Assembly: GCF_016865255.1 (NCBI RefSeq)
Contig: NZ_CP033381.1
Coordinates: forward strand, 2,294,001-2,358,000
DNA length: 64,000 bases
Direction: 5' to 3'
Source of the DNA: Methylomonas sp. LW13
GTDB taxonomy: Bacteria; Pseudomonadota; Gammaproteobacteria; Methylococcales; Methylomonadaceae
Shown: positions 1-64,000 of the stretch, piece after piece
How positions within the stretch are numbered: position 1 is the stretch's first letter
Layout: every line of letters begins with the position of its first letter
Position numbers and translations under genes: made by a program
The notes under the pieces: generated by a model
The model's database searches: none
What the model was told of the DNA's origin: nothing
The model's input: the letters and a program-made list of their open reading frames with translations, nothing else

Positions 1-1
1 A

Positions 2-211
2 AGGCTGGAATATTGGCAGGACGACGAATTGGAAGAACTGGACGAAATCGAAATCACCTTACCGGAAGAAGGCCGCCATGCCGGCGACATCGTCCCCGTG
101 CATTTGTCTGTGGCAGTAACCGAAGTAGGGACTTTAGAGTTAAAAGCGGTTTCCAAACGCGATCAACAGCGCTGGAAAATTGAGTTTGATGTCAGGGCTG
201 GCGACGCTTGA
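2..211 (+). CDS. Hsp70-family protein, C-terminal fragment (cut by window edge)
   Basis: The frame is open from the left edge and stops at 209-211, giving about 69 residues. The fragment has an acidic start, a stretch reading VPVHLSVAVTEVGTLEL, and an ending close to RWKIEFDVRAGDA. In my recollection this ending is typical of the large DnaK-related Hsp70 proteins (about 900 aa, with DUF3731) of Gammaproteobacteria, whose last beta-strands read GTLEL...RWKLEFNVR. The ATPase domain is outside the window, so the call rests on the tail alone. A strong terminator follows 54 bases after the stop. Confidence 0.55.
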   Translation, partial: RLEYWQDDELEELDEIEITLPEEGRHAGDIVPVHLSVAVTEVGTLELKAVSKRDQQRWKIEFDVRAGDA

Positions 212-264
212 TATTAACAATAGCTAGCGGCTAAACCAGAGCCGAATTTCCAAGGGCTTAACTG

Positions 265-300
265 AAACCCGCTTTTTTCCCGGAAAGAAGCGGGTTTTTT
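265..300 (+). terminator. Intrinsic terminator of the Hsp70-family gene
   Basis: A perfect 10-bp stem (AAACCCGCTT at 265-274 paired with AAGCGGGTTT at 288-297) is followed by a T run ending at 300. It lies between two convergent genes. The T run favours termination of the plus-strand transcript. On the minus strand the stem is preceded by A's, so it may also help stop the OmpA-like gene. Confidence 0.85.
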
Positions 301-326
301 ATGATGGCTGGCTTGTATCTAAAGCT

Positions 327-1277
327 TTATTGTTGTTGGTAATAAGGCTGTGGATACTGCTGCTGGTATTGCTGGTTCTGTTGTGGGTAACTCTGTTGCG
401 GATAAGTTTGCTGTGGATACCCCTGTTGCTGTGGGTAACCTTGGTATTGCTGATTCTGCTGAGGGTAACTTTGCTGTTGCGGGTAACCCTGCTGATACGG
501 TTGGTTTTGCTGCGGATAACCTTGCTGCGGGTAGTTCTGCTGCGGATAACCGCCTTGTTGCTGATAAGGCTGGGTTTGCTGTTGCGGGTAGCCTTGCTGC
601 GGTTGTTGCGCAGCACCGGCGTTTTGATTGGCGTTGATCGCCAGTTCCACCCGGCGATTGATTGCCCGATTGGCATCGCTACTGTTCGGTACTTTCGGCG
701 AACTTTCGCCCATGCCCTGCTGGGAGATACGCATCCGGTTCACACCGCGTTGCGCCAAGAAGTTGGCCACGCTGGTAGCCCGTGCTTCAGATAAACGTTG
801 ATTGTCGGCATCGGAACCCACGTCATCGGTGTGGCCGGTGACGGAAATCGTCGACTCCGGGTAATTGGTCAACACTCTGGCGATGGGGTCGAGTGCGTGC
901 TGGGCTTCCGGCGTCAAGTCGGCCTTGCCGAACGCAAACGTTACATCACTGGTGCTTGGCATGTTCAAGGTCAGCTGGTTTTGCGCGGTGCGCTGGACTT
1001 CAATCCCGGTGCCTTGCAGCGACTGCTGCATCTCTTCTTGTTGTTTGTCCATGTAATAACCGACCCCGGCGCCAACCGCGGCACCGGCTAATGCGCCCAG
1101 ACCGGCGTTTTTCCAGTCGTTTCCGCCGAATAAAGTACCGGCGCCTGCTCCCACTGCCGCGCCGACACCGGCGCCCTTGCCTAGGTTGCTCATGCTGGAC
1201 TGGCCGGTATAGGGGTTAGTGGTACAGGCTGTTAACAAGCTGGTACCGATGGCGATAGCAAGTAATTTTTTAGTCAT
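327..1277 (-). CDS. OmpA-family outer-membrane lipoprotein with Q/Y/P repeat tail
   Basis: The 316-aa protein begins with a lipoprotein signal whose lipobox is LLTAC, with the lipidated Cys at about residue 18. A Gly/Ala-rich segment at about residues 30-75 resembles glycine-zipper sequences and probably associates with membrane. Residues ~105-215 form an OmpA-C/MotB-like peptidoglycan-binding domain, with the typical [21 protein letters not shown] and NRRVEL motifs. The layout matches the YiaD type of envelope-anchoring lipoprotein. The last ~95 residues are a low-complexity tail of YPQQ/YQQ units, which ordinary family members lack. The gene stands alone and converges on the Hsp70-family gene. 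Confidence 0.9.
330..617 (-). repeat. In-gene tandem YPQQ-type codon repeats
   Basis: About 288 bases encode degenerate repeats of Gln-Gly-Tyr-Pro-Gln-Gln and Gln-Gln-Tyr-Gln at the C-terminus of the OmpA-like lipoprotein. The repeats open spurious long reading frames on both strands. They resemble the composition of yeast prion domains and of glutenin-type repeats, and could vary in number by slippage or recombination. Confidence 0.85.
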
Positions 1278-1543
1278 TATTTTTCATCCTGGATGCTGTT
1301 CATAAATACGTTGAGTCGGGAGGCGTATAAATTCTATGGGTATTGCCAATAGAAGCCGGTCCCGGACCGCGTGGCGATTAAAACCTTAAAGGCTTAACTC
1401 GCACTTAAAATGGACCGGCAGGCGGGGGAATGGTTTCCTGAATGGCTTAGTAACCCTGCCCTATTTATCCCGGATGTGCCGCGGGCTAAGCGCATCGCAG
1501 CCCAAACGAGCGTGCCCTTCGACAGACCAAGCGCGAACGGGAT

Positions 1544-2857
1544 TTAAGGGCGGGGGCAATAAATTGATTCAGCGGCCTGTGGCGGTTGTTTTTGGCTAAG
1601 TGACTTTAGAGGTTGTTTCGCCCGCCGTTTTTGCAGCCAACGCACGACGCCGGTGATATACAACACCGGGCAAGCCAAACCCGCCAGCAACACCAAAATT
1701 CGTCCCGGCCAGCCGAAAGCGTGGCCACTATGCAAAGGCCATTGCCAATCGTAAAAGACATCGGCGTTCGAGCCGGTGCCGGAATCGTAGACTTTCAGAA
1801 TTTCGCCGCTGTATTGATCGACGGCAATATCCCGGTAGCCGACGAAGCGGCTTAATTCTGCGACGTCTCGTTTCATCACCCTAAACACATCCAGCCGGTC
1901 CTTCGGTGCGTTCAGCATCCATAGTCGGCCGGCAGGGTAGCTTTGCTGCACTATTGTTTCCACTTGCGCTAGGCTAATCGGCTGTTGTCCCGCTTTGGGT
2001 GGGGCGCTATCAATCGTTTCCGGAATGCCGTTGTACGCATTCGGGCGGGTGATAGTCGAGAACGGCTTGACTAAAACGTCTATTCGCTCCGGCTGCGTCA
2101 TATAAATACCGGAAAACAATACCGGTATTAACACGATGCCGGAATAGAAACCGACTATTTTATGCAGATCGAAGTTGAACCTGACCGATCCCGAACGGCG
2201 CTTGAAGGTCAGCGCCTGCCTAAATTTACCGGTCAGCGGCCACCAGACGATCAAGCCGGTCAATACCGATAAAATGGAAAAGGCGCCGAGAATCGAGACG
2301 ATAGTGGCGCCAGTCTTGCCCAGCAGCAAACACCAATGTAACTGCATGATGAAACTGACCAAAGGCCGGCCCCAATATCGATCTTTCGGATGCCAAAGCT
2401 GTAAACCCTTGACTTGCGCGGTATAAGGGTCGACGAAGATATAGTAGCCGTCGCCACTGTTCGTTTTACTGTCGTCCCTGACAAAATACAAAAATTTGTA
2501 AGCCACTTCGGCGTTTCGTGGGTAGTACACCTTAAAAAACAGACTATCTGGCGGTTTGGCGTTTTCCGCTGCGGCGACGATGTCGTCTAACGACCGCAAG
2601 TGTCGTTGTTCTGCGGCGGGTAAGGAAACGACGGACAACTCAGGGTTCAGTATTTCCTGCATTTCCAGATAAAACACCAGTATGCCGCCGGTCAGACCGA
2701 CGACCGCCAACAGCAATCCGGCACTCAAACCTAAATAAAGGTGAACAGCCAGCCACCTTTTACGACGGGATTTAAGCTTCGTTAACCGGCTAGCACTGGC
2801 ATTGGGTGCGGGAGGCTTTGCACTGCAGGACGTTAAATTCTCAAAAGCTGGTTTCAT
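1544..2857 (-). CDS. PepSY-associated TM protein (PiuB-like, iron-related)
   Basis: This 437-aa inner-membrane protein has four main hydrophobic segments. The first follows the motif RWLAVHLYLGLSAGLLL and the last is ILVLLAGLACPVLYITGVV, ahead of a basic tail. PepSY-like periplasmic segments lie between them. Conserved His residues (VHLYLGL, LHWCLLLG, DLHKIVGFYSG, HSGHAFGWPG) suit the family, which is often heme- or iron-linked. It lies 194 bases downstream of a ferric-siderophore-type receptor on the same strand, so a role in reducing or handling imported iron complexes is inferred. Reported family members are iron-regulated; no regulatory site was identified here. The start is uncertain, since no Shine-Dalgarno is visible before the ATG. 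Confidence 0.85.
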   Translation of the reverse strand: MKPAFENLTSCSAKPPAPNASASRLTKLKSRRKRWLAVHLYLGLSAGLLLAVVGLTGGILVFYLEMQEILNPELSVVSLPAAEQRHLRSLDDIVAAAENAKPPDSLFFKVYYPRNAEVAYKFLYFVRDDSKTNSGDGYYIFVDPYTAQVKGLQLWHPKDRYWGRPLVSFIMQLHWCLLLGKTGATIVSILGAFSILSVLTGLIVWWPLTGKFRQALTFKRRSGSVRFNFDLHKIVGFYSGIVLIPVLFSGIYMTQPERIDVLVKPFSTITRPNAYNGIPETIDSAPPKAGQQPISLAQVETIVQQSYPAGRLWMLNAPKDRLDVFRVMKRDVAELSRFVGYRDIAVDQYSGEILKVYDSGTGSNADVFYDWQWPLHSGHAFGWPGRILVLLAGLACPVLYITGVVRWLQKRRAKQPLKSLSQKQPPQAAESIYCPRP

Positions 2858-2930
2858 AACGATTTTTAAAAATGACTTCGGCTAAGGAACACAAGACGGT
2901 TTTCTGATTAAAAAGCGGTTTCAGCAATAA

Positions 2931-2961
2931 CGTCATCTTGGCTGTAACTGCCGAGATGACG
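2931..2961. other. Hairpin between receptor and PepSY genes
   Basis: CGTCATCT (2931-2938) pairs with AGATGACG (2954-2961). The 194-base gap also holds GTCGCAAA and TTTGCGAC arms at about 3007-3042. Neither has a T run, so they are more likely mRNA-processing or differential-expression structures in the receptor-PepSY transcript than terminators. A related GATGACGGAT hairpin occurs at 41184-41207. Confidence 0.4.
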
Positions 2962-3051
2962 ATACTTGACACCGCTCGCGCAACTTTATGGTCAGGAGGC
3001 GGTTCGGTCGCAAAGAACGGGAAGGACTACCGCTTTTTGCGACTTACCCGG

Positions 3052-5445
3052 TCAAAATTCAACCTTGACCGACCCCAAGAACGAACGGGGCGTACCCCAG
3101 GTCGCGCGCGTGCCGGACACTAACGCAAAACCGTCGTGGACATATTCCTTATCCAGTAAATTGGTAACATTCAGCTGTAAAGTAACGTTGGTTTTTGCCA
3201 CTTTGCGGGTATAGCTAGCCAGCAGATCCACGACGCCATAGCCATCGAAGTTGAAATCATGAAAATCGAAGGTCGCCTTCCTGTCGCTTGCCAGTTCCAG
3301 GCCAGCACCGATTTTTAAACCACGCAAGTCTGCCTGCTGAAAGTCGTATGTGGTCCAAAAAGTGGCGGTATGATCCGGAATGCCTCTCAATCGGCTGCCG
3401 ACCGGGATATTATTCGGATTGTTTTCCTTCAACACTTCGGTGTTGGTGTAAGCATAAGTGGCAATGGCATTCCATCCAGGCAGAATTTCCCCTTTGATAT
3501 CCACTTCGACGCCCCGGCTACGGGCCTCGCCGGTGGCTACGCTAAAATTTATATTGGTTAAATCGGTGGTGGGAATGTTTTGTTTGGTTAAGTCATAGTA
3601 GGCGATAGTGCTGGTTAATCTGTCGTCGAAAAATGCGGTTTTAAATCCCACTTCCCACTGTTGCGCGGTCTGCGGCGGTAAAAAGGTATTGCCTTGTCCC
3701 ATGCCATTGGTTGTGCCGAAATTCTCCACATAATTACCGTAAAGGCTCAGCCATTTTTCCGGTTGCCACAGCACACCCACCTGAGGTGTCACCGCATCGG
3801 CTCTTTGTCCGACCTGTTGAGACAACACATTGAATTGCTCGACATTTTGGTAACGAAAGCCGCCCATGACATGAACGTTATAAGGTAGTTTGATTTGATC
3901 CTGCAGATAGATGCCGTATAGGTCGGTAACGGTATGAAACGAATTGGCGGCTCGTGTTGTTAAGTTGATAGGCGGATTACCGGTATGGATGGGATTGTAG
4001 ATGTCGATGGTGCTGGCAACGGTACTGCTGTAGCCGACGGTGTTTTCGTCTTGCAGATAATAATCACCGCCAATCAGCAGCGTGTGTTGCAAGCCCCAGG
4101 TGTTGAAATGGCCGGTCAGGTTGGTGGTCGTAAAATAACTTTCGTTGCTGTAAAAATCGCTGGTCACTAAACGCCGGTTCAGCGTGCGCTGGTCGGCTTG
4201 TAAGGTAGTGGGTAACAGTGCGGTTCTAGTTCTATCCAATAAGTTGATGCCTAGTTGCTCGCTGATCTCCCAGTTGTCGTTAAATTGGTGTTTCAGATTA
4301 AAGCCGACGAATTTATTTTCGACCGGATTCGGGTTAGCTTCCATCAAATTCCGTTCGCGCGGAATTTCCACCAAGCGTGGGTTGATCCAGCTACCGTCGG
4401 CACGGGTGCCGTCTATCATTAGGGGTCTGGAATGCAGGTCGTAATCATTGTTTTCGTGGCGGTATTCCATCTCCAACAATGCCGTGGTTCGCGGGCTGAT
4501 GTTCCATTGCAGCACCGGGGCGACGAATACTTTTTCGTAGTCCACCAGCTCGCGAAACGAGCCGCTGTTTTCATAGGACACATTCATCCGGTACAACAGA
4601 TCGCGATTTTCAGTCAACGGCCCGGTCGCATCGATGCTGGTACGGTATAAATCGTAAGAACCGAATTGTTGTTGCAGCGCGTAATACGCCGTATCCAGAG
4701 GCTTTTTGGTCACGACGTTAACCATACCGCCTGGCTCGACACGCCCATATAACATCGCGGCCGGCCCTTTCAGGACCTCAATGCTTTGCACATTGGCCAT
4801 GGCTCGCGTGCCGTCCGCGCCACCAAAGGTATCTATCCGGAAACCGTTGCGGAAATAGTTGAAATTGAAAAATCCGCGAATTGTCACTTGGTCGCCCAAA
4901 CCGCCAGCGCCCTGGCCGGTGGTCACGCCGCTGACGTATTTCACCGCTTGATCGAGTTTGATGGCTTGGCGATCATCCAATACCGCCTTCGGAATAACCT
5001 GGACGTTGAGCGGGGTTTCCATGATTGGCGTATCGGTTTTGGTGGCGAAACGGGTATTGGGTACTGAGTAGTCCTTGTTATAGGGGTCGGTGAGATCGTA
5101 ACTGCGTTGTCCGGAGACGGTGACCGCCGGCAAACTGTTCACTTCTAGCGGCTTAATCGATACGGCATTATCAGCGGTGAAGGTGTAACTCAAGCTGGCG
5201 CCGCCGACCAGAATCGCTACCGCCTGCTTGGCGCTGTAAGTGCCTTGCAGCGCGGTACTGGTTTTACCGGCTAGGGTTTGCTCCGCGTAGAACAGATGCA
5301 AGCCGGTCTGCTGTTTGAGCGTTTCCAGCGCGCCGGACAGGGCTTGCGCGGGAATGTTCAACTGATAGCTTTGTTCCTGAGCCGTGGCAACCAGCGCGGT
5401 GCCGGTCAGCAGGCCGCCGACTAGCGTTCTCGAAAGTGAATACAT
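3052..5445 (-). CDS. TonB-dependent siderophore receptor with STN signalling domain (FecA type)
   Basis: This 797-aa outer-membrane receptor starts at the ATG at 5445, which has a strong GGGAGG Shine-Dalgarno 6 bases upstream. A longer in-frame extension upstream is unlikely. After a signal peptide ending near ATAQ, residues ~27-80 form a secretin/TonB short N-terminal (STN) domain (LNIPAQALSGALETLKQQTG), used to signal to a FecR/FecI pair. Then come a plug with VLKGPAAMLYGRVEPGGMVNVV and a 22-strand-type barrel ending in GSVKVEF with the terminal Phe. It lies downstream of fecR- and fecI-like genes on the same strand, forming a cell-surface signalling system. The ligand, probably a ferric siderophore, cannot be read from sequence. 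Confidence 0.92.
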   Translation of the reverse strand: MYSLSRTLVGGLLTGTALVATAQEQSYQLNIPAQALSGALETLKQQTGLHLFYAEQTLAGKTSTALQGTYSAKQAVAILVGGASLSYTFTADNAVSIKPLEVNSLPAVTVSGQRSYDLTDPYNKDYSVPNTRFATKTDTPIMETPLNVQVIPKAVLDDRQAIKLDQAVKYVSGVTTGQGAGGLGDQVTIRGFFNFNYFRNGFRIDTFGGADGTRAMANVQSIEVLKGPAAMLYGRVEPGGMVNVVTKKPLDTAYYALQQQFGSYDLYRTSIDATGPLTENRDLLYRMNVSYENSGSFRELVDYEKVFVAPVLQWNISPRTTALLEMEYRHENNDYDLHSRPLMIDGTRADGSWINPRLVEIPRERNLMEANPNPVENKFVGFNLKHQFNDNWEISEQLGINLLDRTRTALLPTTLQADQRTLNRRLVTSDFYSNESYFTTTNLTGHFNTWGLQHTLLIGGDYYLQDENTVGYSSTVASTIDIYNPIHTGNPPINLTTRAANSFHTVTDLYGIYLQDQIKLPYNVHVMGGFRYQNVEQFNVLSQQVGQRADAVTPQVGVLWQPEKWLSLYGNYVENFGTTNGMGQGNTFLPPQTAQQWEVGFKTAFFDDRLTSTIAYYDLTKQNIPTTDLTNINFSVATGEARSRGVEVDIKGEILPGWNAIATYAYTNTEVLKENNPNNIPVGSRLRGIPDHTATFWTTYDFQQADLRGLKIGAGLELASDRKATFDFHDFNFDGYGVVDLLASYTRKVAKTNVTLQLNVTNLLDKEYVHDGFALVSGTRATWGTPRSFLGSVKVEF

Positions 5446-5736
5446 TTGCCCTCCCGTGGTGTGTGATGATTTCACTACCCAGTAAGAGCGGTTTTCAAGG
5501 GCGAAGGCGCCACTTTTTTTTCGAGTGGTTAAAAATATTTTTCGGTAACGATTTCGCGCGCAGCGTAAATTCACTTATTTCCGTAAGACGTAAACCGCCG
5601 GCGGTATGCGGGAATGTTGCCATGGCCAGCGTTAGTGCCGGGGAAGCCAAGGGGGTGTGACGAACCGGCTTCCGACCTGAGCCCGCCGAGCGTCTTATGC
5701 GTATTTCGACCTGTTGCTGAACCGGCCCTCGCTTGC

Positions 5737-6714
5737 TTAGCGTTCGAATTCGATCAGTCGCTCGTTTTTTCGAACCGCCTTGATCGGCAGCGCGGCGCTG
5801 ATGGCATTGAGGGCAAGGTTTAAGTCGTTGGTGGGAAAGTCGCCGCTGACTTTAAGGTTTTGCAATTGCGGGTCGGCGACGCGGAGTTCGATGTCGTGAT
5901 AGCGGCTTAGTTGTGCCAGAACCTCGGCCAGCGCCGTCTTTTTAAATACCAGCATGCCTTCCCGCCAAGCGGCGACAGTAGTGGCGTCGAAACGGGTCGG
6001 CGCGGACGCCAGGCCGTGCGCATCGTATTTAATTTGCTGGCCCGCCAATAGATTTTGCGGGTCGGGCCGCCGCTCAGTGGCAACGGCGACTTCGCCTTCC
6101 AGAACGCTGACCGTGGCGGCGTTATTCAGCATGCACACGTTGAATTGGGTGCCTATATCGTGGATCTTGCCGTGGCCGGCGACGACGTCGAAGGGTTTGG
6201 TTTCATCGTGCGCCAAGCTGAATAACGCTTCGCCTCGATCCAGCACCGCTTCGCGGCCGCGCCAGCCGTAGCGGACTCGCACCTTACTGTTGCTGTTGAG
6301 TTCTATCGTCGAGCCATCGCGGAGCGCGATGTGTTGCCGTTGGCCTTTTAGTGTCGAGTAACAGTCGGTGTTTATCCAGTCCCAGGCTAGAGGAATGCCT
6401 ATTGCCGCAATCAGTAACGAGGCGGCTATCGACAGCCGTAGGCCGCGGCGTGCCCGGCGGCGCGCCATTTGCGCGCGGCGTAAACCGTCCCTTGCTGCCA
6501 TCAGCCGCGGGTCGGGTTGTACGTCGGCGCCGCTAAATTCCCGCCAAATCGCTTCGGCGTTTTGATAGCTCTGGCGATGGCGAGGGCTTAACGCCAGCCA
6601 ATCCTGAAACGCCCGGCGTTCGCTAGCCGAACAATCGGGCGCGCTCAGTCTGACCACCCAATGACTGGCTTGTTCGTGCAACGACGGTGAAATTGGCGGG
6701 GTGATTCGGTTCAT
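5737..6714 (-). CDS. FecR-family anti-sigma / signal transducer
   Basis: The protein is 325 aa from the ATG at 6714; an upstream TTG at 6738 is less likely. It has an N-terminal cytoplasmic DUF4880 region (ASHWVVRLSAPDCSASERRAFQDWLA), one transmembrane helix (about LSIAASLLIAAIGIPLAW), a periplasmic FecR domain (LRDGSTIELNSNSKVRV, AHDETKPFDV, GTQFNV) and a C-terminal STN-like segment (LSRYHDIELRVADPQLQNLKVSG). Family members receive the signal from the receptor's STN domain and control the partner ECF sigma factor. It sits 58 bases downstream of that sigma gene and upstream of the receptor gene. Confidence 0.92.
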   Translation of the reverse strand: MNRITPPISPSLHEQASHWVVRLSAPDCSASERRAFQDWLALSPRHRQSYQNAEAIWREFSGADVQPDPRLMAARDGLRRAQMARRRARRGLRLSIAASLLIAAIGIPLAWDWINTDCYSTLKGQRQHIALRDGSTIELNSNSKVRVRYGWRGREAVLDRGEALFSLAHDETKPFDVVAGHGKIHDIGTQFNVCMLNNAATVSVLEGEVAVATERRPDPQNLLAGQQIKYDAHGLASAPTRFDATTVAAWREGMLVFKKTALAEVLAQLSRYHDIELRVADPQLQNLKVSGDFPTNDLNLALNAISAALPIKAVRKNERLIEFER

Positions 6715-6772
6715 GGTGTTAGTGTATCGTATCCACAACCGGCTACGCTGGCCGGCGGAGAATTTGGCGGTA

Positions 6773-7285
6773 TTAATCGATGTCCTGGCTGACGGATTTG
6801 CTACAGTGGGCCAAGGCCTTGATGCAATAGCGCTCGACGGTGCGCGGCGGGATCGCGAAAGCCTTGGCGATTTCGGGATAGGTCAGACCGTCGACGCGGT
6901 GTAACAGAAACACGGTACGAACAATTTCCGGCAGGCTGTCTAGCGCTTGCATGCAAATTCGCAGGCGTTCCCGGCTTTCGGCGACGGCATCGGGTTGCGG
7001 CATCGGGCAGGCTACAGCGTCCGTTTCCGATTCTTCGTCGTTGACGAAAGGGACGATTTGCTCGCGTCTGTGTAGATCGCCGCTCAGGTTGGCGGTAATG
7101 CGATACAGGTAGGCGCGGTGATTGTCGATGGCGTCGGTGTCGCCGTGCTGCAAGAGCCTGAGATAAGCATCCTGAACCAGATCCTCGGCATGTTGGCGGC
7201 CGGCCCGTTGTTCGGCGAACACCAGCAGCTCCTTGTTGTGTCGTTGGAACAGAAAGTCCAATAGGCGAATATGGCGATTGGGCAT
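6773..7285 (-). CDS. ECF sigma factor, FecI type
   Basis: The protein is 170 aa from the ATG at 7285 (MPNRHIRLL); a TTG at 7318 would add 11 residues, and neither start has a clear Shine-Dalgarno. Region 2 is visible as RQHAEDLVQDAYLRLL and HRAYLYRITANLSGDLHRR. Region 4 is LDSLPEIVRTVFLLHRVDGLTYPEIAKAF...RTVERYCIKAL. Short FecI-like sigma factors of this kind drive transcription of their cognate receptor gene. It is first in the order sigma - fecR - receptor - PepSY, all on the minus strand. Confidence 0.92.
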   Translation of the reverse strand: MPNRHIRLLDFLFQRHNKELLVFAEQRAGRQHAEDLVQDAYLRLLQHGDTDAIDNHRAYLYRITANLSGDLHRREQIVPFVNDEESETDAVACPMPQPDAVAESRERLRICMQALDSLPEIVRTVFLLHRVDGLTYPEIAKAFAIPPRTVERYCIKALAHCSKSVSQDID

Positions 7286-7533
7286 GTCGGCGTGAAGTTC
7301 AATGGTGCGCAATGGCAAGCCGAAATCGTGCCCGATTTGCGGGCGATGCGATTATTCAAGAGCTTAAGCGGTTTGACGAGCTTGAGCATACGGCCGATTT
7401 AATTGAACTGTGTTATATGCCAACGGCAAGCATCGGGAAATCGCCGACATTTCAAGCCGAAGGGCGTATCCGCCGCCAATGCTTCGGCGGCGGTGATTTA
7501 GCAGCGGACTTTATCGGGATTTTTCTGGGCCTG

Positions 7534-7538
7534 AATAA
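7534..7538. repeat. Left target-site duplication AATAA
   Basis: AATAA abuts the left 42-bp inverted repeat and is repeated exactly at 13470-13474 beyond the right one. Five-base duplications are the hallmark of Tn3-family transposition. Confidence 0.8.
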
Positions 7539-7580
7539 GGCTATTTTTGCCCATCCCCTCGAAAAGGTAAAAATTAGCAA
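7539..7580 (+). repeat. Left terminal inverted repeat of the Tn3-family element
   Basis: The 42 bases are identical to the reverse complement of 13428-13469. A further nine bases inward match at seven positions. The repeat encodes the same read-through peptide end (FAHPLEKVKISN) in open frames at both ends, which is why unrelated reading frames appear to share a C-terminus. Confidence 0.9.
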
Positions 7581-7710
7581 TATCTAATAAGCCGGCATGC
7601 ACATGGCTTTATTTTCCACCATGTTATCTGGCATATAATCCACTCCCGCTATTACCCATTTCAACACGAGCCCTTACGTTTGCACGAGAACGCAAGCGGC
7701 AGTCAGTCTA

Positions 7711-7738
7711 TTGACAAACGTAGCCTATCGGCTACACT
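7711..7738 (+). promoter_or_regulatory. Toxin-antitoxin promoter with overlapping palindromic operator
   Basis: A consensus -35 TTGACA (7711-7716) and a -10 TACACT (7733-7738) are separated by 16 bases. GTAGCC-TATC-GGCTAC (7720-7735) is a perfect palindrome running into the -10, well placed for autorepression by the antitoxin or the toxin-antitoxin complex. The expected start point, about 7 bases after the -10, coincides with the toxin's ATG at 7745. Confidence 0.75.
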
Positions 7739-7744
7739 TAATCC

Positions 7745-8035
7745 ATGATCGATATAAAGAAAACCGATGTTTATGCCCAATGGCTGGACAATCTTCGCGA
7801 CATTCGTGCTCGCGCACGAGTTTTGGCCAGGGTCGAACGTCTGGCTGCCGGCAATCCGGGTGACGTGAAGTCCATCGGCGAAGGTGTATCTGAAATGCGC
7901 ATCGACTATGGCCCCGGCTATCGAGTGTATTTCACGCGGCGCGGCAACGAAATCGTCATTTTATTGGCCGGTGGCGATAAAAGCACGCAGACTGCCGATA
8001 TCAAAACCGCTCAAGAACTTGCTCGTAACCTGTAG
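7745..8035 (+). CDS. RelE/ParE-superfamily toxin (HI1419 / TIGR02683 type)
   Basis: This 96-aa protein matches the short 'addiction module killer' family. It starts with DVYAQWLDNLRDIRARARVLARVERLAAGNPGDVKSIG, has a core EMRIDYGPGYRVYFTRRG and ends with a strand reading EIVILLAGGDKSTQTADI. Family members are predicted ribosome-dependent mRNA interferases or related RelE-fold toxins. The toxin gene comes first and is followed after 9 bases by its antitoxin, which is the HigBA-like order. No Shine-Dalgarno precedes the ATG, which sits at the predicted transcription start, so the message may be leaderless. Confidence 0.92.
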   Translation: MIDIKKTDVYAQWLDNLRDIRARARVLARVERLAAGNPGDVKSIGEGVSEMRIDYGPGYRVYFTRRGNEIVILLAGGDKSTQTADIKTAQELARNL

Positions 8036-8044
8036 GACAACGCA

Positions 8045-8338
8045 ATGACAAAAATTATTATCAGCCGCTACGATGTGGCGGAGCACTTGAGAACCACCGA
8101 AGAAATGGCGGCCTATCTGGATGCCTGCATTGAAGAAGCCGACGGCGATGCGGCCTTCATAGCCAAAGCGCTTGGCGATATTGCCCGCGCGCGTGGCATG
8201 TCGCAGATTGCCAAAGAGACCGGACTTTCCCGCGAAAGCCTGTATCGATCCCTGGACGGCGAGCATATCCCTAGTTTCGATACGATTCTCAAGGTAACAA
8301 AGGCACTAGGCATTCATCTGCATGCCGACCCGGCCTGA
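8045..8338 (+). CDS. HTH antitoxin (HI1420 / TIGR02684 type)
   Basis: This 97-aa partner of the upstream toxin opens with ISRYDVAEHLRTTEEMAAYLDACIEEADGD, the toxin-neutralising part typical of the family. It is followed by a Cro/C1-type helix-turn-helix (GMSQIAKETGLSRESLYRSLDGEHIPSFDTILKVTKALG), expected to bind the palindrome at 7720-7735. A GACAA stretch before the ATG gives a weak ribosome site, and translation is probably coupled to the toxin. It is transposon cargo that would stabilise the element or its host replicon. Confidence 0.92.
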   Translation: MTKIIISRYDVAEHLRTTEEMAAYLDACIEEADGDAAFIAKALGDIARARGMSQIAKETGLSRESLYRSLDGEHIPSFDTILKVTKALGIHLHADPA

Positions 8339-8423
8339 TAAATTCAGCGGTACGAAAACGTACGTTAGCGGCTAATTTAATTCGCTTGCATGCTTTCTTA
8401 AGCAAACTGACGGACAACACCCG

Positions 8424-8451
8424 GCCACTCTCGTCGTCTGACGAGAGTGGC
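8424..8451. other. 12-bp perfect stem-loop downstream of the antitoxin
   Basis: GCCACTCTCGTC (8424-8435) pairs perfectly with GACGAGAGTGGC (8440-8451) around a GTCT loop. No T run follows, so it may be a Rho-assisted terminator or transposon structure. A second stem (TTAATCTTCCC at 8504-8514 with its complement at 8529-8539) lies nearer the SEL1 gene end. Together they separate two convergent units. The rest of 8339-8553 shows no gene. Confidence 0.55.
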
Positions 8452-8553
8452 TCTACCAATAATCCGGTTTAATGGCCGATTTTCTCTTGGCTAGCCTTTT
8501 CTTTTAATCTTCCCTCGGTTGTCTGCTGGGGAAGATTAAGCTAATTCAAGGTC

Positions 8554-9969
8554 TTATTTAAGTGGACCTACCCCCATGCTATCTAGATATTGATTGTATT
8601 CATTCTTCCTTTGTTGTAAATCCTGCATGCGCTGATGCCGATCTTCGTATTCACGTCTTGCTGCTTCATTGCGCTGCTTAATAACTTGATCGCCAGGCAA
8701 ATCAAACTCGAATGTTATAAATTGCGAATGAGGGTTTGGTAGTTTTACCCATTTTCGCATGGCTTCCTCAATGGCTGGCTTGAATAAATCTGGGTTCACA
8801 TTATCGAAACGACGACCATATTCAAATTTCATTAATTTACCGGAATTTGTTTTGCCATCTGGTTTATATTCATATGTGTCGTTATCAACTATATAATGCA
8901 CAGTACCTTCCATGTGACTATTCTTTGCGTTTTCTGGATATTTTGGAATAGCTAATCCGCTTTCAGTATCACATAGACAGTCCGGTGTGATATGTATTGT
9001 GTATTCAACATCATAGCCACCACCACCTGCTGGTTTTTCAATATAACGACAGTATTTTTCATTTGCGGCCAATGCTTTTTGACAGGATTCCTCTCTCGTT
9101 TTTTCTGCTTTCACCTTCTCTACTTCTGCGTTACTTTGCGCCAGAAGTTCCTTGCTTTGTTCATCACCTTGATCGGCGGATTTCTGCGCCCACTCTTTCG
9201 CTAAGGTTAGATTTTTCTCAACCCCATTTCCATTGAGATACGCATGCGCCAAACCACGCTGCGCCATTTTTTCACCTTGGTTGGCGGATAGTGTGAGTAA
9301 ATCCACCGCCTTTTTGAAATCAACTGGCATGCCAGTGCCGTGGTAATACATAAAAGCCAACCAGAATTGTCCTTCTTTATTCCCTACAGCTGTTAATTTC
9401 TTGAATATATCCGCAGCCTTTTCATAATCTTTTGGAACGCCTTTACCCATAAGGTATGACAAGCCGAGATAATACTCTGCTGACGCACTACCATTTTGTG
9501 CGGCTTTTTTAAACCACTCAAATGCAACTTCGTCATCCACTTCTACACCAATACCATTAGAGTAAATATTACCCAAATACTCTTGTGAGTCCCTGTCGCC
9601 CTTCTCTGCTGCTTTCTTGAACCATTCAACGGCGTCTGGATATTTTTTGTAATTAAAATAAGCTTTACCAAGTACACGTTGCGCTTCTACATTGTCTTGT
9701 TCAGCTGCTGCTGTCAAAAGGGATATTGCTTTGTCTGGATTTTGTTCTACACCATCCCCTTTAAAATACATTTGACCCATAAATTCCTGGCCACATGAAT
9801 TTCCCTGGTTGCTGGATTTCTCGCCCCATACAATAGCCTGTGCAACATTTTTTTCAATATCCTTACCAAAATAATATGCCTCTGCTAGCCTACATTGAGC
9901 ATTGGCATCTCCATTTTCTGCTAATTGAGCGTCCTCAACTACCGTTGATGAATGTGCATAACTAGACAC
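8554..9969 (-). CDS. SEL1-repeat exported protein with TonB-C-like end
   Basis: Seven or so SEL1/TPR-like repeats (for example AQRVLGKAYFNYKKYPDAVEWFKKAA) span residues ~10-270. A charged Lys/Glu stretch follows, then residues ~325-425 resemble a TonB C-terminal domain (IPKYPENAKNSHMEGTVHY, AIEEAMRKWVKLP, ITFEFDLPG). The tail is a coiled, Gln/Arg-rich helix. The frame opens at a GTG (9969) that would leave no signal peptide. An ATG at 10010 reads MYTKSKNIVFF in another frame and would join through a T7 tract (9979-9985) to FVLFVSSYAHS, a good signal sequence, if the tract had one more T. It is an AT-rich passenger unlike the surrounding chromosome; its role is unknown. Confidence 0.75.
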   Translation of the reverse strand: MSSYAHSSTVVEDAQLAENGDANAQCRLAEAYYFGKDIEKNVAQAIVWGEKSSNQGNSCGQEFMGQMYFKGDGVEQNPDKAISLLTAAAEQDNVEAQRVLGKAYFNYKKYPDAVEWFKKAAEKGDRDSQEYLGNIYSNGIGVEVDDEVAFEWFKKAAQNGSASAEYYLGLSYLMGKGVPKDYEKAADIFKKLTAVGNKEGQFWLAFMYYHGTGMPVDFKKAVDLLTLSANQGEKMAQRGLAHAYLNGNGVEKNLTLAKEWAQKSADQGDEQSKELLAQSNAEVEKVKAEKTREESCQKALAANEKYCRYIEKPAGGGGYDVEYTIHITPDCLCDTESGLAIPKYPENAKNSHMEGTVHYIVDNDTYEYKPDGKTNSGKLMKFEYGRRFDNVNPDLFKPAIEEAMRKWVKLPNPHSQFITFEFDLPGDQVIKQRNEAARREYEDRHQRMQDLQQRKNEYNQYLDSMGVGPLK

Positions 9970-10057
9970 AAATAAGACAAAAAAACAATATTTTTACTTT
10001 TTGTATACATAAAATAAATGTTTTATTCAAAAATAATATGATAATCTTAATGCATTT

Positions 10058-10825
10058 CTAATGGTTTGTATTATACGTGGCGCATTTATTTGCTATGTCA
10101 TTAATTAACTGGCTTCCAACTCCGTATGAAGATTGTATATTAATACTCCATCCAATAACAATAAACTCTCTACATTTGTCAGGTTCTTTGCAATTAATGT
10201 TTAAATTCCAAACAATAGAGTCATACGTTGCGCAATTGTTATTTATTTCAGATATTTTTATTTCCTTTAAGTTTTTATCAAATAAAGAAATAAATGCATT
10301 AATAACAGACCTTCCATTTAACAAAATTATTTTAATATTTTTGTTACAAACCTGCTCCTTGAAAAACCATGACTCATTTTCAAGAAGATTTTTCTTTTCA
10401 TATGCGCTAAGCTTTGACCAATTTTTGTTTGTTGCGCTTTGCACTAAATCAAGGTGACAAGCTGTCCCATCATAATAGGAAACATCAAAGCTATTAAGAA
10501 TTGGGTTGAATTTGTCAAACCATGATTTGTAAGGGTTTTTATGGAAATATTGCAAGCATCCACATTCAATAATCTGCAACTGGTGAGGTAGAGCATGTTG
10601 GATATCAGATATTCTCAAAGTTTTGTTAGTCTCTAAACGGTTATTTGGTCCCAACAATAATAATCGTTTTGAATCAAGAAATTCGCGATGACTTGGATTT
10701 AAGCCAACAGTAGCAACGGATGCGCAATAATAGTCACCAAAACCAAGAACCGGTGTCGAATCTTTTACGATCAGAGACGTATTTAAATTTTGTTTTTTTA
10801 GCCGAGTTAACAAATATTGTCTCAT
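10058..10825 (-). CDS. Unknown protein, possibly uracil-DNA-glycosylase-like fold
   Basis: The 255-aa protein is very AT-rich. Motifs VATVGLNPSHREF at about residue 38, ACHLDLVQSATNKNW at about 122 and KIILLNGRSV at about 165 recall the order of the GxNP..., middle and NG/H motifs of the uracil-DNA glycosylase superfamily. I cannot confirm this without structure prediction. No signal peptide or membrane segment is seen. It is a passenger of the Tn3-family element, in line with two small genes upstream and the SEL1 gene 88 bases downstream, probably in one transcript. Confidence 0.55.
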   Translation of the reverse strand: MRQYLLTRLKKQNLNTSLIVKDSTPVLGFGDYYCASVATVGLNPSHREFLDSKRLLLLGPNNRLETNKTLRISDIQHALPHQLQIIECGCLQYFHKNPYKSWFDKFNPILNSFDVSYYDGTACHLDLVQSATNKNWSKLSAYEKKNLLENESWFFKEQVCNKNIKIILLNGRSVINAFISLFDKNLKEIKISEINNNCATYDSIVWNLNINCKEPDKCREFIVIGWSINIQSSYGVGSQLINDIANKCATYNTNH

Positions 10826-10952
10826 TTGTTAAATACTTATTCCGGTGTAAGTATTCACTTCCCCGCCTTGTAAAAGTGGAATTGATGGGGATTTATTCAA
10901 TAAAATCTCCCATAACCACCTCTTTTTCTAAGAGGGGGACTGAACGGATACA

Positions 10953-11279
10953 TTACGGTTTATCTAGCTGTGATGCAATTGAATCTAAAATTTCAGGAAC
11001 ACTAGAATATGATGATCTTGAATTTGGGCATGTTCCTTTTACTGCATTCAACATTTTACTGACACCTAATGCACCAGCCATTTCCTTCTGGCTTTGTGTT
11101 CGTAGACAGGTATCAATTTAGTTAGCTGCGCACGATGCGTCTTCATAACCAACTCTTATAGCATGTTTAACACAAGTAACTATCAATTCATTTTGTTCAG
11201 CTAATGCCGTAGTAGAGAAAAATCCAAATAATATTATGATATTTTTGATATAAAATAGCTTATTGTATAATGACTTCAT
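10953..11279 (-). pseudogene. Small secreted Cys protein split by an in-frame TAA
   Basis: From the ATG at 11279 the frame reads a signal peptide (NIIILFGFFSTTALA before Glu) and then a short Cys-containing mature part, stopping at 11118-11120 after 53 residues. The same frame continues without a break for 54 more codons (ending in SIASQLDKP) to a TAA at 10953-10955. The continuation also holds two Cys. A single nonsense change in a ~108-residue secreted protein with four cysteines is the simplest reading; a genuine 53-aa peptide is the alternative. The ATG lies two bases downstream of the preceding gene's stop, implying translational coupling. Confidence 0.5.
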
Positions 11280-11280
11280 C

Positions 11281-11403
11281 TTAATTTAACCTGAGTTCTG
11301 GATAAATAAACGCAGGCGGATGCTTTGTGTTTGGTACAAGATTTTTTCCTAAAACAAATGACCATAGAATAAAAAGCATCCATGGGCAGCTTAACATAAA
11401 CAT
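11281..11403 (-). CDS. Small membrane peptide or C-terminal remnant at the IS border
   Basis: An ATG at 11403 preceded by AGGTGG opens a 40-residue frame with one hydrophobic segment (LSCPWMLFILWSFVL) and a Pro-rich end. The IS5-family element begins 10 bases upstream, so this could equally be the tail of a longer gene cut by the insertion. The frame can be extended artificially through the IS end. It immediately precedes the small secreted gene. Confidence 0.35.
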   Translation of the reverse strand: MFMLSCPWMLFILWSFVLGKNLVPNTKHPPAFIYPELRLN

Positions 11404-11412
11404 GCCACCTAA

Positions 11413-12807
11413 CAGGCTGTTGAAATTTACCGATATACCTTCGGTTTCGGCGCCATTTCTCGAAGCGCCGGGTGGTCTGGAAGCCTGATTAGGCCTTAAA
11501 AACCGGTTTTGGCCGGTTATATTCGCCCCTAAGGGGGTTAAATTCCGCCTTTTGGCGGATTTTAGGCGCACGACCACCTAGGCGGTGCTGTAACGCCAAC
11601 CGAAAATGGCGCCCATTCGCGTCAGGTTATAGGCGGCAAAGGTAAAAAACGTTTGTGCGGCGACTTTCTTCAAGCCCCGGAACTTGGTTTGCCGTAGCGG
11701 ACCGACGGTCTTGGCCCAGCCGAAGACTTCTTCGATCCGCTTGCGGGTTTTGAGGCTTTTGCGGTAACCGTCGTGCCTCGTGGTACGGCCATCAATGGCC
11801 GAGCCTTTTTCTTTTCTGGCGACATGCGGGGTGACTTTGCGTCCGCGTAGCTTGCCCACGAAATCCGCTGTATCGTAGTTTTTGTCGGCGCCCAAGGTTG
11901 CGCCAGGTTTACTGATCGTGCGTTTGACCATGGTTTCGGCCGCCTCGCGTTCCGCGGTGCCGGTGGCCTGGGTGACTTCAACGTCGACGACTAAGCCATT
12001 GCGGTTCTCCATCAAGGCATGGCCGAGGAAAGCCAGCTGAGATTTGTCACCTTCGCTCTTTTTGTACAGCCGAGCATCGGGATCGGTGGTCGAGGCGTGG
12101 GTATCGTTGCTGCGTTTCTCGCCCTTGAAGTTGACGGTGGGATTGCGTCCACCGTCTTCCGGCGGCGGGGTCGAACCGTCCTTTTTGACGAAACTCTTGT
12201 GCGAAGCCCAGGCCTGGATCAACGTACCGTCCACGGAGAAATGTTCGTCGGAGAGTAGCTTTTTCCACTCCGCCAAGGCCAGTACCCGTTCGAAAAACAA
12301 ACGGCTGATACCCAAAGGGCACAAGTGCGCTCGTTCAGCAAGCGGTCGCGGTTGGCGCTGAAGGTGGAGTGATCCCATACGGCGTCGTCCATGGTCAAGC
12401 CAACGAACCAGCGGTACAGCAGGTTGAAATCGATATGCTCCACCAACTGCCGCTCCGAGCGAATGGAGAACAGCACTTGCAGCAGACTGGCGCGCAGCAG
12501 GCGCTCCGGCGGAATCGAATCCCGGCCGCGACGGGCGTAGAGCGCGTCGAACTCGTCGTTCAATGTGGCGAGCAACAGATCGACTACTTTGCGTAGATTG
12601 CGGAGCGGATGTTTTTTCGGAATCCGCGCTTCCAGGGTTCGGTAGCTGAACAGGTCTTCTTGGGTGATGTCGGCGCCGCGCATGGGATCAATGCAGTATA
12701 TTGGAGATGGTACTATTTTATCATGCAGAACAATGTCTTATGAATTACTCTCGCATCTGGTTCAACCAATCAATGCGGCTTGCGGGAGCGATAAAATCAA
12801 CAGCCTG
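11413..12807 (-). mobile_element. IS5-family insertion sequence
   Basis: The ends share CAGGCTGTTGA (11413-11423 and, inverted, 12797-12807). The element is about 1.4 kb and contains one transposase, read on the minus strand and broken by a frameshift. The flanks are CTAA on the left and TTAA on the right. Both fit the YTAR target of the family but they are not identical, so they do not look like one clean duplication. The left flank is passenger DNA and the right flank is the middle of a Tn3 transposase, consistent with loss of DNA next to the IS. Confidence 0.8.
11578..12683 (-). pseudogene. IS5-family transposase, frameshifted
   Basis: The first frame (from ATG 12683) covers the DUF772 N-terminal region: MRGADITQEDLF, SIPPERLLRASLLQVLFSIRSERQLVEHIDFNLLYRWFVGL, DAVWDHSTFSANRDRLL. 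The second frame carries the DDE catalytic part: DEHFSVDGTLIQAWASHKS, LGADKNYDTADFVGKL, RKRIEEVFGWAKTVGPLRQTKFRG. The break lies near 12310-12350, where 38 bases separate RLL from FFERV. That is longer than in the relatives I recall and not a multiple of three, so a small insertion is likely. No canonical slippery heptamer is in phase, so programmed shifting is not supported. The copy is probably inactive. Confidence 0.85.
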
Positions 12808-12812
12808 TTAAA

Positions 12813-13418
12813 CCATCGCGTAAAGTCTTTGATACCTTAATCTGCAAGGAGTGGCCGAATATCCAGCGCATTCTGGCTTCGCTGGCACAAAAGGACGTTA
12901 CTCAAGCGACCATCGTGCGTAAACTCGCCAGTTATAAGCGGCAAAACCAGACCAAGAAGGCACTATGGGAATTGGACAATATTTATCGGTCACTTCATAT
13001 TCTTGATTCCATCGATGCCCCAATACTCAGGCAGCGCATTCAGAAGGCGCTTAATCGCGGCGAGGCGTATCACCGTATGCGACGAGCGATTTCCTATGTC
13101 AATGGCGGTAAATTCCGGGTAAAAACCGAAGCGGAGCAGCAAATCTGGAACGATTGTTCCCGACTTATTGCCAACGCCATCATCCACTACAACACGCTAA
13201 TCTTGTCGCGGGTGTATGAGCAAAAACTGGCTGCCGGCGACCAGGATGCTATCGAGATCATCAAAGGCGCGTCGCCCGTCGCCTGGCAAAATGTGAATCT
13301 GATCGGTAAGTTTGAATTTACGGAAGAAAATGCCAAGGTTGACATCGAGGCGTTGGCCGCACGATATAACGACCCTGATTTTTGGCGAAAGTCTGTTGAG
13401 GGTTATAGCGATGCTTAA
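12813..13418 (+). pseudogene. tnpA: Tn3-family transposase TnpA, C-terminal fragment
   Basis: The plus-strand frame is open from the IS border at 12813 and ends at 13418, giving about 201 residues of a protein normally near 1000 aa. Signature stretches include LNRGEAYHRMRRAISYVNGGKFRVKTEAEQQIWNDCSRLIANAIIHYN, then KGASPVAWQNVNLIG and the ending DPDFWRKSVEG, all characteristic of TnpA C-termini. It stops 9 bases before the right inverted repeat, as expected for an intact transposon end. The N-terminal three quarters, with the first catalytic acids, are missing. Confidence 0.92.
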
Positions 13419-13427
13419 TATTAGGTG

Positions 13428-13469
13428 TTGCTAATTTTTACCTTTTCGAGGGGATGGGCAAAAATAGCC
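13428..13469 (-). repeat. Right terminal inverted repeat of the Tn3-family element
   Basis: This is the reverse complement of 7539-7580 over all 42 bases, followed outward by AATAA (13470-13474), which matches 7534-7538. Confidence 0.9.
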
Positions 13470-13474
13470 AATAA
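13470..13474. repeat. Right target-site duplication AATAA
   Basis: It is identical to the five bases preceding the left inverted repeat. The chance of a random 5-base match is about 1 in 1000. Confidence 0.8.
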
Positions 13475-13807
13475 CGGCGGCGGCCGATTTTGCCGGGCGT
13501 TTTTGCCGCCAGCGTCGGCATGGCGCGGATAATATAGCTTGTCAAACCGGCTACCGGGCGGTTTGATGGTCTCCGCCGCCGCGAAGATGTCATCTAGCGG
13601 ACAAAGCTGTCTTTGACTAGCCGGCGGCGCTTGGATTCGAATCTGCTCGGCATTCAGCACGTCCTGTAATTCCTCGTAAAACACCAGAATGCCGCCGGTA
13701 AAACCCACCACCGCCAATACCGCGCCCACGAACAATCCCAGGTATAAATGCACCCGCAACCAGATTTGCCGCCGGAATTTTAGCCGTCGTAAGCGTGCCG
13801 ATGTCAA
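13475..13807 (-). pseudogene. PepSY membrane protein, N-terminal stump
   Basis: From a TTG at 13807, which overlaps the receptor stop (TTGA), the frame matches the first ~90 residues of the intact PepSY protein at 1544-2857: RVHLYLGLFVGAVLAVVGFTGGILVFYEELQDVLNAE, then PPGSRFDKLYYPRHAD. Beyond that (about 13510) the sequence is unrelated to PepSY. It soon runs into the transposon end, where the frame stops 'in' the inverted repeat at 13421. Joining the two flanks across the transposon does not restore PepSY, so the 3' part was lost before or independently of the insertion. Confidence 0.8.
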
Positions 13808-16248
13808 AATTCAACCTTGACCGAACCTAAAAAAGTCCGTGGCATGCCCGGTTGCGACCCGAAACTGCGGGTTTCCCAGGTCGAGGCCGAGTAATAGCGT
13901 TTATCGAGCAGGTTATCGACATTGAATTGCAGGCTGATTTTCGACGGTCCGGCGTTGAAGGCGTACCCCAGGGCGGCGTCGACGCGAGCGTAACCAGGCA
14001 GTTGAAAGCTGTTGGCGCGGTCGCCCTGGCGTTCGCCGGCCAGATAAACCCCGGCGCCCGTCCACAAGCCTTGCCAGCCGAGGCCGGAGAAATCGTACTT
14101 CGACCACAGGCTGGCGGCTTGCTCGGGCACGTTGGCGAACTGCTTGCCCTGAATGTCTGTGACGTCCTTGGTAAACATCGTGCGGGTAAACGAATAGCTG
14201 GCGATCAGGCTCCAGAAATCGGTAATGCGCCCGGATACATCCAATTCGATACCTTGACTGCGGCCTTCGCCGACCAGCACGTTGAAGCCCTGCGCCGCCA
14301 ACGCGGCATCGGCGGCTGAGTGGCTTATGTTCTTCTTGGTCAGCTCGTAGTAAGTCAGGCCGGCATTCAACTTGCCTTCCCACCATTCGCCTTTTACGCC
14401 GGCTTCCCAGCCCTCCGACATTTCTGGACGGCGTTGCGAACCTGGAATCAGCCGGCTGGTATTGGCGGCGTTCATAGCTTTGACGTAGTTGGCGTATAGC
14501 GAGAGCCAATTTAGAGGCCGATAGAGCAGACCTACCCGTGGACTGAATTCGCCGTCGTCGGTGACATCCGCGCCGTCGCTACTGCTGTGGGCTTGGTCGT
14601 AACGAGTGCCGAACAATAGATGCCAATCCTCGGCGATAGTGACTTGATCCTGAATGTACAAGCCCCACCAAGAGGTACGACTGGTCGATACCGGGCTGGA
14701 GGCTTCCGCCGCCAGATTGATGCCGGGCCGGTCGTAGGTAATCGGCTGAAAAATATTGATGGGTGCTGGGAAACTGGTGCCGCAGGTGTCGCACAGGAAA
14801 TAACTGCTGTTGGTGCGGCCGTCGGTCTTATAAAGATCGCCGCCGACGGTCAGGGTATGTTCCAGGCCGAACGTGTTGAAGTTGCCGGTGAGATTGATAA
14901 TACCTTGGATGCTGTCCTCGTTGTAGTCGTAGTCGCTGTAGAACAGGGACGCGTCGCCGGTGGCTTCGTCCAGGGTATTGATGAAAGTGCCCGCCGAGAA
15001 TTGGTGTTCGTAGTTGTAGCCGACTTTGGCGTTCAGTTTCCAGTTATCGAAAAAAGCGTGGGTCAGGCTCAGACCACCGTAAAGCAGGCTGGAATCGCCG
15101 TTGTCGGTGGCGCGCTCGCCTATGAAGCGGCTGATTGGCAGGTTGGCCGGTCTAGTGCCCACCGCTGGTACTCCGAAGGTGGTGGGACCATTGACGTCGT
15201 GGTAGCGAAAATCCAGATCGAGTTGGGTGCGTGGTGAAATTTTCCAGGCCAGGGACGGTGCGATAAAACCACGTTCCTTATTGACCACGTCGATATAGGA
15301 ATTGCTGCTTAAGTACTCCATGTTCACCCGATACAACAAACTGCCGTCTTTGTTAATCGGCCCGCTGGCATCGGCAAGCGTGCGGTAGAGATCGAACGAG
15401 CCGAATTGCTGTTGCAACGAATAGTACGGCGTATCCAATGGCCGTTTAGTGACGTAGTTGATCAAGCCGCCTGGTTCCATGCGACCGTACAATGCACCGG
15501 CAGGACCTTTCAACACCTCAACCCGGTCGATCATCGCGAGGGAATGCGACTGCGGCAAGTCCCGAAGGCCGTCGATATATTGGCGGCTGTCGGTGGCAAA
15601 GCCACGTAAATAAGCGGTGTCATAGACATATTCTTCACCGCGCGAATCGAAATAGCCACTGACGTTGCGCAAGGCATCGCCGACCCGGATGGCTTGCTGG
15701 TCGTCGAGAACTGCTTTGGGAATCACCTGAATCGATAACGGCGTATCCATGATCGGCGTGTCGGTTTTAGTAGCCGAGCTGGCAATGGTCCGGTTATAGA
15801 AAGGATTTTGCGGGTCGTCGTCGACATAGCTGACTTTGCCGGTCACTGTGACTGGGGGTAAGGTGGCGGCGGATTGGGGTTCGGTAATTGCTTTCTTCTC
15901 CAACATTACATTGCCGGGACCGGTAAGCCGGTAACCAATGCCGGTACCTTGCAATAGATTGTCGAGCGCCTGTTGCGGCGAAAAATGGCCGTTCACCGCA
16001 CTGGAACGTGCATTTTGGGCAATTTCCGCTGGAAAACCGACTTGCCAATCACTAGCGGCAATGAAGGCGTTCAATGCGTCGGTCAAGGCTTGGGCCGGGA
16101 TGTTGAAGGTTCGCGTGGCGCCGGGAGTATCGGTTTGGCCGGTCTCGGCGGCATAAACTGGTAGCGGCCGAATAGCCGGCAAAGCCAAAGCGATTGCCAT
16201 GGCGAGTTTGCGTAATGCGGCGGGTGGGATGGGTGGTAGCCGATGCAT
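13804..16248 (-). CDS. TonB-dependent siderophore receptor with STN domain (second locus)
   Basis: This 814-aa receptor starts at the ATG at 16248, preceded by CAGGAG. It has a signal peptide ending near PVYAAE, an STN domain (TFNIPAQALTDALNAFIAASDWQVGF), a VTVTGK-type TonB box region, a plug (VLKGPAGALYGRMEPGGLINYV) and a barrel ending GSVKVEF. It is a clear paralogue of the receptor at 3052-5445, sharing TKTDTPIMDTPLSIQVIPKAVLDD-type plug sequence. It lies downstream of its own sigma and fecR genes, and the PepSY stump overlaps its stop. The ligand is probably a ferric siderophore. Confidence 0.92.
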   Translation of the reverse strand: MHRLPPIPPAALRKLAMAIALALPAIRPLPVYAAETGQTDTPGATRTFNIPAQALTDALNAFIAASDWQVGFPAEIAQNARSSAVNGHFSPQQALDNLLQGTGIGYRLTGPGNVMLEKKAITEPQSAATLPPVTVTGKVSYVDDDPQNPFYNRTIASSATKTDTPIMDTPLSIQVIPKAVLDDQQAIRVGDALRNVSGYFDSRGEEYVYDTAYLRGFATDSRQYIDGLRDLPQSHSLAMIDRVEVLKGPAGALYGRMEPGGLINYVTKRPLDTPYYSLQQQFGSFDLYRTLADASGPINKDGSLLYRVNMEYLSSNSYIDVVNKERGFIAPSLAWKISPRTQLDLDFRYHDVNGPTTFGVPAVGTRPANLPISRFIGERATDNGDSSLLYGGLSLTHAFFDNWKLNAKVGYNYEHQFSAGTFINTLDEATGDASLFYSDYDYNEDSIQGIINLTGNFNTFGLEHTLTVGGDLYKTDGRTNSSYFLCDTCGTSFPAPINIFQPITYDRPGINLAAEASSPVSTSRTSWWGLYIQDQVTIAEDWHLLFGTRYDQAHSSSDGADVTDDGEFSPRVGLLYRPLNWLSLYANYVKAMNAANTSRLIPGSQRRPEMSEGWEAGVKGEWWEGKLNAGLTYYELTKKNISHSAADAALAAQGFNVLVGEGRSQGIELDVSGRITDFWSLIASYSFTRTMFTKDVTDIQGKQFANVPEQAASLWSKYDFSGLGWQGLWTGAGVYLAGERQGDRANSFQLPGYARVDAALGYAFNAGPSKISLQFNVDNLLDKRYYSASTWETRSFGSQPGMPRTFLGSVKVEF

Positions 16249-16435
16249 GAATACTCCTGGTCTGTGAACTTAATAGTCAGTGCAAAAAAGCACATGGCTA
16301 CCGAGACGTTTCAGAAAAAGGAATACACAGTTGGCGAGAAAATTATTTTTTGACTGGCGAGTAGGGCGTCGGCCGGAGATTGTGGCATCGGGCGAATGAT
16401 TGTCCCAATCAATACCTAATTGGTCGGGGGGCGAT

Positions 16436-17398
16436 TTAGTTTTTCAATATCGTCAGGTAAGTGGAAATATTCACGATTTTGGCGCCGGTTATGTTCGCCA
16501 AGGTTCGCAGTAGGCTGTCGGTATCTTCCAGTTTGTAATTGCCGGTGATCCGGGTGTTTGCCAACTTGGCGTCGGCGATGGCGATGGTGCCGGGATGGTA
16601 GCGATCCAGTTCCGTTATCACGTCTGCCAAGGTTCGATCTTGAAAGATCAAGCGGCCTTTTAGCCAAGCAAAGGTTTTACCGGTATCTATGTTGCTGATT
16701 TCCGCAACGCTGTGGGTATCGATCTCGGTATGTTGGCCGGCGCTTAATTGCCGGTTTTGCCCTTGTTCGGCGCTACAAATCACTAAGCCGCTTTCGACAT
16801 TCACTTGGGTAGTATCGCCGGTTTTGACGCTGAAGCGGGTGCCCACCACGCGCACTGTTCCCTGTTCTGTCGTCACAATAAACGGCCGGCTTTTGTCGGC
16901 TTGCACCTCAAAATAGGCTTCGCCGCTTAATAAGATTACGCCGCGCTGTTGACCGGCGTAATCCAGTTTTACCGCACTATCGGTATTTAGAACCAGCGCG
17001 GAACCGTCTGCCAGTATTACTCGGCGCTGTTCGCCGGTGGCGGTGGTAATGTCTGCTTGCCAGCGTTGCAAGCAGTCGGTTGAAGCCAGGAACCAGCCAA
17101 CAATCAAGGTAATGCTGGCGGCTGCAGCCCAGCGCCGAACGGTCGATTTACGCTGCGCGGGCGGCCGAAGTGGGATGCTGGCGTATTGGCTTAGGGCGGC
17201 GTTCAATGCTGGCGATTGCCAGAGTTGCACCACTTTGTCGTAAGCGGTTTGATGCGTGGGGTCGGCGGCTAACCAGCAGGCAAACTCGGCTTGATCGGCC
17301 GCACCGGTTTTATGGTCTTGTAAGCGGGCAAACCAGGCAAGTGCTTGATCTTGGACATTACCCGGCGATGGAACTTCCTGATCAAAACGTAAAGGCAT
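16436..17398 (-). CDS. FecR-family anti-sigma / signal transducer (second locus)
   Basis: The protein is 320 aa from the ATG at 17398; a TTG at 17419 would add seven residues. It has an N-terminal DUF4880 region (QALAWFARLQDHKTGAADQAEFACWLAADPTHQTAYDKV), one membrane helix (AAAASITLIVGWFLA), a FecR domain (LADGSALVLNTDSAVKLDY, SRPFIVTTEQGTVRVVGTRFSV) and an STN-like end (DVITELDRYHPGTIAIADAKLANTRITGNY). It lies between the sigma gene and the receptor, as in the first locus, and should couple receptor occupancy to the sigma factor. Confidence 0.92.
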   Translation of the reverse strand: MPLRFDQEVPSPGNVQDQALAWFARLQDHKTGAADQAEFACWLAADPTHQTAYDKVVQLWQSPALNAALSQYASIPLRPPAQRKSTVRRWAAAASITLIVGWFLASTDCLQRWQADITTATGEQRRVILADGSALVLNTDSAVKLDYAGQQRGVILLSGEAYFEVQADKSRPFIVTTEQGTVRVVGTRFSVKTGDTTQVNVESGLVICSAEQGQNRQLSAGQHTEIDTHSVAEISNIDTGKTFAWLKGRLIFQDRTLADVITELDRYHPGTIAIADAKLANTRITGNYKLEDTDSLLRTLANITGAKIVNISTYLTILKN

Positions 17399-17482
17399 GG
17401 CGGTTGACGGGTTAGGCAATGGGGCGAATTTTATCAGTATTGGTGCTGTGTTCAGGAAAATCAGTATGGCCTAAGGTTACGG

Positions 17483-18010
17483 CTAGTCTTGCCGGCTGGC
17501 TAATAAATGAGTCAGAGCTGCCTGTACATTCTTCTCTACCGCGCTACGCGATATGTCGTAATAGGCGGCGATCCGCTCGTAATTCCAATGGTGAAATTTG
17601 TGCAACACCAGAATTTGCCTGCGCCGTTCGGATAATTGCTCAAGCGCTGCCAGCATCAATGCCAGTTCTTGTTGATCGGATGCTTGCTGCTCGGGCGTCG
17701 GGGTATCGTCCGGCAAATTGTCCAGCAGCGATATATCTTCGTCCGTATCGGCCGTTTTTGAGTCGTCGGCGCGTTGGCGAATACGTTCTTTACGCAGATG
17801 ATCCAGTGCCAGGTTTTTTGCGATTTGGTATAGAAACGGCCGCGGGTAACTGATGTCTTGGATTTCCAGGGCGTGCAGCATTTTTATGTAAGCTTCATGC
17901 GCCAAGTCTTCCGCGGTTTGCGGGCAGCCGACGATGCCGAAAATAGTGTGAATCAACGAATCGCGATGGCTCAAAAATAAATCGTCGATGTTGAAGGTGA
18001 GGCTGTTCAT
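17483..18010 (-). CDS. ECF sigma factor, FecI type (second locus)
   Basis: The protein is 175 aa from the ATG at 18010 (MNSLTFNIDDLFL). The frame extends upstream to 18175, but that extension lacks sigma homology. Region 2 reads CPQTAEDLAHEAYIKMLHAL and RPFLYQIAKNLALDHLRKERIRQ. Region 4 reads LEQLSERRRQILVLHKFHHWNYERIAAYYDISRSAVEKNVQAAL. It is more divergent from the first FecI-like sigma than the receptors are from each other, so promoter specificities may differ. It heads the second sigma - fecR - receptor unit. Confidence 0.92.
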   Translation of the reverse strand: MNSLTFNIDDLFLSHRDSLIHTIFGIVGCPQTAEDLAHEAYIKMLHALEIQDISYPRPFLYQIAKNLALDHLRKERIRQRADDSKTADTDEDISLLDNLPDDTPTPEQQASDQQELALMLAALEQLSERRRQILVLHKFHHWNYERIAAYYDISRSAVEKNVQAALTHLLASRQD

Positions 18011-18151
18011 GGCGAAGACGAGTTTGGCGTGCTTGGAACCCGATAGAGCCGATTTACAGCAATATTTGAACCAATAAACAAGTGTGTTGATTTTGAAAGA
18101 CAAAATCACATGGCACCCGGCGGCAGGGTATGGCATATGCCGTTTTAATGG

Positions 18152-19399
18152 GTGAAATGCCTGATTTATTTGCAATCAGAGTGGACGGGAGATGTGTGCT
18201 GGAAGTGCCCACAACTACACACTTTTTCTGCGAAAACTGCTAGTCTTATCACCTCGATTAAGCGGGTGGGGCCGAGCTTGGAACAGGATATAACAACAGA
18301 TCTGCGGGTGTTGGAAAGTCATTTGGACGGTATGCTCAACCGCGTCCAGCATAACAGTCTGACCTTAAAGCGATTGCAAAGCTTTGAAATGCGTTTACTG
18401 GGGCTTAGTTCGCTGGCGGAAATGATCGAGTTCATTCTCGGCGAAGCCAAGGCCTTGTTCGATTTGGACGTAATCAGTTTGTGTTTGATCGACCCGAAAA
18501 ACGAAATCGCCGGTTACCTGGAAGTGGATAATTATAATTATCGGGACCGGGAAGGGCTGTTTTTAGCAAGTAGCGAATGGCAATTGCGGCATAGTTTTGG
18601 TCTGTCCGACCAGCCGTTTCTGGGGAGCTATCAAACCACGATTTGCGAGAAGTTTTTCTCCGAATCCAATCAACAAAAACCGGCGTCGGTAGTCATTGCG
18701 CCGCTGATTCGCCGGGATCGGTATTTGGGCTCGTTGAATCTGGGCAGTTATCACAACGAGCGTTTCATGCAAGGTATGGCGACCGATTTTGTCGAGCACA
18801 TCGCCTCGGTCATCAGTATTTGCCTGGAAAACAATCTTAATGTCGAAACCATGCGGCGCACCAGTTTGGTCGATCCCTTGACCGGCGTGAACAATCGGCG
18901 GTTTTTGGAGCAGCGTATAGAGGAAGAGCTGGATCGCAGCCAACGCAATCGCGAACCTTTGTCCTGCCTATTTCTGGATATTGATTTTTTCAAGCGCATC
19001 AACGACGGTTTTGGACACCAGGCCGGGGATCATGTACTGGCTGTGGTGGCCGGTATCATCAAGAAATTGCTGCGCAATAACGATGTGCTGGCGCGTTACG
19101 GCGGGGAAGAGTTTGTGGCCTTGCTGTCGCAATCCGATGAAAGTACGGCCTCGGAAATTGCCGAGCGGATTCGTTTGAGTATTGCTAATTTGCAGGTGGA
19201 GTATGGCGACCAAGCCATCCCGGTGACTATTTCGATTGGTGTGGCGACTTACCAGCCTAACCGGGCGCAGAAAAAGCTTGTCGCCGAGATTGCGTTGCAA
19301 TTGGTGCAAACCGCCGATGCTGCCTTGTACGAAGCCAAACGTAAAGGCAGAAACCGTATTGAGAATGGCGGGCTGGTGTTAGTAACCGAGCCTGCTTAG
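18152..19399 (+). CDS. Diguanylate cyclase with DUF484/GAF-like sensor
   Basis: The 415-aa frame starts at a weak GTG (18152); a start nearer 18276 is possible. Residues ~60-220 resemble DUF484 ([37 protein letters not shown]), a GAF-like cytoplasmic sensor. Residues ~235-400 form a GGDEF domain with [18 protein letters not shown] and the active signature RYGGEEF. An RNND inhibitory I-site lies five residues upstream, so the enzyme should make c-di-GMP and be product-inhibited. No membrane segment is seen. Its stop overlaps the convergent galE stop by four bases. Confidence 0.9.
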
Positions 19400-20442
19400 T
19401 GGTAACCGTTGGGATTGTTTTTCTGCCAGCGCCAGGTGTCGGTCATCATTTGTTTTAAATCCCGCTCGGCTTTCCAACCTATTTTTGCTTCGGCCAGGCT
19501 GGGATCAGCGTAGCAGGCCGCGACATCGCCGGCTCTGCGTGGTGCGATTTTGTAGGGTACCGCTTGGCCCGTCACCTCAATGAAGGTATTGACCATTTCC
19601 AATACGCTGTAGCCGTTGCCGGTTCCTAAATTAACCGCATCGCAAATAGCGGTATCGGCCGATTTACCGAGCAGGTATTGCAAGGCTTTGATATGACCTT
19701 GTGCCAGATCAACTACGTGGATGTAATCGCGGACGCCGGTGCCGTCCTTGGTGGGGTAGTCGTTGCCGAACACCGACAGGACCGGTAATTTGCCGATGGC
19801 AACTTGCGATAAAAACGGCATCAAATTATTGGGGATGCCGTTGGGATCTTCACCGATCAAACCGCTGCTGTGCGCGCCGATGGGGTTGAAATAGCGCAGT
19901 ATTGCAAATTGCCAGGGCTGGCTGTTGCCGTTCAGGCTGTCGGCATTGCTGACATCGCGCAGGATCTCCTCGATAAACAGTTTGGTACGGCCGTAAGGAT
20001 TGGTGGCTTGCAGCGGGAAGCTTTCCAGAATCGGTACGCTATGCGGATCGCCGTAAACCGTCGCCGACGAGCTGAATACCAATCTTTTCACTGCAAACTC
20101 GTCCATCGTTTCCAGTAACACTTGGGTGCCGTAGATGTTGTTGCGGTAATAGCTCAGGGGTTGCTGGCAGGATTCGCCGACGGCTTTCAGGCCGGCGAAA
20201 TGAACCACCGCATCGATTTTATGTGCTTTAAAAATCTCGCGTAGCGCGGCTTGGTCGGTAATGTCGGCTTGATAGAAACCGGGTTTATGTCCGGTAATGG
20301 TTTCGATACGTTTCAGCGATTCGATTTTGCTGTTACTCAGGTTATCGACAACGATGACCTCGAAACCGTTATTCAGCAGTTCTACGCAGGTATGGCTGCC
20401 GATATAGCCGGCGCCGCCCGTCACTAAGATGGTGTGTTTCAT
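19396..20442 (-). CDS. galE: UDP-glucose 4-epimerase
   Basis: This 348-aa extended short-chain dehydrogenase interconverts UDP-glucose and UDP-galactose for surface polysaccharides. The NAD-binding [10 protein letters not shown] motif is at the N-terminus. The YxxxK pair appears in [14 protein letters not shown], and the substrate region includes [18 protein letters not shown]. Length and motifs are canonical for GalE. It lies 15 bases downstream of ttcA on the same strand, though no functional link is known. Confidence 0.95.
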
Positions 20443-20457
20443 CGTTGTAATTCCTGG

Positions 20458-21315
20458 TTAGCGCTCTAAGATGTCCAGTCCGGCTTCATCGGATACGACG
20501 CGCGGAATAGTGGATTCGGGGTCGCGGCGCAGGCCGGCAAAATCGAACAAGCTGGTATCGGCCATTTGCGACGGCGCGATATTTTGCAAACTGGCGAAAA
20601 TCGTCTCGATGCGGCCGGGGAATTGTTTATCCCAAGCGTTGAGCATTTGTTTCATCGCCTTGCGCTGCAGGTTTTCTTGCGAGCCGCATAAATTGCAAGG
20701 AATGATCGGAAACTGTTTGAAAGCCGCGAAGCGGTTGATGTCTTTTTCCCGGCAATATGCTAACGGACGTATGACGATGTTTTGCTTATCGTCACTCAGC
20801 AGCTTCGGCGGCATGGCTTTCAGTTTGCCAGCGTAGAACATGTTCAGAAAAAAGGTTTCGATGATGTCGTCACGGTGATGGCCGAGGGCGATCTTAGTGA
20901 TCTTATGTTCCTTGGCAAATCCGTACAGCGTGCCGCGGCGTAGCCTTGAACACAGACTACACGTCGTTTGTCCTTCCGGGATGATGCGTTTGACGATGCT
21001 GTAAGTGTCGTGCTCGATAATGTGGTAAGGCACGCCTATCGATTGTAGATATTCCGGCAGCACGTGTTCCGGAAAGCCTGGCTGCTTCTGATCCAGATTG
21101 ACGGCAATAATCTCAAAATTGATTGGCGCGGTTTTCTGCAAGTTCAGCAGAATGTCCAGCATGGTGTAAGAATCTTTGCCGCCGGACAGACACACCATGA
21201 CCTTATCATCGGGCTCTATCATGTTGAAATCGGCGATGGCTTCGCCAACGCAACGTCTCAGGCGTTTTTGCAGCTTGTTAAACTGGGTACGGGATTTGTG
21301 TTCTGGATCGGACAT
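20458..21315 (-). CDS. ttcA: tRNA 2-thiocytidine(32) synthetase TtcA
   Basis: The protein is 285 aa from the ATG at 21315; an upstream TTG at 21342 is less likely. The PP-loop [11 protein letters not shown] binds ATP. CSLCSR and CNLCGS give the two CxxC pairs characteristic of the [4Fe-4S]-dependent TtcA group that thiolates C32 of certain tRNAs. [18 protein letters not shown] is another family hallmark. It follows fabB by 46 bases. Confidence 0.95.
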
Positions 21316-21361
21316 GGGTGCAGGGAAGGGCGGCTGAACCAAAGTTGCAGCCGCGCCAAAG

Positions 21362-22582
21362 TTAGCCGTTATAGCGTTGGAAAATCAGCGTGGCGTTGGT
21401 CCCGCCAAAGCCGAAGCTGTTGGACATAATGGTGTTCAGCGTGACGTTATCCCGATATTCTCTAACGATAGGAATGCCGGCCGCGCCTGGATCGAGTTGG
21501 TTGATATTGGCGGAGGCACTCAAGAAGTTTTCTTGCATCATCAGCAAGGAATAAATGGCTTCGTTGACGCCGGCCGCACCCAAGGCATGTCCGGTCAGGG
21601 ATTTAGTCGAGCTGACCGCCGGCACGTTTTCTGCACCGAACACCTCGCGCATCGCTTCCAATTCTCGGGTGTCACCCACCGGGGTGCTGGTGCCGTGCGC
21701 ATTGATGTAGTCTATTTTATCGGTGACGGTAGCCATTGCCTGCTGCATGCAGCGCACTGCGCCTTCGCCGGAGGGTTGTACCATGTCGTAGCCGTCAGAT
21801 GTGGCGCCGTAGCCGACCAGTTCGGCGTAGATTTTGGCGCCGCGGGCTTTGGCGTGTTCCAATTCTTCGATGACTAACACGCCGCCGCCGCCGGAAATGA
21901 CGAAGCCGTCGCGGGTTTCGTCGTAGGGACGAGAGGCCGTTTCTGGCGTGTCGTTATATTTTGAGGACAAGGCGCCCATCGCGTCGAACATCACCGACAT
22001 GGTCCAGTGCAGTTCTTCACCGCCGCCGGCGAACACAACGTCTTGTTTGCCTAATTGAATCAATTCCATGGCGTGGCCGATGCAGTGGGCACTGGTGGCG
22101 CAAGCGGAGCTGATGGAGTAATTGACGCCTTTGATTTTAAAGGGCGTGGCCAAGCAGGCCGTGTTGGTGCTGGACATGGCGCGCGTCACCATGTAGGGTC
22201 CGACCTTTTTTACACCTTTGGAACGCAGAATGTCGGCGGAATCGACCAGATTGGACGTTGACGGCCCGCCGGAGCCCATCACTAAGCCGGTGCGGATATT
22301 GGACACTTGCGACTCTTCCAGGCCGGAGTCGGCAATAGCCTGTTCCATAGCCAGGTAGTTGTATGCGGCACCGTCGCCCATAAAGCGTTTAACTTTACGG
22401 TCTATCGCTTCATCCAGATCAATATTAACCGGGCCGTGTACATGGCTGCGAAAGCCCATTTCGGCATAGACCGGTGCGTGAACGATACCGGAACGGCCGG
22501 CGCGTAAAGAATCAACCACTTCGTCCCGGTTGTTGCCGATGCTGGAAACTATCCCTAAACCTGTTACAACGACGCGCTTCAT
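21362..22582 (-). CDS. fabB: 3-oxoacyl-ACP synthase I
   Basis: The protein is 406 aa from the ATG at 22582 ([10 protein letters not shown]); the frame is open further upstream but without homology. It condenses acyl-ACP with malonyl-ACP and is needed for unsaturated fatty acids. The active-site Cys is in [14 protein letters not shown]. The catalytic His pair is in [11 protein letters not shown] and [11 protein letters not shown], and the end [12 protein letters not shown]-type loop is present. It is ten bases downstream of fabA, forming the usual fabAB operon. Confidence 0.97.
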
Positions 22583-22592
22583 GATGGTTTCC

Positions 22593-23108
22593 TTAGAAAT
22601 CTTGGGTGGAAGTGAATAAACCGACTCGTAAATCGGTCGCCTCGTAGATTTGTTTGCCATCGACTTCCATCGTCGCATCGGCGATGCCCATGACCAATTT
22701 GCGTAGAATCACACGCTTCAAGTCGATTTTATAAGTCACTTTTTTGGCTGTCGGCAGCACTTGGCCGGTGAATTTAACTTCGCCGCAACCCAGCGCGCGG
22801 CCTTTGCCAGGGCCGCCTAGCCAGCATAAATAAAAACCGACCAATTGCCACATCGCGTCCAAACCTAGACAGCCTGGCATGACCGGGTCGCCTTGAAAGT
22901 GGCAATCAAAAAACCATAATTCGGGGGTAATATCCAGCTCGGCGATGATTTCGCCTTTGCCGTATTTGCCGCCTTCATCGGAAATATGGACGATGCGGTC
23001 CATCATCAGCATATTGGGAAGCGGTAGCTGCGCGTTGGTCGGACCGTATAATTCACCTCGGCCGGACATTAATAATTCTTCGCGCGTGAAACTGTGCTGC
23101 TTCTCCAT
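22593..23108 (-). CDS. fabA: 3-hydroxydecanoyl-ACP dehydratase/isomerase
   Basis: The 171-aa protein has canonical length. [29 protein letters not shown] holds the catalytic His and Asp. It introduces the cis double bond at the C10 stage and works with FabB. It is the first gene of the fabA-fabB pair and probably of the longer fabA-fabB-ttcA-galE run, all minus strand with small gaps. Confidence 0.97.
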
Positions 23109-23184
23109 CTTGATTTTTACCTGGTTGGTGGGTTCAAAAACTGCGGCATTATCTAATAACCGGCTTAAAAAATCAGCTCAATTT

Positions 23185-25113
23185 TTAGCCGGGCATGACC
23201 TCGCGCATTAGATCGTCGATCTTTAAGCTGTCGCGTTGCAGCCGCTGTTGGTAAATCAAGCTATACATTAACACCGATGCAACATACCCCCGAGTCTCCT
23301 TGTAAGGGATGTTTTCAATCCAGATGTCGGCCGGCAAAGCCCGGTTTTCCGGTAGCCAGCGCTTCACTTTATTGGCGCCGGCGTTATAGGCAGCCGTGGC
23401 TAGTGCGACGTGACCATTGAATTGGCGCAAGAGTTTTTTGAAATAAAACGTCCCGTATTTGACATTGAGTTCCGGCTTAAACAGGCTGTAATCGCTATCC
23501 CAACTATCGCGCAATTCGGCGGCAATTTGCCGGCCGGTGTTAGGCATAATCTGCATCAAACCTTTAGCGCCAGCCGGCGAGTCGGCCAATTCATCGAACG
23601 CGCTTTCCTGGCGGATCAATCCTAAAATTAAACCCGGATCCAATTGTTGTGCGGCAGCGTTACTTTGGATGGGTTGGATATAGGTCAGCGGAAAGCGCAA
23701 ATTGACGTCGTCCCATTGATTAGCCTTGGCTATAGTGGCAATCGCCAAAGCCGGACAATTGGCTTGTTGGGCCAGTTTTGCGGCGACGGGTAGCTGGCGA
23801 CTGTCGAGTTTGGCGATTGCGTACCACCATTGGCGTTTGGCTTCCGGTTTTCTGTCGATAGCGAGTAGCTCGGAAAATACCTGGAAATCCGGTCGATTTT
23901 GTAAAGTCTCGAGGTCGCTGCTTGATACCGTCAAAGGTCTGTCCACCAGTTCAATGGCTTGCCTTAATCTGCCGGCAGCCAGAAAACCGTAGAAACTGCG
24001 ATTTTTTGCCAACTGTAGAAACAATGCATTGGCTGTTGCGCTCTGGCCGGTTTCCGCCAAGCCGCGGGCTTGCCAGTACTGCCATTTTTCCTGAGATTTT
24101 TCGTCGTCGTTAAGGCCGGTAATCGCCACAGCGACGTCTTGCCAGTTCTGCATATTCAATGCGGCTCTGACTCGCCATTCCCGGGCCGATTCGTCGCTGT
24201 TTTCCAGTTGCGACAAGCGGGCGTAAGCGCGACTGTCGTGTTTCAAGGCCAACGCGATAGCGATGCGTTTTTTGATAAAAGCGGCGGTCGCCGGCGCAAT
24301 GGCGATTTGCGATTTATTGCTGTCCCAAGTCGTCATGGCCGTTTCGACATTGGTTTCCAGCCAGCGGTCAATCGCATGGGCAAACAGTTCTCCGGCTTGC
24401 TCAGGGTTCTCGCGCCAGCCTGTATCAGTAATAACGGTTTCCGGCTGTCGGTGCAGTTTTAACCAGATATTGGCCTGCTTGAGTTCTGCGTCGCTGAAAA
24501 ACCGGGTCAAGTAGCTTGCCAGGCTTTGGTTGTCACGTTTGAGGGCGGCGTGAAATCGTTGGTTGATCAGCTCTTTATTAAAATACGGCGATGATTTATA
24601 AGCTTCGAACAGGACATCGCAATTATCCGGTTGCGATTTACCGCTTAACCATAAAGCGCGGGCTTGATTGAAGGCTTCCAAGGCTTGGCCGGTTTGCAAT
24701 TGAGCCAGGCCGGCGTAGCATTGCAGCTCGGGATCGTCACTGCCTTGATAATTATTCAACAGCACTAGCCACTGCTGCTTTTTACCCAAAGCCAGCAACC
24801 ACTTTTGCCGCAGCCCGGCCGCGTAACGGCTGGCAGCGTGCTCGTTTAAAAACTGTTTGATGTCGGCGTCGGCGTCCAAATGATTTTTTAACCATTGGTA
24901 TTGCAGATAAGGATATAGCGGGTAGCCTCTTAGGCTTGAAGCCAGCGCGAAATATTCGGCATCGCGATTCTGGTCAAGTGCTTGCTCGGCACGCAAAAAT
25001 AGCTGACGTTGGCTCACCAAAGAGATTTCATCCGCCTGGGCACTGTTCGGTAAAACGCCGGTCAGAGCGGCAAGCAGTAAAAAACACGGGATAACATGCA
25101 TATCAATTTCCAC
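23185..25113 (-). CDS. slt: Soluble lytic murein transglycosylase
   Basis: The 642-aa periplasmic enzyme starts with a signal peptide ending near NSAQADE. It has a long alpha-solenoid U-domain of helical repeats and a C-terminal SLT domain, with LGLIRQESAFDELADSPAGAKGLMQIMPNTGRQIA holding the catalytic Glu, and ATAAYNAGANKVKRWL near the end. It cleaves peptidoglycan glycan strands to anhydromuropeptides. It stands alone and diverges from the ABC exporter gene. Confidence 0.95.
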   Translation of the reverse strand: MEIDMHVIPCFLLLAALTGVLPNSAQADEISLVSQRQLFLRAEQALDQNRDAEYFALASSLRGYPLYPYLQYQWLKNHLDADADIKQFLNEHAASRYAAGLRQKWLLALGKKQQWLVLLNNYQGSDDPELQCYAGLAQLQTGQALEAFNQARALWLSGKSQPDNCDVLFEAYKSSPYFNKELINQRFHAALKRDNQSLASYLTRFFSDAELKQANIWLKLHRQPETVITDTGWRENPEQAGELFAHAIDRWLETNVETAMTTWDSNKSQIAIAPATAAFIKKRIAIALALKHDSRAYARLSQLENSDESAREWRVRAALNMQNWQDVAVAITGLNDDEKSQEKWQYWQARGLAETGQSATANALFLQLAKNRSFYGFLAAGRLRQAIELVDRPLTVSSSDLETLQNRPDFQVFSELLAIDRKPEAKRQWWYAIAKLDSRQLPVAAKLAQQANCPALAIATIAKANQWDDVNLRFPLTYIQPIQSNAAAQQLDPGLILGLIRQESAFDELADSPAGAKGLMQIMPNTGRQIAAELRDSWDSDYSLFKPELNVKYGTFYFKKLLRQFNGHVALATAAYNAGANKVKRWLPENRALPADIWIENIPYKETRGYVASVLMYSLIYQQRLQRDSLKIDDLMREVMPG

Positions 25114-25153
25114 GACAGCCGAGACTAAACCCTATGCAAGAAGTTTTTGCAAA

Positions 25154-27001
25154 GTGGGTCGGACCATTATAATCGTTAAACTTCATCGAATTTGTTTCAT
25201 TACCTTGAAAACCTCACAGCGCGCGGCGCAAGCCGAATATTCCTGGCAGTACATCTACAGCATCGCTAAGCAGCATAAAAAACAACTGATCAACGGGCAT
25301 TTGGTCGCCATCTTGGCAACAGTTGCCAGCGTACCGGTACCCTTATTGATGCCATTATTGGTGGACGAAGTCCTGCTTAACCATCCGGGTGTGGTGCTGA
25401 ATAGCCTCAATCCGTGGCTGCCCGGCGAGTGGCAGCAACCTGCCATTTACATTGCCATTATTTTGCTGCTGAGCTTGCTGTTGCGCTTGTTTGCCTTGGC
25501 GCTAAACATTATGCAGACTCGGCAGTTTTCCAATATTGCCAAGGATGTGATTTTTCGCATTCGCGAAAGTTTGGTGAAACATTTGCAACACATCTCGATG
25601 TCCGAGTATGAAAGCCTGGGCAGCGGTACGGTTAGCTCGCACATGGTGACCGACCTCGATACGCTGGATAATTTTATCGGCACCACGATCAGTAAATTAT
25701 TGGTGGCAGTTCTGACCGTGTTCGGTACCGCTTTAATTCTGCTGTGGATGCACTGGCAATTGGGTTTATTCATTATCTTTTTGAACCCGCTGGTAATTTA
25801 CCTGGCGAGGGCCGTTGGTTCCAGGGTGAAGGAACTGAAGGCTAACGAAAACAAAGCCTACGCAATATTCCAGCAAGCTTTGAGCGAAACGCTGGAGGCG
25901 ATTCATCAAATCCGCGCCAGCAACCGCGAGGAGCACTATTGTCGGCAGTTGATCGGCAGCGCACTGGCGGTTAAAAACCACTCGACCATCTATGCCTGGA
26001 AAAGCGATGCGACGGTGCGTTTGAGCTTTTTGACCTTTCTATTTGGCTTCGATATTTTCCGCGCAACAGCGATGCTGATGGTGCTGTATTCCAATCTGAC
26101 CATAGGCGAAATGCTGGCGGTATTCGGTTATCTGTGGTTCATGATGGCGCCGGTGCAGGAGATATTAAGCATTCAGCAGTCTTTTTATGCCGCCAAAGCC
26201 GCGTTGGCCCGCGTCAACCAGCTGACCCTGTTGCAGCGCGAACCGTATTATCCGCATTTGCAAAACCCGTTTATCGGGCGTAAAACCGTGTCGGTCAGCG
26301 TCAAGAATCTGCATTTTAGTTACAAGGACGAACCGGTACTGAACGGTATTAATCTGACTATACCGGCCGGTGAGAAAATTGCCCTGGTCGGCGCCAGCGG
26401 CGGCGGCAAGTCGACGTTGGCGCAAACCTTGATCGGTTTATATCCGCCAGGCAGCGGCATGATTTATTTCGACGGCGTGCCGCTGAACCGGATAGGCTTG
26501 GATGTGGTGCGCGAACATGTCGCGACCGTTTTACAGCATCCCGCTTTGCTAAACGATACGATACGCGCCAATTTGACCTTGGGCCGGGAGATTGCCGATG
26601 CTGAATTGTGGCGAGCTTTGGAGATTGCGCAAATGAAGTCGACCGTTGAAGAACAGCCGCAGGGTTTGGACACCGTGGTGGGCAGGCAGGGTATGCGCTT
26701 ATCCGGCGGCCAACGGCAACGGCTGGCCATCGCCCGGATGATAGTCAGCCAGCCGGCAGTGGTGATTCTCGACGAAGCCACATCGGCGCTGGACAGCGAA
26801 ACCGAGTATAAACTGCACCAAGCCTTGAGCACCTTTCTGGAAGGCCGTACTACCATCATCATTGCGCATAGGCTCAGTGCGGTGAAACAGGCCGATCATG
26901 TGTATGTCTTTGAACAAGGCCAGATTTGCGAACAAGGCAAACACGATTCCTTGATTCAACAAAACGGCTTGTACGCCAAACTTTACGGTGATTATCAATA
27001 G
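25154..27001 (+). CDS. ABC exporter, fused TM and ATPase domains
   Basis: This 615-aa type IV (exporter-fold) half-transporter has six predicted TM helices in residues ~40-320 (e.g. VPLLMPLLVDEVLL, IIFLNPLVIYLARAVGS). The nucleotide-binding domain has Walker A GASGGGKST, signature LSGGQRQRLAIARM and Walker B VVILDEATSALD, with an H-loop in IIIAHRLS. The substrate is unknown; lipid, peptide or drug export are all possible. The first ~15 residues may not be translated. Its stop overlaps the next start (TAGTG), implying co-translation with the phosphoesterase. Confidence 0.92.
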   Translation: MGRTIIIVKLHRICFITLKTSQRAAQAEYSWQYIYSIAKQHKKQLINGHLVAILATVASVPVPLLMPLLVDEVLLNHPGVVLNSLNPWLPGEWQQPAIYIAIILLLSLLLRLFALALNIMQTRQFSNIAKDVIFRIRESLVKHLQHISMSEYESLGSGTVSSHMVTDLDTLDNFIGTTISKLLVAVLTVFGTALILLWMHWQLGLFIIFLNPLVIYLARAVGSRVKELKANENKAYAIFQQALSETLEAIHQIRASNREEHYCRQLIGSALAVKNHSTIYAWKSDATVRLSFLTFLFGFDIFRATAMLMVLYSNLTIGEMLAVFGYLWFMMAPVQEILSIQQSFYAAKAALARVNQLTLLQREPYYPHLQNPFIGRKTVSVSVKNLHFSYKDEPVLNGINLTIPAGEKIALVGASGGGKSTLAQTLIGLYPPGSGMIYFDGVPLNRIGLDVVREHVATVLQHPALLNDTIRANLTLGREIADAELWRALEIAQMKSTVEEQPQGLDTVVGRQGMRLSGGQRQRLAIARMIVSQPAVVILDEATSALDSETEYKLHQALSTFLEGRTTIIIAHRLSAVKQADHVYVFEQGQICEQGKHDSLIQQNGLYAKLYGDYQ

Positions 27002-27831
27002 TGTCGGAATTATACGATTTACACAGTCATTCCACCGCGTCCGACGGCGCGTTGTCGCCCACCGAACTGGTGTTGCGTGCTCAACAGCAGGGGGTTACTG
27101 CGCTGGCTTTGACCGACCACGATACAACTGCCGGCTTACAAGAAGCGACCGAAGCCGCCGCGCAAGCCGGCATCCGCTTGATTCCCGGCATCGAACTGTC
27201 GGCTAGTTTCGAAAGTCATTGTCTGCACATCGTAGGTTTAAATATCGATCCGCAGCATCCGGGATTACTCGAAGGTATTGCCAAGCAACAATCGATCCGC
27301 GACCAGCGCGCGCAAAAAATTGCCGAAAAACTGGCGAAGAAGGGCATAGCCGACGCCTATCCCACGTTAAGGCAAATCGCCGGTAACGGCGAAATCACCC
27401 GCCTGCATTTTGCCGATTTTCTGGTCAATCAAGGTGTGGTCGAAACTCAGCAGGATGCCTTTGACCGCTATTTGAGCAAGGGTAAGCCGGCTTATGTGCC
27501 GACGGTTTGGGCCGGTCTGGCCGATTGTGTCGGCTGGATTCGGGCCGCCGGCGGTGTGGCGGTGTTGGCGCATCCCTTGCGTTACAAACTCAGTACCAAA
27601 TGGATTAACAAAGCATTGGTGGCATTCAAGGCGGCAGGCGGGCAGGGCATAGAAGTGGTGACGGGTCGGGCCAGCGTCGATGATATCCGCTTAAGTTATT
27701 TGCATGCCAGCAAACATCAATTGCATGCATCGATGGGCTCGGATTTTCATGCGCCGGGCAATCAATGGCTGGAGCTGGGGCGTCTGGCGGCCTTGCCGGA
27801 CGGCGCGGCGCCGGTTTGGCAGTTATTTTAA
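27001..27831 (+). CDS. rnm: PHP-domain phosphoesterase, RNase AM / YciV family
   Basis: This 276-aa protein starts at a GTG overlapping the ABC transporter stop. PHP metal motifs are present: DLHSHSTASDG, LTDHDTTAGL, IPGIELSA, VLAHPLRY and GSDFHAPG. Family members hydrolyse 3',5'-nucleoside bisphosphates and act as a 5'-to-3' exoribonuclease that trims 5S and other RNAs. It converges on the c-di-GMP gene with a 4-base stop overlap. Confidence 0.9.
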   Translation: MSELYDLHSHSTASDGALSPTELVLRAQQQGVTALALTDHDTTAGLQEATEAAAQAGIRLIPGIELSASFESHCLHIVGLNIDPQHPGLLEGIAKQQSIRDQRAQKIAEKLAKKGIADAYPTLRQIAGNGEITRLHFADFLVNQGVVETQQDAFDRYLSKGKPAYVPTVWAGLADCVGWIRAAGGVAVLAHPLRYKLSTKWINKALVAFKAAGGQGIEVVTGRASVDDIRLSYLHASKHQLHASMGSDFHAPGNQWLELGRLAALPDGAAPVWQLF

Positions 27832-30668
27832 CCAGGCGTAAACAACCGGGCGAATTCGTCGGCGGGCAAGGGTTGATTCCAATAAAAACCCTGCGCTTTG
27901 CGGCAGCCGAGTTGATGCAGTTGCTCGGCTTGCTCCTTGGTTTCCACGCCTTCGGCCAAGGTCAGTAGGCCCAGTGTATCGCCCAATTGCAAGATGGCTT
28001 TGACGATAGCGGTGTCTTCGGCTTTGCCTGAGGTTAAATCCCGGATAAATGATTGATCGATTTTTAGTTTGTTCACCGCAAAGCGCTTCAAATAACTCAG
28101 TGAGGAATAACCGGTGCCGAAATCGTCGATGGCAAAGCTGACGCCCAAGGCGCGCAACTGGGCAATCGTATTGATGACGGCATTGGTATCGAACATCAGG
28201 ACCGATTCGGTTAACTCCAGCTCTAAATAATGCGGTTCCAGTCCTGATTCCGCCAATGCGCTTTGCACCGACTCCAATAAGTTGCCGCGCTTGAACTGTA
28301 GGGCCGAGATGTTGACGGTAACCAGCAGTTTCATACCGGCGTCATGCCAAAGCTTGTTTTGCTTGCAGGCTTCACGTAACACCCAGTCGCCTATCGGGAC
28401 GATCATGCCGTTGTCCTCGGCGATAGGAATGAACTTGGCCGGCGGGATCATCGGGCTGTTTTCCGGTTGCCAGCGCAGCAAGGCTTCCGCACCGATCACC
28501 GTATTGTTGTGTATGGAATATTGCGGCTGATAATGCAAGCGAAGTTCTTTGCGCTTCAAAGCCATGCGCAGGCCGTTCTCGATATTCATCCGCTCGATAG
28601 ACGCCAGGTTCATATCGTTGGAAAAGAAGCGGAAGGTATTGCGGCCTTCGTTTTTCGCCGAATACATCGCCGTGTCGGCTTTGTTGAGTAAACCGTGAAA
28701 ATTCAGGCCGTCATTGGGATACAAACTGACGCCTATGCTGAAGGAGGTGCAAAGCGTGACACCTTCAATGACAAAGGGTTGTGTCAGTTGATCGAGAATT
28801 TTCAGCACAATTTGCGTGATTGCGTCGATGTCGGGAATGTCGGTGAGGATAATGATGAATTCATCGCCGCCTTGCCGGCAAACCGTATCCACCTCGCGCA
28901 CGCATTGCACCAGACGCTCCGCGATGCCTTGCAGTAAGCGGTCGCCGACGTCGTGTCCCATCGTATCGTTAATATTCTTAAAATGATCCAGGTCCAGAAA
29001 CAGCAAACCGACCAGCGTGTTGTTACGCACGGCATGGGCCATGGCCTGGTCAAAGCGGTCGCGCAACAAGGTGCGATTGGGCAGGTTGGAGAGGGGATCG
29101 TGACGTGCCAGATATTCGATTTGGGCTTCGGCGGCCTTGCGCTCGGTAATGTCCGAAAAAATGCCGATGTAATGGCTGATCACGCCGTGGGTGTTGTACA
29201 TCGCGGAAATACCCAGCCATGCGGGATAGGTCTCGCCGTTCTTGCGGGTATCCCAAATTTCGCCTTGCCAGTAGCCGTTTTCGCGCAAGGCCTGCCAGAT
29301 ACGTTGATAGTGGTTGAGGTCAAGATGACGCGCATCGAGAATGGAGGGCGTTTGCTGTAGCACCTCTTCGGCTCTGTAACCGGTAATCGTCGTGTAGGCC
29401 TGATTGCTGGACACGATGCGGGTATCCGGATCGCACAGGAAAATGGCCTCGCCGCTGTTTTCGAACACTTTGGCCAGCAAATTCAGGCGTTCGGCTGCCG
29501 TTTTACTGTCGGTGATGTCGGTGTGGGTGCCCAGCATGCGCACCGGCTGATTGTTGGCGTCGCGCTCGACGATACTGCCTATCGATAATATCCATTTCCA
29601 GCTATCGTCGGCGCAACGCTGCCGGTATTCCAGGCGATATTCTGCCAGTTCCCCGGCGATGTACTGCCGGTAGGCGTCGGAAACGCGCTGCCGGTCATCG
29701 GGATGCAAGCGCATGATCCAGCTGTCGATAGTGGCGTCGAAATCGGCTGGGTTGTAGCCGAGCATGCTGGCATATTCGGCGTTGATGATCATGGCCCCGG
29801 TTTGCGGATTGATGTCATAAAAACCTTGTTTGGCTGCCTGCATGGATAGCCGCAAGCGTTCCTCGCTATCGGCAAGGGCTTGCTGCGTGCTGCGCATTTC
29901 GGTGATGTCGTGCGCCAGGCCGTTCACCGCAACCACTCGGCCATGGTCGTCGAACATGGGCGACTCATTGAGGCTGAGTACACGCAGGCTGCCATCCTTG
30001 CTGCGTACTTCCACTTCGTAGTTCGGTGGTTTGATGCCTGCCAGGCATTGCTCGGTGTAGGTCCTGGCAAGCCGATTGATCGGGTTGTTGGTCGTTATAT
30101 CGAAGCAGTCGCAATGTAGTTCGTCGGGTTTGTAGCCGAGGATATGCTCCACCGAAGGACCTAGATAAGTAAAAATACGCTCGGTATTGTGAGAATACAG
30201 GAAGTATTCGTTACCGATGCTTTCCACCAAATCCCGAAAGCGTTGCTCGCTTTGCTTGAGTAGCGTTTGTTGCTCTATAAGACGTTGTGTAGTGCGGTGC
30301 GAGCGCAGCACATAGCTGATGCGATGCGGCAACAGCGGCCATTGGATGGGTTTGCCGATAAAGTCGGTAGCCCCCAGCCGAAAGGCGTCTTCCACCGCTT
30401 GCGTATCCTCGATAGCCGTCATCATGACAATCGGCACCGATTTGTCGCTGGCGGCACGCATGCCTTGTAAACAACTGAAACCATCCATCTCCGGCATCAT
30501 CACGTCCAGCAGAACCAAATCCGGCTCGGCGGCGATAAATTGTTCCAATCCGGTCCGGCCGTTGTCGGTTTCGATCAGTTCGTAGCCGTCGGCTTGCAAG
30601 ATTTGCCTGACCAGCAGACGGACCATCGGATCGTCGTCGACTAACAGGATGCGTGGCTTGACGGACAT
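27828..30668 (-). CDS. REC-PAS-PAS-PAS-GGDEF-EAL response regulator
   Basis: In this 946-aa protein an N-terminal receiver (RILLVDDDPMVRLL, phospho-Asp in LVLLDVMMPEMDG) is followed by three PAS domains (about 145-515). A GGDEF domain with intact signature CRQGGDEF follows, then an EAL domain with GAEALLRWQ, LELTESVLM, DDFGTGYSSLSYLKRF and EGVETKEQAE. All EAL catalytic motifs are visible, so it could make or degrade c-di-GMP. It is last in a six-gene operon and starts one base after the stop of the preceding gene. Phosphate is presumably delivered from the hybrid kinase two genes upstream. Confidence 0.92.
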   Translation of the reverse strand: MSVKPRILLVDDDPMVRLLVRQILQADGYELIETDNGRTGLEQFIAAEPDLVLLDVMMPEMDGFSCLQGMRAASDKSVPIVMMTAIEDTQAVEDAFRLGATDFIGKPIQWPLLPHRISYVLRSHRTTQRLIEQQTLLKQSEQRFRDLVESIGNEYFLYSHNTERIFTYLGPSVEHILGYKPDELHCDCFDITTNNPINRLARTYTEQCLAGIKPPNYEVEVRSKDGSLRVLSLNESPMFDDHGRVVAVNGLAHDITEMRSTQQALADSEERLRLSMQAAKQGFYDINPQTGAMIINAEYASMLGYNPADFDATIDSWIMRLHPDDRQRVSDAYRQYIAGELAEYRLEYRQRCADDSWKWILSIGSIVERDANNQPVRMLGTHTDITDSKTAAERLNLLAKVFENSGEAIFLCDPDTRIVSSNQAYTTITGYRAEEVLQQTPSILDARHLDLNHYQRIWQALRENGYWQGEIWDTRKNGETYPAWLGISAMYNTHGVISHYIGIFSDITERKAAEAQIEYLARHDPLSNLPNRTLLRDRFDQAMAHAVRNNTLVGLLFLDLDHFKNINDTMGHDVGDRLLQGIAERLVQCVREVDTVCRQGGDEFIIILTDIPDIDAITQIVLKILDQLTQPFVIEGVTLCTSFSIGVSLYPNDGLNFHGLLNKADTAMYSAKNEGRNTFRFFSNDMNLASIERMNIENGLRMALKRKELRLHYQPQYSIHNNTVIGAEALLRWQPENSPMIPPAKFIPIAEDNGMIVPIGDWVLREACKQNKLWHDAGMKLLVTVNISALQFKRGNLLESVQSALAESGLEPHYLELELTESVLMFDTNAVINTIAQLRALGVSFAIDDFGTGYSSLSYLKRFAVNKLKIDQSFIRDLTSGKAEDTAIVKAILQLGDTLGLLTLAEGVETKEQAEQLHQLGCRKAQGFYWNQPLPADEFARLFTPG

Positions 30669-30669
30669 G

Positions 30670-32814
30670 TCAGACTTTGTCGGCTAACAAGCGTTGCGCA
30701 TTGAATGCACGGACAAATGCGGCAAATTCATTGGCGGGCATGGGCTTGTTGTACAAAAAGCCTTGCACTACCTCGCAACCGCTATCCAGCAGGAAGTTGG
30801 CTTGATCTTCATTCTCCACGCCCTCCGCGACCACTTCCAGGGACAGCGCGTCGGCCAAAGCCAATATTGCCGCGGTAATCGCCATGTCGTCTTCATTGTG
30901 CGGAAGATCGCGGACAAAGCAATGATCGACTTTCAATTCCGAGATAGGCAGTTTTTTCAAATAAGACAAGGATGAATAACCGGTGCCGAAATCGTCAATA
31001 CTGATTTTGACGCCCAGGGCTTGTAATTCCCGCAAGGTCACTAAAGCGTCGTCGATATGGTCGAGCAAGATGGTTTCGGTCAGTTCCAGCTTGAGGTAGC
31101 GAGGTTCCAAGCCGATGCTGGTCAATACGTCGCGGACGTGATTACCAAAGCCGTATTGTCGGAATTGAGTCGCCGATACGTTCACTGCCATGATCAGCCC
31201 TTGGCTCAGTCCTGACTGTTGCCATTCCAAGGTTTGCCGGCTGGCATTTTCCAGCACCCAATCGCTGATTTGGGCAATCAGGCCGGAATCTTCGGCAATG
31301 GGAATAAATTGCGACGGGCCGATCAAACCCAGTTCCGGGTGCTGCCAGCGAATCAAGGCTTCGCAGCCGACGACTTGCTGGCGGCGGATATTAATTTTGG
31401 CTTGATAGTAAAGCTGCAATTCATGGCGTTCTATGGCGCGGCGCAGGCTGTTTTCCATCGCCAGTTTATGAAACGCGGCAACATTCAGCGATTTACTGAA
31501 AAACTGATAATTATTATGGCCGTGTTCGCTGGCATGGTTCATCGCAAACTCGCCGTTTTTGATGAAGCTGTCTTCATCCTGACCGTCGCCCGGATAGACG
31601 GCGATACCGATATTGATACCCAGAAACAGTTCGGTGTTCTCCACCGTAAAAGCGTGCTGCATCACCTGAAAAATCCGCTTAGCCACTTTGACGCTATCGC
31701 GCGTGTCCTCGATACGATTCAGCAACACGGTAAATTCGTTACCGCCCAGCCGGGAGACCGTCATGTCCGCCAAATCGTAATCGGCGTTGATGGAAATGTA
31801 GTCGCAATCCCGCACTTCGGCGAGCAAGCGCTCGGCGAACAATTTCAACACCTGGTCGCCGATTTTGGGGCCCAGGGTTTCGTTGATGCGTTTGAAACGA
31901 TCAATACTGATAAATAAAGTGGAAATGACCGTACCGTAGCGTGTGCAATAGGCCATTGCTTGCGCCAGAACTTCCTTGAACAGCGTCCGGTTGGGCAGGC
32001 CGGTTAGCGGGTCGTAGTAAGATAAAAGCCTTACCCGTTCTTCTATGTGCCGGCGTTCGGTAATATCTTGCAGCGTACCGTGAATATGGCTTACCTGCCC
32101 ATCGGCGATCACGGGTTTGCCTTGAATATGAATCACTTGGTTGGCGCCATCGCGACGAGTAATCGATAATTCCAGGCGAAAACTGCGTCGGTTTTTGACG
32201 CAAAGATCAATGGCTTGTTGCAGTTTGCCGACTTCCGATGGCTGCATGGATTTGTATAAGTCGCGGCATTTATGTTCGAACGATGAGCGATTCGTGCCGA
32301 GGATATTAAAGACTTCTTCCGACCATTGCATGTTGTCGTCGGCAATAGACCAGTACCAACTGCCCAGTTGCGCTATTTTTTGCGCTTGGCGCAGTGCCGC
32401 TTCGCTTCGGGCCAGTTCTTCTAACGTGGCGACCGAGCGCAGCAAGTAACGTAAGCGGTGCGGTAAGGTCGGCCAATTGAGCGGTTTGGAGATAAAGTCG
32501 GTCGCGCCCAATTGAAAGGCGCGATTGACCGATTCCAGGTCGTCCATGCCGGTCAGCATCACGACGGGCAGCAGGCTGTTGCCGGGCATGTTTTTGATGG
32601 CTTGCAGGCAGTCGAAGCCGTTAAGGTCCGGCAACATGACATCCAGCAATACCAGGTTGGGCCGTTCGCTGGCTGCTAATGCCAAGCCTTGCTTGCCGCT
32701 AGCCGCGCAAATGACATCAAACGCTTCTCTTTGCAGAATTTCTTGCAACATCAGACGCACCATATCGTCGTCGTCAATCGCTAAAATCAGGCTGCGGGCA
32801 GGTAATCGTTGCAT
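30670..32814 (-). CDS. REC-PAS-GGDEF-EAL response regulator with GGNEF site
   Basis: This 714-aa protein has a receiver domain (SLILAIDDDDMVRLMLQEIL, phospho-Asp in LVLLDVMLPDLNG), one PAS domain (about 150-265) and a GGDEF domain whose signature is RLGGNEF. The EAL domain is complete (GCEALIRWQ, LKLELTETILL, DDFGTGYSSLSYLKKL, EGVENEDQANF). Asp-to-Asn in the GGDEF motif usually weakens or abolishes cyclase activity, so this is most likely a phosphodiesterase, perhaps GTP-modulated. Its start overlaps the hybrid kinase stop by one base, so translation is coupled. It forms an antagonistic pair with the downstream GGDEF-EAL protein. Confidence 0.92.
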   Translation of the reverse strand: MQRLPARSLILAIDDDDMVRLMLQEILQREAFDVICAASGKQGLALAASERPNLVLLDVMLPDLNGFDCLQAIKNMPGNSLLPVVMLTGMDDLESVNRAFQLGATDFISKPLNWPTLPHRLRYLLRSVATLEELARSEAALRQAQKIAQLGSWYWSIADDNMQWSEEVFNILGTNRSSFEHKCRDLYKSMQPSEVGKLQQAIDLCVKNRRSFRLELSITRRDGANQVIHIQGKPVIADGQVSHIHGTLQDITERRHIEERVRLLSYYDPLTGLPNRTLFKEVLAQAMAYCTRYGTVISTLFISIDRFKRINETLGPKIGDQVLKLFAERLLAEVRDCDYISINADYDLADMTVSRLGGNEFTVLLNRIEDTRDSVKVAKRIFQVMQHAFTVENTELFLGINIGIAVYPGDGQDEDSFIKNGEFAMNHASEHGHNNYQFFSKSLNVAAFHKLAMENSLRRAIERHELQLYYQAKINIRRQQVVGCEALIRWQHPELGLIGPSQFIPIAEDSGLIAQISDWVLENASRQTLEWQQSGLSQGLIMAVNVSATQFRQYGFGNHVRDVLTSIGLEPRYLKLELTETILLDHIDDALVTLRELQALGVKISIDDFGTGYSSLSYLKKLPISELKVDHCFVRDLPHNEDDMAITAAILALADALSLEVVAEGVENEDQANFLLDSGCEVVQGFLYNKPMPANEFAAFVRAFNAQRLLADKV

Positions 32815-35558
32815 TATGAGGGTTTGAGTTGCGAAAGCCGCTGGAGAATTTCTTTATATTCTGTTTGCAGGCTTTCGGCAACCCGGCTATCGAATTGCAA
32901 AGTGTTGTGCCGCGCTGCATGTTCAAGCGCACGGGCCAGTTCCGACAGGTTTAGTGCGCCGATGTTGGCCGCGGCCGATTTTAGACTATGCGCGGCATGC
33001 CGCACTGTTTCCGTATTGCGCTCCAACAGGCCGGAGCGGAGTGTGGCGATATGTTGCTCGGCATTTGTCCTAAACAAGGCCAAGACGTCGTCGACCAGCG
33101 CGCTGCCACCAATTTCCCGCAAGGTATTCAGTGCGGCCGGGTCTAGAGTAGCGGCAGTGGCTTTGATCTCGGGAGTGGCTGTATTGAGGGCGGTTGTGGG
33201 CAGAGGGGCTGCCAACGCCTGGATTTTGTCTTGCAAGGTTTTTTGTAAAAACGGTTTACTGAGATAATCATCCATACCGGCCTGCAAACAGCGTTCGCGA
33301 TCACCTTCCATGGCGTTGGCGGTGAGGGCGATAATGGGGATTCGAGGCAAATTGCGGCTACTTTCCCGATTGCGGATGTATTGGGTTGCCGTGTAACCGT
33401 CCATGACCGGCATCATGCAATCCATCAGGATGAGATCGACCGGCTCGCGGTCGATAATATCGAGCACTTCCCGGCCGTTATTCGCCAGAGACAGGGTGTA
33501 GCCCAACTGGCGCAACATAGCGCTGCAAACTTTCTGGTTGACCGGATTGTCTTCGGCCAACAGGATTCGAATGGCGCCGGCAGCAGAAGCCGGCGCACTG
33601 AACGATTGCGGTTTTTGCGACATCAGCCCGAGCAGCGCATCGTGCAGGGTGCGTCTGTGCAGGGGCTTGTGAAGGTACAGATCGCAGGCGCTGCCGCGAA
33701 TTTTGGCTAATACGTCCTCATCGTTGCTGGACGTAATAATGACGATGCGGATATTGGCAAATCGCCGGTCTATACGAATCCGTTGGGTTAATTCGACGCC
33801 GTTCATGCCCAGCATTTTCATGTCCAACACGGCAATATCGAAGAACAGGCCCAAGTGTGCCGACTGATCGAGAATTTCCAAGGCGTGAGCGCCATTTTTG
33901 GCGACGCGGGTAAACATGCCAAAAACAGTCAAATGATTTTCCAGGATTTTTGCATTGGTGGCATTATCTTCAACCAATAAGACCTGCTTGCCTTGCAGAT
34001 CGTTGCCCGGCAAGCTTGCAGGCAGGGCTTGGCTAGCTTGGCGGAGCGGGATATGCAGGGTAAATACCGAGCCGCTGTTCGCACGGCTTTGCACTTGGAT
34101 ATTGCCGCCCATCAATTCGCTTAGTTCCTTGCTGATGGCCAATCCCAGACCGGTGCCTCCGTATTTGCGGGTGGTGGAGCCGTCGGCTTGACTAAAAGAT
34201 TTGAATAGCCTGGCTTGCGTGTCCGGGCCGATGCCGATGCCGGTGTCGCTAATACAAAACTCCAGGCACATGCCGTCAGCGGATGGGCAGCGATCCGATT
34301 CGGCCACATTCACTTGCATTTTCACCGAGCCGGCTTCGGTAAATTTGATGGCGTTGGATAACAAGTTGGTGAGTATTTGCCGCAAGCGATAAGGATCGCC
34401 TCTGACGTCGCGCGGCACCCGCTTATCGACGGTGCACACCAGTTCGATGTTTTTGCTGCTGGCGCGTTCGAAGAACAAGGCAGCGAGTTGGTCGGTAAGA
34501 TTGATCAAATTAAAATCGATTTCTTCCAGCTCCAGCTTGCCCGCTTCGATTTTGGAAAAGTCCAGAATATCGTTAATCACGGTCAGCAAAGAATCGGCGG
34601 AACTGAACACGGTTTCGGCGTATTGGCGTTGCGTGGTGTCCAGGTCGGTGCCCAACAGCAATTCGGTCATGCCCAGCACGCCGTTCATGGGGGTGCGGAT
34701 TTCGTGGCTCATGGTTGCCAGAAATTGCGACTTGGCGATATTGGCGGCTTGGGCATCGACGACGGCCTGACGCAGGTCGGCGGTGCGCAGATCGACTTGT
34801 TTTTCCAGGTTGCCACGCTGATTTTCCAGTTCGGCATCGCGTTGTTGTACCCGCTCGATCATCTGGTTGAAGCTTCTTACCAGTTGGCCGATTTCATCTT
34901 CGCCTTCACCTTGGGCGCGCACCATATAGTTGTTGTCCCTGGATACCTGTTTGGCCAGTGAAGACAAACGGATCAGCGGTGCGGCAATCGATTCCGCGAG
35001 GCGTCGTCCGAAAAATACCGCCAGAATAAACGACACCACCATCACCAAAAAAATTTGGCCCAGACTGATAATCACCATCCGCCACATGGGCTTTAAGTCG
35101 AGCTGCAAGCGTAAGGTGCCGATCACGTCGCCGTTATCGTCGGGTAAGGGGTTTAAAATGACTTGGCTCAATATCCGCAAACCCTGGTTGCGTTGTTGTT
35201 GTTCCGCATCGCTCAAGGTGGCGGGGAAACTGTCCGGTGCAGCCTTGGCCGGGTAATGGGCGAAAATTTCGCCGTCATTTTTGTAGAGTTGCGCGGAGAT
35301 GACTTCGGATTTGCCGCGTAAGGTGGCCAGAATCTCGGTGCCGGTTTTGGTGTCGCCAAACAGCAGCGCAGCGTTGGCGTTAAAACCGATCATTTTGCCG
35401 AGCGAACGCACTTCCATTGACAGTTCGCGCCGCTCCTGCCAGATATGCGTCATGCTGGTAATTAACAAGGTAAACAGCAGAGCCAATGCCAAAGTGATGG
35501 CTTGCAAGCGTTGCAGCTTGTAGGTCATCGGCAGATTGGCCAGTTTGTCGCGAATCAT
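32814..35558 (-). CDS. Hybrid sensor histidine kinase with CHASE8-like sensor, two receivers and HPt
   Basis: This 914-aa protein has TM1 at about 20-40, then a periplasmic CHASE8-like domain ([30 protein letters not shown]) of the kind found in YfiN. TM2 near 170, HAMP ([27 protein letters not shown]), HisKA ([17 protein letters not shown]) and HATPase with [18 protein letters not shown] and [12 protein letters not shown] follow. Two receivers ([12 protein letters not shown] and [12 protein letters not shown]) and a C-terminal HPt with [13 protein letters not shown] complete it. All phosphorelay residues are present. A YfiR-type gene lies 32 bases upstream and two REC-c-di-GMP proteins follow directly, suggesting YfiR controls this kinase instead of a cyclase. 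Confidence 0.92.
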
Positions 35559-35590
35559 GGGTGGCGTTGAGATGTCGTCTGCATGCGGGT

Positions 35591-36220
35591 TTATTTACCG
35601 GCCAAAATGTTTTTAGCCAGTTTCAGCAGCTGGGCGCTGATGCGCGTGTTGCCGGCATTGGCGGTTTCTAAGTTAATCTCAAAGCTGAGCCGGTTGCCGT
35701 CCTGGATCAAACCTATGGTGCCGCCCTGGTTGATAAACCCGGCTTTGTCGCTGACGCTGACTACCGGCGAGCCTTTTAATTCGCGGGCGTAATCGCCCGG
35801 ATTATCGGCGGTATCGATAAAGATCAGATGGCAGGATTTTATATCTTTGGGTGATATATTGCGGGCGATATCCAAGGGCTTGCCGTTCACCGTTTTGCCT
35901 TCCAACATCAATAAATGGTCGCCGAAATCGGTATGACTGCTCAGGCACAAGGTATAACGATTCGGTGCGGTTGCAGGCTCGGGCCATTCGATAAACTTAA
36001 AGAAATTGTATAAAAATGCCACTTTTACCGCTGCTTCGCTGGCCGCTTCGGCGTGGCATAGATGGCCGCTAAACAGCAAAGGCAGCAACAGCATTTTGCT
36101 GACTAGCGTGATGGCTGTGAATCTTGGTTTTTCCGGGGCGCACAGGTACGACGCATCGCAACTGCGATTTCGGCACAATCTTGCATAGCGATGGCGCAAG
36201 ATTCGACTCATGTTCGACAC
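35591..36220 (-). CDS. YfiR-family (DUF4154) periplasmic protein
   Basis: The 209-aa frame contains a hydrophobic signal near residues 40-58 ([21 protein letters not shown]), followed by the family pattern [61 protein letters not shown] and LAKNIL. YfiR proteins sit in the periplasm and repress CHASE8-containing partners such as the cyclase YfiN. The true start is uncertain, because the first ~40 residues are Arg-rich and an internal ATG at 36094 would leave no basic n-region. It lies between a TonB receptor (33 bases upstream) and the CHASE8-type kinase (32 bases downstream). Confidence 0.85.
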
Positions 36221-36253
36221 CGGTTCTTCGCTGTATGCATAGTGTCCGGCCGC

Positions 36254-38323
36254 TTAGAAGTCCCAGCGCAAGGTGCCGTATACCTCGCGTTGCACGGCAG
36301 TGGCGGTGGAAAACATATCCGAGCCGTATTCGAAATGACTGCTGTTCAGCAAATTCCGGCCCACCAACGCCAGTTCCACGCCCGCGCCCAAGTCCCATCC
36401 CAAACGCGCATCCAGGTCTTGATAGGCTCTGGATTGCGCGCCGTTAAGGCCGGTTGCATCCGAATAACGCCAGTTCAGATCCAGCTTGAGTTGCGGGGAG
36501 AATTGGTACATAGACCAGAGCATGGCTTTATGGGCCGGGTAGCTGTCTCCGGAGATCAGCGTGGTGTTGGCAGGTGCCAGCGGAGACAGGCGGAAGCGTT
36601 CTTCTTCGTGGCTATAAGTGGCGCGCAGTTTCCAATTTTCAGTCGCTTGCCAATCGACACTGATTTCCCCGCCGTAGACTTGTACATGGCCGTAGTTGTT
36701 GTAATCCAGCGTCTGCAACATATAGCCGGCGAAGCGTTGGGTATTGGGGGTCAAGCTGGCGTAATCGTCGTAGCTGTAATGATACAAGGCTACATCAGTA
36801 CTGAGTTGGCGACTCAGTTGGCCGCGCCAGCCCAGTTCGAAGCCGAGCATTTTTTCGGCGGTCAAGTCGGGGTTGCCGGTTAGGTTGCGCAGCACAGGCA
36901 CAGTATTGCCACGTATCGTGTATGGCTGGGTTTGCAAGCCGTAGGAAATATTTTGCTCGACCCAATTGGGCGTGCGCACCGAGCGGGACACCGAGCCCCA
37001 AAACGAATGTTGGCCGTCGGGCGTCCACAGCAAGCGTGCGTTGGGTTGCACTTCGAATTGCGTGACCGGGTTGTGCTCCAGCTTGCTGCCCAAGGTCAAA
37101 TGCCAACGATCAGGTACCAAGGTAATATCGTCCTGCCCAAACAGGCTGTAGATACGGTCGGTGCGATTGTTGGCGCTCATGGAGATTTGCGCGCTGTCCT
37201 CAAAATTATTCAGATTGAAACGCACGCCGCTGCCCCACACCAACATGTGGTTGTCGTTCAGCTTGTAGTTATGCTGAAAATCGACATCGATATTGTCGAT
37301 TTGATATTCCGAATTCAAGTAAGGCGATTTCCGGCTGTGCCTGTCCCAATACATGCGCAGTACGGTATTCGAGTCCGAGCTTTGATGTTGTTCCCAGCGT
37401 GCTTGGATGTAATGGCCGGAGAACAATTGGTCCGTCGGTAATTCCCGAGAAAAGGGCGGCGCCAGCACCGGCGTCTGTTGGGATGTTAATGATGGGAAGT
37501 GTTGCAGTGCGCCATTGCTCTCGCCGAGGAATGCATCGCCCTGCAAGCTGAGTTTGTTGGTAAAGTCGATGGCTTTGTCGTAACGAAAACCGATTTTGCT
37601 CATCTCGCCTTCATCGCCGGCCTTAGTGCTGCTGCCCAGGGTTTTTGAGTCGCCGTAGTTAGTGTGGCGGCCGTAGACTTTTAGATAGGCGTCGCCGCCC
37701 AAATCGGCGCCATAGCGCAGACCGCCGCCGTAGCGTTGGCTGCCGACATGACTGGATAGCAAACCGCCTTGCGTGTCTTTGGCTGATTTAGTGATGATGT
37801 TGATGACGCCGTTGACCGCATTGGCGCCCCACAAGCTGGCGCCGGGGCCGCGGATGACCTCGATGCGTTCGATGTCTTCCATCATCACATCTTGTTGATC
37901 CCACCATACTCCGGAAAACAGCGGGTTATAGACGCTGCGGCCGTCCACTAACACCAACAATTTATTGACAAACTGGCTGCTGAAGCCGCGCATCGATACG
38001 GCCCATTTGTTGCCGTCCACTTTAGCCACGTGCATGCCCGGCACCACCCGCAAGGCTTCCGGTATCGTAGTAGCCCCGGTTCGGCGGATTTCTTCGTTGC
38101 TCAATACAAATAGGGCGGCGGGAACGTGTTTAATGTCTGTGGGCACCTTCATAACCGAGGTCACATCGAGATTCATCAATTGCTCGACGCTGAGGCCGGT
38201 CAAATCCGGTAAATTATCGCGTTCAGGCTCTTGATTGGCGGCGTGCGAGGTGGATTGTCCCAAACACAAAAGCGCTCCCAGGCCGATAGCCCAAGATTTC
38301 CGTCGATGAAACGCCTTTTTCAT
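36254..38323 (-). CDS. TonB-dependent receptor of the YfiR-linked type
   Basis: This 689-aa receptor has a signal peptide ending SHAANQ. A short leader NLPDLTGLSVEQLMNLDVTSVMKV is followed by the plug (EVIRGPGASLWGANAVNGVINIITK), with barrel strands to a terminal YGTLRWDF. The motif 'DLTxLSxEQLMNxxVTS' is, in my recollection, typical of receptors encoded next to YfiR/sensor-kinase genes. There is no STN domain, so it does not signal through a FecR. It follows the other receptor of this operon by 15 bases. The ligand is unknown. Confidence 0.9.
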   Translation of the reverse strand: MKKAFHRRKSWAIGLGALLCLGQSTSHAANQEPERDNLPDLTGLSVEQLMNLDVTSVMKVPTDIKHVPAALFVLSNEEIRRTGATTIPEALRVVPGMHVAKVDGNKWAVSMRGFSSQFVNKLLVLVDGRSVYNPLFSGVWWDQQDVMMEDIERIEVIRGPGASLWGANAVNGVINIITKSAKDTQGGLLSSHVGSQRYGGGLRYGADLGGDAYLKVYGRHTNYGDSKTLGSSTKAGDEGEMSKIGFRYDKAIDFTNKLSLQGDAFLGESNGALQHFPSLTSQQTPVLAPPFSRELPTDQLFSGHYIQARWEQHQSSDSNTVLRMYWDRHSRKSPYLNSEYQIDNIDVDFQHNYKLNDNHMLVWGSGVRFNLNNFEDSAQISMSANNRTDRIYSLFGQDDITLVPDRWHLTLGSKLEHNPVTQFEVQPNARLLWTPDGQHSFWGSVSRSVRTPNWVEQNISYGLQTQPYTIRGNTVPVLRNLTGNPDLTAEKMLGFELGWRGQLSRQLSTDVALYHYSYDDYASLTPNTQRFAGYMLQTLDYNNYGHVQVYGGEISVDWQATENWKLRATYSHEEERFRLSPLAPANTTLISGDSYPAHKAMLWSMYQFSPQLKLDLNWRYSDATGLNGAQSRAYQDLDARLGWDLGAGVELALVGRNLLNSSHFEYGSDMFSTATAVQREVYGTLRWDF

Positions 38324-38338
38324 ATGATCGGCCCTTTT

Positions 38339-40306
38339 TTAAAACGTCAACTGTAGTTTCAAACGAAATTCCCTGCCGTTCATCTGTAACAGGTCGAAGC
38401 GGTCGCTGTTGATCAGCATTTCATAGTGGCTGTCGAACAGGTTATAAACCCCGAAGGATACATCCAGGCCACGCATCAATCGATCCGTGCTCACATTCAG
38501 ATTGACCAGATTGTAGGCATCGGCTTTGCCGCTCTGAAATGTCTTGCGGTCGCCGATGTAAATATTTTCGATGCCGAGCCGGACAAAATCGTCGAACAAA
38601 GGCTCAGCATAGTGTAATTTGAAAATATTTTGCGGCGAACCGTAAGCCCACACCCCTTGTCTGGCTTCGTTGGTAAACAAGCTGTAGGTGTAAGATGCCT
38701 TGAACATTCTGCCGCTGTCCCAGCGTTTTTCCGCTTCCCATTCCGCACCGTAGGCGTGGTATTTTCCAACATTGTCCAGCAGCGCTGTATCGGGGTTGGC
38801 TTTCAGTAACTCGGTGATGTCGTTGTAAAACAAGGAAACCAGCAGTTTCAGCCCGGCATGGGAATGCCATTCGGCAATCGCTTCGTAGCTTCTGATTTGC
38901 TCTTCTCTAAGTTCGGGGCTGACGCCGTAATAGTAGTTGTTGTAATCCAGGTTCCAGGCATGCGGGGCGCGAAATGTCGAGCTGTACAGCAGCTTGAAGG
39001 TGGTATTCTCCAAAGGGTTCCATATCAAGCCCAGACGCGGATTGAGTTGCAGGCGTTTGAGCATGTGGGTCTGATCCAGGCGCAGGCCGGCGCTGAAAAC
39101 CAGATTGTCCAGTAACTGGATGTCGTCTTGAGCGTAGAGTTCGACGCGGTGGCCGCTGAGGTCGCTATCCTGATAAATCTGATAAGGGTCGGTAACATAG
39201 CCGAATTGGCGCTGGGTTTGGTCGTATTGATATTCCAAGCCGAAAAGTAGTCTATGTCCGTCGAATACGCTAGTCGTGAGTTGTGCTTCGCCGCCCCACC
39301 AGCGGCCGCTGGTTTGGTCGTGATAAACGTAATTACCGGCGTCATTGAACGGGTCTTCGGCCATGTAATCGTAGCCTTGATAAAAACCCTTAGCCATGAA
39401 CGAGGTCTTCGCGTTCAAGGCTTTTTCATATTTCAGATTGGTGAAAAATTGTCTGTCGTAAGTATGCGAGGTGGGATCGTTGAAAACGGCACCGAAAGCC
39501 GCGGTCGGCACCCGCTTGTAACGATCAACAAAACCGCCGCTGAGGGTGAATTCTTCGAATTGCATCCGGCCGAACAAGCGGTCCGCGCGTTCGGTATCCA
39601 TGTTATGCGCGATACCGTTGTTGGTACTTGGGTCGTCGAAAGCCGGGAAATATAAATCTTCCACGCCCTGGGTATCGAAATGCGATGCCGACACCAGCAC
39701 ATCGGCGCCGTTATCGAATTGCTTGCCGACACTGACGCGGCCTTTGTAGGTGTCAAAACTACCCACTTCACCGGCTATTTGCGCCCCGTTCAAGGCTTTG
39801 CCTTTTTTGGTGACCACGTTGATCAAGCCCAAAAACGCATTGGCGCCGTAAATGGTGGAGCCGGAACCGGGAATAAATTCGATACGTTCCACCAAGTCCA
39901 TGTCCAGCATGAATTCCTGGCCGATATTGCCGGAGTCGAAGATGTTTTCGTTCATGCGCTGGCCGTCGATCATGAACAGCACTCGGGAATTGTAGTCGCC
40001 GGACTGAATAAAGCCGCGCACGCCGACAAAGCTATAGTTGCGATCATTGCTGGTGAACAAACCGCGCATGCTGTTCAGCGCGTCCGCCAGCGTGCGCCAG
40101 CCGAAAGTGCGTATGTCGTTTGCCGTTAAAATCGAAACCGAGCTGGGGGCTTGACTGGCTTTTTGACCCAGCCTGGAAGCGCTGATGATTTCCACATTCA
40201 GCAATTGCTCAATGGACAGTTCAGTTAAATCTTCCGATGCCTTGCCGGCCGCTTGCGCGGTAGCCAAAGGCATCAACAGCATACCTAGGACGATCAGCGC
40301 GCGCAT
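38339..40306 (-). CDS. TonB-dependent receptor, first gene of the c-di-GMP operon
   Basis: This 655-aa receptor has a signal peptide ending TAQAAGK and a leader DLTELSIEQLLNVEIISASRLGQKASQAPSSVSILTANDI related to that of the next gene. The plug reads FIPGSGSTIYGANAFLGLINVVTKKG and the barrel ends LKLQLTF. It is paralogous in layout to the receptor 15 bases downstream but differs in sequence, so the two may bind different ligands. It heads the six-gene minus-strand unit that ends at 27828. Confidence 0.9.
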   Translation of the reverse strand: MRALIVLGMLLMPLATAQAAGKASEDLTELSIEQLLNVEIISASRLGQKASQAPSSVSILTANDIRTFGWRTLADALNSMRGLFTSNDRNYSFVGVRGFIQSGDYNSRVLFMIDGQRMNENIFDSGNIGQEFMLDMDLVERIEFIPGSGSTIYGANAFLGLINVVTKKGKALNGAQIAGEVGSFDTYKGRVSVGKQFDNGADVLVSASHFDTQGVEDLYFPAFDDPSTNNGIAHNMDTERADRLFGRMQFEEFTLSGGFVDRYKRVPTAAFGAVFNDPTSHTYDRQFFTNLKYEKALNAKTSFMAKGFYQGYDYMAEDPFNDAGNYVYHDQTSGRWWGGEAQLTTSVFDGHRLLFGLEYQYDQTQRQFGYVTDPYQIYQDSDLSGHRVELYAQDDIQLLDNLVFSAGLRLDQTHMLKRLQLNPRLGLIWNPLENTTFKLLYSSTFRAPHAWNLDYNNYYYGVSPELREEQIRSYEAIAEWHSHAGLKLLVSLFYNDITELLKANPDTALLDNVGKYHAYGAEWEAEKRWDSGRMFKASYTYSLFTNEARQGVWAYGSPQNIFKLHYAEPLFDDFVRLGIENIYIGDRKTFQSGKADAYNLVNLNVSTDRLMRGLDVSFGVYNLFDSHYEMLINSDRFDLLQMNGREFRLKLQLTF

Positions 40307-40408
40307 TGAAAGTCTTGTCTAGTGGGGAGCGGGGACATGGATAATGATAAGACTCGGCTTAGTGCGCACAAACTGTCGATTAACGCGATATATAAAAACG
40401 ATTATTTT

Positions 40409-40423
40409 ACAATAGATTATTGT
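40409..40423 (-). promoter_or_regulatory. Palindrome upstream of the receptor/c-di-GMP operon
   Basis: ACAATA-GAT-TATTGT is a perfect 6+6 palindrome about 105 bases upstream of the first receptor ATG. On the minus strand TTGAAC lies just upstream and TAAAAT overlaps its far arm with 15-base spacing, a poor match to a sigma-70 promoter. This may be an operator in the operon's promoter region. The rest of 40307-40762 shows no gene, apart from a GGCCTTGC-AAG-GCAAGGCC hairpin at 40712-40730 downstream of the DUF2024 gene. Confidence 0.35.
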
Positions 40424-40762
40424 CGTTCAAGCTAGTTAGATTTTAATTCTGGTGTTTTTAGGCAGGGATTGGTTGGAGATGCTGGAAAAGGCCGACGTAT
40501 CGTTTTGAGATAGTCTGATTGGTTTTGTTTGGGTGAACGCCATCGTTCTCCCGGGGTCGCATGGCAACGACAACCCTATTAGCTGAGGTCAGATCACCCT
40601 TTCGGCGCGTGTAATTTCGATGTTGGTAGCCGTGTCGCTGTTGACGAGGATGCCGGTGAGGTCGTTACTAATGCTTTTCGGAAAACAGGTGTTTCCTCCT
40701 ACTTACGTTAAGGCCTTGCAAGGCAAGGCCTGGAATTTCTTGGCATGACAGCAATATTGCTA

Positions 40763-41023
40763 TCAAGCCGGACAACCTTCCATTTTGTATATGAAGTAAC
40801 CTTGGCGATTGATCGTGTCAATCACATTAGCCGGTGCTTGTTGAGTATGGCAAAACCGACATTCTTTGCTGGAGACTACCGCATCGCTTTCACCAATTGA
40901 AGATAGCCACTGTTTGGCATACTGAATGGCTTGCTCACTGTCCTTGCTGGCGGTAAATACATCAAAGTGCATGACGTGGTTGTCGTGTGCTTTTACATAG
41001 GTATCGTAAACGTGGATTTCCAT
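40763..41023 (-). CDS. DUF2024 family protein
   Basis: This 86-aa protein starts at the ATG at 41023, with GGGAG seven bases upstream. The sequence MEIHVYDTYVKAHDNHVMHFDVFT...ECRFCHTQQAP...GYFIYKMEGC matches the small DUF2024 family. The conserved CRFCH and final Cys suggest metal binding or redox chemistry; no function is established that I know of. It stands alone on the minus strand, followed by a hairpin at 40712-40730. Confidence 0.88.
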   Translation of the reverse strand: MEIHVYDTYVKAHDNHVMHFDVFTASKDSEQAIQYAKQWLSSIGESDAVVSSKECRFCHTQQAPANVIDTINRQGYFIYKMEGCPA

Positions 41024-41183
41024 CAAAAACTCCCGGATGAATAAAGTAAAAATTGCTCGATGCCATTAACAAAATGGCCAGATAAAAAACGTCCAATGCG
41101 GTTTTTCGGTTCGGCGTTGGTCAGGCATTCCCTGAATGTTTGGTGTTCGGAATTCTTTGACAACGTCATGAGAAAGATGCCGA

Positions 41184-41207
41184 GATGACGGATTTACATC
41201 CGTCATC
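41184..41207. other. Perfect 10-bp hairpin in the DUF2024-leuA gap
   Basis: GATGACGGAT pairs with ATCCGTCATC around a TTAC loop. There is no T run. Its stem core resembles the CGTCATCT/AGATGACG hairpin at 2931-2961, so both may be copies of a dispersed intergenic repeat. Confidence 0.45.
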
Positions 41208-41325
41208 GGCAGAGATCCGCAAAAAACGTTCCCCTTGGGGTGAAAACGCTTCAACGGATTCGGTAAAATTCTATAACAATATCGAATCGATATAAAAAAG
41301 GTTTTTCAATATCCCGATTTCAGGC

Positions 41326-41496
41326 ATGCATTCATACCATCGCGAATGCAGTAACTGTCCATGCTCGCTGATGATATGCCTCAATATCGCCAATAATTGC
41401 GGAACTGGATGTACCTATACATGCGGCGCGTATGGTCGTCGAATGACTAGCGGCTTTACTGGAACTGAAACCGCAGCGCGACTTGAAACCGACTAA
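41326..41496 (+). CDS. Possible 56-aa Cys-rich peptide
   Basis: An ATG frame in the 694-base gap between DUF2024 and leuA encodes 56 residues with seven Cys between positions 8 and 33 (spacing C-x2-C-x-C-x4-C-x6-C-x3-C-x3-C), then a Gly/Thr-rich tail. There is no signal peptide and only a weak AGG four bases before the ATG. Such Cys density is unusual for random DNA and suits a metal-binding peptide or a modified-peptide precursor, but chance is not excluded. No modifying enzyme lies nearby. The remainder of 41027-41720 shows no other gene. Confidence 0.3.
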   Translation: MHSYHRECSNCPCSLMICLNIANNCGTGCTYTCGAYGRRMTSGFTGTETAARLETD

Positions 41497-41720
41497 TTGA
41501 CGTAAAACAGCTGTTCGATAGCTAACGATGTTGGGTTTTTAAGACAGTTCTGGATCCCTATCCGTCCAAATTAAATCGAACCGGCTCGTCATAAATCTCC
41601 GATATTTTACGTGGCGGAGCGTCATAGTGCGCCGCACTTCGATACCGGCCGTTTAGTAATCGGGTACGCCGATTAGCAGCTAACGCGAGGAAATTGGCTT
41701 TGACGACCTGGAACGACAGT

Positions 41721-43442
41721 TTAGGATGCGGCATTTGCGGGTATCGTCGCTGGGGACGTGTTCAATTTTGTTAAATTGCATAAGCCCATATCGTCGGCCA
41801 AGCGATTGTAGCCGCTGAGCAACGCCTTGATCGATGCGCTGACGATGTTGGCGTCCATGCCGACGCCATAGGTCGTGGTCCCGTTCGCTGCCGCCAGTTC
41901 GACAAAGGCGCAGGCCTGGGCATCGCCGCCGCTGCCGACCGAGCGTTCTTCGTAACTGCGTACCGATACTGCGCCGCCGAGGCCATGCAAAGCCTGGACG
42001 GCGGCGGCTATCGGGCCGTTACCGACGCCGGTTAATGTGTGCGGTTCGCCGTCCGATTCGATTTGCAGTTGTATGCCTTGACCTTGCGCGTGCTCGAATA
42101 AATGATGGTCCCGGTAACGCAAAGGCTTTGCCGAATCCAGATAGGTCCGGGCAAACAATTGCCACAACGCTTCCGAACCGATTTCGCCGCCGTGGCGGTC
42201 GGCGTGTTGTTGAACCACCCGCGAGAACTCGATCTGCAAACGGCGCGGCAGCACCACGCCGTAATGGCTTTCCAGCAAGTGGGCGATGCCACCCTTGCCG
42301 GATTGGCTGTTGATGCGGATCACCGCGTCGTAACCGCGGCCGACGTCGGCTGGATCAAACGGCAGGTACGGCACGTTCCAGACGCTATCGGGTTGCCGGG
42401 CGGCAAAGCCTTTCTTGATGGCGTCCTGGTGTGAGCCGGAAAACGCGGTGAACACCAACTCGCCGGCATAGGGTTGGCGCGGCGGCACGCTCAAGCCGGT
42501 GCACGCCTCGAAATCGCCCACCACCTTCTGGATGTCTGAAAAATCCAAGCCCGGCGCCACACCCTGGGTGTACAGATTCAAGGCCAGCGTCACCAAGTCC
42601 ACGTTGCCGGTGCGTTCGCCGTTGCCGAACAAGCAACCCTCGACGCGCTCGGCGCCGGCCATCAACGCCAATTCGGCCGCAGCGACTGCAGTGCCGCGGT
42701 CGTTGTGCGGATGCACGCTGAGGATGACGCTGTCGCGGCGGGCGATATGGCGGTGCATCCATTCGATCTGGTCGGCGTAGACGTTCGGCGTCGCCGTTTC
42801 CACCGACGACGGCAAATTGAGGATGATCTTGTTGTCCGGCGTCGCGCCCCAGGCGGCGCTGACCGCATCGCAAACCTCGACGGCGAAATCCGGCTCGGTG
42901 GCGGTGAAGGTTTCCAAGCTGTATTGCAAGCGCCAGTGGGTTTGCGGCTGGTCGGCGGTTAATTGCTTGACCAATCGCACCGCATCAATGGCCATCGCCA
43001 ACACCTCGGCTCGGCTCATGCCCAACACCAGTTCGCGAAAAGGCTGGGAGGTGGCGTTGACGATATGGACGATGGCCGAGCGCGCGCCATGCAAGGCTTC
43101 GACGGTTCTGCGGAGCAACGGCTCACGGGCGTGGCTGAGCACTTCGATGGTGACGTCGTCGGGTATCAACGCCTCGTCTATCAAACGGCGCACGAAATCG
43201 AAATCGGTTTGCGAGGCCGACGGAAACGCCACTTCGATTTCCTTGAAACCGATGCCGCACAAGGTGCGAAACAGACGCAGCTTGCGTTCGGCGTCCATCG
43301 GCTCGAACAAGGCTTGGTTGCCGTCGCGCAAGTCGGTGCTCATCCAGATCGGCGCTTGGCTGATCGTGCGATTGGGCCATTGGCGGTCAGCCAATGCCGG
43401 TGGCGGGAAAGGGCGGTATTTGTGGGAAGGGTCTGTCAACAT
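41721..43442 (-). CDS. leuA: 2-isopropylmalate synthase, long (LeuA type 2) form
   Basis: The protein is 573 aa from the ATG at 43442, preceded by GAGGAG; the frame extends to 43484 but family members begin MLxDPSxKYRPF. The HMGL-like TIM barrel has [11 protein letters not shown] (metal/substrate Asp), [14 protein letters not shown] and [14 protein letters not shown]. The C-terminal regulatory domain follows [16 protein letters not shown] and [16 protein letters not shown]. It condenses acetyl-CoA with 2-oxoisovalerate as the first step of leucine synthesis and is usually leucine-inhibited. It diverges from an Lrp-family gene. Confidence 0.95.
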
Positions 43443-43584
43443 GGCTTTTAACTCCTCAAAATGGTAGCCGATAGGGTAGACCAAATCGTCCGCCAGCCGA
43501 TTGCGTTTATGCGATGTAAAAGGCTGAATGTTGATAGAATATTGCTGTAAATATCGATAATATTTTATTTTATTGTTTTTTTAA

Positions 43585-44076
43585 ATGAATAGCGGGCATT
43601 TTATGGAACTGGATCGATACGACCGGCAAATCTTGAACATCCTGCAAACCGACGGCCGCATCAGCAACCAGGAATTGGCCGACCGCATCGGACTGTCGCC
43701 GTCGCCGTGCTTGCGGCGGGTACGGGCCTTGGAGGAGGGTGGCCTGATCGTCGGCTACCGGGCGCTGCTGGATGCCAAAGCCTTGGGTTTGACGCTGATG
43801 GCCTTGATTCACATCTCGATGGACCAACACACGCCGGAACGTTTCAGCACCTTCGAAGCAGCGGTCGCCGGCATTCCGGAAGTCCTGGAATGCCTGCTGA
43901 TCACCGGCCAAACCGCCGACTACCAGCTCAAGGTAGTGGTCAAAGACTTGGACGCCTACCAGGAGTTACTGCTGAAGCGCATCACCGGCATTGCCGGTGT
44001 CAGCGGGGTACATACCAGCTTTGTGTTGCGGCGGGTGGTGGATAAGACGGGGTTTTCGGTTGGGGAGGGGCTTTGA
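43585..44076 (+). CDS. Lrp/AsnC-family regulator next to leuA
   Basis: The protein is 163 aa; the second Met at 43603 (MELDRYDRQIL) may be the true start. The N-terminal HTH reads LDRYDRQILNILQTDGRISNQELADRIGLSPSPCLRRVRALEEGGLI, and the C-terminal RAM/AsnC ligand domain contains VLECLLITGQTADYQLKVVVKDLDAYQEL. It is divergently oriented to leuA with a 142-base AT-rich shared gap, so leucine-responsive control of leuA and itself is likely. Confidence 0.93.
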   Translation: MNSGHFMELDRYDRQILNILQTDGRISNQELADRIGLSPSPCLRRVRALEEGGLIVGYRALLDAKALGLTLMALIHISMDQHTPERFSTFEAAVAGIPEVLECLLITGQTADYQLKVVVKDLDAYQELLLKRITGIAGVSGVHTSFVLRRVVDKTGFSVGEGL

Positions 44077-44314
44077 CTATTCAGAACGGGTAGGCCGCTT
44101 CGTATAAACTGCGCCTAAACACGGCGACTGACAGCGGACCAGCTGTCTACACTTCGATAACTTTCGAGCAATTTTCCTACCGTTAGGCTTTCGCATGGTA
44201 CCAACCTCAATCAGCGGCAACAAAAAGTATTCGCCCCGGCCGTTACGCCCGTGGCTGGCAGGGGCGCAAGTAGCAGCCGAAATTATGAATCCGGCCGTAT
44301 TTAATATGGGTACA

Positions 44315-44376
44315 CCGTTCGGGCTGAGCCTGTCGAAGCCTGATTTGGCGCGTCCCTCGACAACTCCAGGGCGAAT
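44315..44376. repeat. Dispersed GTTCGGGCTGAGCCTGTCGAAG-type intergenic repeat
   Basis: The segment around 44320-44345 contains the GGCTGAGCCTGTCGAAG motif that recurs between genes in many proteobacteria. A degenerate inverted relative (CCCTTCGACAGA...GCGAACGGG) lies at about 1514-1541. The gap 44077-44399 otherwise shows no gene. Confidence 0.45.
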
Positions 44377-44399
44377 GGTAAAAGCCAGGCGTTTTAAGA

Positions 44400-45320
44400 A
44401 TGAAAGCTAAGGTCTGGGCCGCGTTGTTGGCCGTTTATCTGGTGTGGGGGTCAACTTATTTGATGATCCGCTTTGTCGTCGAGACGCTGCCGCCATTTTT
44501 GTCGGCCGGATTGCGTTTTGTGGTGTCCGGCTTCATTTTGCTGGCCTGGCGGCGTCTGGCCGGCGATGCCGCACCGACTTTTCGGCAGTGGCGTTCAGCT
44601 GCTGTTGTCGGTATTTTGTTATTGCTCGGCGGCAACGGCTTGGTTTGTTGGGCCGAACAAACTGTCCCATCCGGCGTCGCCGCGCTGATCATCGGTGCCG
44701 TGCCGATGTTTCTGGTAATGGCCGACGCACTCAGACCTAACGGCACCAGACCAACGCTGCGTGTACTGGTCGGATTGGTCATTGGCTTCATGGGGATTTA
44801 CTTGCTGGTCGGTCCGACGGCGTTATCAGACGGTATCCCGGTAAATCTGCCCGGTGTGGCGGCGCTACTGCTCGCCAGTTTGCTTTGGGCCTTAGGTTCA
44901 ATTTACAGCAAAACTGCGGATTTGCCGAAGACGGCACTGATGACAACCGGCGCGGAAATGCTGACCGGCGGCTTTGCCTTGTTGCTGGTCAGTGCGCTAA
45001 GCGAACAATGGGATGTTTTCAACCTGGCTCAGGTATCGGTTAACTCCTGGCTGGCCTTGGCGTATCTGATCGTGTTTGGCTCGATGATCGGTTTCGCCTC
45101 CTACGCCTGGTTGCTGCAAAACGCGCCGATCCCGTTGGTAGCCACCTACGCCTACGTCAATCCGCTGGTGGCGGTGTTTTTAGGCAGCTGGTTCGCGAAC
45201 GAACCGCTCACGCCGCGCGTTCTGAGTGCGGCGGCGATCATCATCGGGGCTATCGTATTCATGAACAGCGCGCGCGGCTCACGGGCCAAGCCGGCAGCGG
45301 CGCGAGGAGCGAGCAAATGA
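44400..45320 (+). CDS. EamA/DMT-family transporter (YedA-like)
   Basis: The 306-aa protein has about ten hydrophobic helices in two EamA repeats. The family opening VYLVWGSTYLMIRFVVETLPPF and the second-repeat motif WALGSIYSKTADLP are visible, as is APIPLVATYAYVNPLVAVFLGSW near the end. DMT carriers export amino acids or other metabolites; the substrate is not known here. The gene has no obvious operon partner. Confidence 0.92.
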   Translation: MKAKVWAALLAVYLVWGSTYLMIRFVVETLPPFLSAGLRFVVSGFILLAWRRLAGDAAPTFRQWRSAAVVGILLLLGGNGLVCWAEQTVPSGVAALIIGAVPMFLVMADALRPNGTRPTLRVLVGLVIGFMGIYLLVGPTALSDGIPVNLPGVAALLLASLLWALGSIYSKTADLPKTALMTTGAEMLTGGFALLLVSALSEQWDVFNLAQVSVNSWLALAYLIVFGSMIGFASYAWLLQNAPIPLVATYAYVNPLVAVFLGSWFANEPLTPRVLSAAAIIIGAIVFMNSARGSRAKPAAARGASK

Positions 45321-45422
45321 CGGATCTCACTTTTTAAGTCCTGGAGCGGAAGCAAACGCCGAAATGCATCCAGGCTGTTTTCCGATAAATCAATAGTATT
45401 CCGGGCACGCTTGGGTTTTGCT

Positions 45423-45563
45423 TTATGACGGTTTGGATTTGGCTAAGCTTGCAAGTAATCCAAGCAGGTCGATGATTTTTAGAAATGGCCCCGCCTCTTT
45501 GTATGGCATGCGAAAATCAACGTCATTATTAAGCCGTGCCAAGCGATCTATTATTGCTTGCCA
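45423..45563 (-). pseudogene. Possible gene remnant (C-terminal fragment)
   Basis: In the 278-base gap before the flavoprotein fusion, the minus strand holds about 46 sense codons ending KIIDLLGLLASLAKSKPS and a TAA at 45423-45425, with RLNNDVDFRMPYKEAGPF upstream. The composition looks protein-like but there is no start codon and I recognise no family. It may be the tail of a decayed gene. Confidence 0.2.
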
Positions 45564-45598
45564 TTACTTTTCCCTGACATTCCACACCTAGCTTTGCC

Positions 45599-46708
45599 AT
45601 GAAAATACTGGCTTTATCCGGCAGCTTACGGGCTGTGTCCATCAATTCCGCCGTGCTGAGGGTCGTAAAACAGTTGGCACCGGCTTCGATTGAAGTCGGT
45701 CTGTTTTCCGGGCTTGGCGACTTGCCCTTATACAATCCGGATTTGGAAAACGCGCCGCCGGCCGTTGCCCTGCAATTACGCAACGAAGTGGCCTCGGCGG
45801 ATGCCTTGCTGATCGCCAGCCCGGAATATGCCCACGGCGTCACCGGCACCATCAAAAATGCGCTGGATTGGTTGGTGGCATTCGAGGGCTTTGTGGACAA
45901 ACCGGTGGTGGTATTGAATGCATCGCCACGCGCCCATCACGCCGATGCCGCGCTCCGGGAAACCTTGGTCACCATGTCGGCCACGCTGATCGAAGTCGCC
46001 TCGATCGCCTTGCCGCTGCCGAGCGCCAACATTGGCGGAGCGGAGCTGTTGGCGATGCCGGAAATCGTTTCACTACTGACCGGCGTATTAACCAAAATCC
46101 AACGCAGGGTAAAGCTGTTACCGGATATGAAGTCCTTCCTGGGCTGCAGTGTTTATATCGACAGCCAACATCCGGCTATCGTCGCTCAAGCCGCCAAGTT
46201 GGCGGAGGGCTGCGCCGATGAGGAAGCCATCGCCAAACGCTGTTTCGAGTTCGTGCGCGACGAAATCAAACATAGTTGGGACTACCGGCTGAACCCAGTG
46301 ACCTGCAAAGCCTCAGAGGTGTTGATCCACGGCACCGGCTACTGTTACGCCAAAAGCCATTTGCTGGCGGCACTGCTGCGCGCCAACGGCATCCCGGCCG
46401 CGCTGTGTTACCAACGCTTGACGCTAGACGGCGACCAGCCGCCTTATTGCCTGCACGGTTTGAACGCGGTTTACCTGCCGCAACACGGTTGGTACCGGAT
46501 CGATGCGCGCGGCAATAAGCCCGGTGTGAACGCGGACTTTTGCCCGCCGCTGGAGAAATTGGCGTTTCCGATTGTGAATTCCTTTGAACAAGACTTGCCC
46601 GACATCCATGCGGAACCTCTAACGGCCGTCATTAAAGCCTTAACCGAACACCAAACCGTCGAGCAGGTTTATCAAAACTTGCCGGACGTTGCCGCTACCG
46701 AGCAATGA
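45599..46708 (+). CDS. NADPH-FMN reductase fused to a transglutaminase-like domain
   Basis: The protein is 369 aa. Residues 1-~178 are a flavodoxin-like NADPH-dependent FMN reductase (MKILALSGSLRAVSINSAVL, IASPEYAHGVTGTIKNALDW, VVVLNASPRAHHADAAL). Residues ~183-350 are a transglutaminase-core-like domain: CADEEAIAKRCFEFVRDEIKHSWDY, GTGYCYAKSHLLAALLRANGIPAALCYQRL with the candidate catalytic Cys, and LPQHGWYRIDARGNK with His and Asp. The linker is only a few residues. Each half has the length of a complete stand-alone protein, so this is a real fusion or the loss of a stop between two genes. A GNAT gene overlaps its end. Confidence 0.85.
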   Translation: MKILALSGSLRAVSINSAVLRVVKQLAPASIEVGLFSGLGDLPLYNPDLENAPPAVALQLRNEVASADALLIASPEYAHGVTGTIKNALDWLVAFEGFVDKPVVVLNASPRAHHADAALRETLVTMSATLIEVASIALPLPSANIGGAELLAMPEIVSLLTGVLTKIQRRVKLLPDMKSFLGCSVYIDSQHPAIVAQAAKLAEGCADEEAIAKRCFEFVRDEIKHSWDYRLNPVTCKASEVLIHGTGYCYAKSHLLAALLRANGIPAALCYQRLTLDGDQPPYCLHGLNAVYLPQHGWYRIDARGNKPGVNADFCPPLEKLAFPIVNSFEQDLPDIHAEPLTAVIKALTEHQTVEQVYQNLPDVAATEQ

Positions 46709-47205
46709 CGACAAACTCGCCGTTGATCATCCGTACCGCCTTAGCGACCGATGCCGAATGCGTCAGCCAACTGATTGGCAGTGTTGCCAACCGTTGTACG
46801 ATTTCCCCAACGGGCGACGGTGCCGAGTTGTTTTATTCGAGCATCAGCCCGCAAGCGATTGATTGTTACATCGCCGACGCTAATATCCTTTATCTCGTCG
46901 GTTTGCTAAACGGTAAGCTGGCCGGTGTGGTTGCAGTTCGCGATGCCCGGCATCTTTTTCATCTGTTTGTGGCGCCTGACTGCCAATACCAAGGTATCGG
47001 CACGGCATTGGCGTTGCGCGCCATCACCTTATCGTTGGCCGCATGCCCGTCGGAGACCTTCACGGTGAATGCCGCGCTATCCTCCGTGCCGTTTTATGCT
47101 CGGCTGGGATTTCAGCCGCTGGGGCCTAAGATAGAGGACAAAGGCGTGGCATTTGTGCCCATGCAATTGCCAAGCTCAGCGCTAAACGCCGCATCGTGGC
47201 GATGA
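46705..47205 (+). CDS. GNAT-family N-acetyltransferase
   Basis: This 166-aa protein has the acetyl-CoA-binding pattern LFHLFVAPDCQYQGIGTALALRAIT (motif A, Q/RxxGxG/A) and a final NAALSSVPFYARLGFQPLG typical of the GNAT fold. Its ATG overlaps the TGA of the preceding fusion gene (ATGA), so the two are co-translated and may act in one pathway. The substrate is unknown. Confidence 0.88.
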   Translation: MTTNSPLIIRTALATDAECVSQLIGSVANRCTISPTGDGAELFYSSISPQAIDCYIADANILYLVGLLNGKLAGVVAVRDARHLFHLFVAPDCQYQGIGTALALRAITLSLAACPSETFTVNAALSSVPFYARLGFQPLGPKIEDKGVAFVPMQLPSSALNAASWR

Positions 47206-47256
47206 TAGCCATTTCTCTACCGGATGGCCCGTCCTGCCGCGGACTGCTGGAATATT

Positions 47257-48474
47257 TCATGATTTGCCGGCGGTTTTGTCCTTGGCTTTCTCCGCCTGTT
47301 TTTGTTGGGCTTCCACCACGCCCACGGTTTCGCCTTCCACTAACAGATCCGAGGGGCTGGCGACCAAGGTATCGCTGGCCGAGATGCCTTCCAATATTTC
47401 CAGCTCGCGGCCAAAATCGCGGCCCAATTTTACCGGACGAAACGCCACACGATGTTCCGCATCGACCACTACCACATGCGAGCCGGCTTGATCGATCACC
47501 AATACATTAGCCGGCACCACCAAGGGGCTGGATTTGCCGGCAACGTTGATGGAGATTTCCACGTAGGAACCGGGCAGTAACTTACCGTCCTTGTTGGGCA
47601 GAGTAATGTCCACCTGCCGGGAACGATTGACCGGGTCCAGAGCGCCGGCGACATGATCCACATGGGCGCTCACCGGCTTGCCTTGGGAATCCAGGACTCT
47701 TACCGAGACTTCCTGACCGGCCTTGATGTCGTCCGCGTAGACTTGCGGCACCCAAACCGTCAAGCGCAACGGGTCCGTTTGCGTCAAGGCAAATAACTCC
47801 TGACTGCCTGCGACGATCAAGCTGCCGACATCCACCCCCCGACGGGTAATCACGCCGGAAAACGGGGCAACGATGCGCCGGTAGCCTTCGATATTTTCCA
47901 GGCGCTTGACATTGGCTTGCGCGGCGGAGAAATCGGCTTCGGCTTGCAGGAACGCGCTGCGTTTTTCGTCAAATTCCTGTTGGGTGCCGCTGTCGGTGCC
48001 GTTCAATTGCGTCCAGCGTTGCAGGGTGGTGCGGGTCAGTTCCAATCGGGCTTTAACTTGAGCCAGCGCGGCGCGCGATTGTGCTAATTCCTGTTCCAGT
48101 TCGGGCACGTCGATGACCGCCAACAAGTCACCTTTCTTAACCTGATCGCCTATGGTCTTGTGCCAGACGCTTAAGTAGCCGTTGCTGCGCGCATAGAGTT
48201 GGGTTTCGGTGTTGCCACGCAAACTGGCAGGCAATACCAATTTGCGGGTCGCCTCGCCCGGCCTTGAATGAGCGGCGATGACGCTGCGCTGCTGACTCGC
48301 CGCTGTTTGCGCCTGCAAGGTTTCCGCTTGCTGCAGGTTTTGCGCCAGGCGCCAGGTGCCGGCCAGCAGGAGCAATAACAATAGCCCCAAACCCAGCCGT
48401 TTTACTACCAGCAGGGTGCGGTGCGTATGGTCGGTGGATGGTCGCGCAAAGGGTGATGAAGGGATGCTATTCAT
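47257..48474 (-). CDS. RND efflux periplasmic adaptor (MFP)
   Basis: The 405-aa protein has an N-terminal membrane anchor (LGLGLLLLLLLAGTW) followed by the barrel-sandwich, alpha-hairpin and beta-barrel order of HlyD/AcrA adaptors. IGDQVKKGDLLAVIDVPELEQELAQSRAAL starts the hairpin and YRRIVAPFSGVITRRGVDVGSLI is the lipoyl half. It links the RND pump encoded just upstream to an outer-membrane channel. The C-terminal tail is Lys/Gln-rich. No channel gene is adjacent, so a shared TolC-like protein is inferred. Confidence 0.92.
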   Translation of the reverse strand: MNSIPSSPFARPSTDHTHRTLLVVKRLGLGLLLLLLLAGTWRLAQNLQQAETLQAQTAASQQRSVIAAHSRPGEATRKLVLPASLRGNTETQLYARSNGYLSVWHKTIGDQVKKGDLLAVIDVPELEQELAQSRAALAQVKARLELTRTTLQRWTQLNGTDSGTQQEFDEKRSAFLQAEADFSAAQANVKRLENIEGYRRIVAPFSGVITRRGVDVGSLIVAGSQELFALTQTDPLRLTVWVPQVYADDIKAGQEVSVRVLDSQGKPVSAHVDHVAGALDPVNRSRQVDITLPNKDGKLLPGSYVEISINVAGKSSPLVVPANVLVIDQAGSHVVVVDAEHRVAFRPVKLGRDFGRELEILEGISASDTLVASPSDLLVEGETVGVVEAQQKQAEKAKDKTAGKS

Positions 48475-48480
48475 ATGATT

Positions 48481-51400
48481 TTAGGGAGTTACAAAGGTTG
48501 TGCGATGCGAAAGTCGGTGCGCCAGCCAGCGATGAGTGCCGGCAAACACCAGCGGCACGAACAGTAAAGTAGACACGGTGGCAAAGGCCAGGCCGCCTAT
48601 CACCGCGCGGCCCAGCGGTGCGTTTTGTTCGGCGCCTTCGCCCCAGCCGACGGCCATCGGCAACATGCCGACGATCATCGCAAAGGCGGTCATCAGCACC
48701 GGTCTGAGCCGGGTAGCCGCTGCTTCCAACGCTGCCGTCACCGGCGGTACACCTTCTGCCAGACGGGTGCGGGCAAACGACACCAATAAAATGCTATTGG
48801 CGGTGACCACGCCCATGGCCATGATGCTGCCGGTCAAGGCCGGGATACTCAAAGTGGTGCCGGTCAAAAACAAGGTCCAGGCGATGCCGGCCAGCGCGGC
48901 GGGCAGGGCGCTGACGATAATCAGCGGGTCCAGCCAGGATTGGAAATTGACTACCAGCAACAGATACAGCATCACAATTGCTACGGCCAAGCCGGCGCCC
49001 AAACCGGTAAACGAACTTTTCAGAGTTTCGATCTGGCCGCGCACGCTCAAATCGACGCCGCGCGGCAAATGGCTGCGGCTGTCGGCTACCAGCGTCTCGA
49101 TTTTCCGGCTTACGGAACCCAGATCGCAGCCTTCAACGCTGGCGTAAATATCGAACACATTATTGGCGTTGTAATGCGTTACCGCGACCGGTAATACGGT
49201 GCGTTTCAATTTGACCAGATTGCCCAGTAATTGCGGTTGGCCGTTACCGCCGCCCACCGGCGTGCGCATCAAGGCGTCCAGATTGTCCAAGTCCAGCGGA
49301 TTACCCATCACGCCGATATTCACCGAGTTACCGTTGGCCGGATTTAGCCAGAACGACGGCGCGGTCTGCATGCTGCCGCTCAGGGTCAGCAACAGGTTTT
49401 GCGCCAGATCGCGGGCCGACAAACCCAGTTGCTGTAATTGCTGGCGATTCATTTCCAAGTCCAATGCCGGCCGGTTCATGCGCTGGTAAATATGTGCATC
49501 GACGATGCCGGGAATTTGCCGCAAGCGATTTTGCAAGGCGATGACCTGCGGCATCACCTCGTCCGGCTTGCCGCCGATGAACTGGATGTCGATAGGCGCC
49601 GGTACACCGAAGTTCAGGGTCTGGCTAACCTGGTCGGCAGGTTGGAAGAAAAATTCCAGGCCGGGAAATTGTCCGGGCAGTTCTGCGCGCAGGCGCTTGA
49701 TATAGTCGGCGCTGGGCGCGTGGTCGCCCGGACGCAGTGAAATCATGATCTCGGTGTCGGCGGTTTCCACGGTGCCGGAATTGCCGAACAAGGTGTTACG
49801 GGTGCTGTAGGGGCCGCCGATGATGTCGAGCAGATCGGCGATTTCTTCGGCGGGAATGATGCCGCGAATGACTTTTTCCACCGCATCGATGTGTTGCGGC
49901 ATCTCCTCAATGCGGGTGCCGGAAGGCGCACGGACATGCAGGCGAATCTGCCCGGCGTCCACCGCCGGAAACAAATCTTCTCCCAATAGCGGCACTAAAC
50001 CCAGCGATGCCAGGCAAAAGCCTAAAATCGCCGAGCTGTAACGCAAACGGTGTTTCAGCAAGTGGCTGGCCAGGATCAGATAGTGGCCGCGAAACTGTTC
50101 GAAGCCGCGCTCGAAGGCGTGATGCAGACGTTGAAAGCCCCGTGCTAGCGCGTTGGTCGGCGGTGCATCGGTATGGCCGTGATGGCCGGACATGACATAC
50201 ATCGCCAGCGTCGGCACCAAGGTCCGCGATAACACATAAGAGGCCAACATCGCGAACACCACCGCTTCCGCCATCGGCACAAACAGGCTACGGGCCACGC
50301 CGGACAGGAAAAACATCGGTACGAACACGATGCAGATGCAAAGCGTGGAGACCAGCGCCGGCATCGCGATTTCCGCGGCTCCGTCCAGGATGGCTTGATG
50401 GGGGTTCTTGCCCAGCAGCATTTGCCGCTCGATGTTTTCGATTTCCACGGTGGCGTCGTCCACCAAAATCCCCACCGCCAAGGCCAGGCCACCCATCGTC
50501 ATTAGATTGATGGTTTCGCCGACAAGATACAAGGCAATTAGCGAGCACATGATAGACAACGGTATCGATACCGCGATGATGCAGGTGGTGCGCCAGTTGC
50601 CCAGAAACAGCAAGATCATTGCGGCGGTTAAGCCGGCGGCGATCAATGCTTCGTGCAGCACGTTGCCGATGGCGGCTTTCACGAACAGCGATTGGTCGAA
50701 CATTAGCCGCGTGTTGATGCCTTCCGGCATTAGGTCGAGCATTTTCGGAATGGTTTGCCGGACGTGTTCAACCACTTCCAGCGTCGAGGTGCGACCGACC
50801 TTGAAGATCGAAGTCAATATGCCACGCTCGCCGTTTTGCCGGGCAATGGTCGTAACCGGTGCGGCGCCGTCGCGCACCGTTGCCACGTCGCGGACCAGCG
50901 TTGTTACGCCGTTCACGGTGCGGACCGGCAGGTCGGCGAGCCGGGGTATCGCCGCCACCGCGCCATTCAGGCTGACGTCGTATTCGTTGGTGCCGATTTT
51001 TACGGTGCCGGTGGGCAGGATCAGGTTTTGCGCGGCCAGGGTATCGTTTAAATCGGCGGGCGACAGGCCGCGCGCCAACAGGGCCGCGGCGTCGACATCC
51101 AGCGTAATCTGCCGGCTTTTCGCGCCGAACGGATTCGTCATCGCTACGCCGGGTTTGGATTGCAATGCGGTTCTGGCGATATTATTCACCAGATCGTTGA
51201 CATCGGTTTCCGGGACGACGCTACTGGAAATGCCCAACTGCACCAACGGCAGATCGGCCGCCGAATATTGAATGACTTGCGGCGGTGCCACATTGGTCGG
51301 CAGCGAGCGGTAAACCGAGTTGCTGCTGGACATCACCTGGGCGATGGCGGTGCGGATGTCCGTGCCGGGGTGGAAAAATACTTTAACCACCGCCGCCCCG

Positions 51401-51657
51401 CCGTAAGACAAAGATTCACTGTGTTCAATGCCGTCGATCAAGGCCATGGAGCGCTCGACCGTGGTGGTTAAGCGGTCGGCTATTTCCTTGGCGGTCATCC
51501 CGTTGTATTGCCAGAGCATCGCTACCACCGGAATATCGATGGTTGGGAAAATATCGGTGGGCATTTTCCGCAACACATAGGGTGTAGACAATAGAATCAA
51601 CAGCGCCGCCACAATAAAGGTATAGGGGCGGCGTAAAGCAATATTAACGATCCACAT
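48481..51657 (-). CDS. RND efflux transporter permease
   Basis: This 1058-aa pump of the AcrB/MdtB superfamily starts MWIVNIALRRPYTFIVAAL, with TM1 and the periplasmic motif MPTDIFPTIDIPVVAMLWQYNGM. TM4 carries the proton-relay acidic pair in ALAVGILVDDATVEIENIERQM. The second half repeats the fold and ends with 12 TM helices in total. The adaptor gene lies 6 bases downstream on the same strand. The substrate is not predictable, but the TM4 motif suits drug/hydrophobe rather than heavy-metal pumps. Confidence 0.93.
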   Translation of the reverse strand: MWIVNIALRRPYTFIVAALLILLSTPYVLRKMPTDIFPTIDIPVVAMLWQYNGMTAKEIADRLTTTVERSMALIDGIEHSESLSYGGAAVVKVFFHPGTDIRTAIAQVMSSSNSVYRSLPTNVAPPQVIQYSAADLPLVQLGISSSVVPETDVNDLVNNIARTALQSKPGVAMTNPFGAKSRQITLDVDAAALLARGLSPADLNDTLAAQNLILPTGTVKIGTNEYDVSLNGAVAAIPRLADLPVRTVNGVTTLVRDVATVRDGAAPVTTIARQNGERGILTSIFKVGRTSTLEVVEHVRQTIPKMLDLMPEGINTRLMFDQSLFVKAAIGNVLHEALIAAGLTAAMILLFLGNWRTTCIIAVSIPLSIMCSLIALYLVGETINLMTMGGLALAVGILVDDATVEIENIERQMLLGKNPHQAILDGAAEIAMPALVSTLCICIVFVPMFFLSGVARSLFVPMAEAVVFAMLASYVLSRTLVPTLAMYVMSGHHGHTDAPPTNALARGFQRLHHAFERGFEQFRGHYLILASHLLKHRLRYSSAILGFCLASLGLVPLLGEDLFPAVDAGQIRLHVRAPSGTRIEEMPQHIDAVEKVIRGIIPAEEIADLLDIIGGPYSTRNTLFGNSGTVETADTEIMISLRPGDHAPSADYIKRLRAELPGQFPGLEFFFQPADQVSQTLNFGVPAPIDIQFIGGKPDEVMPQVIALQNRLRQIPGIVDAHIYQRMNRPALDLEMNRQQLQQLGLSARDLAQNLLLTLSGSMQTAPSFWLNPANGNSVNIGVMGNPLDLDNLDALMRTPVGGGNGQPQLLGNLVKLKRTVLPVAVTHYNANNVFDIYASVEGCDLGSVSRKIETLVADSRSHLPRGVDLSVRGQIETLKSSFTGLGAGLAVAIVMLYLLLVVNFQSWLDPLIIVSALPAALAGIAWTLFLTGTTLSIPALTGSIMAMGVVTANSILLVSFARTRLAEGVPPVTAALEAAATRLRPVLMTAFAMIVGMLPMAVGWGEGAEQNAPLGRAVIGGLAFATVSTLLFVPLVFAGTHRWLAHRLSHRTTFVTP

Positions 51658-51955
51658 GGATTTCTCGGGAGATCCGATTGGTTAGCGAGGTCTGGCCGGT
51701 TTTAAAACTAGCGTTTATCCGGCAAAGGCAATTTAGTGCTTGTCCTAAGCAAGTGCTGTTCCAAACAATCTCCACCGGTTTTTCCAAGCATAGTGTCCTG
51801 CATGGGCTTGAGCTTACGTGAGAATCAGCAGCATAATTTTTGCCGGGCAAATGTTCCAAGCTGTTGGTGTGCAAACAGGCGGCGATCAATAGCTGTTGCT
51901 ATGGCAGCAGGGCGCGGGTCTAAGCGCGTTCGCCTGAGAACAGCAAGCCGGCGTA

Positions 51956-52183
51956 TCAGGCTTTGGTGCGGTCAGCTTTGCCTATCAAATCACCGGATAA
52001 TTCTTCCTGATAGAGTTGGGTAATCGCCTTGGCCTCTTCAGCTTCTTCACTTTCCTTTACCGCTGTACGAAATCCCTTGATCGCATCGCCCAAGTCGGCG
52101 CCGACATTCTTCAAGCGCTTGGTGCCGAACACCAAGACCACAATCGCTAAAACTACTAATAGGTGGGGAATGCTCAAGCCCAT
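51956..52183 (-). CDS. tatA: Sec-independent translocase subunit TatA/TatE
   Basis: The protein is 75 aa from the ATG at 52183 ([39 protein letters not shown]), the canonical TM helix, hinge and amphipathic helix of TatA. An in-frame ATG four codons upstream is possible. No tatB or tatC is adjacent, so it is a stand-alone TatA/E copy. The gap 51658-51955 upstream of the RND gene shows no gene. Confidence 0.92.
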
Positions 52184-52420
52184 GTTTTGCTCCAAAGTTG
52201 AAAGTTGCGGATATTAGATTAAGTCGCTTAATGAGTTTGACTTAGCCTTCTCACGGCGGTCTTCAGCAAGATAAGGGCCAATCTGCCGAGTGAGCACTGG
52301 AATAAGCCTAAGTGCCGCTGTGTTCCTGGCATATCAACAACACTGGTTTTAGTTACCGAGTATGGAGGCAGGCGGGTCAACGGCAACTATCCCAAAAAAT
52401 GCTGATCTACCAGCATTGAA

Positions 52421-52433
52421 TCAGCAAATGCTG
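52421..52433. promoter_or_regulatory. Candidate activator site TCAGCA-AA-TGCTG
   Basis: CAGCA-AA-TGCTG lies inside a larger ACCAGCA...TGCTGGT repeat in the gap before the enhancer-binding protein gene. It is related to TCAGC-AAG-GCTGA (56530) and TCAGC-AAAG-GCTGA (60044). A looser version, CAGCA-N8-TGCTG, lies at 52599-52616. The remaining part of 52196-53002 holds the small RNA described separately and no protein gene. Confidence 0.4.
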
Positions 52434-52676
52434 CTGGTATACGAACAGGCTGCAACATAGTGGGCATGTTTAAGCAGCGATTTTGGCTGACCGGGCTTGT
52501 TGAAAAAGCCCAAGTTCATTGGATTAGCGCGAAAAAACGCAATGTCCGGCCAGTAAAATGCAGGCCTATGAAAATATGTTGAAATATCAACACTAAATCA
52601 GCAGATTATGTTGCTGTGGCAACATTTGGGTTTCGCAAAAACCTGTAATCCTTTATGATGTGCTGAAAACACGAAG

Positions 52677-52692
52677 TGGCATGAACCATGCT
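52677..52692 (+). promoter_or_regulatory. Sigma-54 -24/-12 promoter of a small RNA
   Basis: TGGCATG-AACC-ATGCT matches the TGGCAYR-N4-TTGCW consensus except A for the first T of TTGC. The invariant GG and GC are present at the exact 12-base offset. Predicted transcription starts at about 52704 and meets a terminator at 52769-52806 with no protein gene between. Confidence 0.6.
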
Positions 52693-52703
52693 TAGAGCCT
52701 GGT

Positions 52704-52806
52704 ATCTCGCTGTTATTATCCGAGCATTTTGTCTCCATAACATCCACTTCTGCTGACCGGACCGCCGGAAGCCAGTTTGTCCCCAAAGGACTGCTGGCTT
52801 TTTTTT
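52704..52806 (+). ncRNA. Predicted sigma-54-dependent small RNA (about 100 nt)
   Basis: The interval runs from the predicted sigma-54 start point to the end of a strong intrinsic terminator. It has no convincing reading frame. The 5' half is unstructured and pyrimidine-rich (contains GTCTCCATAACATCC), the kind of segment that often pairs with ribosome-binding sites. The 3' hairpin plus eight T's is a typical Hfq-type sRNA end. It lies about 200 bases upstream of the enhancer-binding protein gene on the same strand, so a terminated leader is the alternative. Confidence 0.5.
52769..52806 (+). terminator. Strong intrinsic terminator with no gene upstream
   Basis: AAGCCAG (52769-52775) pairs with CTGGCTT (52794-52800), with an inner GTCC/GGAC pairing, followed by eight T's (52799-52806). 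No protein gene ends nearby on this strand, which points to a noncoding transcript. Confidence 0.85.
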
Positions 52807-53002
52807 GGCCTGTGCTCAGCGAAAGCGCCGGTTTGTGGACTGACTTTGGACACGGTAAGGCTGATTTTTGTTTGGTGTTTGCGTTTCGGCAGTTAACTTG
52901 TGATGCCGCGACGAATCACTATTTTTGACATCTTAGGAAAAGATCTTTCATGGATATATTTTTGAGTAACGGCATCGTTGCTCACAGTACAGGGGAAACC
53001 GT

Positions 53003-54079
53003 ATGACATTATTGGCATTTGACGAATTGCAATTACGACAGCTGTCGCACACAGTGCGGGCCACGGCGATGGTGTTCGAGGATCCGGTTTCACGAAAACT
53101 GTTGGAGCACATCGAGCGGATCGCGCCCAGCGATGCGACAGTGCTGATCATCGGCGAGACCGGCACCGGCAAGGAATTGGTCGCCAGGCATGTTCATGCA
53201 CTTAGTAAGCGCGCCAAAGGACCTTTCGGTGCTTTAAATTGCGCGGCACTCAGTGAAAACCTCATCGAAAGCGAATTGTTCGGCCACGAAAAAGGCGCTT
53301 TCACCGGCGCCTTGAATACAAAAGAAGGTTGGTTCGAAACCGCCAATAAAGGCAGTTTGTTTCTGGACGAAGTCGGCGATTTACCGCTGGGCTTGCAAGC
53401 GAAATTATTGCGGGTATTGCAGGAAAGGGAAGTGGTCAAGGTGGGTTCGCGCACGCCGTCGCCGGTGGATGTCCGAGTCATCGCCGCTACCAATGTTAAT
53501 TTGGAAGAAGCGGTGGCGGCGTCGCATTTTCGCGCCGACCTGTATTACCGTTTTAACGTGGCGGCGATTCACTTGGCGCCGTTGCGGGAACGGCCGGGCG
53601 ATATTTTGCCTTTGGCCAGGCACTTTCTGAAAGTCTATGGCGACCGCTTGGGCTATGGTGAAATCAAATTATCGCCTTCCACCGAGCTGGCCTTGTTAAA
53701 TTACGATTGGCCCGGCAATATTCGCGAGTTGGAAAATGCGGTGCATAGGGCCTTGTTGGTCTGCCCAGGCAATCGTTTGCGTCCGGAGGACTTTAAGTTG
53801 TCGGGGGTACGAGTCTCACAGAGCGGGCCCATGGTTTCAACCTCCTCGCTGGAAAGTTCGCTACTGCGCTTGTGCGAACAAGCCCCGCCTAAGTTGTTCG
53901 ACATTATCGAAGAGACCGTGATTCGCACGGCGTTCGAGTTTTGCGAAGAAAACCAGGTGCAAACCGCGCGCTTGCTGGATATTAGCCGTAATGTCTTGCG
54001 GCATAAGCTGGGGTTGTACGGCATGTTGGCTAATGGCCAGCGGAAATTGGCCGTCGCTTATCAAGAAGGCGAAGAGTAA
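53003..54079 (+). CDS. Sigma-54 enhancer-binding activator lacking a sensor domain (SfnR/PspF-like layout)
   Basis: The 358-aa protein starts at the ATG at 53003 with AGGGGA upstream. The AAA+ domain starts by about residue 25: Walker A GETGTGKE (51-58), the sigma-54-contacting loop GAFTGA (98-103), Walker B SLFLDEVGD (~118-126) and ATN sensor I. A Fis-type HTH (QTARLLDISRNVLRHKLGLYG) ends the protein. There is no REC, GAF or PAS domain, so activity must be set by expression level or a partner protein. The layout recalls SfnR and PspF. Several -24/-12 promoters within 8 kb make it the likely local regulator. Confidence 0.93.
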   Translation: MTLLAFDELQLRQLSHTVRATAMVFEDPVSRKLLEHIERIAPSDATVLIIGETGTGKELVARHVHALSKRAKGPFGALNCAALSENLIESELFGHEKGAFTGALNTKEGWFETANKGSLFLDEVGDLPLGLQAKLLRVLQEREVVKVGSRTPSPVDVRVIAATNVNLEEAVAASHFRADLYYRFNVAAIHLAPLRERPGDILPLARHFLKVYGDRLGYGEIKLSPSTELALLNYDWPGNIRELENAVHRALLVCPGNRLRPEDFKLSGVRVSQSGPMVSTSSLESSLLRLCEQAPPKLFDIIEETVIRTAFEFCEENQVQTARLLDISRNVLRHKLGLYGMLANGQRKLAVAYQEGEE

Positions 54080-54095
54080 TCTTCGCCAAGTTCCT

Positions 54096-54127
54096 TCCGG
54101 CACCTTAGCTGTAGCGGGGTGCCGGCA
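54096..54127. terminator. Hairpin between convergent activator and cupin genes
   Basis: CCGGCACC pairs with GGGTGCCGG in the 58-base gap between two stops facing each other. There is no clear T run, so it is at best a weak bidirectional terminator. Confidence 0.4.
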
Positions 54128-54137
54128 TCGCAATACC

Positions 54138-54605
54138 TTACTTTGCAGGTGCCGGGGTCGATGTAGCCGGACCGATGCCGACAATCTGTAAAACCGTGTC
54201 TTCGTCCTTCGCGCCGTCGTAATGGATTTCGTTACCGTAATGGGTGACGAAGCTGCCCGCCGGTACCGGTTGCAAATGCTCGGGGTCGTAATCGCTGCCG
54301 GTGCCAACCCACCAAGTGCCTGAAATCACAGTGATGAAGCGGTCGTTTGGGTGCGAATGCGGCTTGCTGTTGTGATGAGCCTTCCATTTATTCAGCACCA
54401 CATACAGGCCGGGTTTGTTCGGATCGCCGACCAGTACCGCGCTTTCCGACCCGCTGGGATTTGCGACCCAATTAATTTGGTCCGGCAGCTTGATGGAAAT
54501 GGCTTTGGGGTCAAGTTCCACGGCTGCCGCAGAGTTATAAGCTAAAGATAACGCGATTGCCAAAGCTGGTAGTGATAACTGCCGTCGAATACGTGCCTGT
54601 AACAT
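54138..54605 (-). CDS. Exported cupin-domain protein
   Basis: The protein is 155 aa from the ATG at 54605, with GGAGA five bases upstream. The signal peptide reads LSLPALAIALSLAYNSAAAVE. The mature part is a small cupin with metal-binding pattern HSHPNDRFITVISGTWWVGTG and a second His cluster SFVTHYGNEIHYDG, plus GDPNKPGLYVVLNKWKAH before the first motif. Exported cupins of this form are of unknown activity. A possible sigma-54 promoter lies upstream, and its leader would begin with a long hairpin. The gene follows the arylsulfotransferase-type gene on the same strand. Confidence 0.85.
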   Translation of the reverse strand: MLQARIRRQLSLPALAIALSLAYNSAAAVELDPKAISIKLPDQINWVANPSGSESAVLVGDPNKPGLYVVLNKWKAHHNSKPHSHPNDRFITVISGTWWVGTGSDYDPEHLQPVPAGSFVTHYGNEIHYDGAKDEDTVLQIVGIGPATSTPAPAK

Positions 54606-54633
54606 TTTAATCTCCAAATTTAGGGTGTTAGTG

Positions 54634-54736
54634 CCATGGGCTTGGGGGTATCCGGTTGTGGAGTGCCAGTTCCTTTTAGCTTAATGGCAGTAACCCGTCT
54701 ACCAAACATCACGACCGGATACCCCGAAACCCATGG
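54634..54736 (-). repeat. 23-base inverted repeat in the cupin leader
   Basis: The left arm CCATGGG-CTTG-GGGGTATCCGGT (54634-54656) pairs with the complement of 54714-54736 except for a 4-base internal bulge. The loop is 57 bases. If the minus-strand sigma-54-like promoter at 54746-54761 is used, transcription would start at the outer base of this structure, giving a stem-loop at the mRNA 5' end. Confidence 0.75.
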
Positions 54737-54745
54737 TTTTAAAAT

Positions 54746-54761
54746 TGCATACCGCGTGCCT
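54746..54761 (-). promoter_or_regulatory. Possible sigma-54 promoter of the cupin gene
   Basis: On the minus strand AGGCACG-CGGT-ATGCA has the invariant GG and GC with the correct offset, but two mismatches to TGGCACG-N4-TTGCA. It is weaker than the other sites. The predicted start is near 54735. Confidence 0.4.
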
Positions 54762-54780
54762 GGGTTTTTACCAAGTTGTT

Positions 54781-56220
54781 TTAGGGCTTGTTACTGGCTA
54801 CCGGTAGCCGAAACTTACTCAAATCAGGCGCACTGACCGGATTCTCACTATGCGGTGTGCCGGCCGGTACCCAGTCATAAGGTACCGGTTGGCCGCGATA
54901 TAACGAGTTGTTGGCGGTGGCCCGGCCGGTCAAAGCATCCTTACCGGTACGAAAATACGGATTGATATATTCCCAGACTATGTCGCCGTCGGTTGTTACT
55001 TGAAATAAGCGTCCACTCTGGCCCTCGTCTATAAAAGTATTCCCGTTAGGCAAGCGGCGGGCAGCGCTGATATGGGTGCTACGAAACGACCAACTAGGGC
55101 CTCCGGAACTCTCCCCTGTGTATTGCCAGACAATTTCTTTCTTGATCGGATCGATTTCCAGCACCCGCGAACCGCCGGTGCGCGGCACCGGAGCCGGCGG
55201 ATACCCGGCGATGCCTTGATTGTCGAATACCAGTAAATTACCGGCGCCGGGCAAGCCTTCCGGGATGATGTGCGCATCGTGCTGAGCACTGATTTGATCG
55301 ACCGGGCGCGGTACCTTGCGGGCCAGTTGTTCTTCAATGGACGCGGCTGGGTAGTGCGGTCCCAGGTTCCAGACCACTTTGCCGGTCTTGCGGTCGATGA
55401 TGATTATGAAATTAGCGTTGCGCGCGTCGATCAATAGATTATCGGGATGAAAACGCTGGTCGCCGGCCGCATACCAGGGGTTCGGGCCGACTACTTTTAG
55501 ATTGTTGACATGCAGGTAATCGGCAATCTCGGCATTGCGGACCAATTTAAGTTCGGCCGGCGTAAAGCCAAATTCCTGCAAATGCTCCGAGGCAACCCAT
55601 TTCCAAACCACTTCGCCCGCCGGATTGACTTCGTAAATCACGTCGTCCAACACTTGCGGCTGCTTAAAGCCTTTCACCGGATGCACGAGGTTAGCCAATA
55701 CCACGGTATTGCCGTTGGGTAATCTGGCCCAGTCATGATGTTGTTGCGCGGCACCGCCAGGCGCTTTGTCGCCGAAGCTCCAGACGGTTTTGCCGTCCCC
55801 GTCCAGTTCGGCGATGGTTTTGGTGATCTTCTTGCTGATTTGGCCAGGCACTAGATCCGTACCTTTACCCTCAGTGGTTTCCTGCGTGATAAATACATGT
55901 CCAAGCTTGCCGCCGTTCACGGCTGGATTAATCAACGTGCTGTGGCTGGCGGCATCCGGCCATTCGTGAACGGAATTGCCGTTTAAATCGATCAGATGGG
56001 CGATGTTGTCGCCGCCGCTGAACAATACAAACGAGTTATACGCTTTGCCCGGGTCGTAGCGTGTGGTGCCGGTAGGCAACACGCTTGGTCCTGATAAGGC
56101 CGAGACGCTAAGCGCGGTACCCAGCACAATTAACGCCGCTTGCTGCCAGGTTTGGGATTTACGCAATGGCCGGTTTGGTTTGCGGCCGCGTGCGGTTACG
56201 GATGGTCTTATTTGGGTCAT
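54781..56220 (-). CDS. Arylsulfotransferase-family (ASST) exported beta-propeller protein
   Basis: The 479-aa protein has a basic N-terminus and a hydrophobic export segment (AALIVLGTALSVSALS). The propeller blades carry ASST-family motifs: AELDGDGKTVWSFGD, AQQHHDWARLPNGNTVVLAN, YEVNPAGEVVWKW, HVNNLKV, IIIIDRKTGKVVWNLGP, ISAQHDAHIIP, GNLLVFDNQG and VLEIDPIKKEIVWQY. True ASSTs transfer sulfuryl groups between phenols using an active-site His; which His serves here is not certain. A sigma-54-type promoter lies 57-72 bases upstream, and the gene diverges from a TonB receptor that also has one. Confidence 0.85.
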   Translation of the reverse strand: MTQIRPSVTARGRKPNRPLRKSQTWQQAALIVLGTALSVSALSGPSVLPTGTTRYDPGKAYNSFVLFSGGDNIAHLIDLNGNSVHEWPDAASHSTLINPAVNGGKLGHVFITQETTEGKGTDLVPGQISKKITKTIAELDGDGKTVWSFGDKAPGGAAQQHHDWARLPNGNTVVLANLVHPVKGFKQPQVLDDVIYEVNPAGEVVWKWVASEHLQEFGFTPAELKLVRNAEIADYLHVNNLKVVGPNPWYAAGDQRFHPDNLLIDARNANFIIIIDRKTGKVVWNLGPHYPAASIEEQLARKVPRPVDQISAQHDAHIIPEGLPGAGNLLVFDNQGIAGYPPAPVPRTGGSRVLEIDPIKKEIVWQYTGESSGGPSWSFRSTHISAARRLPNGNTFIDEGQSGRLFQVTTDGDIVWEYINPYFRTGKDALTGRATANNSLYRGQPVPYDWVPAGTPHSENPVSAPDLSKFRLPVASNKP

Positions 56221-56276
56221 TGCTTATTCCTTTATGAATGGGCGGATGGCTGTGCTGGTGCTCAAGGATGGCTGTA

Positions 56277-56292
56277 AGCAATGATCAAGCCA
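56277..56292 (-). promoter_or_regulatory. Sigma-54 promoter of the arylsulfotransferase-type gene
   Basis: The minus strand reads TGGCTTG-ATCA-TTGCT, close to the TGGCACR-N4-TTGCW consensus, with intact GG and GC. The expected start is near 56266, giving a leader of about 45 bases. Confidence 0.75.
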
Positions 56293-56529
56293 ACAATTTT
56301 TATTTAATCCATTTGCCTGCCGAAAACCTCCACCTAATAAACTCAAACCCGATAAAGGCCTCGTGAATCAAGGCCTTGCCATCAATGCACCGTTGCTGCC
56401 GGGAAATGTTTTCAAGCAAGCCCTGCTGCAAATTGATCCGGAATCTATCGGTTTCTGGCTGAGCTTGTTGAATGGCGGGCAGGCTGCCAGCAATTTGTAT
56501 TTCTAATTCAACAGATGCCGATCAGGTGC

Positions 56530-56542
56530 TCAGCAAGGCTGA
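56530..56542. promoter_or_regulatory. Candidate enhancer site TCAGC-AAG-GCTGA
   Basis: A perfect 5+5 palindrome lies in the 628-base divergent region, about 240 bases from the ASST promoter and 200 from the receptor promoter. CAGCAGCTGCTG, a second palindrome, lies at 56575-56586. An almost identical TCAGC-AAAG-GCTGA lies upstream of the second receptor. The region also holds a GTG frame of 47 codons (56363-56506) that I do not consider a gene. Confidence 0.5.
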
Positions 56543-56742
56543 TTCAGGCTAACAACAAAGGCTATTCATACTGTCAGCAGCTGCTGTTTGAGTTTCAGCA
56601 GTTTTACGTAAAAACGCTGAGTGATTTTTTGTTTGTTCTCGCTGATTAATAACTTGTAGAAAATTTAAAAAATAAATAAAAACATGTAGTTGTGAATTAT
56701 TTTCCGAATGTAATTCGCCTGTTAGCGCTATTTGCTTACTGC

Positions 56743-56758
56743 TGGCATGCCTATTGCC
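56743..56758 (+). promoter_or_regulatory. Sigma-54 promoter of the first receptor
   Basis: TGGCATG-CCTA-TTGCC matches the -24/-12 consensus apart from the last base. Transcription should start near 56769, leaving an 80-base leader before the GTG at 56849. This placement argues against any translation start upstream of the promoter. Confidence 0.85.
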
Positions 56759-56848
56759 AAATTGATATTAGAGCCGGTTTTATTTTGTTGCCGGCAGAGT
56801 TTTGATGTTGGTTCATATCGATTTTTTAACATTTGTTTAGGTGGAATA

Positions 56849-59800
56849 GTGAGCGATAAATTAGCAAGTGCTTTTTCAGTAAGCGCTACTCGACAGGATG
56901 GAGTTCCTCAAGCAATCAGTGCGCGCCGTAGGTTATCGACTTGCGTGGCAATGGCTATCGCCGGGGTGTCCCTGGTATCGGCATTTGACGTGGAAGCCGC
57001 ACCGAAAAAAAACAGCAAAAGCAAAAGTGTAAATAGCAAAGCGGTTAGCGATTTGGAAGCGGAAAATCAGGCTTTGCGTCAGCAGCTTGCCGCCGCCAAA
57101 CAACGTGAATTGGAATTTATCAAGCAAGGTGCAATAGGTGCTGCGCCAGCCGGAGCCGCGGTAACCTCTACAGAAACCACTGCCGCGCAGAATGAAGCGC
57201 CGGCTGAGGCTTTAGCCAAGAACGACGAAGACCAAAATGAGGATTTGGGTGAAGTGGTTGTGAAGGCCAAACCCAAATTGGCGAAATTACACGAAGTCGC
57301 GCAATCGGTATCGGTGGTATCCGGCACCGAACTTAATCGGGAACTGTCCAGGGACTTGGGCGACATCACCCGCCGCGCGTCCAACGTGCAATTCAATCAA
57401 AACAACACGCGCGGCGCCTCGCTATCGGTGCGCGGTTTGGGGAAAAGAAGTTTTACGGAAACCCAGGATCCCAGCGTCGGCGTGACGGTGGACGGTGTAC
57501 CGTATGCCTTGACGCAGTTGGCTAACTTCAGTTTTTACGACGTGGAAGCGGTGGAAGTCACGCGCGGGCCGCGCGGTACCGAGGGCGGCTTGGCCGCAAG
57601 CTCGGGTAAAGTGAACGTCACCTCCAAATTGCCGACATTCGCGCCGACAGCGGAATTGTCCGCCGCTTATGGGCAACGGGAGTCCTTGATATTGCAAGGT
57701 GCTTTGGGCGGGACGGTGATCGATAATTTTCTGGCCTGGCGTGGATCATTCATCGTCGATAAGGCGCGGGGTTTTTATGAAAACGAATACGACAGAAACT
57801 ACACACTATATAACCGCGATCGCCTGAGCGGGCGCGCGCAGTTGCTGTTTACCCCAACCTCAAACTTAACGGCACGCTTTATCGCCGACTTCGAGCCGAA
57901 GCAACCACAGGTACAAAACGGTTTGACCTTCTATCATGATCAGCCTTTTCGGTTTGCCGACGGTAGTCTCACGGATAGAAACGGCACATCCGCCTACTCC
58001 AAACTCAATGGCTATTTCAGTCATAGCAACCAATTTGCGCTGACCGATACCACCAGTCCGGGGGCGATCAGCGCCGTCGGTTCAAGAGCGGCGGCCGGCC
58101 AGTACTTTGCCAACAGAGGGTTTACCTATAACGATTATATCGGCGGCGAACAACGCGGCACCGTCTGGTTCGATCAAAACAAAGGCCAAACCGTCAATAA
58201 CCAGGGCGCAGCGGCGTTAATCGACTGGGAAGTCGGCAATCATGTGTTGAGCTCCAGAACCGGGGTGCGCGAATATCGCTTTGATGCGCACAACGACGAA
58301 GGTACGCCGTTTGACATCAGCGTCGATGGCGGCGGCGGGGTTAAATACAATCAATGGACGCAGGAATTTAAAATCGTCAACAAACCGGGCGGCTTTTTGG
58401 ATTACAAGGCCGGCGTGATCGGTTTGTGGACCAAGGATAATGTGGACTCGAAAGCCGGCTGGGGCGCCGACGCCGGGGCCTGGTTTGCCACCAACGGCCA
58501 GTACAATGCTTTATATAGAAACGCCGGCACCAATCGCGGCGCCGGCGAGGCTATCCTGAAAGACCTGTTGCAGGATGCGCGCACCTTCGAGTCTACCGAG
58601 ATTCGTACCCAATCCGGTGCCATATACGGCGAATCGGATTTGCACTTTACCGACAATTTCACCCTTACCGCCGGGGTACGCGCCACGCATGAAGACCGTA
58701 CGTCGCGCAACTTTAAGAACATTGCCAGAAATGGCGTTGGTGGCGCCTTTAATCCAGTGGCGGTGCGTGATGTGGCCACCGGCGGTTTTAATTCCGATAC
58801 GGCGCAGTCGTTTACCGTCGATCAGGATGGCGACGGGGTGATCGACAAAAATCCCGATGGGTCCAATAAAACAGTGACCAACACCTTCTACGGATCGACA
58901 AGCAATTACGGAAAACTCAACGCTGCGCAAACCGGCGTGGTAGCCGGCGATACTGTGGTGAACAGCGCCGAGCAAACCGCGCTGGCCGACTCCTTGGCGG
59001 CTCGATACTTTGGCGGCTCCAGCTATTCGGCGTTGACCGCCGCGCAAAAAACCATGGTCGCCAATGCCAAAACCTTGCGTGCCTCGCAAATCGGCCGTTT
59101 GAATCAAACCGTCGAGGATAACTACCGGGATGTACTGTATACCGCGCAATTGACGCCCAGCTACAAAATCAATGAAGACCTGACGACGTATTTGTCCTGG
59201 CAATACGGCGAGAAATCGGGATCGATTGCGCCGGTCAACGGTCTGCCGTTCACCGTCAAACCGGAAGAAACTCATGCCCTAGAGCTCGGTTTTAAATCCT
59301 TTTGGCTGGATAAGTCGGTGGTGCTTAATGTCGATGCGTTTGTCATGGATATTAAGAACTACCAGCAAGCGGTTCAGGTGGTGGACCAATTCCAAACCGA
59401 AGTCAACCTGGCGCCCGGTGGTTCCGGCCTGACAGCCTACGCCACGACGCAAGGCAACGTCGGTCGGGTGCGGGTGCACGGCGTGGAGTTGGACAGCGTG
59501 ATCAACACCATTCCCGATTTGTCGATCCGTTTCAACGGCGCCTATAACGTTGCCGAATATCTGGATTACAAAAATGCACCTAAACCCGATGAGCTGGGTT
59601 ATCTGACCGGGGATTACGTCGATATGACCGGCCAGTATCTACCCGGTGCTTCCAAATGGAACTTTAACGTCGGTGCCGAATATTCCAAGCCGATTTTCGA
59701 GAGCAAATACATAGCGCACACCAGCTTTAATACCAACTACCAAACCGAGTTCAATAATAGCGATACCTTATCGGCCTACGGTTGGGTAGGGGATAGAGCC

Positions 59801-59965
59801 AGAACGGACGCGGCGATCGGTATCGGTACCCGCGACAAGCACTGGGACTTGAGCCTGATCGGTAAAAACATCTTCAACGATAGAAATCACGAAATTGGCT
59901 GGAATTCCTATGCGCCGGATCCTTATCCGCGTTGGTTCGGTATTCAGCTAAGCGGGAAAATTTAA
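56849..59965 (+). CDS. TonB-dependent receptor with coiled-coil extension and Asp-rich loop
   Basis: The protein is 1038 aa from the GTG at 56849, preceded by AGGTGG; starts upstream lie before the promoter. A long signal region (CVAMAIAGVSLVSAFDVEA) is followed by a Lys-rich stretch and a coiled coil (DLEAENQALRQQLAAAKQRELE). A Glu/Ala linker leads to a TonB-box-like DLGEVVVKAK, the plug (SLSVRGLGKRSFTETQDPSVGVTVDGV, VEVTRGPRG) and the barrel. Residues ~658-670 form DQDGDGVIDKNPD, an EF-hand/TSP3-like metal loop. The barrel ends FGIQLSGKI, unusually without a terminal aromatic. It is paralogous to the next receptor. Confidence 0.9.
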   Translation: MSDKLASAFSVSATRQDGVPQAISARRRLSTCVAMAIAGVSLVSAFDVEAAPKKNSKSKSVNSKAVSDLEAENQALRQQLAAAKQRELEFIKQGAIGAAPAGAAVTSTETTAAQNEAPAEALAKNDEDQNEDLGEVVVKAKPKLAKLHEVAQSVSVVSGTELNRELSRDLGDITRRASNVQFNQNNTRGASLSVRGLGKRSFTETQDPSVGVTVDGVPYALTQLANFSFYDVEAVEVTRGPRGTEGGLAASSGKVNVTSKLPTFAPTAELSAAYGQRESLILQGALGGTVIDNFLAWRGSFIVDKARGFYENEYDRNYTLYNRDRLSGRAQLLFTPTSNLTARFIADFEPKQPQVQNGLTFYHDQPFRFADGSLTDRNGTSAYSKLNGYFSHSNQFALTDTTSPGAISAVGSRAAAGQYFANRGFTYNDYIGGEQRGTVWFDQNKGQTVNNQGAAALIDWEVGNHVLSSRTGVREYRFDAHNDEGTPFDISVDGGGGVKYNQWTQEFKIVNKPGGFLDYKAGVIGLWTKDNVDSKAGWGADAGAWFATNGQYNALYRNAGTNRGAGEAILKDLLQDARTFESTEIRTQSGAIYGESDLHFTDNFTLTAGVRATHEDRTSRNFKNIARNGVGGAFNPVAVRDVATGGFNSDTAQSFTVDQDGDGVIDKNPDGSNKTVTNTFYGSTSNYGKLNAAQTGVVAGDTVVNSAEQTALADSLAARYFGGSSYSALTAAQKTMVANAKTLRASQIGRLNQTVEDNYRDVLYTAQLTPSYKINEDLTTYLSWQYGEKSGSIAPVNGLPFTVKPEETHALELGFKSFWLDKSVVLNVDAFVMDIKNYQQAVQVVDQFQTEVNLAPGGSGLTAYATTQGNVGRVRVHGVELDSVINTIPDLSIRFNGAYNVAEYLDYKNAPKPDELGYLTGDYVDMTGQYLPGASKWNFNVGAEYSKPIFESKYIAHTSFNTNYQTEFNNSDTLSAYGWVGDRARTDAAIGIGTRDKHWDLSLIGKNIFNDRNHEIGWNSYAPDPYPRWFGIQLSGKI

Positions 59966-60043
59966 GATGGTAGGTTGACCAAAAAACACGCTTGACACCA
60001 GTTCGTAACCTGGAAATGAAACTGTTGATTGGCGGGCAGTTAG

Positions 60044-60057
60044 TCAGCAAAGGCTGA
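60044..60057. promoter_or_regulatory. Candidate enhancer site TCAGC-AAAG-GCTGA
   Basis: A perfect 5+5 palindrome lies about 140 bases upstream of the second receptor's -24 element, at a typical enhancer distance. It differs from the site at 56530-56542 by one extra A in the spacer. Confidence 0.5.
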
Positions 60058-60194
60058 TGACCTTTCAACAGTTTTTCAGCTGGCGGCGTTCTCATGATGT
60101 TAGCAAGATAGATAAATTGGGTCTTAAAGTTAGTTATTAAATTCAATTGTTTAAATCTCATTAATGGATGGCTAGGCGGATGTTTATCATCCTG

Positions 60195-60210
60195 TGGCAT
60201 GGTCGTTGCG
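60195..60210 (+). promoter_or_regulatory. Sigma-54 promoter of the second receptor
   Basis: TGGCATG-GTCG-TTGCG has the complete TGGCAYR and TTGC elements with correct spacing. The start would be near 60221, about 75 bases before the GTG at 60296. The rest of 59966-60295 shows no gene. Confidence 0.85.
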
Positions 60211-60295
60211 TAGAGCGTTACAGAAAGTTCGAATGGCGGACGCCGTCTTGGCGTTGGCTCGAATTGGTTTTTGTAACATTCGCATAGGTGAGATC

Positions 60296-63052
60296 GTGAA
60301 GGAAAATTTAATTGGGAGTCTGTCGGCAGACAGCATTGAATCGGTGAAAGTGCCGCTGCACATTAGCAATCGGCGCGGTTTGTCGGTATGTGTGGCAATG
60401 GCTATAGCGGGTGGTTCAATGCTGATTGCTAGCGATGCGACCGCCCAAACGGCGCCGGTGAAAAAAAGCGCGAAAAAGGCCGGCAATAAAGCGGTTGCCG
60501 ATACCAAAGTGAACGATTTACAAGCGCAGGTTGAACGCTTGAGCCGGGAATTGGAAGCCTCAAAACGGCGTGAGCAGGATTTACTTAAAAGAAGTGTGGC
60601 GGCCGCGCCGGCGCCAGGTATTACCGATCCGGCTGCGCAAACCAGTCAGGAGCCGGACAATGTCGTAGCCGCCGCTGAGCCGGAGCCGGAAGAGAAAGCC
60701 GACGAGCCGCAAAACCTGTCGGAAGTGGTCGTAACGTCTCGGCGTAAGGAAGAGAAGTTGCAGGAAGTGCCGATTCCGGTGGCGGTAATCAATCGGGAAA
60801 CGCTGGAGCGGGATAACGTGGTGTCGGTACAAGATTTTTCCCGGCGTGCGCCTAACTTGGGTGTGACCTCGGCCAATGCCCGGCAAACCAGTATTGCTTT
60901 GCGGGGTTTGGGCAAAAACAGCGGTAACGAATCCATGGAGCCCAGTGTTGGCGTGATGGTGGATAACGTCTGGCGGGCGTGGGCGGGGGCGGCGTGGGCC
61001 AACTTTGCCGATTTGGATCAAGTGGAAGTGTTGCGCGGTCCGCAAGGTACGCTGCAAGGTAAAAACAGCAACCTGGGTTTGCTGAACATTACCACTAAAG
61101 CGCCTTCATTCAAGAACAGTTATTACGTGGATGGCTTTGCCGGGGATAGGGATACCCTGCAAGGCAAATTCGGCGCTACCGGTACCATCTTGCCGGGTTT
61201 GTTGGCGTATCGCGCTTCCGGGTTTATCGATAAGCGCGACGGCTTTGTGAAAAATTTGGATGTGCATCGCAGTGAGGGGGATTTAGGTGAAACCAATGCG
61301 TTGGGCGGGCGTTTGCAGTTTCTGTTTACGCCGAGCGAAGATTTGAGCGCGCGGTTGATTGTCGATAAAACTGCCTCGACTCAAACCATGAGCGTGCAAC
61401 CCCTCATCGCCGATCCTACGCGCTTTGACGATGGCACTCTGCGAACCACTACCTTCAGCAGCCGGTTAGCCAGGGATTGGTTCAATACCCTGCGAACCAA
61501 TGGTCAACCGGTGACCGTGATTGGTGATCCTAGAGCGATGGCGAACAACGAAAGGCGCCAATCGCGCGGTGATGGTTCGGGTGTGTCGGCGGAAATAAAC
61601 TGGGATGTGGCGGGACATCGGTTGACCTCGATTTCCGCTTATCGGGATGCGTTGTTTGAACCTAATCATGATGGCGAGTCAAGTACCGCAGACGTTGAAC
61701 GGATTTCCGGTTGGACGGTTAAAAATGAGCAATGGTCGCAGGAGCTCAGATTGGCGTCTAAAGACCCTGGACCCATCGATTACCAGTTCGGGGTGTTTGC
61801 GATGCGTGCTATCGCCAATACCTTTAATCAACGCCTTTTTGGGGTGGATGCCGGCGCGTTCCATGCCAGCAATAGCCAGTACGCGCTGTTGAATGCCAGC
61901 CCAGCGTCCCGGCAATTATTGGCGGCGTCCATGCGCGATACCATGTTGACGCAAAACGTGGTGCCTGCCACCGATAGCTATGCCGGCTACGGTCAGATCA
62001 ACTGGCATGTCACCGATGATGCGACCTTGACCTTAGGCTTGCGCAATACCTTTGAACGTCGGGAAAACACCGGTTATAGCCGGAATTTGGGCGGTGTGGA
62101 TTTAGATGCTTTGGGTGCCTCCGTGGGTGCCAATGCCGCGCAGATTGCTGCGGCCAAGGCTATTCGCAGTAACCGTCTGGGTCCGGAATGGGATGCTCCG
62201 CGGCAAGGTTTCGATCAGAATTCGCAAAACTGGTTGATTAACCCCAGTTACAAAGTGAATAAAGATTTGATGGTCTACGGTTCGGTGGCCGGCGGTCAAA
62301 AATCCGGGGCTGCGCAGTTCAACTTTAACACTGGGGCTACGGAAAACGTCAAACCGGAAGATGTGATGGACTACGAATTTGGTTTCAAGAGCACTTTGCT
62401 GGATCGCAAGCTGGTATTCAACGTCAACTTGTATCAAACCGACATTCAAAGTTATCAATCGCAGTTGGTGGCGCCCGATCCATTACGGGCCGGTCAATTC
62501 TTGACGCAACTGGGCAATATAGGCGGTATTCAATTACGCGGTATCGAGTTGGAAACCAATTGGGATATTACCCAAGGGTTGAATGTGTTCCTGAACGGTT
62601 CGTATAACAAAGCCATTTACACCGACTTTGCCAACGCGCCGTGCCCACCGGAAGCGAATAACAGCGGATATTGCGATCAAACCGGCAAAACCATCCCGAA
62701 CGCACCGGCGTTTACTGCCAACTACGGGATAGATTACCGGGCGCCTTTAACCTTTGGTTACGGTAACGACTACGGTTTGCAGTGGCATGCGTATTTGATC
62801 GACAGCTTTAAATCCGCAGCCAACTACAACGCCAGTTTGTCGCGCTATGGCAAGCAGGACGCCTATCACGTCACCGATGGCGGGATTGGATTGGGTACTA
62901 AAAATGGCAAGTACAACCTGGACTTGGTCGGTAGAAACATCTTTGACACCATCTACTTTACCAATGCCAGTAACTTTTCCGGTACCGGCGCGGCGAGTGC
63001 TTCATTCGGCGATGCGCGTTACTACGGTGTGCACTTTAGAGCCAAATTCTAA
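60296..63052 (+). CDS. TonB-dependent receptor with coiled-coil extension (second copy)
   Basis: The protein is 918 aa from the GTG at 60296 (AGGTGA upstream). The frame begins at 60194, but that lies within the promoter. Layout matches the first receptor: signal region CVAMAIAGGSMLIASDATAQ, Lys-rich stretch, coiled coil (VNDLQAQVERLSRELEASKRREQDLL), Pro/Glu linker, LSEVVVTSRRKEEKLQEVPIPV TonB-box region. The plug reads TSIALRGLGKNSGNESMEPSVGVMVDNV and VEVLRGPQGTLQGKNSNLGLLNITTK. The barrel ends YYGVHFRAKF with terminal Phe. It lacks the Asp-rich loop. It is probably co-transcribed with the SMP-30-like gene 74 bases downstream. Confidence 0.92.
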   Translation: MKENLIGSLSADSIESVKVPLHISNRRGLSVCVAMAIAGGSMLIASDATAQTAPVKKSAKKAGNKAVADTKVNDLQAQVERLSRELEASKRREQDLLKRSVAAAPAPGITDPAAQTSQEPDNVVAAAEPEPEEKADEPQNLSEVVVTSRRKEEKLQEVPIPVAVINRETLERDNVVSVQDFSRRAPNLGVTSANARQTSIALRGLGKNSGNESMEPSVGVMVDNVWRAWAGAAWANFADLDQVEVLRGPQGTLQGKNSNLGLLNITTKAPSFKNSYYVDGFAGDRDTLQGKFGATGTILPGLLAYRASGFIDKRDGFVKNLDVHRSEGDLGETNALGGRLQFLFTPSEDLSARLIVDKTASTQTMSVQPLIADPTRFDDGTLRTTTFSSRLARDWFNTLRTNGQPVTVIGDPRAMANNERRQSRGDGSGVSAEINWDVAGHRLTSISAYRDALFEPNHDGESSTADVERISGWTVKNEQWSQELRLASKDPGPIDYQFGVFAMRAIANTFNQRLFGVDAGAFHASNSQYALLNASPASRQLLAASMRDTMLTQNVVPATDSYAGYGQINWHVTDDATLTLGLRNTFERRENTGYSRNLGGVDLDALGASVGANAAQIAAAKAIRSNRLGPEWDAPRQGFDQNSQNWLINPSYKVNKDLMVYGSVAGGQKSGAAQFNFNTGATENVKPEDVMDYEFGFKSTLLDRKLVFNVNLYQTDIQSYQSQLVAPDPLRAGQFLTQLGNIGGIQLRGIELETNWDITQGLNVFLNGSYNKAIYTDFANAPCPPEANNSGYCDQTGKTIPNAPAFTANYGIDYRAPLTFGYGNDYGLQWHAYLIDSFKSAANYNASLSRYGKQDAYHVTDGGIGLGTKNGKYNLDLVGRNIFDTIYFTNASNFSGTGAASASFGDARYYGVHFRAKF

Positions 63053-63063
63053 TTTGTATACTC

Positions 63064-63089
63064 GCCGGGCGGCCAGAATGCCGTCCGGC
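63064..63089 (+). other. Intercistronic hairpin
   Basis: GCCGGGCGGC (63064-63073) pairs with GCCGTCCGGC (63080-63089) with one G-U pair. There is no T run. It lies between the receptor and the SMP-30-like gene and may stabilise the upstream message or lower downstream expression. Confidence 0.5.
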
Positions 63090-63126
63090 AAACCGATTTA
63101 TCGAAACATTTGCAAAGGAAATACTT

Positions 63127-64000
63127 ATGTTATCTAAACACTTATATTTACTTGGTTTTGGCGCGTTGATTTACGGGGCGGCCGCTCATGCCGACGACCC
63201 GGTTACGCCGGCTATTCCCGGCGTCTCCGCCGGTGGCGTGGTAGCCGAGCTAATCAAGGATGGTTTTAACGGTACGGAAGGGCCGATAGCTTACAGCGAT
63301 GGCAGTTTATTGTTCACGGAAACCCAAGCCAACAAAATTATACGCATCGGCTTGGACGGTAAAGTATCGACATTTCTGGAAAGCTCCAATGGCGCTAACG
63401 GTTTGGCTTTGACGCCGGATGGCGACATCGTCGCGGTACAAACCGTAAAAACCAAAGTTGGCGTAGTTTATCCGGCCAACAAGAAAAATACCTTGGCCGA
63501 AAATTATCAAGGCACCGCATTTCAACGTCCCAACGATTTAGTGCGCGCCAGCAATGGCGGTATCTACTTTACCGATAGCGGCACCCGGCCTAGCAAGGAA
63601 AATCCCAATCCGCCACCGTCGCATCCCGGCGTGTTTTACATTTCGCCTGGCGGAGATCTTAAACAGCTGGCAACGGACATCGAGCGTCCCAACGGTATTC
63701 AATTGAGCAAAGACGAAAAGGTGTTGTACGTCGCCAATACCCAAGGCGAACATATTCTGGCTTACGACATTGCCGCGGACGGTTCGATCCAGAATCGCCG
63801 CAATTTTGCCAAACTGGACGGTTGGAAAAAAGGCGAGGACGGTACGTGGTCCAGCGGCGCCGATGGGCTTGCATTGGATAACGACGGCAGATTGTATGTC
63901 GCTTCCAATTCCGGCGTGGAAATCATCGGTGCCAAAGGTGAGTTATTGGGTGTGATTCCATTACCCAAAAAGCCGCAAAATCTGGCCTTTGCGGGTATCG
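63127..64000 (+). CDS. SMP-30/gluconolactonase-like exported protein (3' end beyond window)
   Basis: The ATG at 63127 has AAAGGAAA nine bases upstream. The frame is open to the window end (291 codons and counting). A signal peptide (LYLLGFGALIYGAAAHADD) is followed by beta-propeller sequence typical of SMP-30/gluconolactonase/LRE proteins: FNGTEGPIAYSDGSLLFTE, GANGLALTPDG, RPNDLVRASNGGIYFTDSG, IERPNGIQLSKDEKVLYVANT and GADGLALDNDGRLYVAS. The family includes metal-dependent lactonases and strictosidine-synthase-like enzymes. It belongs to the sigma-54 island and probably acts in the periplasm on the imported compound. Confidence 0.88.
   Translation, partial: MLSKHLYLLGFGALIYGAAAHADDPVTPAIPGVSAGGVVAELIKDGFNGTEGPIAYSDGSLLFTETQANKIIRIGLDGKVSTFLESSNGANGLALTPDGDIVAVQTVKTKVGVVYPANKKNTLAENYQGTAFQRPNDLVRASNGGIYFTDSGTRPSKENPNPPPSHPGVFYISPGGDLKQLATDIERPNGIQLSKDEKVLYVANTQGEHILAYDIAADGSIQNRRNFAKLDGWKKGEDGTWSSGADGLALDNDGRLYVASNSGVEIIGAKGELLGVIPLPKKPQNLAFAGI

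Follow-up and report, generated by a model that had tools for sequence, protein, structure and literature searches.

Closest described systems

Control of sulfur genes by SfnR-type activators is already known. In Pseudomonas, SfnR, SfnR1, and SfnR2 are sigma-54 activators of dimethyl sulfone and related sulfur genes, SfnR has a sensor-less AAA+ layout, and expression under CysB is one criterion for activators of this type. Studies by Endoh in 2003 and 2005 and by Lundgren in 2019 are said to have dealt with SfnR-type regulation. Riboswitches and attenuators of sulfur genes include the S-box/SAM, SAH, and T-box elements, and Qrr, CrcZ, and NrsZ are models for trans-acting small RNAs that depend on sigma-54. 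In Synechococcus, SrpI and its desulfurase rise on sulfur starvation (PMC8049743). PMC12581299 describes Sfn/Msu proteins and the peroxiredoxin LsfA as raised by sulfur starvation in Pseudomonas aeruginosa.

The locus considered here lies in a 64-kb stretch of the Methylomonas sp. LW13 chromosome (2294001-2358000), called the window, in a genome that is a single contig of 5.23 Mb. Its features are collected in Table 1, where genes beyond the window are given in continued window coordinates. The preferred reading, to which a probability of about 0.76 is given, is a sulfur-starvation regulon for organosulfur scavenging that would be run by an SfnR-like sensor-less enhancer-binding protein (EBP) with input from a leader-RNA attenuator. 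Gene content, sites, an enhancer code, RNA conservation, and context are the sequence evidence; from these we infer binding, induction by sulfur limitation, attenuation, ligand, substrate, and signal flow. The locus resembles the SfnR system in its sensor-less AAA+ activator and sulfur setting, and SfnG together with an MsuE-like reductase is found at one locus of a related activator clade (C, 56-58% identical). It differs in that the EBP belongs to a separate clade, A, without sfn genes, that the targets would be TonB receptors and periplasmic proteins, and that the EBP gene has a leader RNA bearing a terminator.

Table 1. Features of the locus (positions are those of the window, continued past its end at 64000)
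Feature	Position	Strand	Basis or remark
Additional candidate enhancer palindrome, TGCTG-N6-CAGCA	52400..52415	.
Candidate enhancer palindrome 1 of leader/EBP promoter, TGTTG-N6-CAACA	52577..52592	.	conserved in alignment A2; 0 mismatches
Candidate enhancer palindrome 2 of leader/EBP promoter	52609..52624	.	conserved in alignment A2; 32 bp from palindrome 1
Predicted -24/-12 promoter of leader RNA, and of EBP by read-through	52677..52692	+	14.9 bits
Leader RNA, nearly invariant GCTGACCGG-ANNR-CCGGAAGCC hairpin and intrinsic terminator	52739..52811	+
Sensor-less sigma-54 activator (EBP), SfnR-like, clade A	53003..54079	+	PF00158, AAA lid, weak HTH_8, GAFTGA, tree
Exported cupin	54138..54605	-	PF12973, 26.9 bits, just below cut-off 27
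ASST-family periplasmic propeller with AssT-like histidines	54781..56220	-
Predicted -24/-12 promoter of ASST	56277..56292	-	12.6 bits; weak enhancer matches here
Lone imperfect enhancer palindrome between the ASST and TonB1 genes	56585..56600	.	1 mismatch; no 32-bp partner found
Predicted -24/-12 promoter of TonB receptor 1	56743..56758	+	14.4 bits; 16.3 in L053, 18.9 in L015
TonB-dependent receptor 1 (TonB1)	56849..59965	+	PF00593, PF07715
Candidate TonB2 enhancer pair, 32 bp apart	60023..60070	.	2 and 1 mismatches
Predicted -24/-12 promoter of TonB receptor 2	60195..60210	+	14.8 bits; also in L015, L053, L006
TonB-dependent receptor 2 (TonB2)	60296..63052	+	PF00593, PF07715
SMP-30/gluconolactonase-like exported protein	63127..64000, on to 64086 past window	+	PF08450, 118.4 bits
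Sigma-54 site upstream of rhodanese-DUF1549 operon	64530		beyond window end
Cys-less rhodanese-like exported protein, 168 aa	64620-65126		after the 64530 sigma-54 site
Cysteine-synthase copy of the leader	78308-78374

The sensor-less activator

The EBP is a protein of 358 aa whose AAA+ domain (PF00158, 233.7 bits) starts at residue 24, and it has an AAA lid. A Pfam domain scan found no sensory or other N-terminal domain in it, which bears out the sequence-only reading of an enhancer-binding protein without a sensor. Its loop reads GAFTGA, and GSFTGA takes its place in 7 of the 18 clade-A rows. At the C terminus, HTH_8 scores 20.1 bits, below the cut-off of 22. The genome encodes one RpoN (492.8 bits, cut-off 277).

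Three clades of activators can be told apart by identity to this EBP: A (76-100%), B (61-66%), and C (56-58%). Clades A and C are firmly supported in the activator tree and B less so (87/92). The family scan among the three clade-C loci covered one, L111, which contains SfnG (TIGR04021, 635 bits, cut-off 383), an MsuE-like reductase at 198.9 bits, just below the cut-off of 212.5, and an O-acetylhomoserine sulfhydrylase. Neither sfnG nor msu genes were seen at the Methylomonas locus itself, and the activator is therefore filed as SfnR-like and not as SfnR.

A larger sulfur island

The sigma-54 island proposed earlier is real, with the EBP and -24/-12-like sites present where they had been placed. 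It is the left half of a larger sulfur island that extends well beyond the window end. After the rhodanese-like gene come DUF1549/1553 and DUF1501 genes, a cytochrome c'-like protein, two peroxiredoxin-like proteins (one of the two was scanned and matched AhpC/TSA), a cytochrome c, and a PepSY-like protein. The opposite strand carries a cysteine desulfurase, an encapsulin, a serine acetyltransferase (SAT), a cysteine synthase, a CysB-type regulator, which thus lies within the island, and sulfate-type ABC genes (CysTWA). The PepSY, serine acetyltransferase, cysteine synthase, and ABC genes were assigned by eye. The desulfurase passes NCBIfam f2_encap_cargo1 (NF041166) with 893.9 bits against a cut-off of 800, and its aminotransferase domain begins at residue 165, that is, after an N-terminal extension. 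The shell is SrpI-like (PF19307, 355.5 bits), and both shell and cargo of a family-2A encapsulin are present.

As in the SrpI system (PMC8049743), an SrpI-like shell and its cargo desulfurase adjoin CysE and CysK. The arrangement differs from that system in standing beside a sigma-54 regulon and in a cysK-led gene group preceded by a new leader RNA. The island's peroxiredoxins are paralleled by LsfA of starved P. aeruginosa (PMC12581299).

The link to sulfur can also be followed across genomes. ASST-family proteins (E<=1e-100) were found in 14 of 121 genomes of the family and a close EBP (E<=1e-110) in 38, and all 14 are among the 38; the hypergeometric chance of this is about 1e-8, calculated by hand and ignoring relatedness. 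Ten of the 14 have a clade-A EBP, and four (G017, G024, G029, and G053) have clade B or C alone. In G061, the EBP lies at least 2 Mb away from the ASST cluster. A wider reading of clade A took in 12 other EBP loci (L095-L106). Four adjoin CysK-SAT-encapsulin-desulfurase or CysTWA-CysB genes (L096, L098, L102, and L106) and two adjoin a DUF1549 operon (L097 and L105). No clear sulfur genes were seen at the other six (L095, L099-L101, L103, and L104, with L100 left unannotated); ABC-type, porin, or binding-protein genes are found at L099, L101, and L104, the last with a rhodanese homologue further off. Counts over related loci are not independent, several of the Methylomonas loci being near copies. 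The closest ASST proteins among named relatives are those of Methylomonas methanica R-45363 (96%) and M. fluvii (94%).

Predicted sigma-54 promoters

The -24/-12 sites were scanned with an approximate position weight matrix of their consensus. The window has five sites that reach 14 bits or more, where 20 order-1 Markov shuffles average 1.9, and four of the five lie within one 8-kb stretch (52677+, 60195+, 56743+, and 54746-). Three of the 22 exact matches to TGGCAYRNNNNTTGC in the genome fall within 7.8 kb here, one of them just beyond the end of the window; reversing the pattern as a control gives 5 matches in the genome. Sites recur at homologous genes of some related loci, namely at TonB1, TonB2, DUF1549, and SMP-30 genes, and at the cupin in Methylobacillus. 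A site of at least 11 bits was found upstream of ASST in 21 of 34 scanned loci, these being the own locus and 33 chosen from 62 (L004-L065).

The promoter ahead of the leader RNA, which had been called weak, scores 14.9 bits, carries the best enhancer pair of the locus, and precedes an intrinsic terminator 200 nt before the EBP. The other site called weak, 54746-54761, did not hold up as a promoter of the cupin. It lies on the minus strand without an enhancer, and neither L015 nor L053 has a matching site that reaches 11 bits; it is probably a chance match. The three sites that had been called good, at ASST, TonB1, and TonB2, are all present, with weak enhancer support at the first two. Direct sigma-54 control is well supported for TonB2 and for the rhodanese-DUF1549 operon, and moderately so for TonB1 and ASST, where conserved -24/-12 sites go with weak enhancer matches here. 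Of the targets claimed, the cupin drops out as a gene with a separate promoter.

A paired palindrome as the candidate enhancer

Alignment of the EBP upstream region of five Methylomonas loci (alignment A2) gave two conserved palindromes. The likely enhancer is the sequence TGYTG-N6-CARCA, present ahead of -24/-12 sites in two copies at a spacing of 32 bp. An earlier candidate, CAGC...GCTG, was enriched near the own promoters (2.35 against 0.48 per kb), was not conserved, and was replaced.

The test set held 84 loci with 140 sigma-54 sites of at least 12.5 bits. An exact palindrome lies 40-300 bp upstream of 28 sites, five of which (in L002, L015, L053, L085, and L095) come from the places used for the derivation, and at the same distance downstream of one. 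Rotated palindrome positions gave a mean of 2.2 sites and a maximum of 7. When mismatches were allowed, pairs were spaced by 32 bp at 34 of the 140 sites, by 31 bp at 8, and by 35 bp at 10; every other spacing from 12 to 69 bp was found at 0-4 sites, and the 31-bp and 35-bp pairs likewise exceed background. A rerun with slightly different windows found 32-bp pairs at 36 sites and at none on the downstream side. With permuted half-sites, 27 of 29 permutations gave 0, and two near-equivalent ones gave 17 and 21.

Of the own-genome promoters, that of the leader and EBP has a perfect pair, and those of TonB2 and the rhodanese gene have imperfect ones. At the weaker promoters, TonB1 has one imperfect palindrome, ASST has weak matches, and the cupin site has none. 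Promoters of the clade-C loci (L111-L113) carry the pair at 31-32 bp, the same enhancer as in the own and related loci; this comparison covers the own, related, and clade-C loci. Both the parallel with SfnR and the sulfur hypothesis put forward in the sequence-only reading are supported by the gene neighbourhood, by the related clade with its SfnG locus, and by this common enhancer code.

There are 69 exact palindromes genome-wide, against 19 for the reversed pattern. Twenty own-genome regions with isolated exact palindromes were chosen from the listed places of these 69. Only two, L119 (before a 159-aa exported protein) and L129, are near a sigma-54-like site, and single palindromes therefore mean little. 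No clear new sulfur operon was found among the 20 regions.

A leader RNA ahead of the activator

Between the leader promoter and the EBP there is a strong intrinsic terminator. In alignment A2, conservation spans the region from the promoter to the terminator end and is much lower just past it. Of the 12 EBP-leader copies examined, 11 are preceded by a sigma-54 site at 60-61 nt from the RNA anchor, and L155 lacks one. It appears that the EBP drives its own leader. A leader-region search of 37 genomes of the genus found matches in 25, some of them short and many at a second place.

The downstream gene was read at 30 loci of the family, the own one included. It is CysK at 20, serine acetyltransferase at 5, encapsulin at 2, and EBP at 2, which makes 29 of 30; it is ambiguous at the remaining one.

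The leader could instead be a trans-acting, sigma-54-dependent small RNA of about 105 nt with no cis role as an attenuator. A strong promoter and a terminator 200 nt ahead of the EBP start, with a conserved spacing between them, would suit such an RNA. Against this, the same element stands in the leaders of cysK, serine acetyltransferase, and encapsulin genes, shortly upstream of the gene, and these copies lie behind TTGACA-type promoters by eye (mostly so for the cysK and encapsulin copies). A purely trans-acting RNA is rather unlikely on this evidence, and both cis and trans roles could hold at the EBP copy.

The ASST-family protein and its neighbours

The ASST-family protein matches PF05935 with 80.7 bits (cut-off 24.2), which places it in the AssT fold and family. 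H252 and H436, which we take to be the active-site histidines of AssT, align to H162 (nearly invariant) and H314 (invariant), the H436 match lying 4 residues outside the alignment. The fold and the two histidines fit sulfate-ester chemistry, and the sulfated aromatic or sulfone put forward from the sequence alone is one possible substrate. The compared systems, AssT (PDB 3elq) and Cpz4 (9kf4), stand at 21% identity, and the sigma-54 and sulfur-island setting differs from theirs. Twelve other loci hold both ASST and the cupin; in 10 of them the two share a strand with the cupin second, and in L020 and L028 the cupin is on the opposite strand. It is probably co-transcribed with ASST.

No sulfatase was seen in the own-genome ASST cluster. 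Among 62 ASST loci, 22 hold a total of 24 members of a sulfatase-family cluster, whose representative matches PF00884, and 23 of the 24 have C-x-[PA]-x-R. The gene is downstream of ASST within 350 bp at 15 loci and at about 2.5 kb at five, so that 20 of the 62 have it within 2.6 kb; it is elsewhere at two.

Known AssT enzymes transfer sulfate between phenols, and the titles of related PDB entries mention phenolic ligands. The ASST system could on that account have no part in sulfur supply and detoxify phenolic compounds by sulfonating them. This is improbable, since regulation and genome position link it to sulfur assimilation and sulfatase-family genes lie close downstream at 20 of 62 loci.

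Conservation and structure of the leader element

A first alignment used 29 copies from 37 pattern finds; L019 (chance), L177 (no full terminator), and six near copies were omitted. It shows GCTGACCGG-ANNR-CCGGAAGCC plus the terminator hairpin, with compensatory changes in 7 of 15 pairs. A model built from it detected the element in 43 of the 121 genomes of the family, spread over 18 of its 29 genera. Family matches below 40 bits were treated as plain terminators, and 4 of the 43 positive genomes carry such matches alone. In a class-wide search, 6 of 274 genomes matched, the own included, and only the own and one of the same order but another family (G285) matched strongly; the other four were below 36 bits. 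G285 has copies before CysK-SAT and before an outer-membrane-like protein (by eye).

The wider alignment has 57 copies, 54 of them distinct. Changes on both sides of a pair number 52, where shuffles give 13.5. Paired cells make up 97.3%, and sliding by 1-3 columns lowers this to 14-48%; this alignment leans towards the structure because it was fitted to it. GCTGA and both CCGG strands barely vary among copies, and hairpin 1 has no covariation support because it hardly varies. The folding energy of the own RNA is unremarkable (z -1.53, with 15 of 200 shuffles as good). An alternative hairpin, GCU/AGC, was drawn by eye.

No Rfam 15 match to the element was found at E<=1 in window positions 52000-64000 or in five further loci (L003, L154, L148, L160, and L171); matches to mir-196 and PtaRNA1 were far under their gathering scores and are chance. 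Like S-box/SAM, SAH, and T-box RNAs, the element is a leader with an intrinsic terminator ahead of sulfur genes. It differs from them in the lack of an Rfam match at that threshold, in its core of about 55 nt, and in strong copies seen in one family and one order-mate alone.

Half of the element is a perfect terminator, and weak model matches (below 40 bits), such as the third own match, resemble plain terminators. The element could accordingly be an ordinary strong intrinsic terminator without regulatory meaning. This is very improbable: GCTGACCGG...CCGG, 5' of the terminator stem, is unneeded for termination and yet nearly invariant in the 54 distinct copies, and the invariant part recurs at sulfur genes across many genera.

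The leader RNA is most likely a transcription attenuator that reports cysteine or sulfur status, and through it a sulfur signal would reach the EBP, which lacks a sensor. More tentatively, and at somewhat less than even odds, it may be a new sulfur-sensing riboswitch or attenuator whose signal would be cysteine, O-acetylserine, sulfide, or a protein. One RNA would then control cysteine synthase, the sulfur encapsulin, and the EBP, the sensor having moved from the EBP protein to its mRNA, with a positive loop driven by the EBP. In this reading the GCUGA/AGC flanks, which are nearly invariant, could lengthen hairpin 1 and so rival the terminator.

TonB receptors and the SMP-30 protein

The receptor genes probably begin at GTG codons, at 56849 for TonB1 and 60296 for TonB2. 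The SMP-30 gene is likely co-transcribed with TonB2; in L049 and L051 it has a sigma-54 site and enhancer pair of its own. Metal chelates are what TonB receptors most often carry, and both receptors score best against the TonB-siderophor subfamily model, though far below cut-off, but the reading of a metal or siderophore uptake island (iron, copper, or lanthanide), in which the receptors import a metal chelate and the rest is accessory, is very improbable, given the sulfur assimilation genes that adjoin the island, the co-occurrence of ASST with SfnR-like EBPs, the sulfatase-family genes near ASST in those 20 loci, and the enhancer common to the SfnG locus.

The proposed sulfur-starvation regulon

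In the sulfur-starvation regulon proposed here, sulfur limitation would allow read-through at the terminators in the leaders of cysK-cysE, encapsulin, and EBP. The EBP would bind TGYTG-N6-CARCA pairs, 32 bp apart and about 50-190 bp upstream of -24/-12 promoters, and fire the promoters that bear this enhancer, that of its own leader among them. The TonB receptors, the ASST-family propeller, the cupin, SMP-30, and the Cys-less rhodanese would be switched on, together with DUF1549/1553, DUF1501, the cytochromes, and the peroxiredoxins. The sulfur compound that the receptors and periplasmic proteins would capture and strip of its sulfur is probably a sulfate ester or similar. The freed sulfur could then pass to cysteine synthesis through the adjacent CysTWA, CysK/CysE, and encapsulin-desulfurase.

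The open-access literature searched gave no account of this leader RNA, of sigma-54 control over ASST or TonB receptors as part of a sulfur regulon, or of encapsulins from methanotrophs in such a setting, which is weak evidence. For sensor-less sigma-54 activators, the question is where the signal enters, and the conserved leader RNA offers a testable answer. The 32-bp palindrome pair provides a means to map the regulon in gamma- and betaproteobacteria, and through this enhancer TonB receptors, ASST-family proteins, DUF1549/1553, and DUF1501 are linked with the supply of sulfur. If the proposed regulon is true, methanotrophs invest in sulfur scavenging, which would have a bearing on methane oxidation in low-sulfate soils and lakes.

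Genes of the island and its surroundings

The sigma-54 sulfur island continues past the end of the window with a rhodanese-like periplasmic protein (Table). Its PF00581 score of 21.9 bits is slightly below the cut-off of 22.2. By eye, its active-site loop reads SNHAGRA and the cysteine is absent. Homologues were found in L015, L017, L049, L051, L053, L096-L098, L104, and L114. In most of these loci and L002, the island's own locus, the gene heads a DUF1549/DUF1501 operon or follows a sigma-54 site. The DUF1501 protein appears by eye to carry a twin-arginine-like leader.

The ASST genes of L021 (Methylobacter sp. BlB1, G029) and of genome G027 contain an in-frame stop. The inverted repeat in the ASST-cupin gap matched mir-196 weakly, surely by chance.

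Features identified in the window and in related loci (bare coordinates, window positions)
Feature	Position	Remarks
TonB siderophore-type receptors	3052-5574; 13804-16248	Adjoin sigma-factor/anti-sigma-like pairs; by eye
Sigma-factor/anti-sigma-like gene pairs	5737-7318; 16436-18175	By eye
Apparent transposase, two overlapping frames	11578-12683	Adjoins low-GC stretch; by eye
TatA-like protein	51956-52183	Minus; adjoins island
Long inverted repeat, arms CCATGGG...TATCCGG	54628-54740	ASST-cupin gap; by eye
Rhodanese-like protein	L002:12620-13126	Continued window coordinates 64620-65126
Exact palindrome, -24/-12-like site	L119/L135, own genome 454718-454831	Upstream of exported protein gene
TonB and ExbB genes with SMP-30	L102:3807-9234	Close to activator
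TonB gene with SMP-30	L108:11159-14867	Close to activator

Activators and their possible targets

Elsewhere in the Methylomonas sp. LW13 genome, a -24/-12-like site lies 83 bp after an exact copy of the likely enhancer palindrome. The 159-aa exported protein encoded downstream has no assigned function. Seven of 18 clade A activators (L097, L090, L092, L014, L094, L106, and L103) have GSFTGA rather than GAFTGA as the sigma-54 contact loop. The activators near the TonB genes of L102 and L108 belong to clades A and B, and the L102 TonB/ExbB/SMP-30 genes are preceded by a sigma-54 site with a palindrome. These TonB genes, with ExbB in L102, possibly encode a dedicated energiser.
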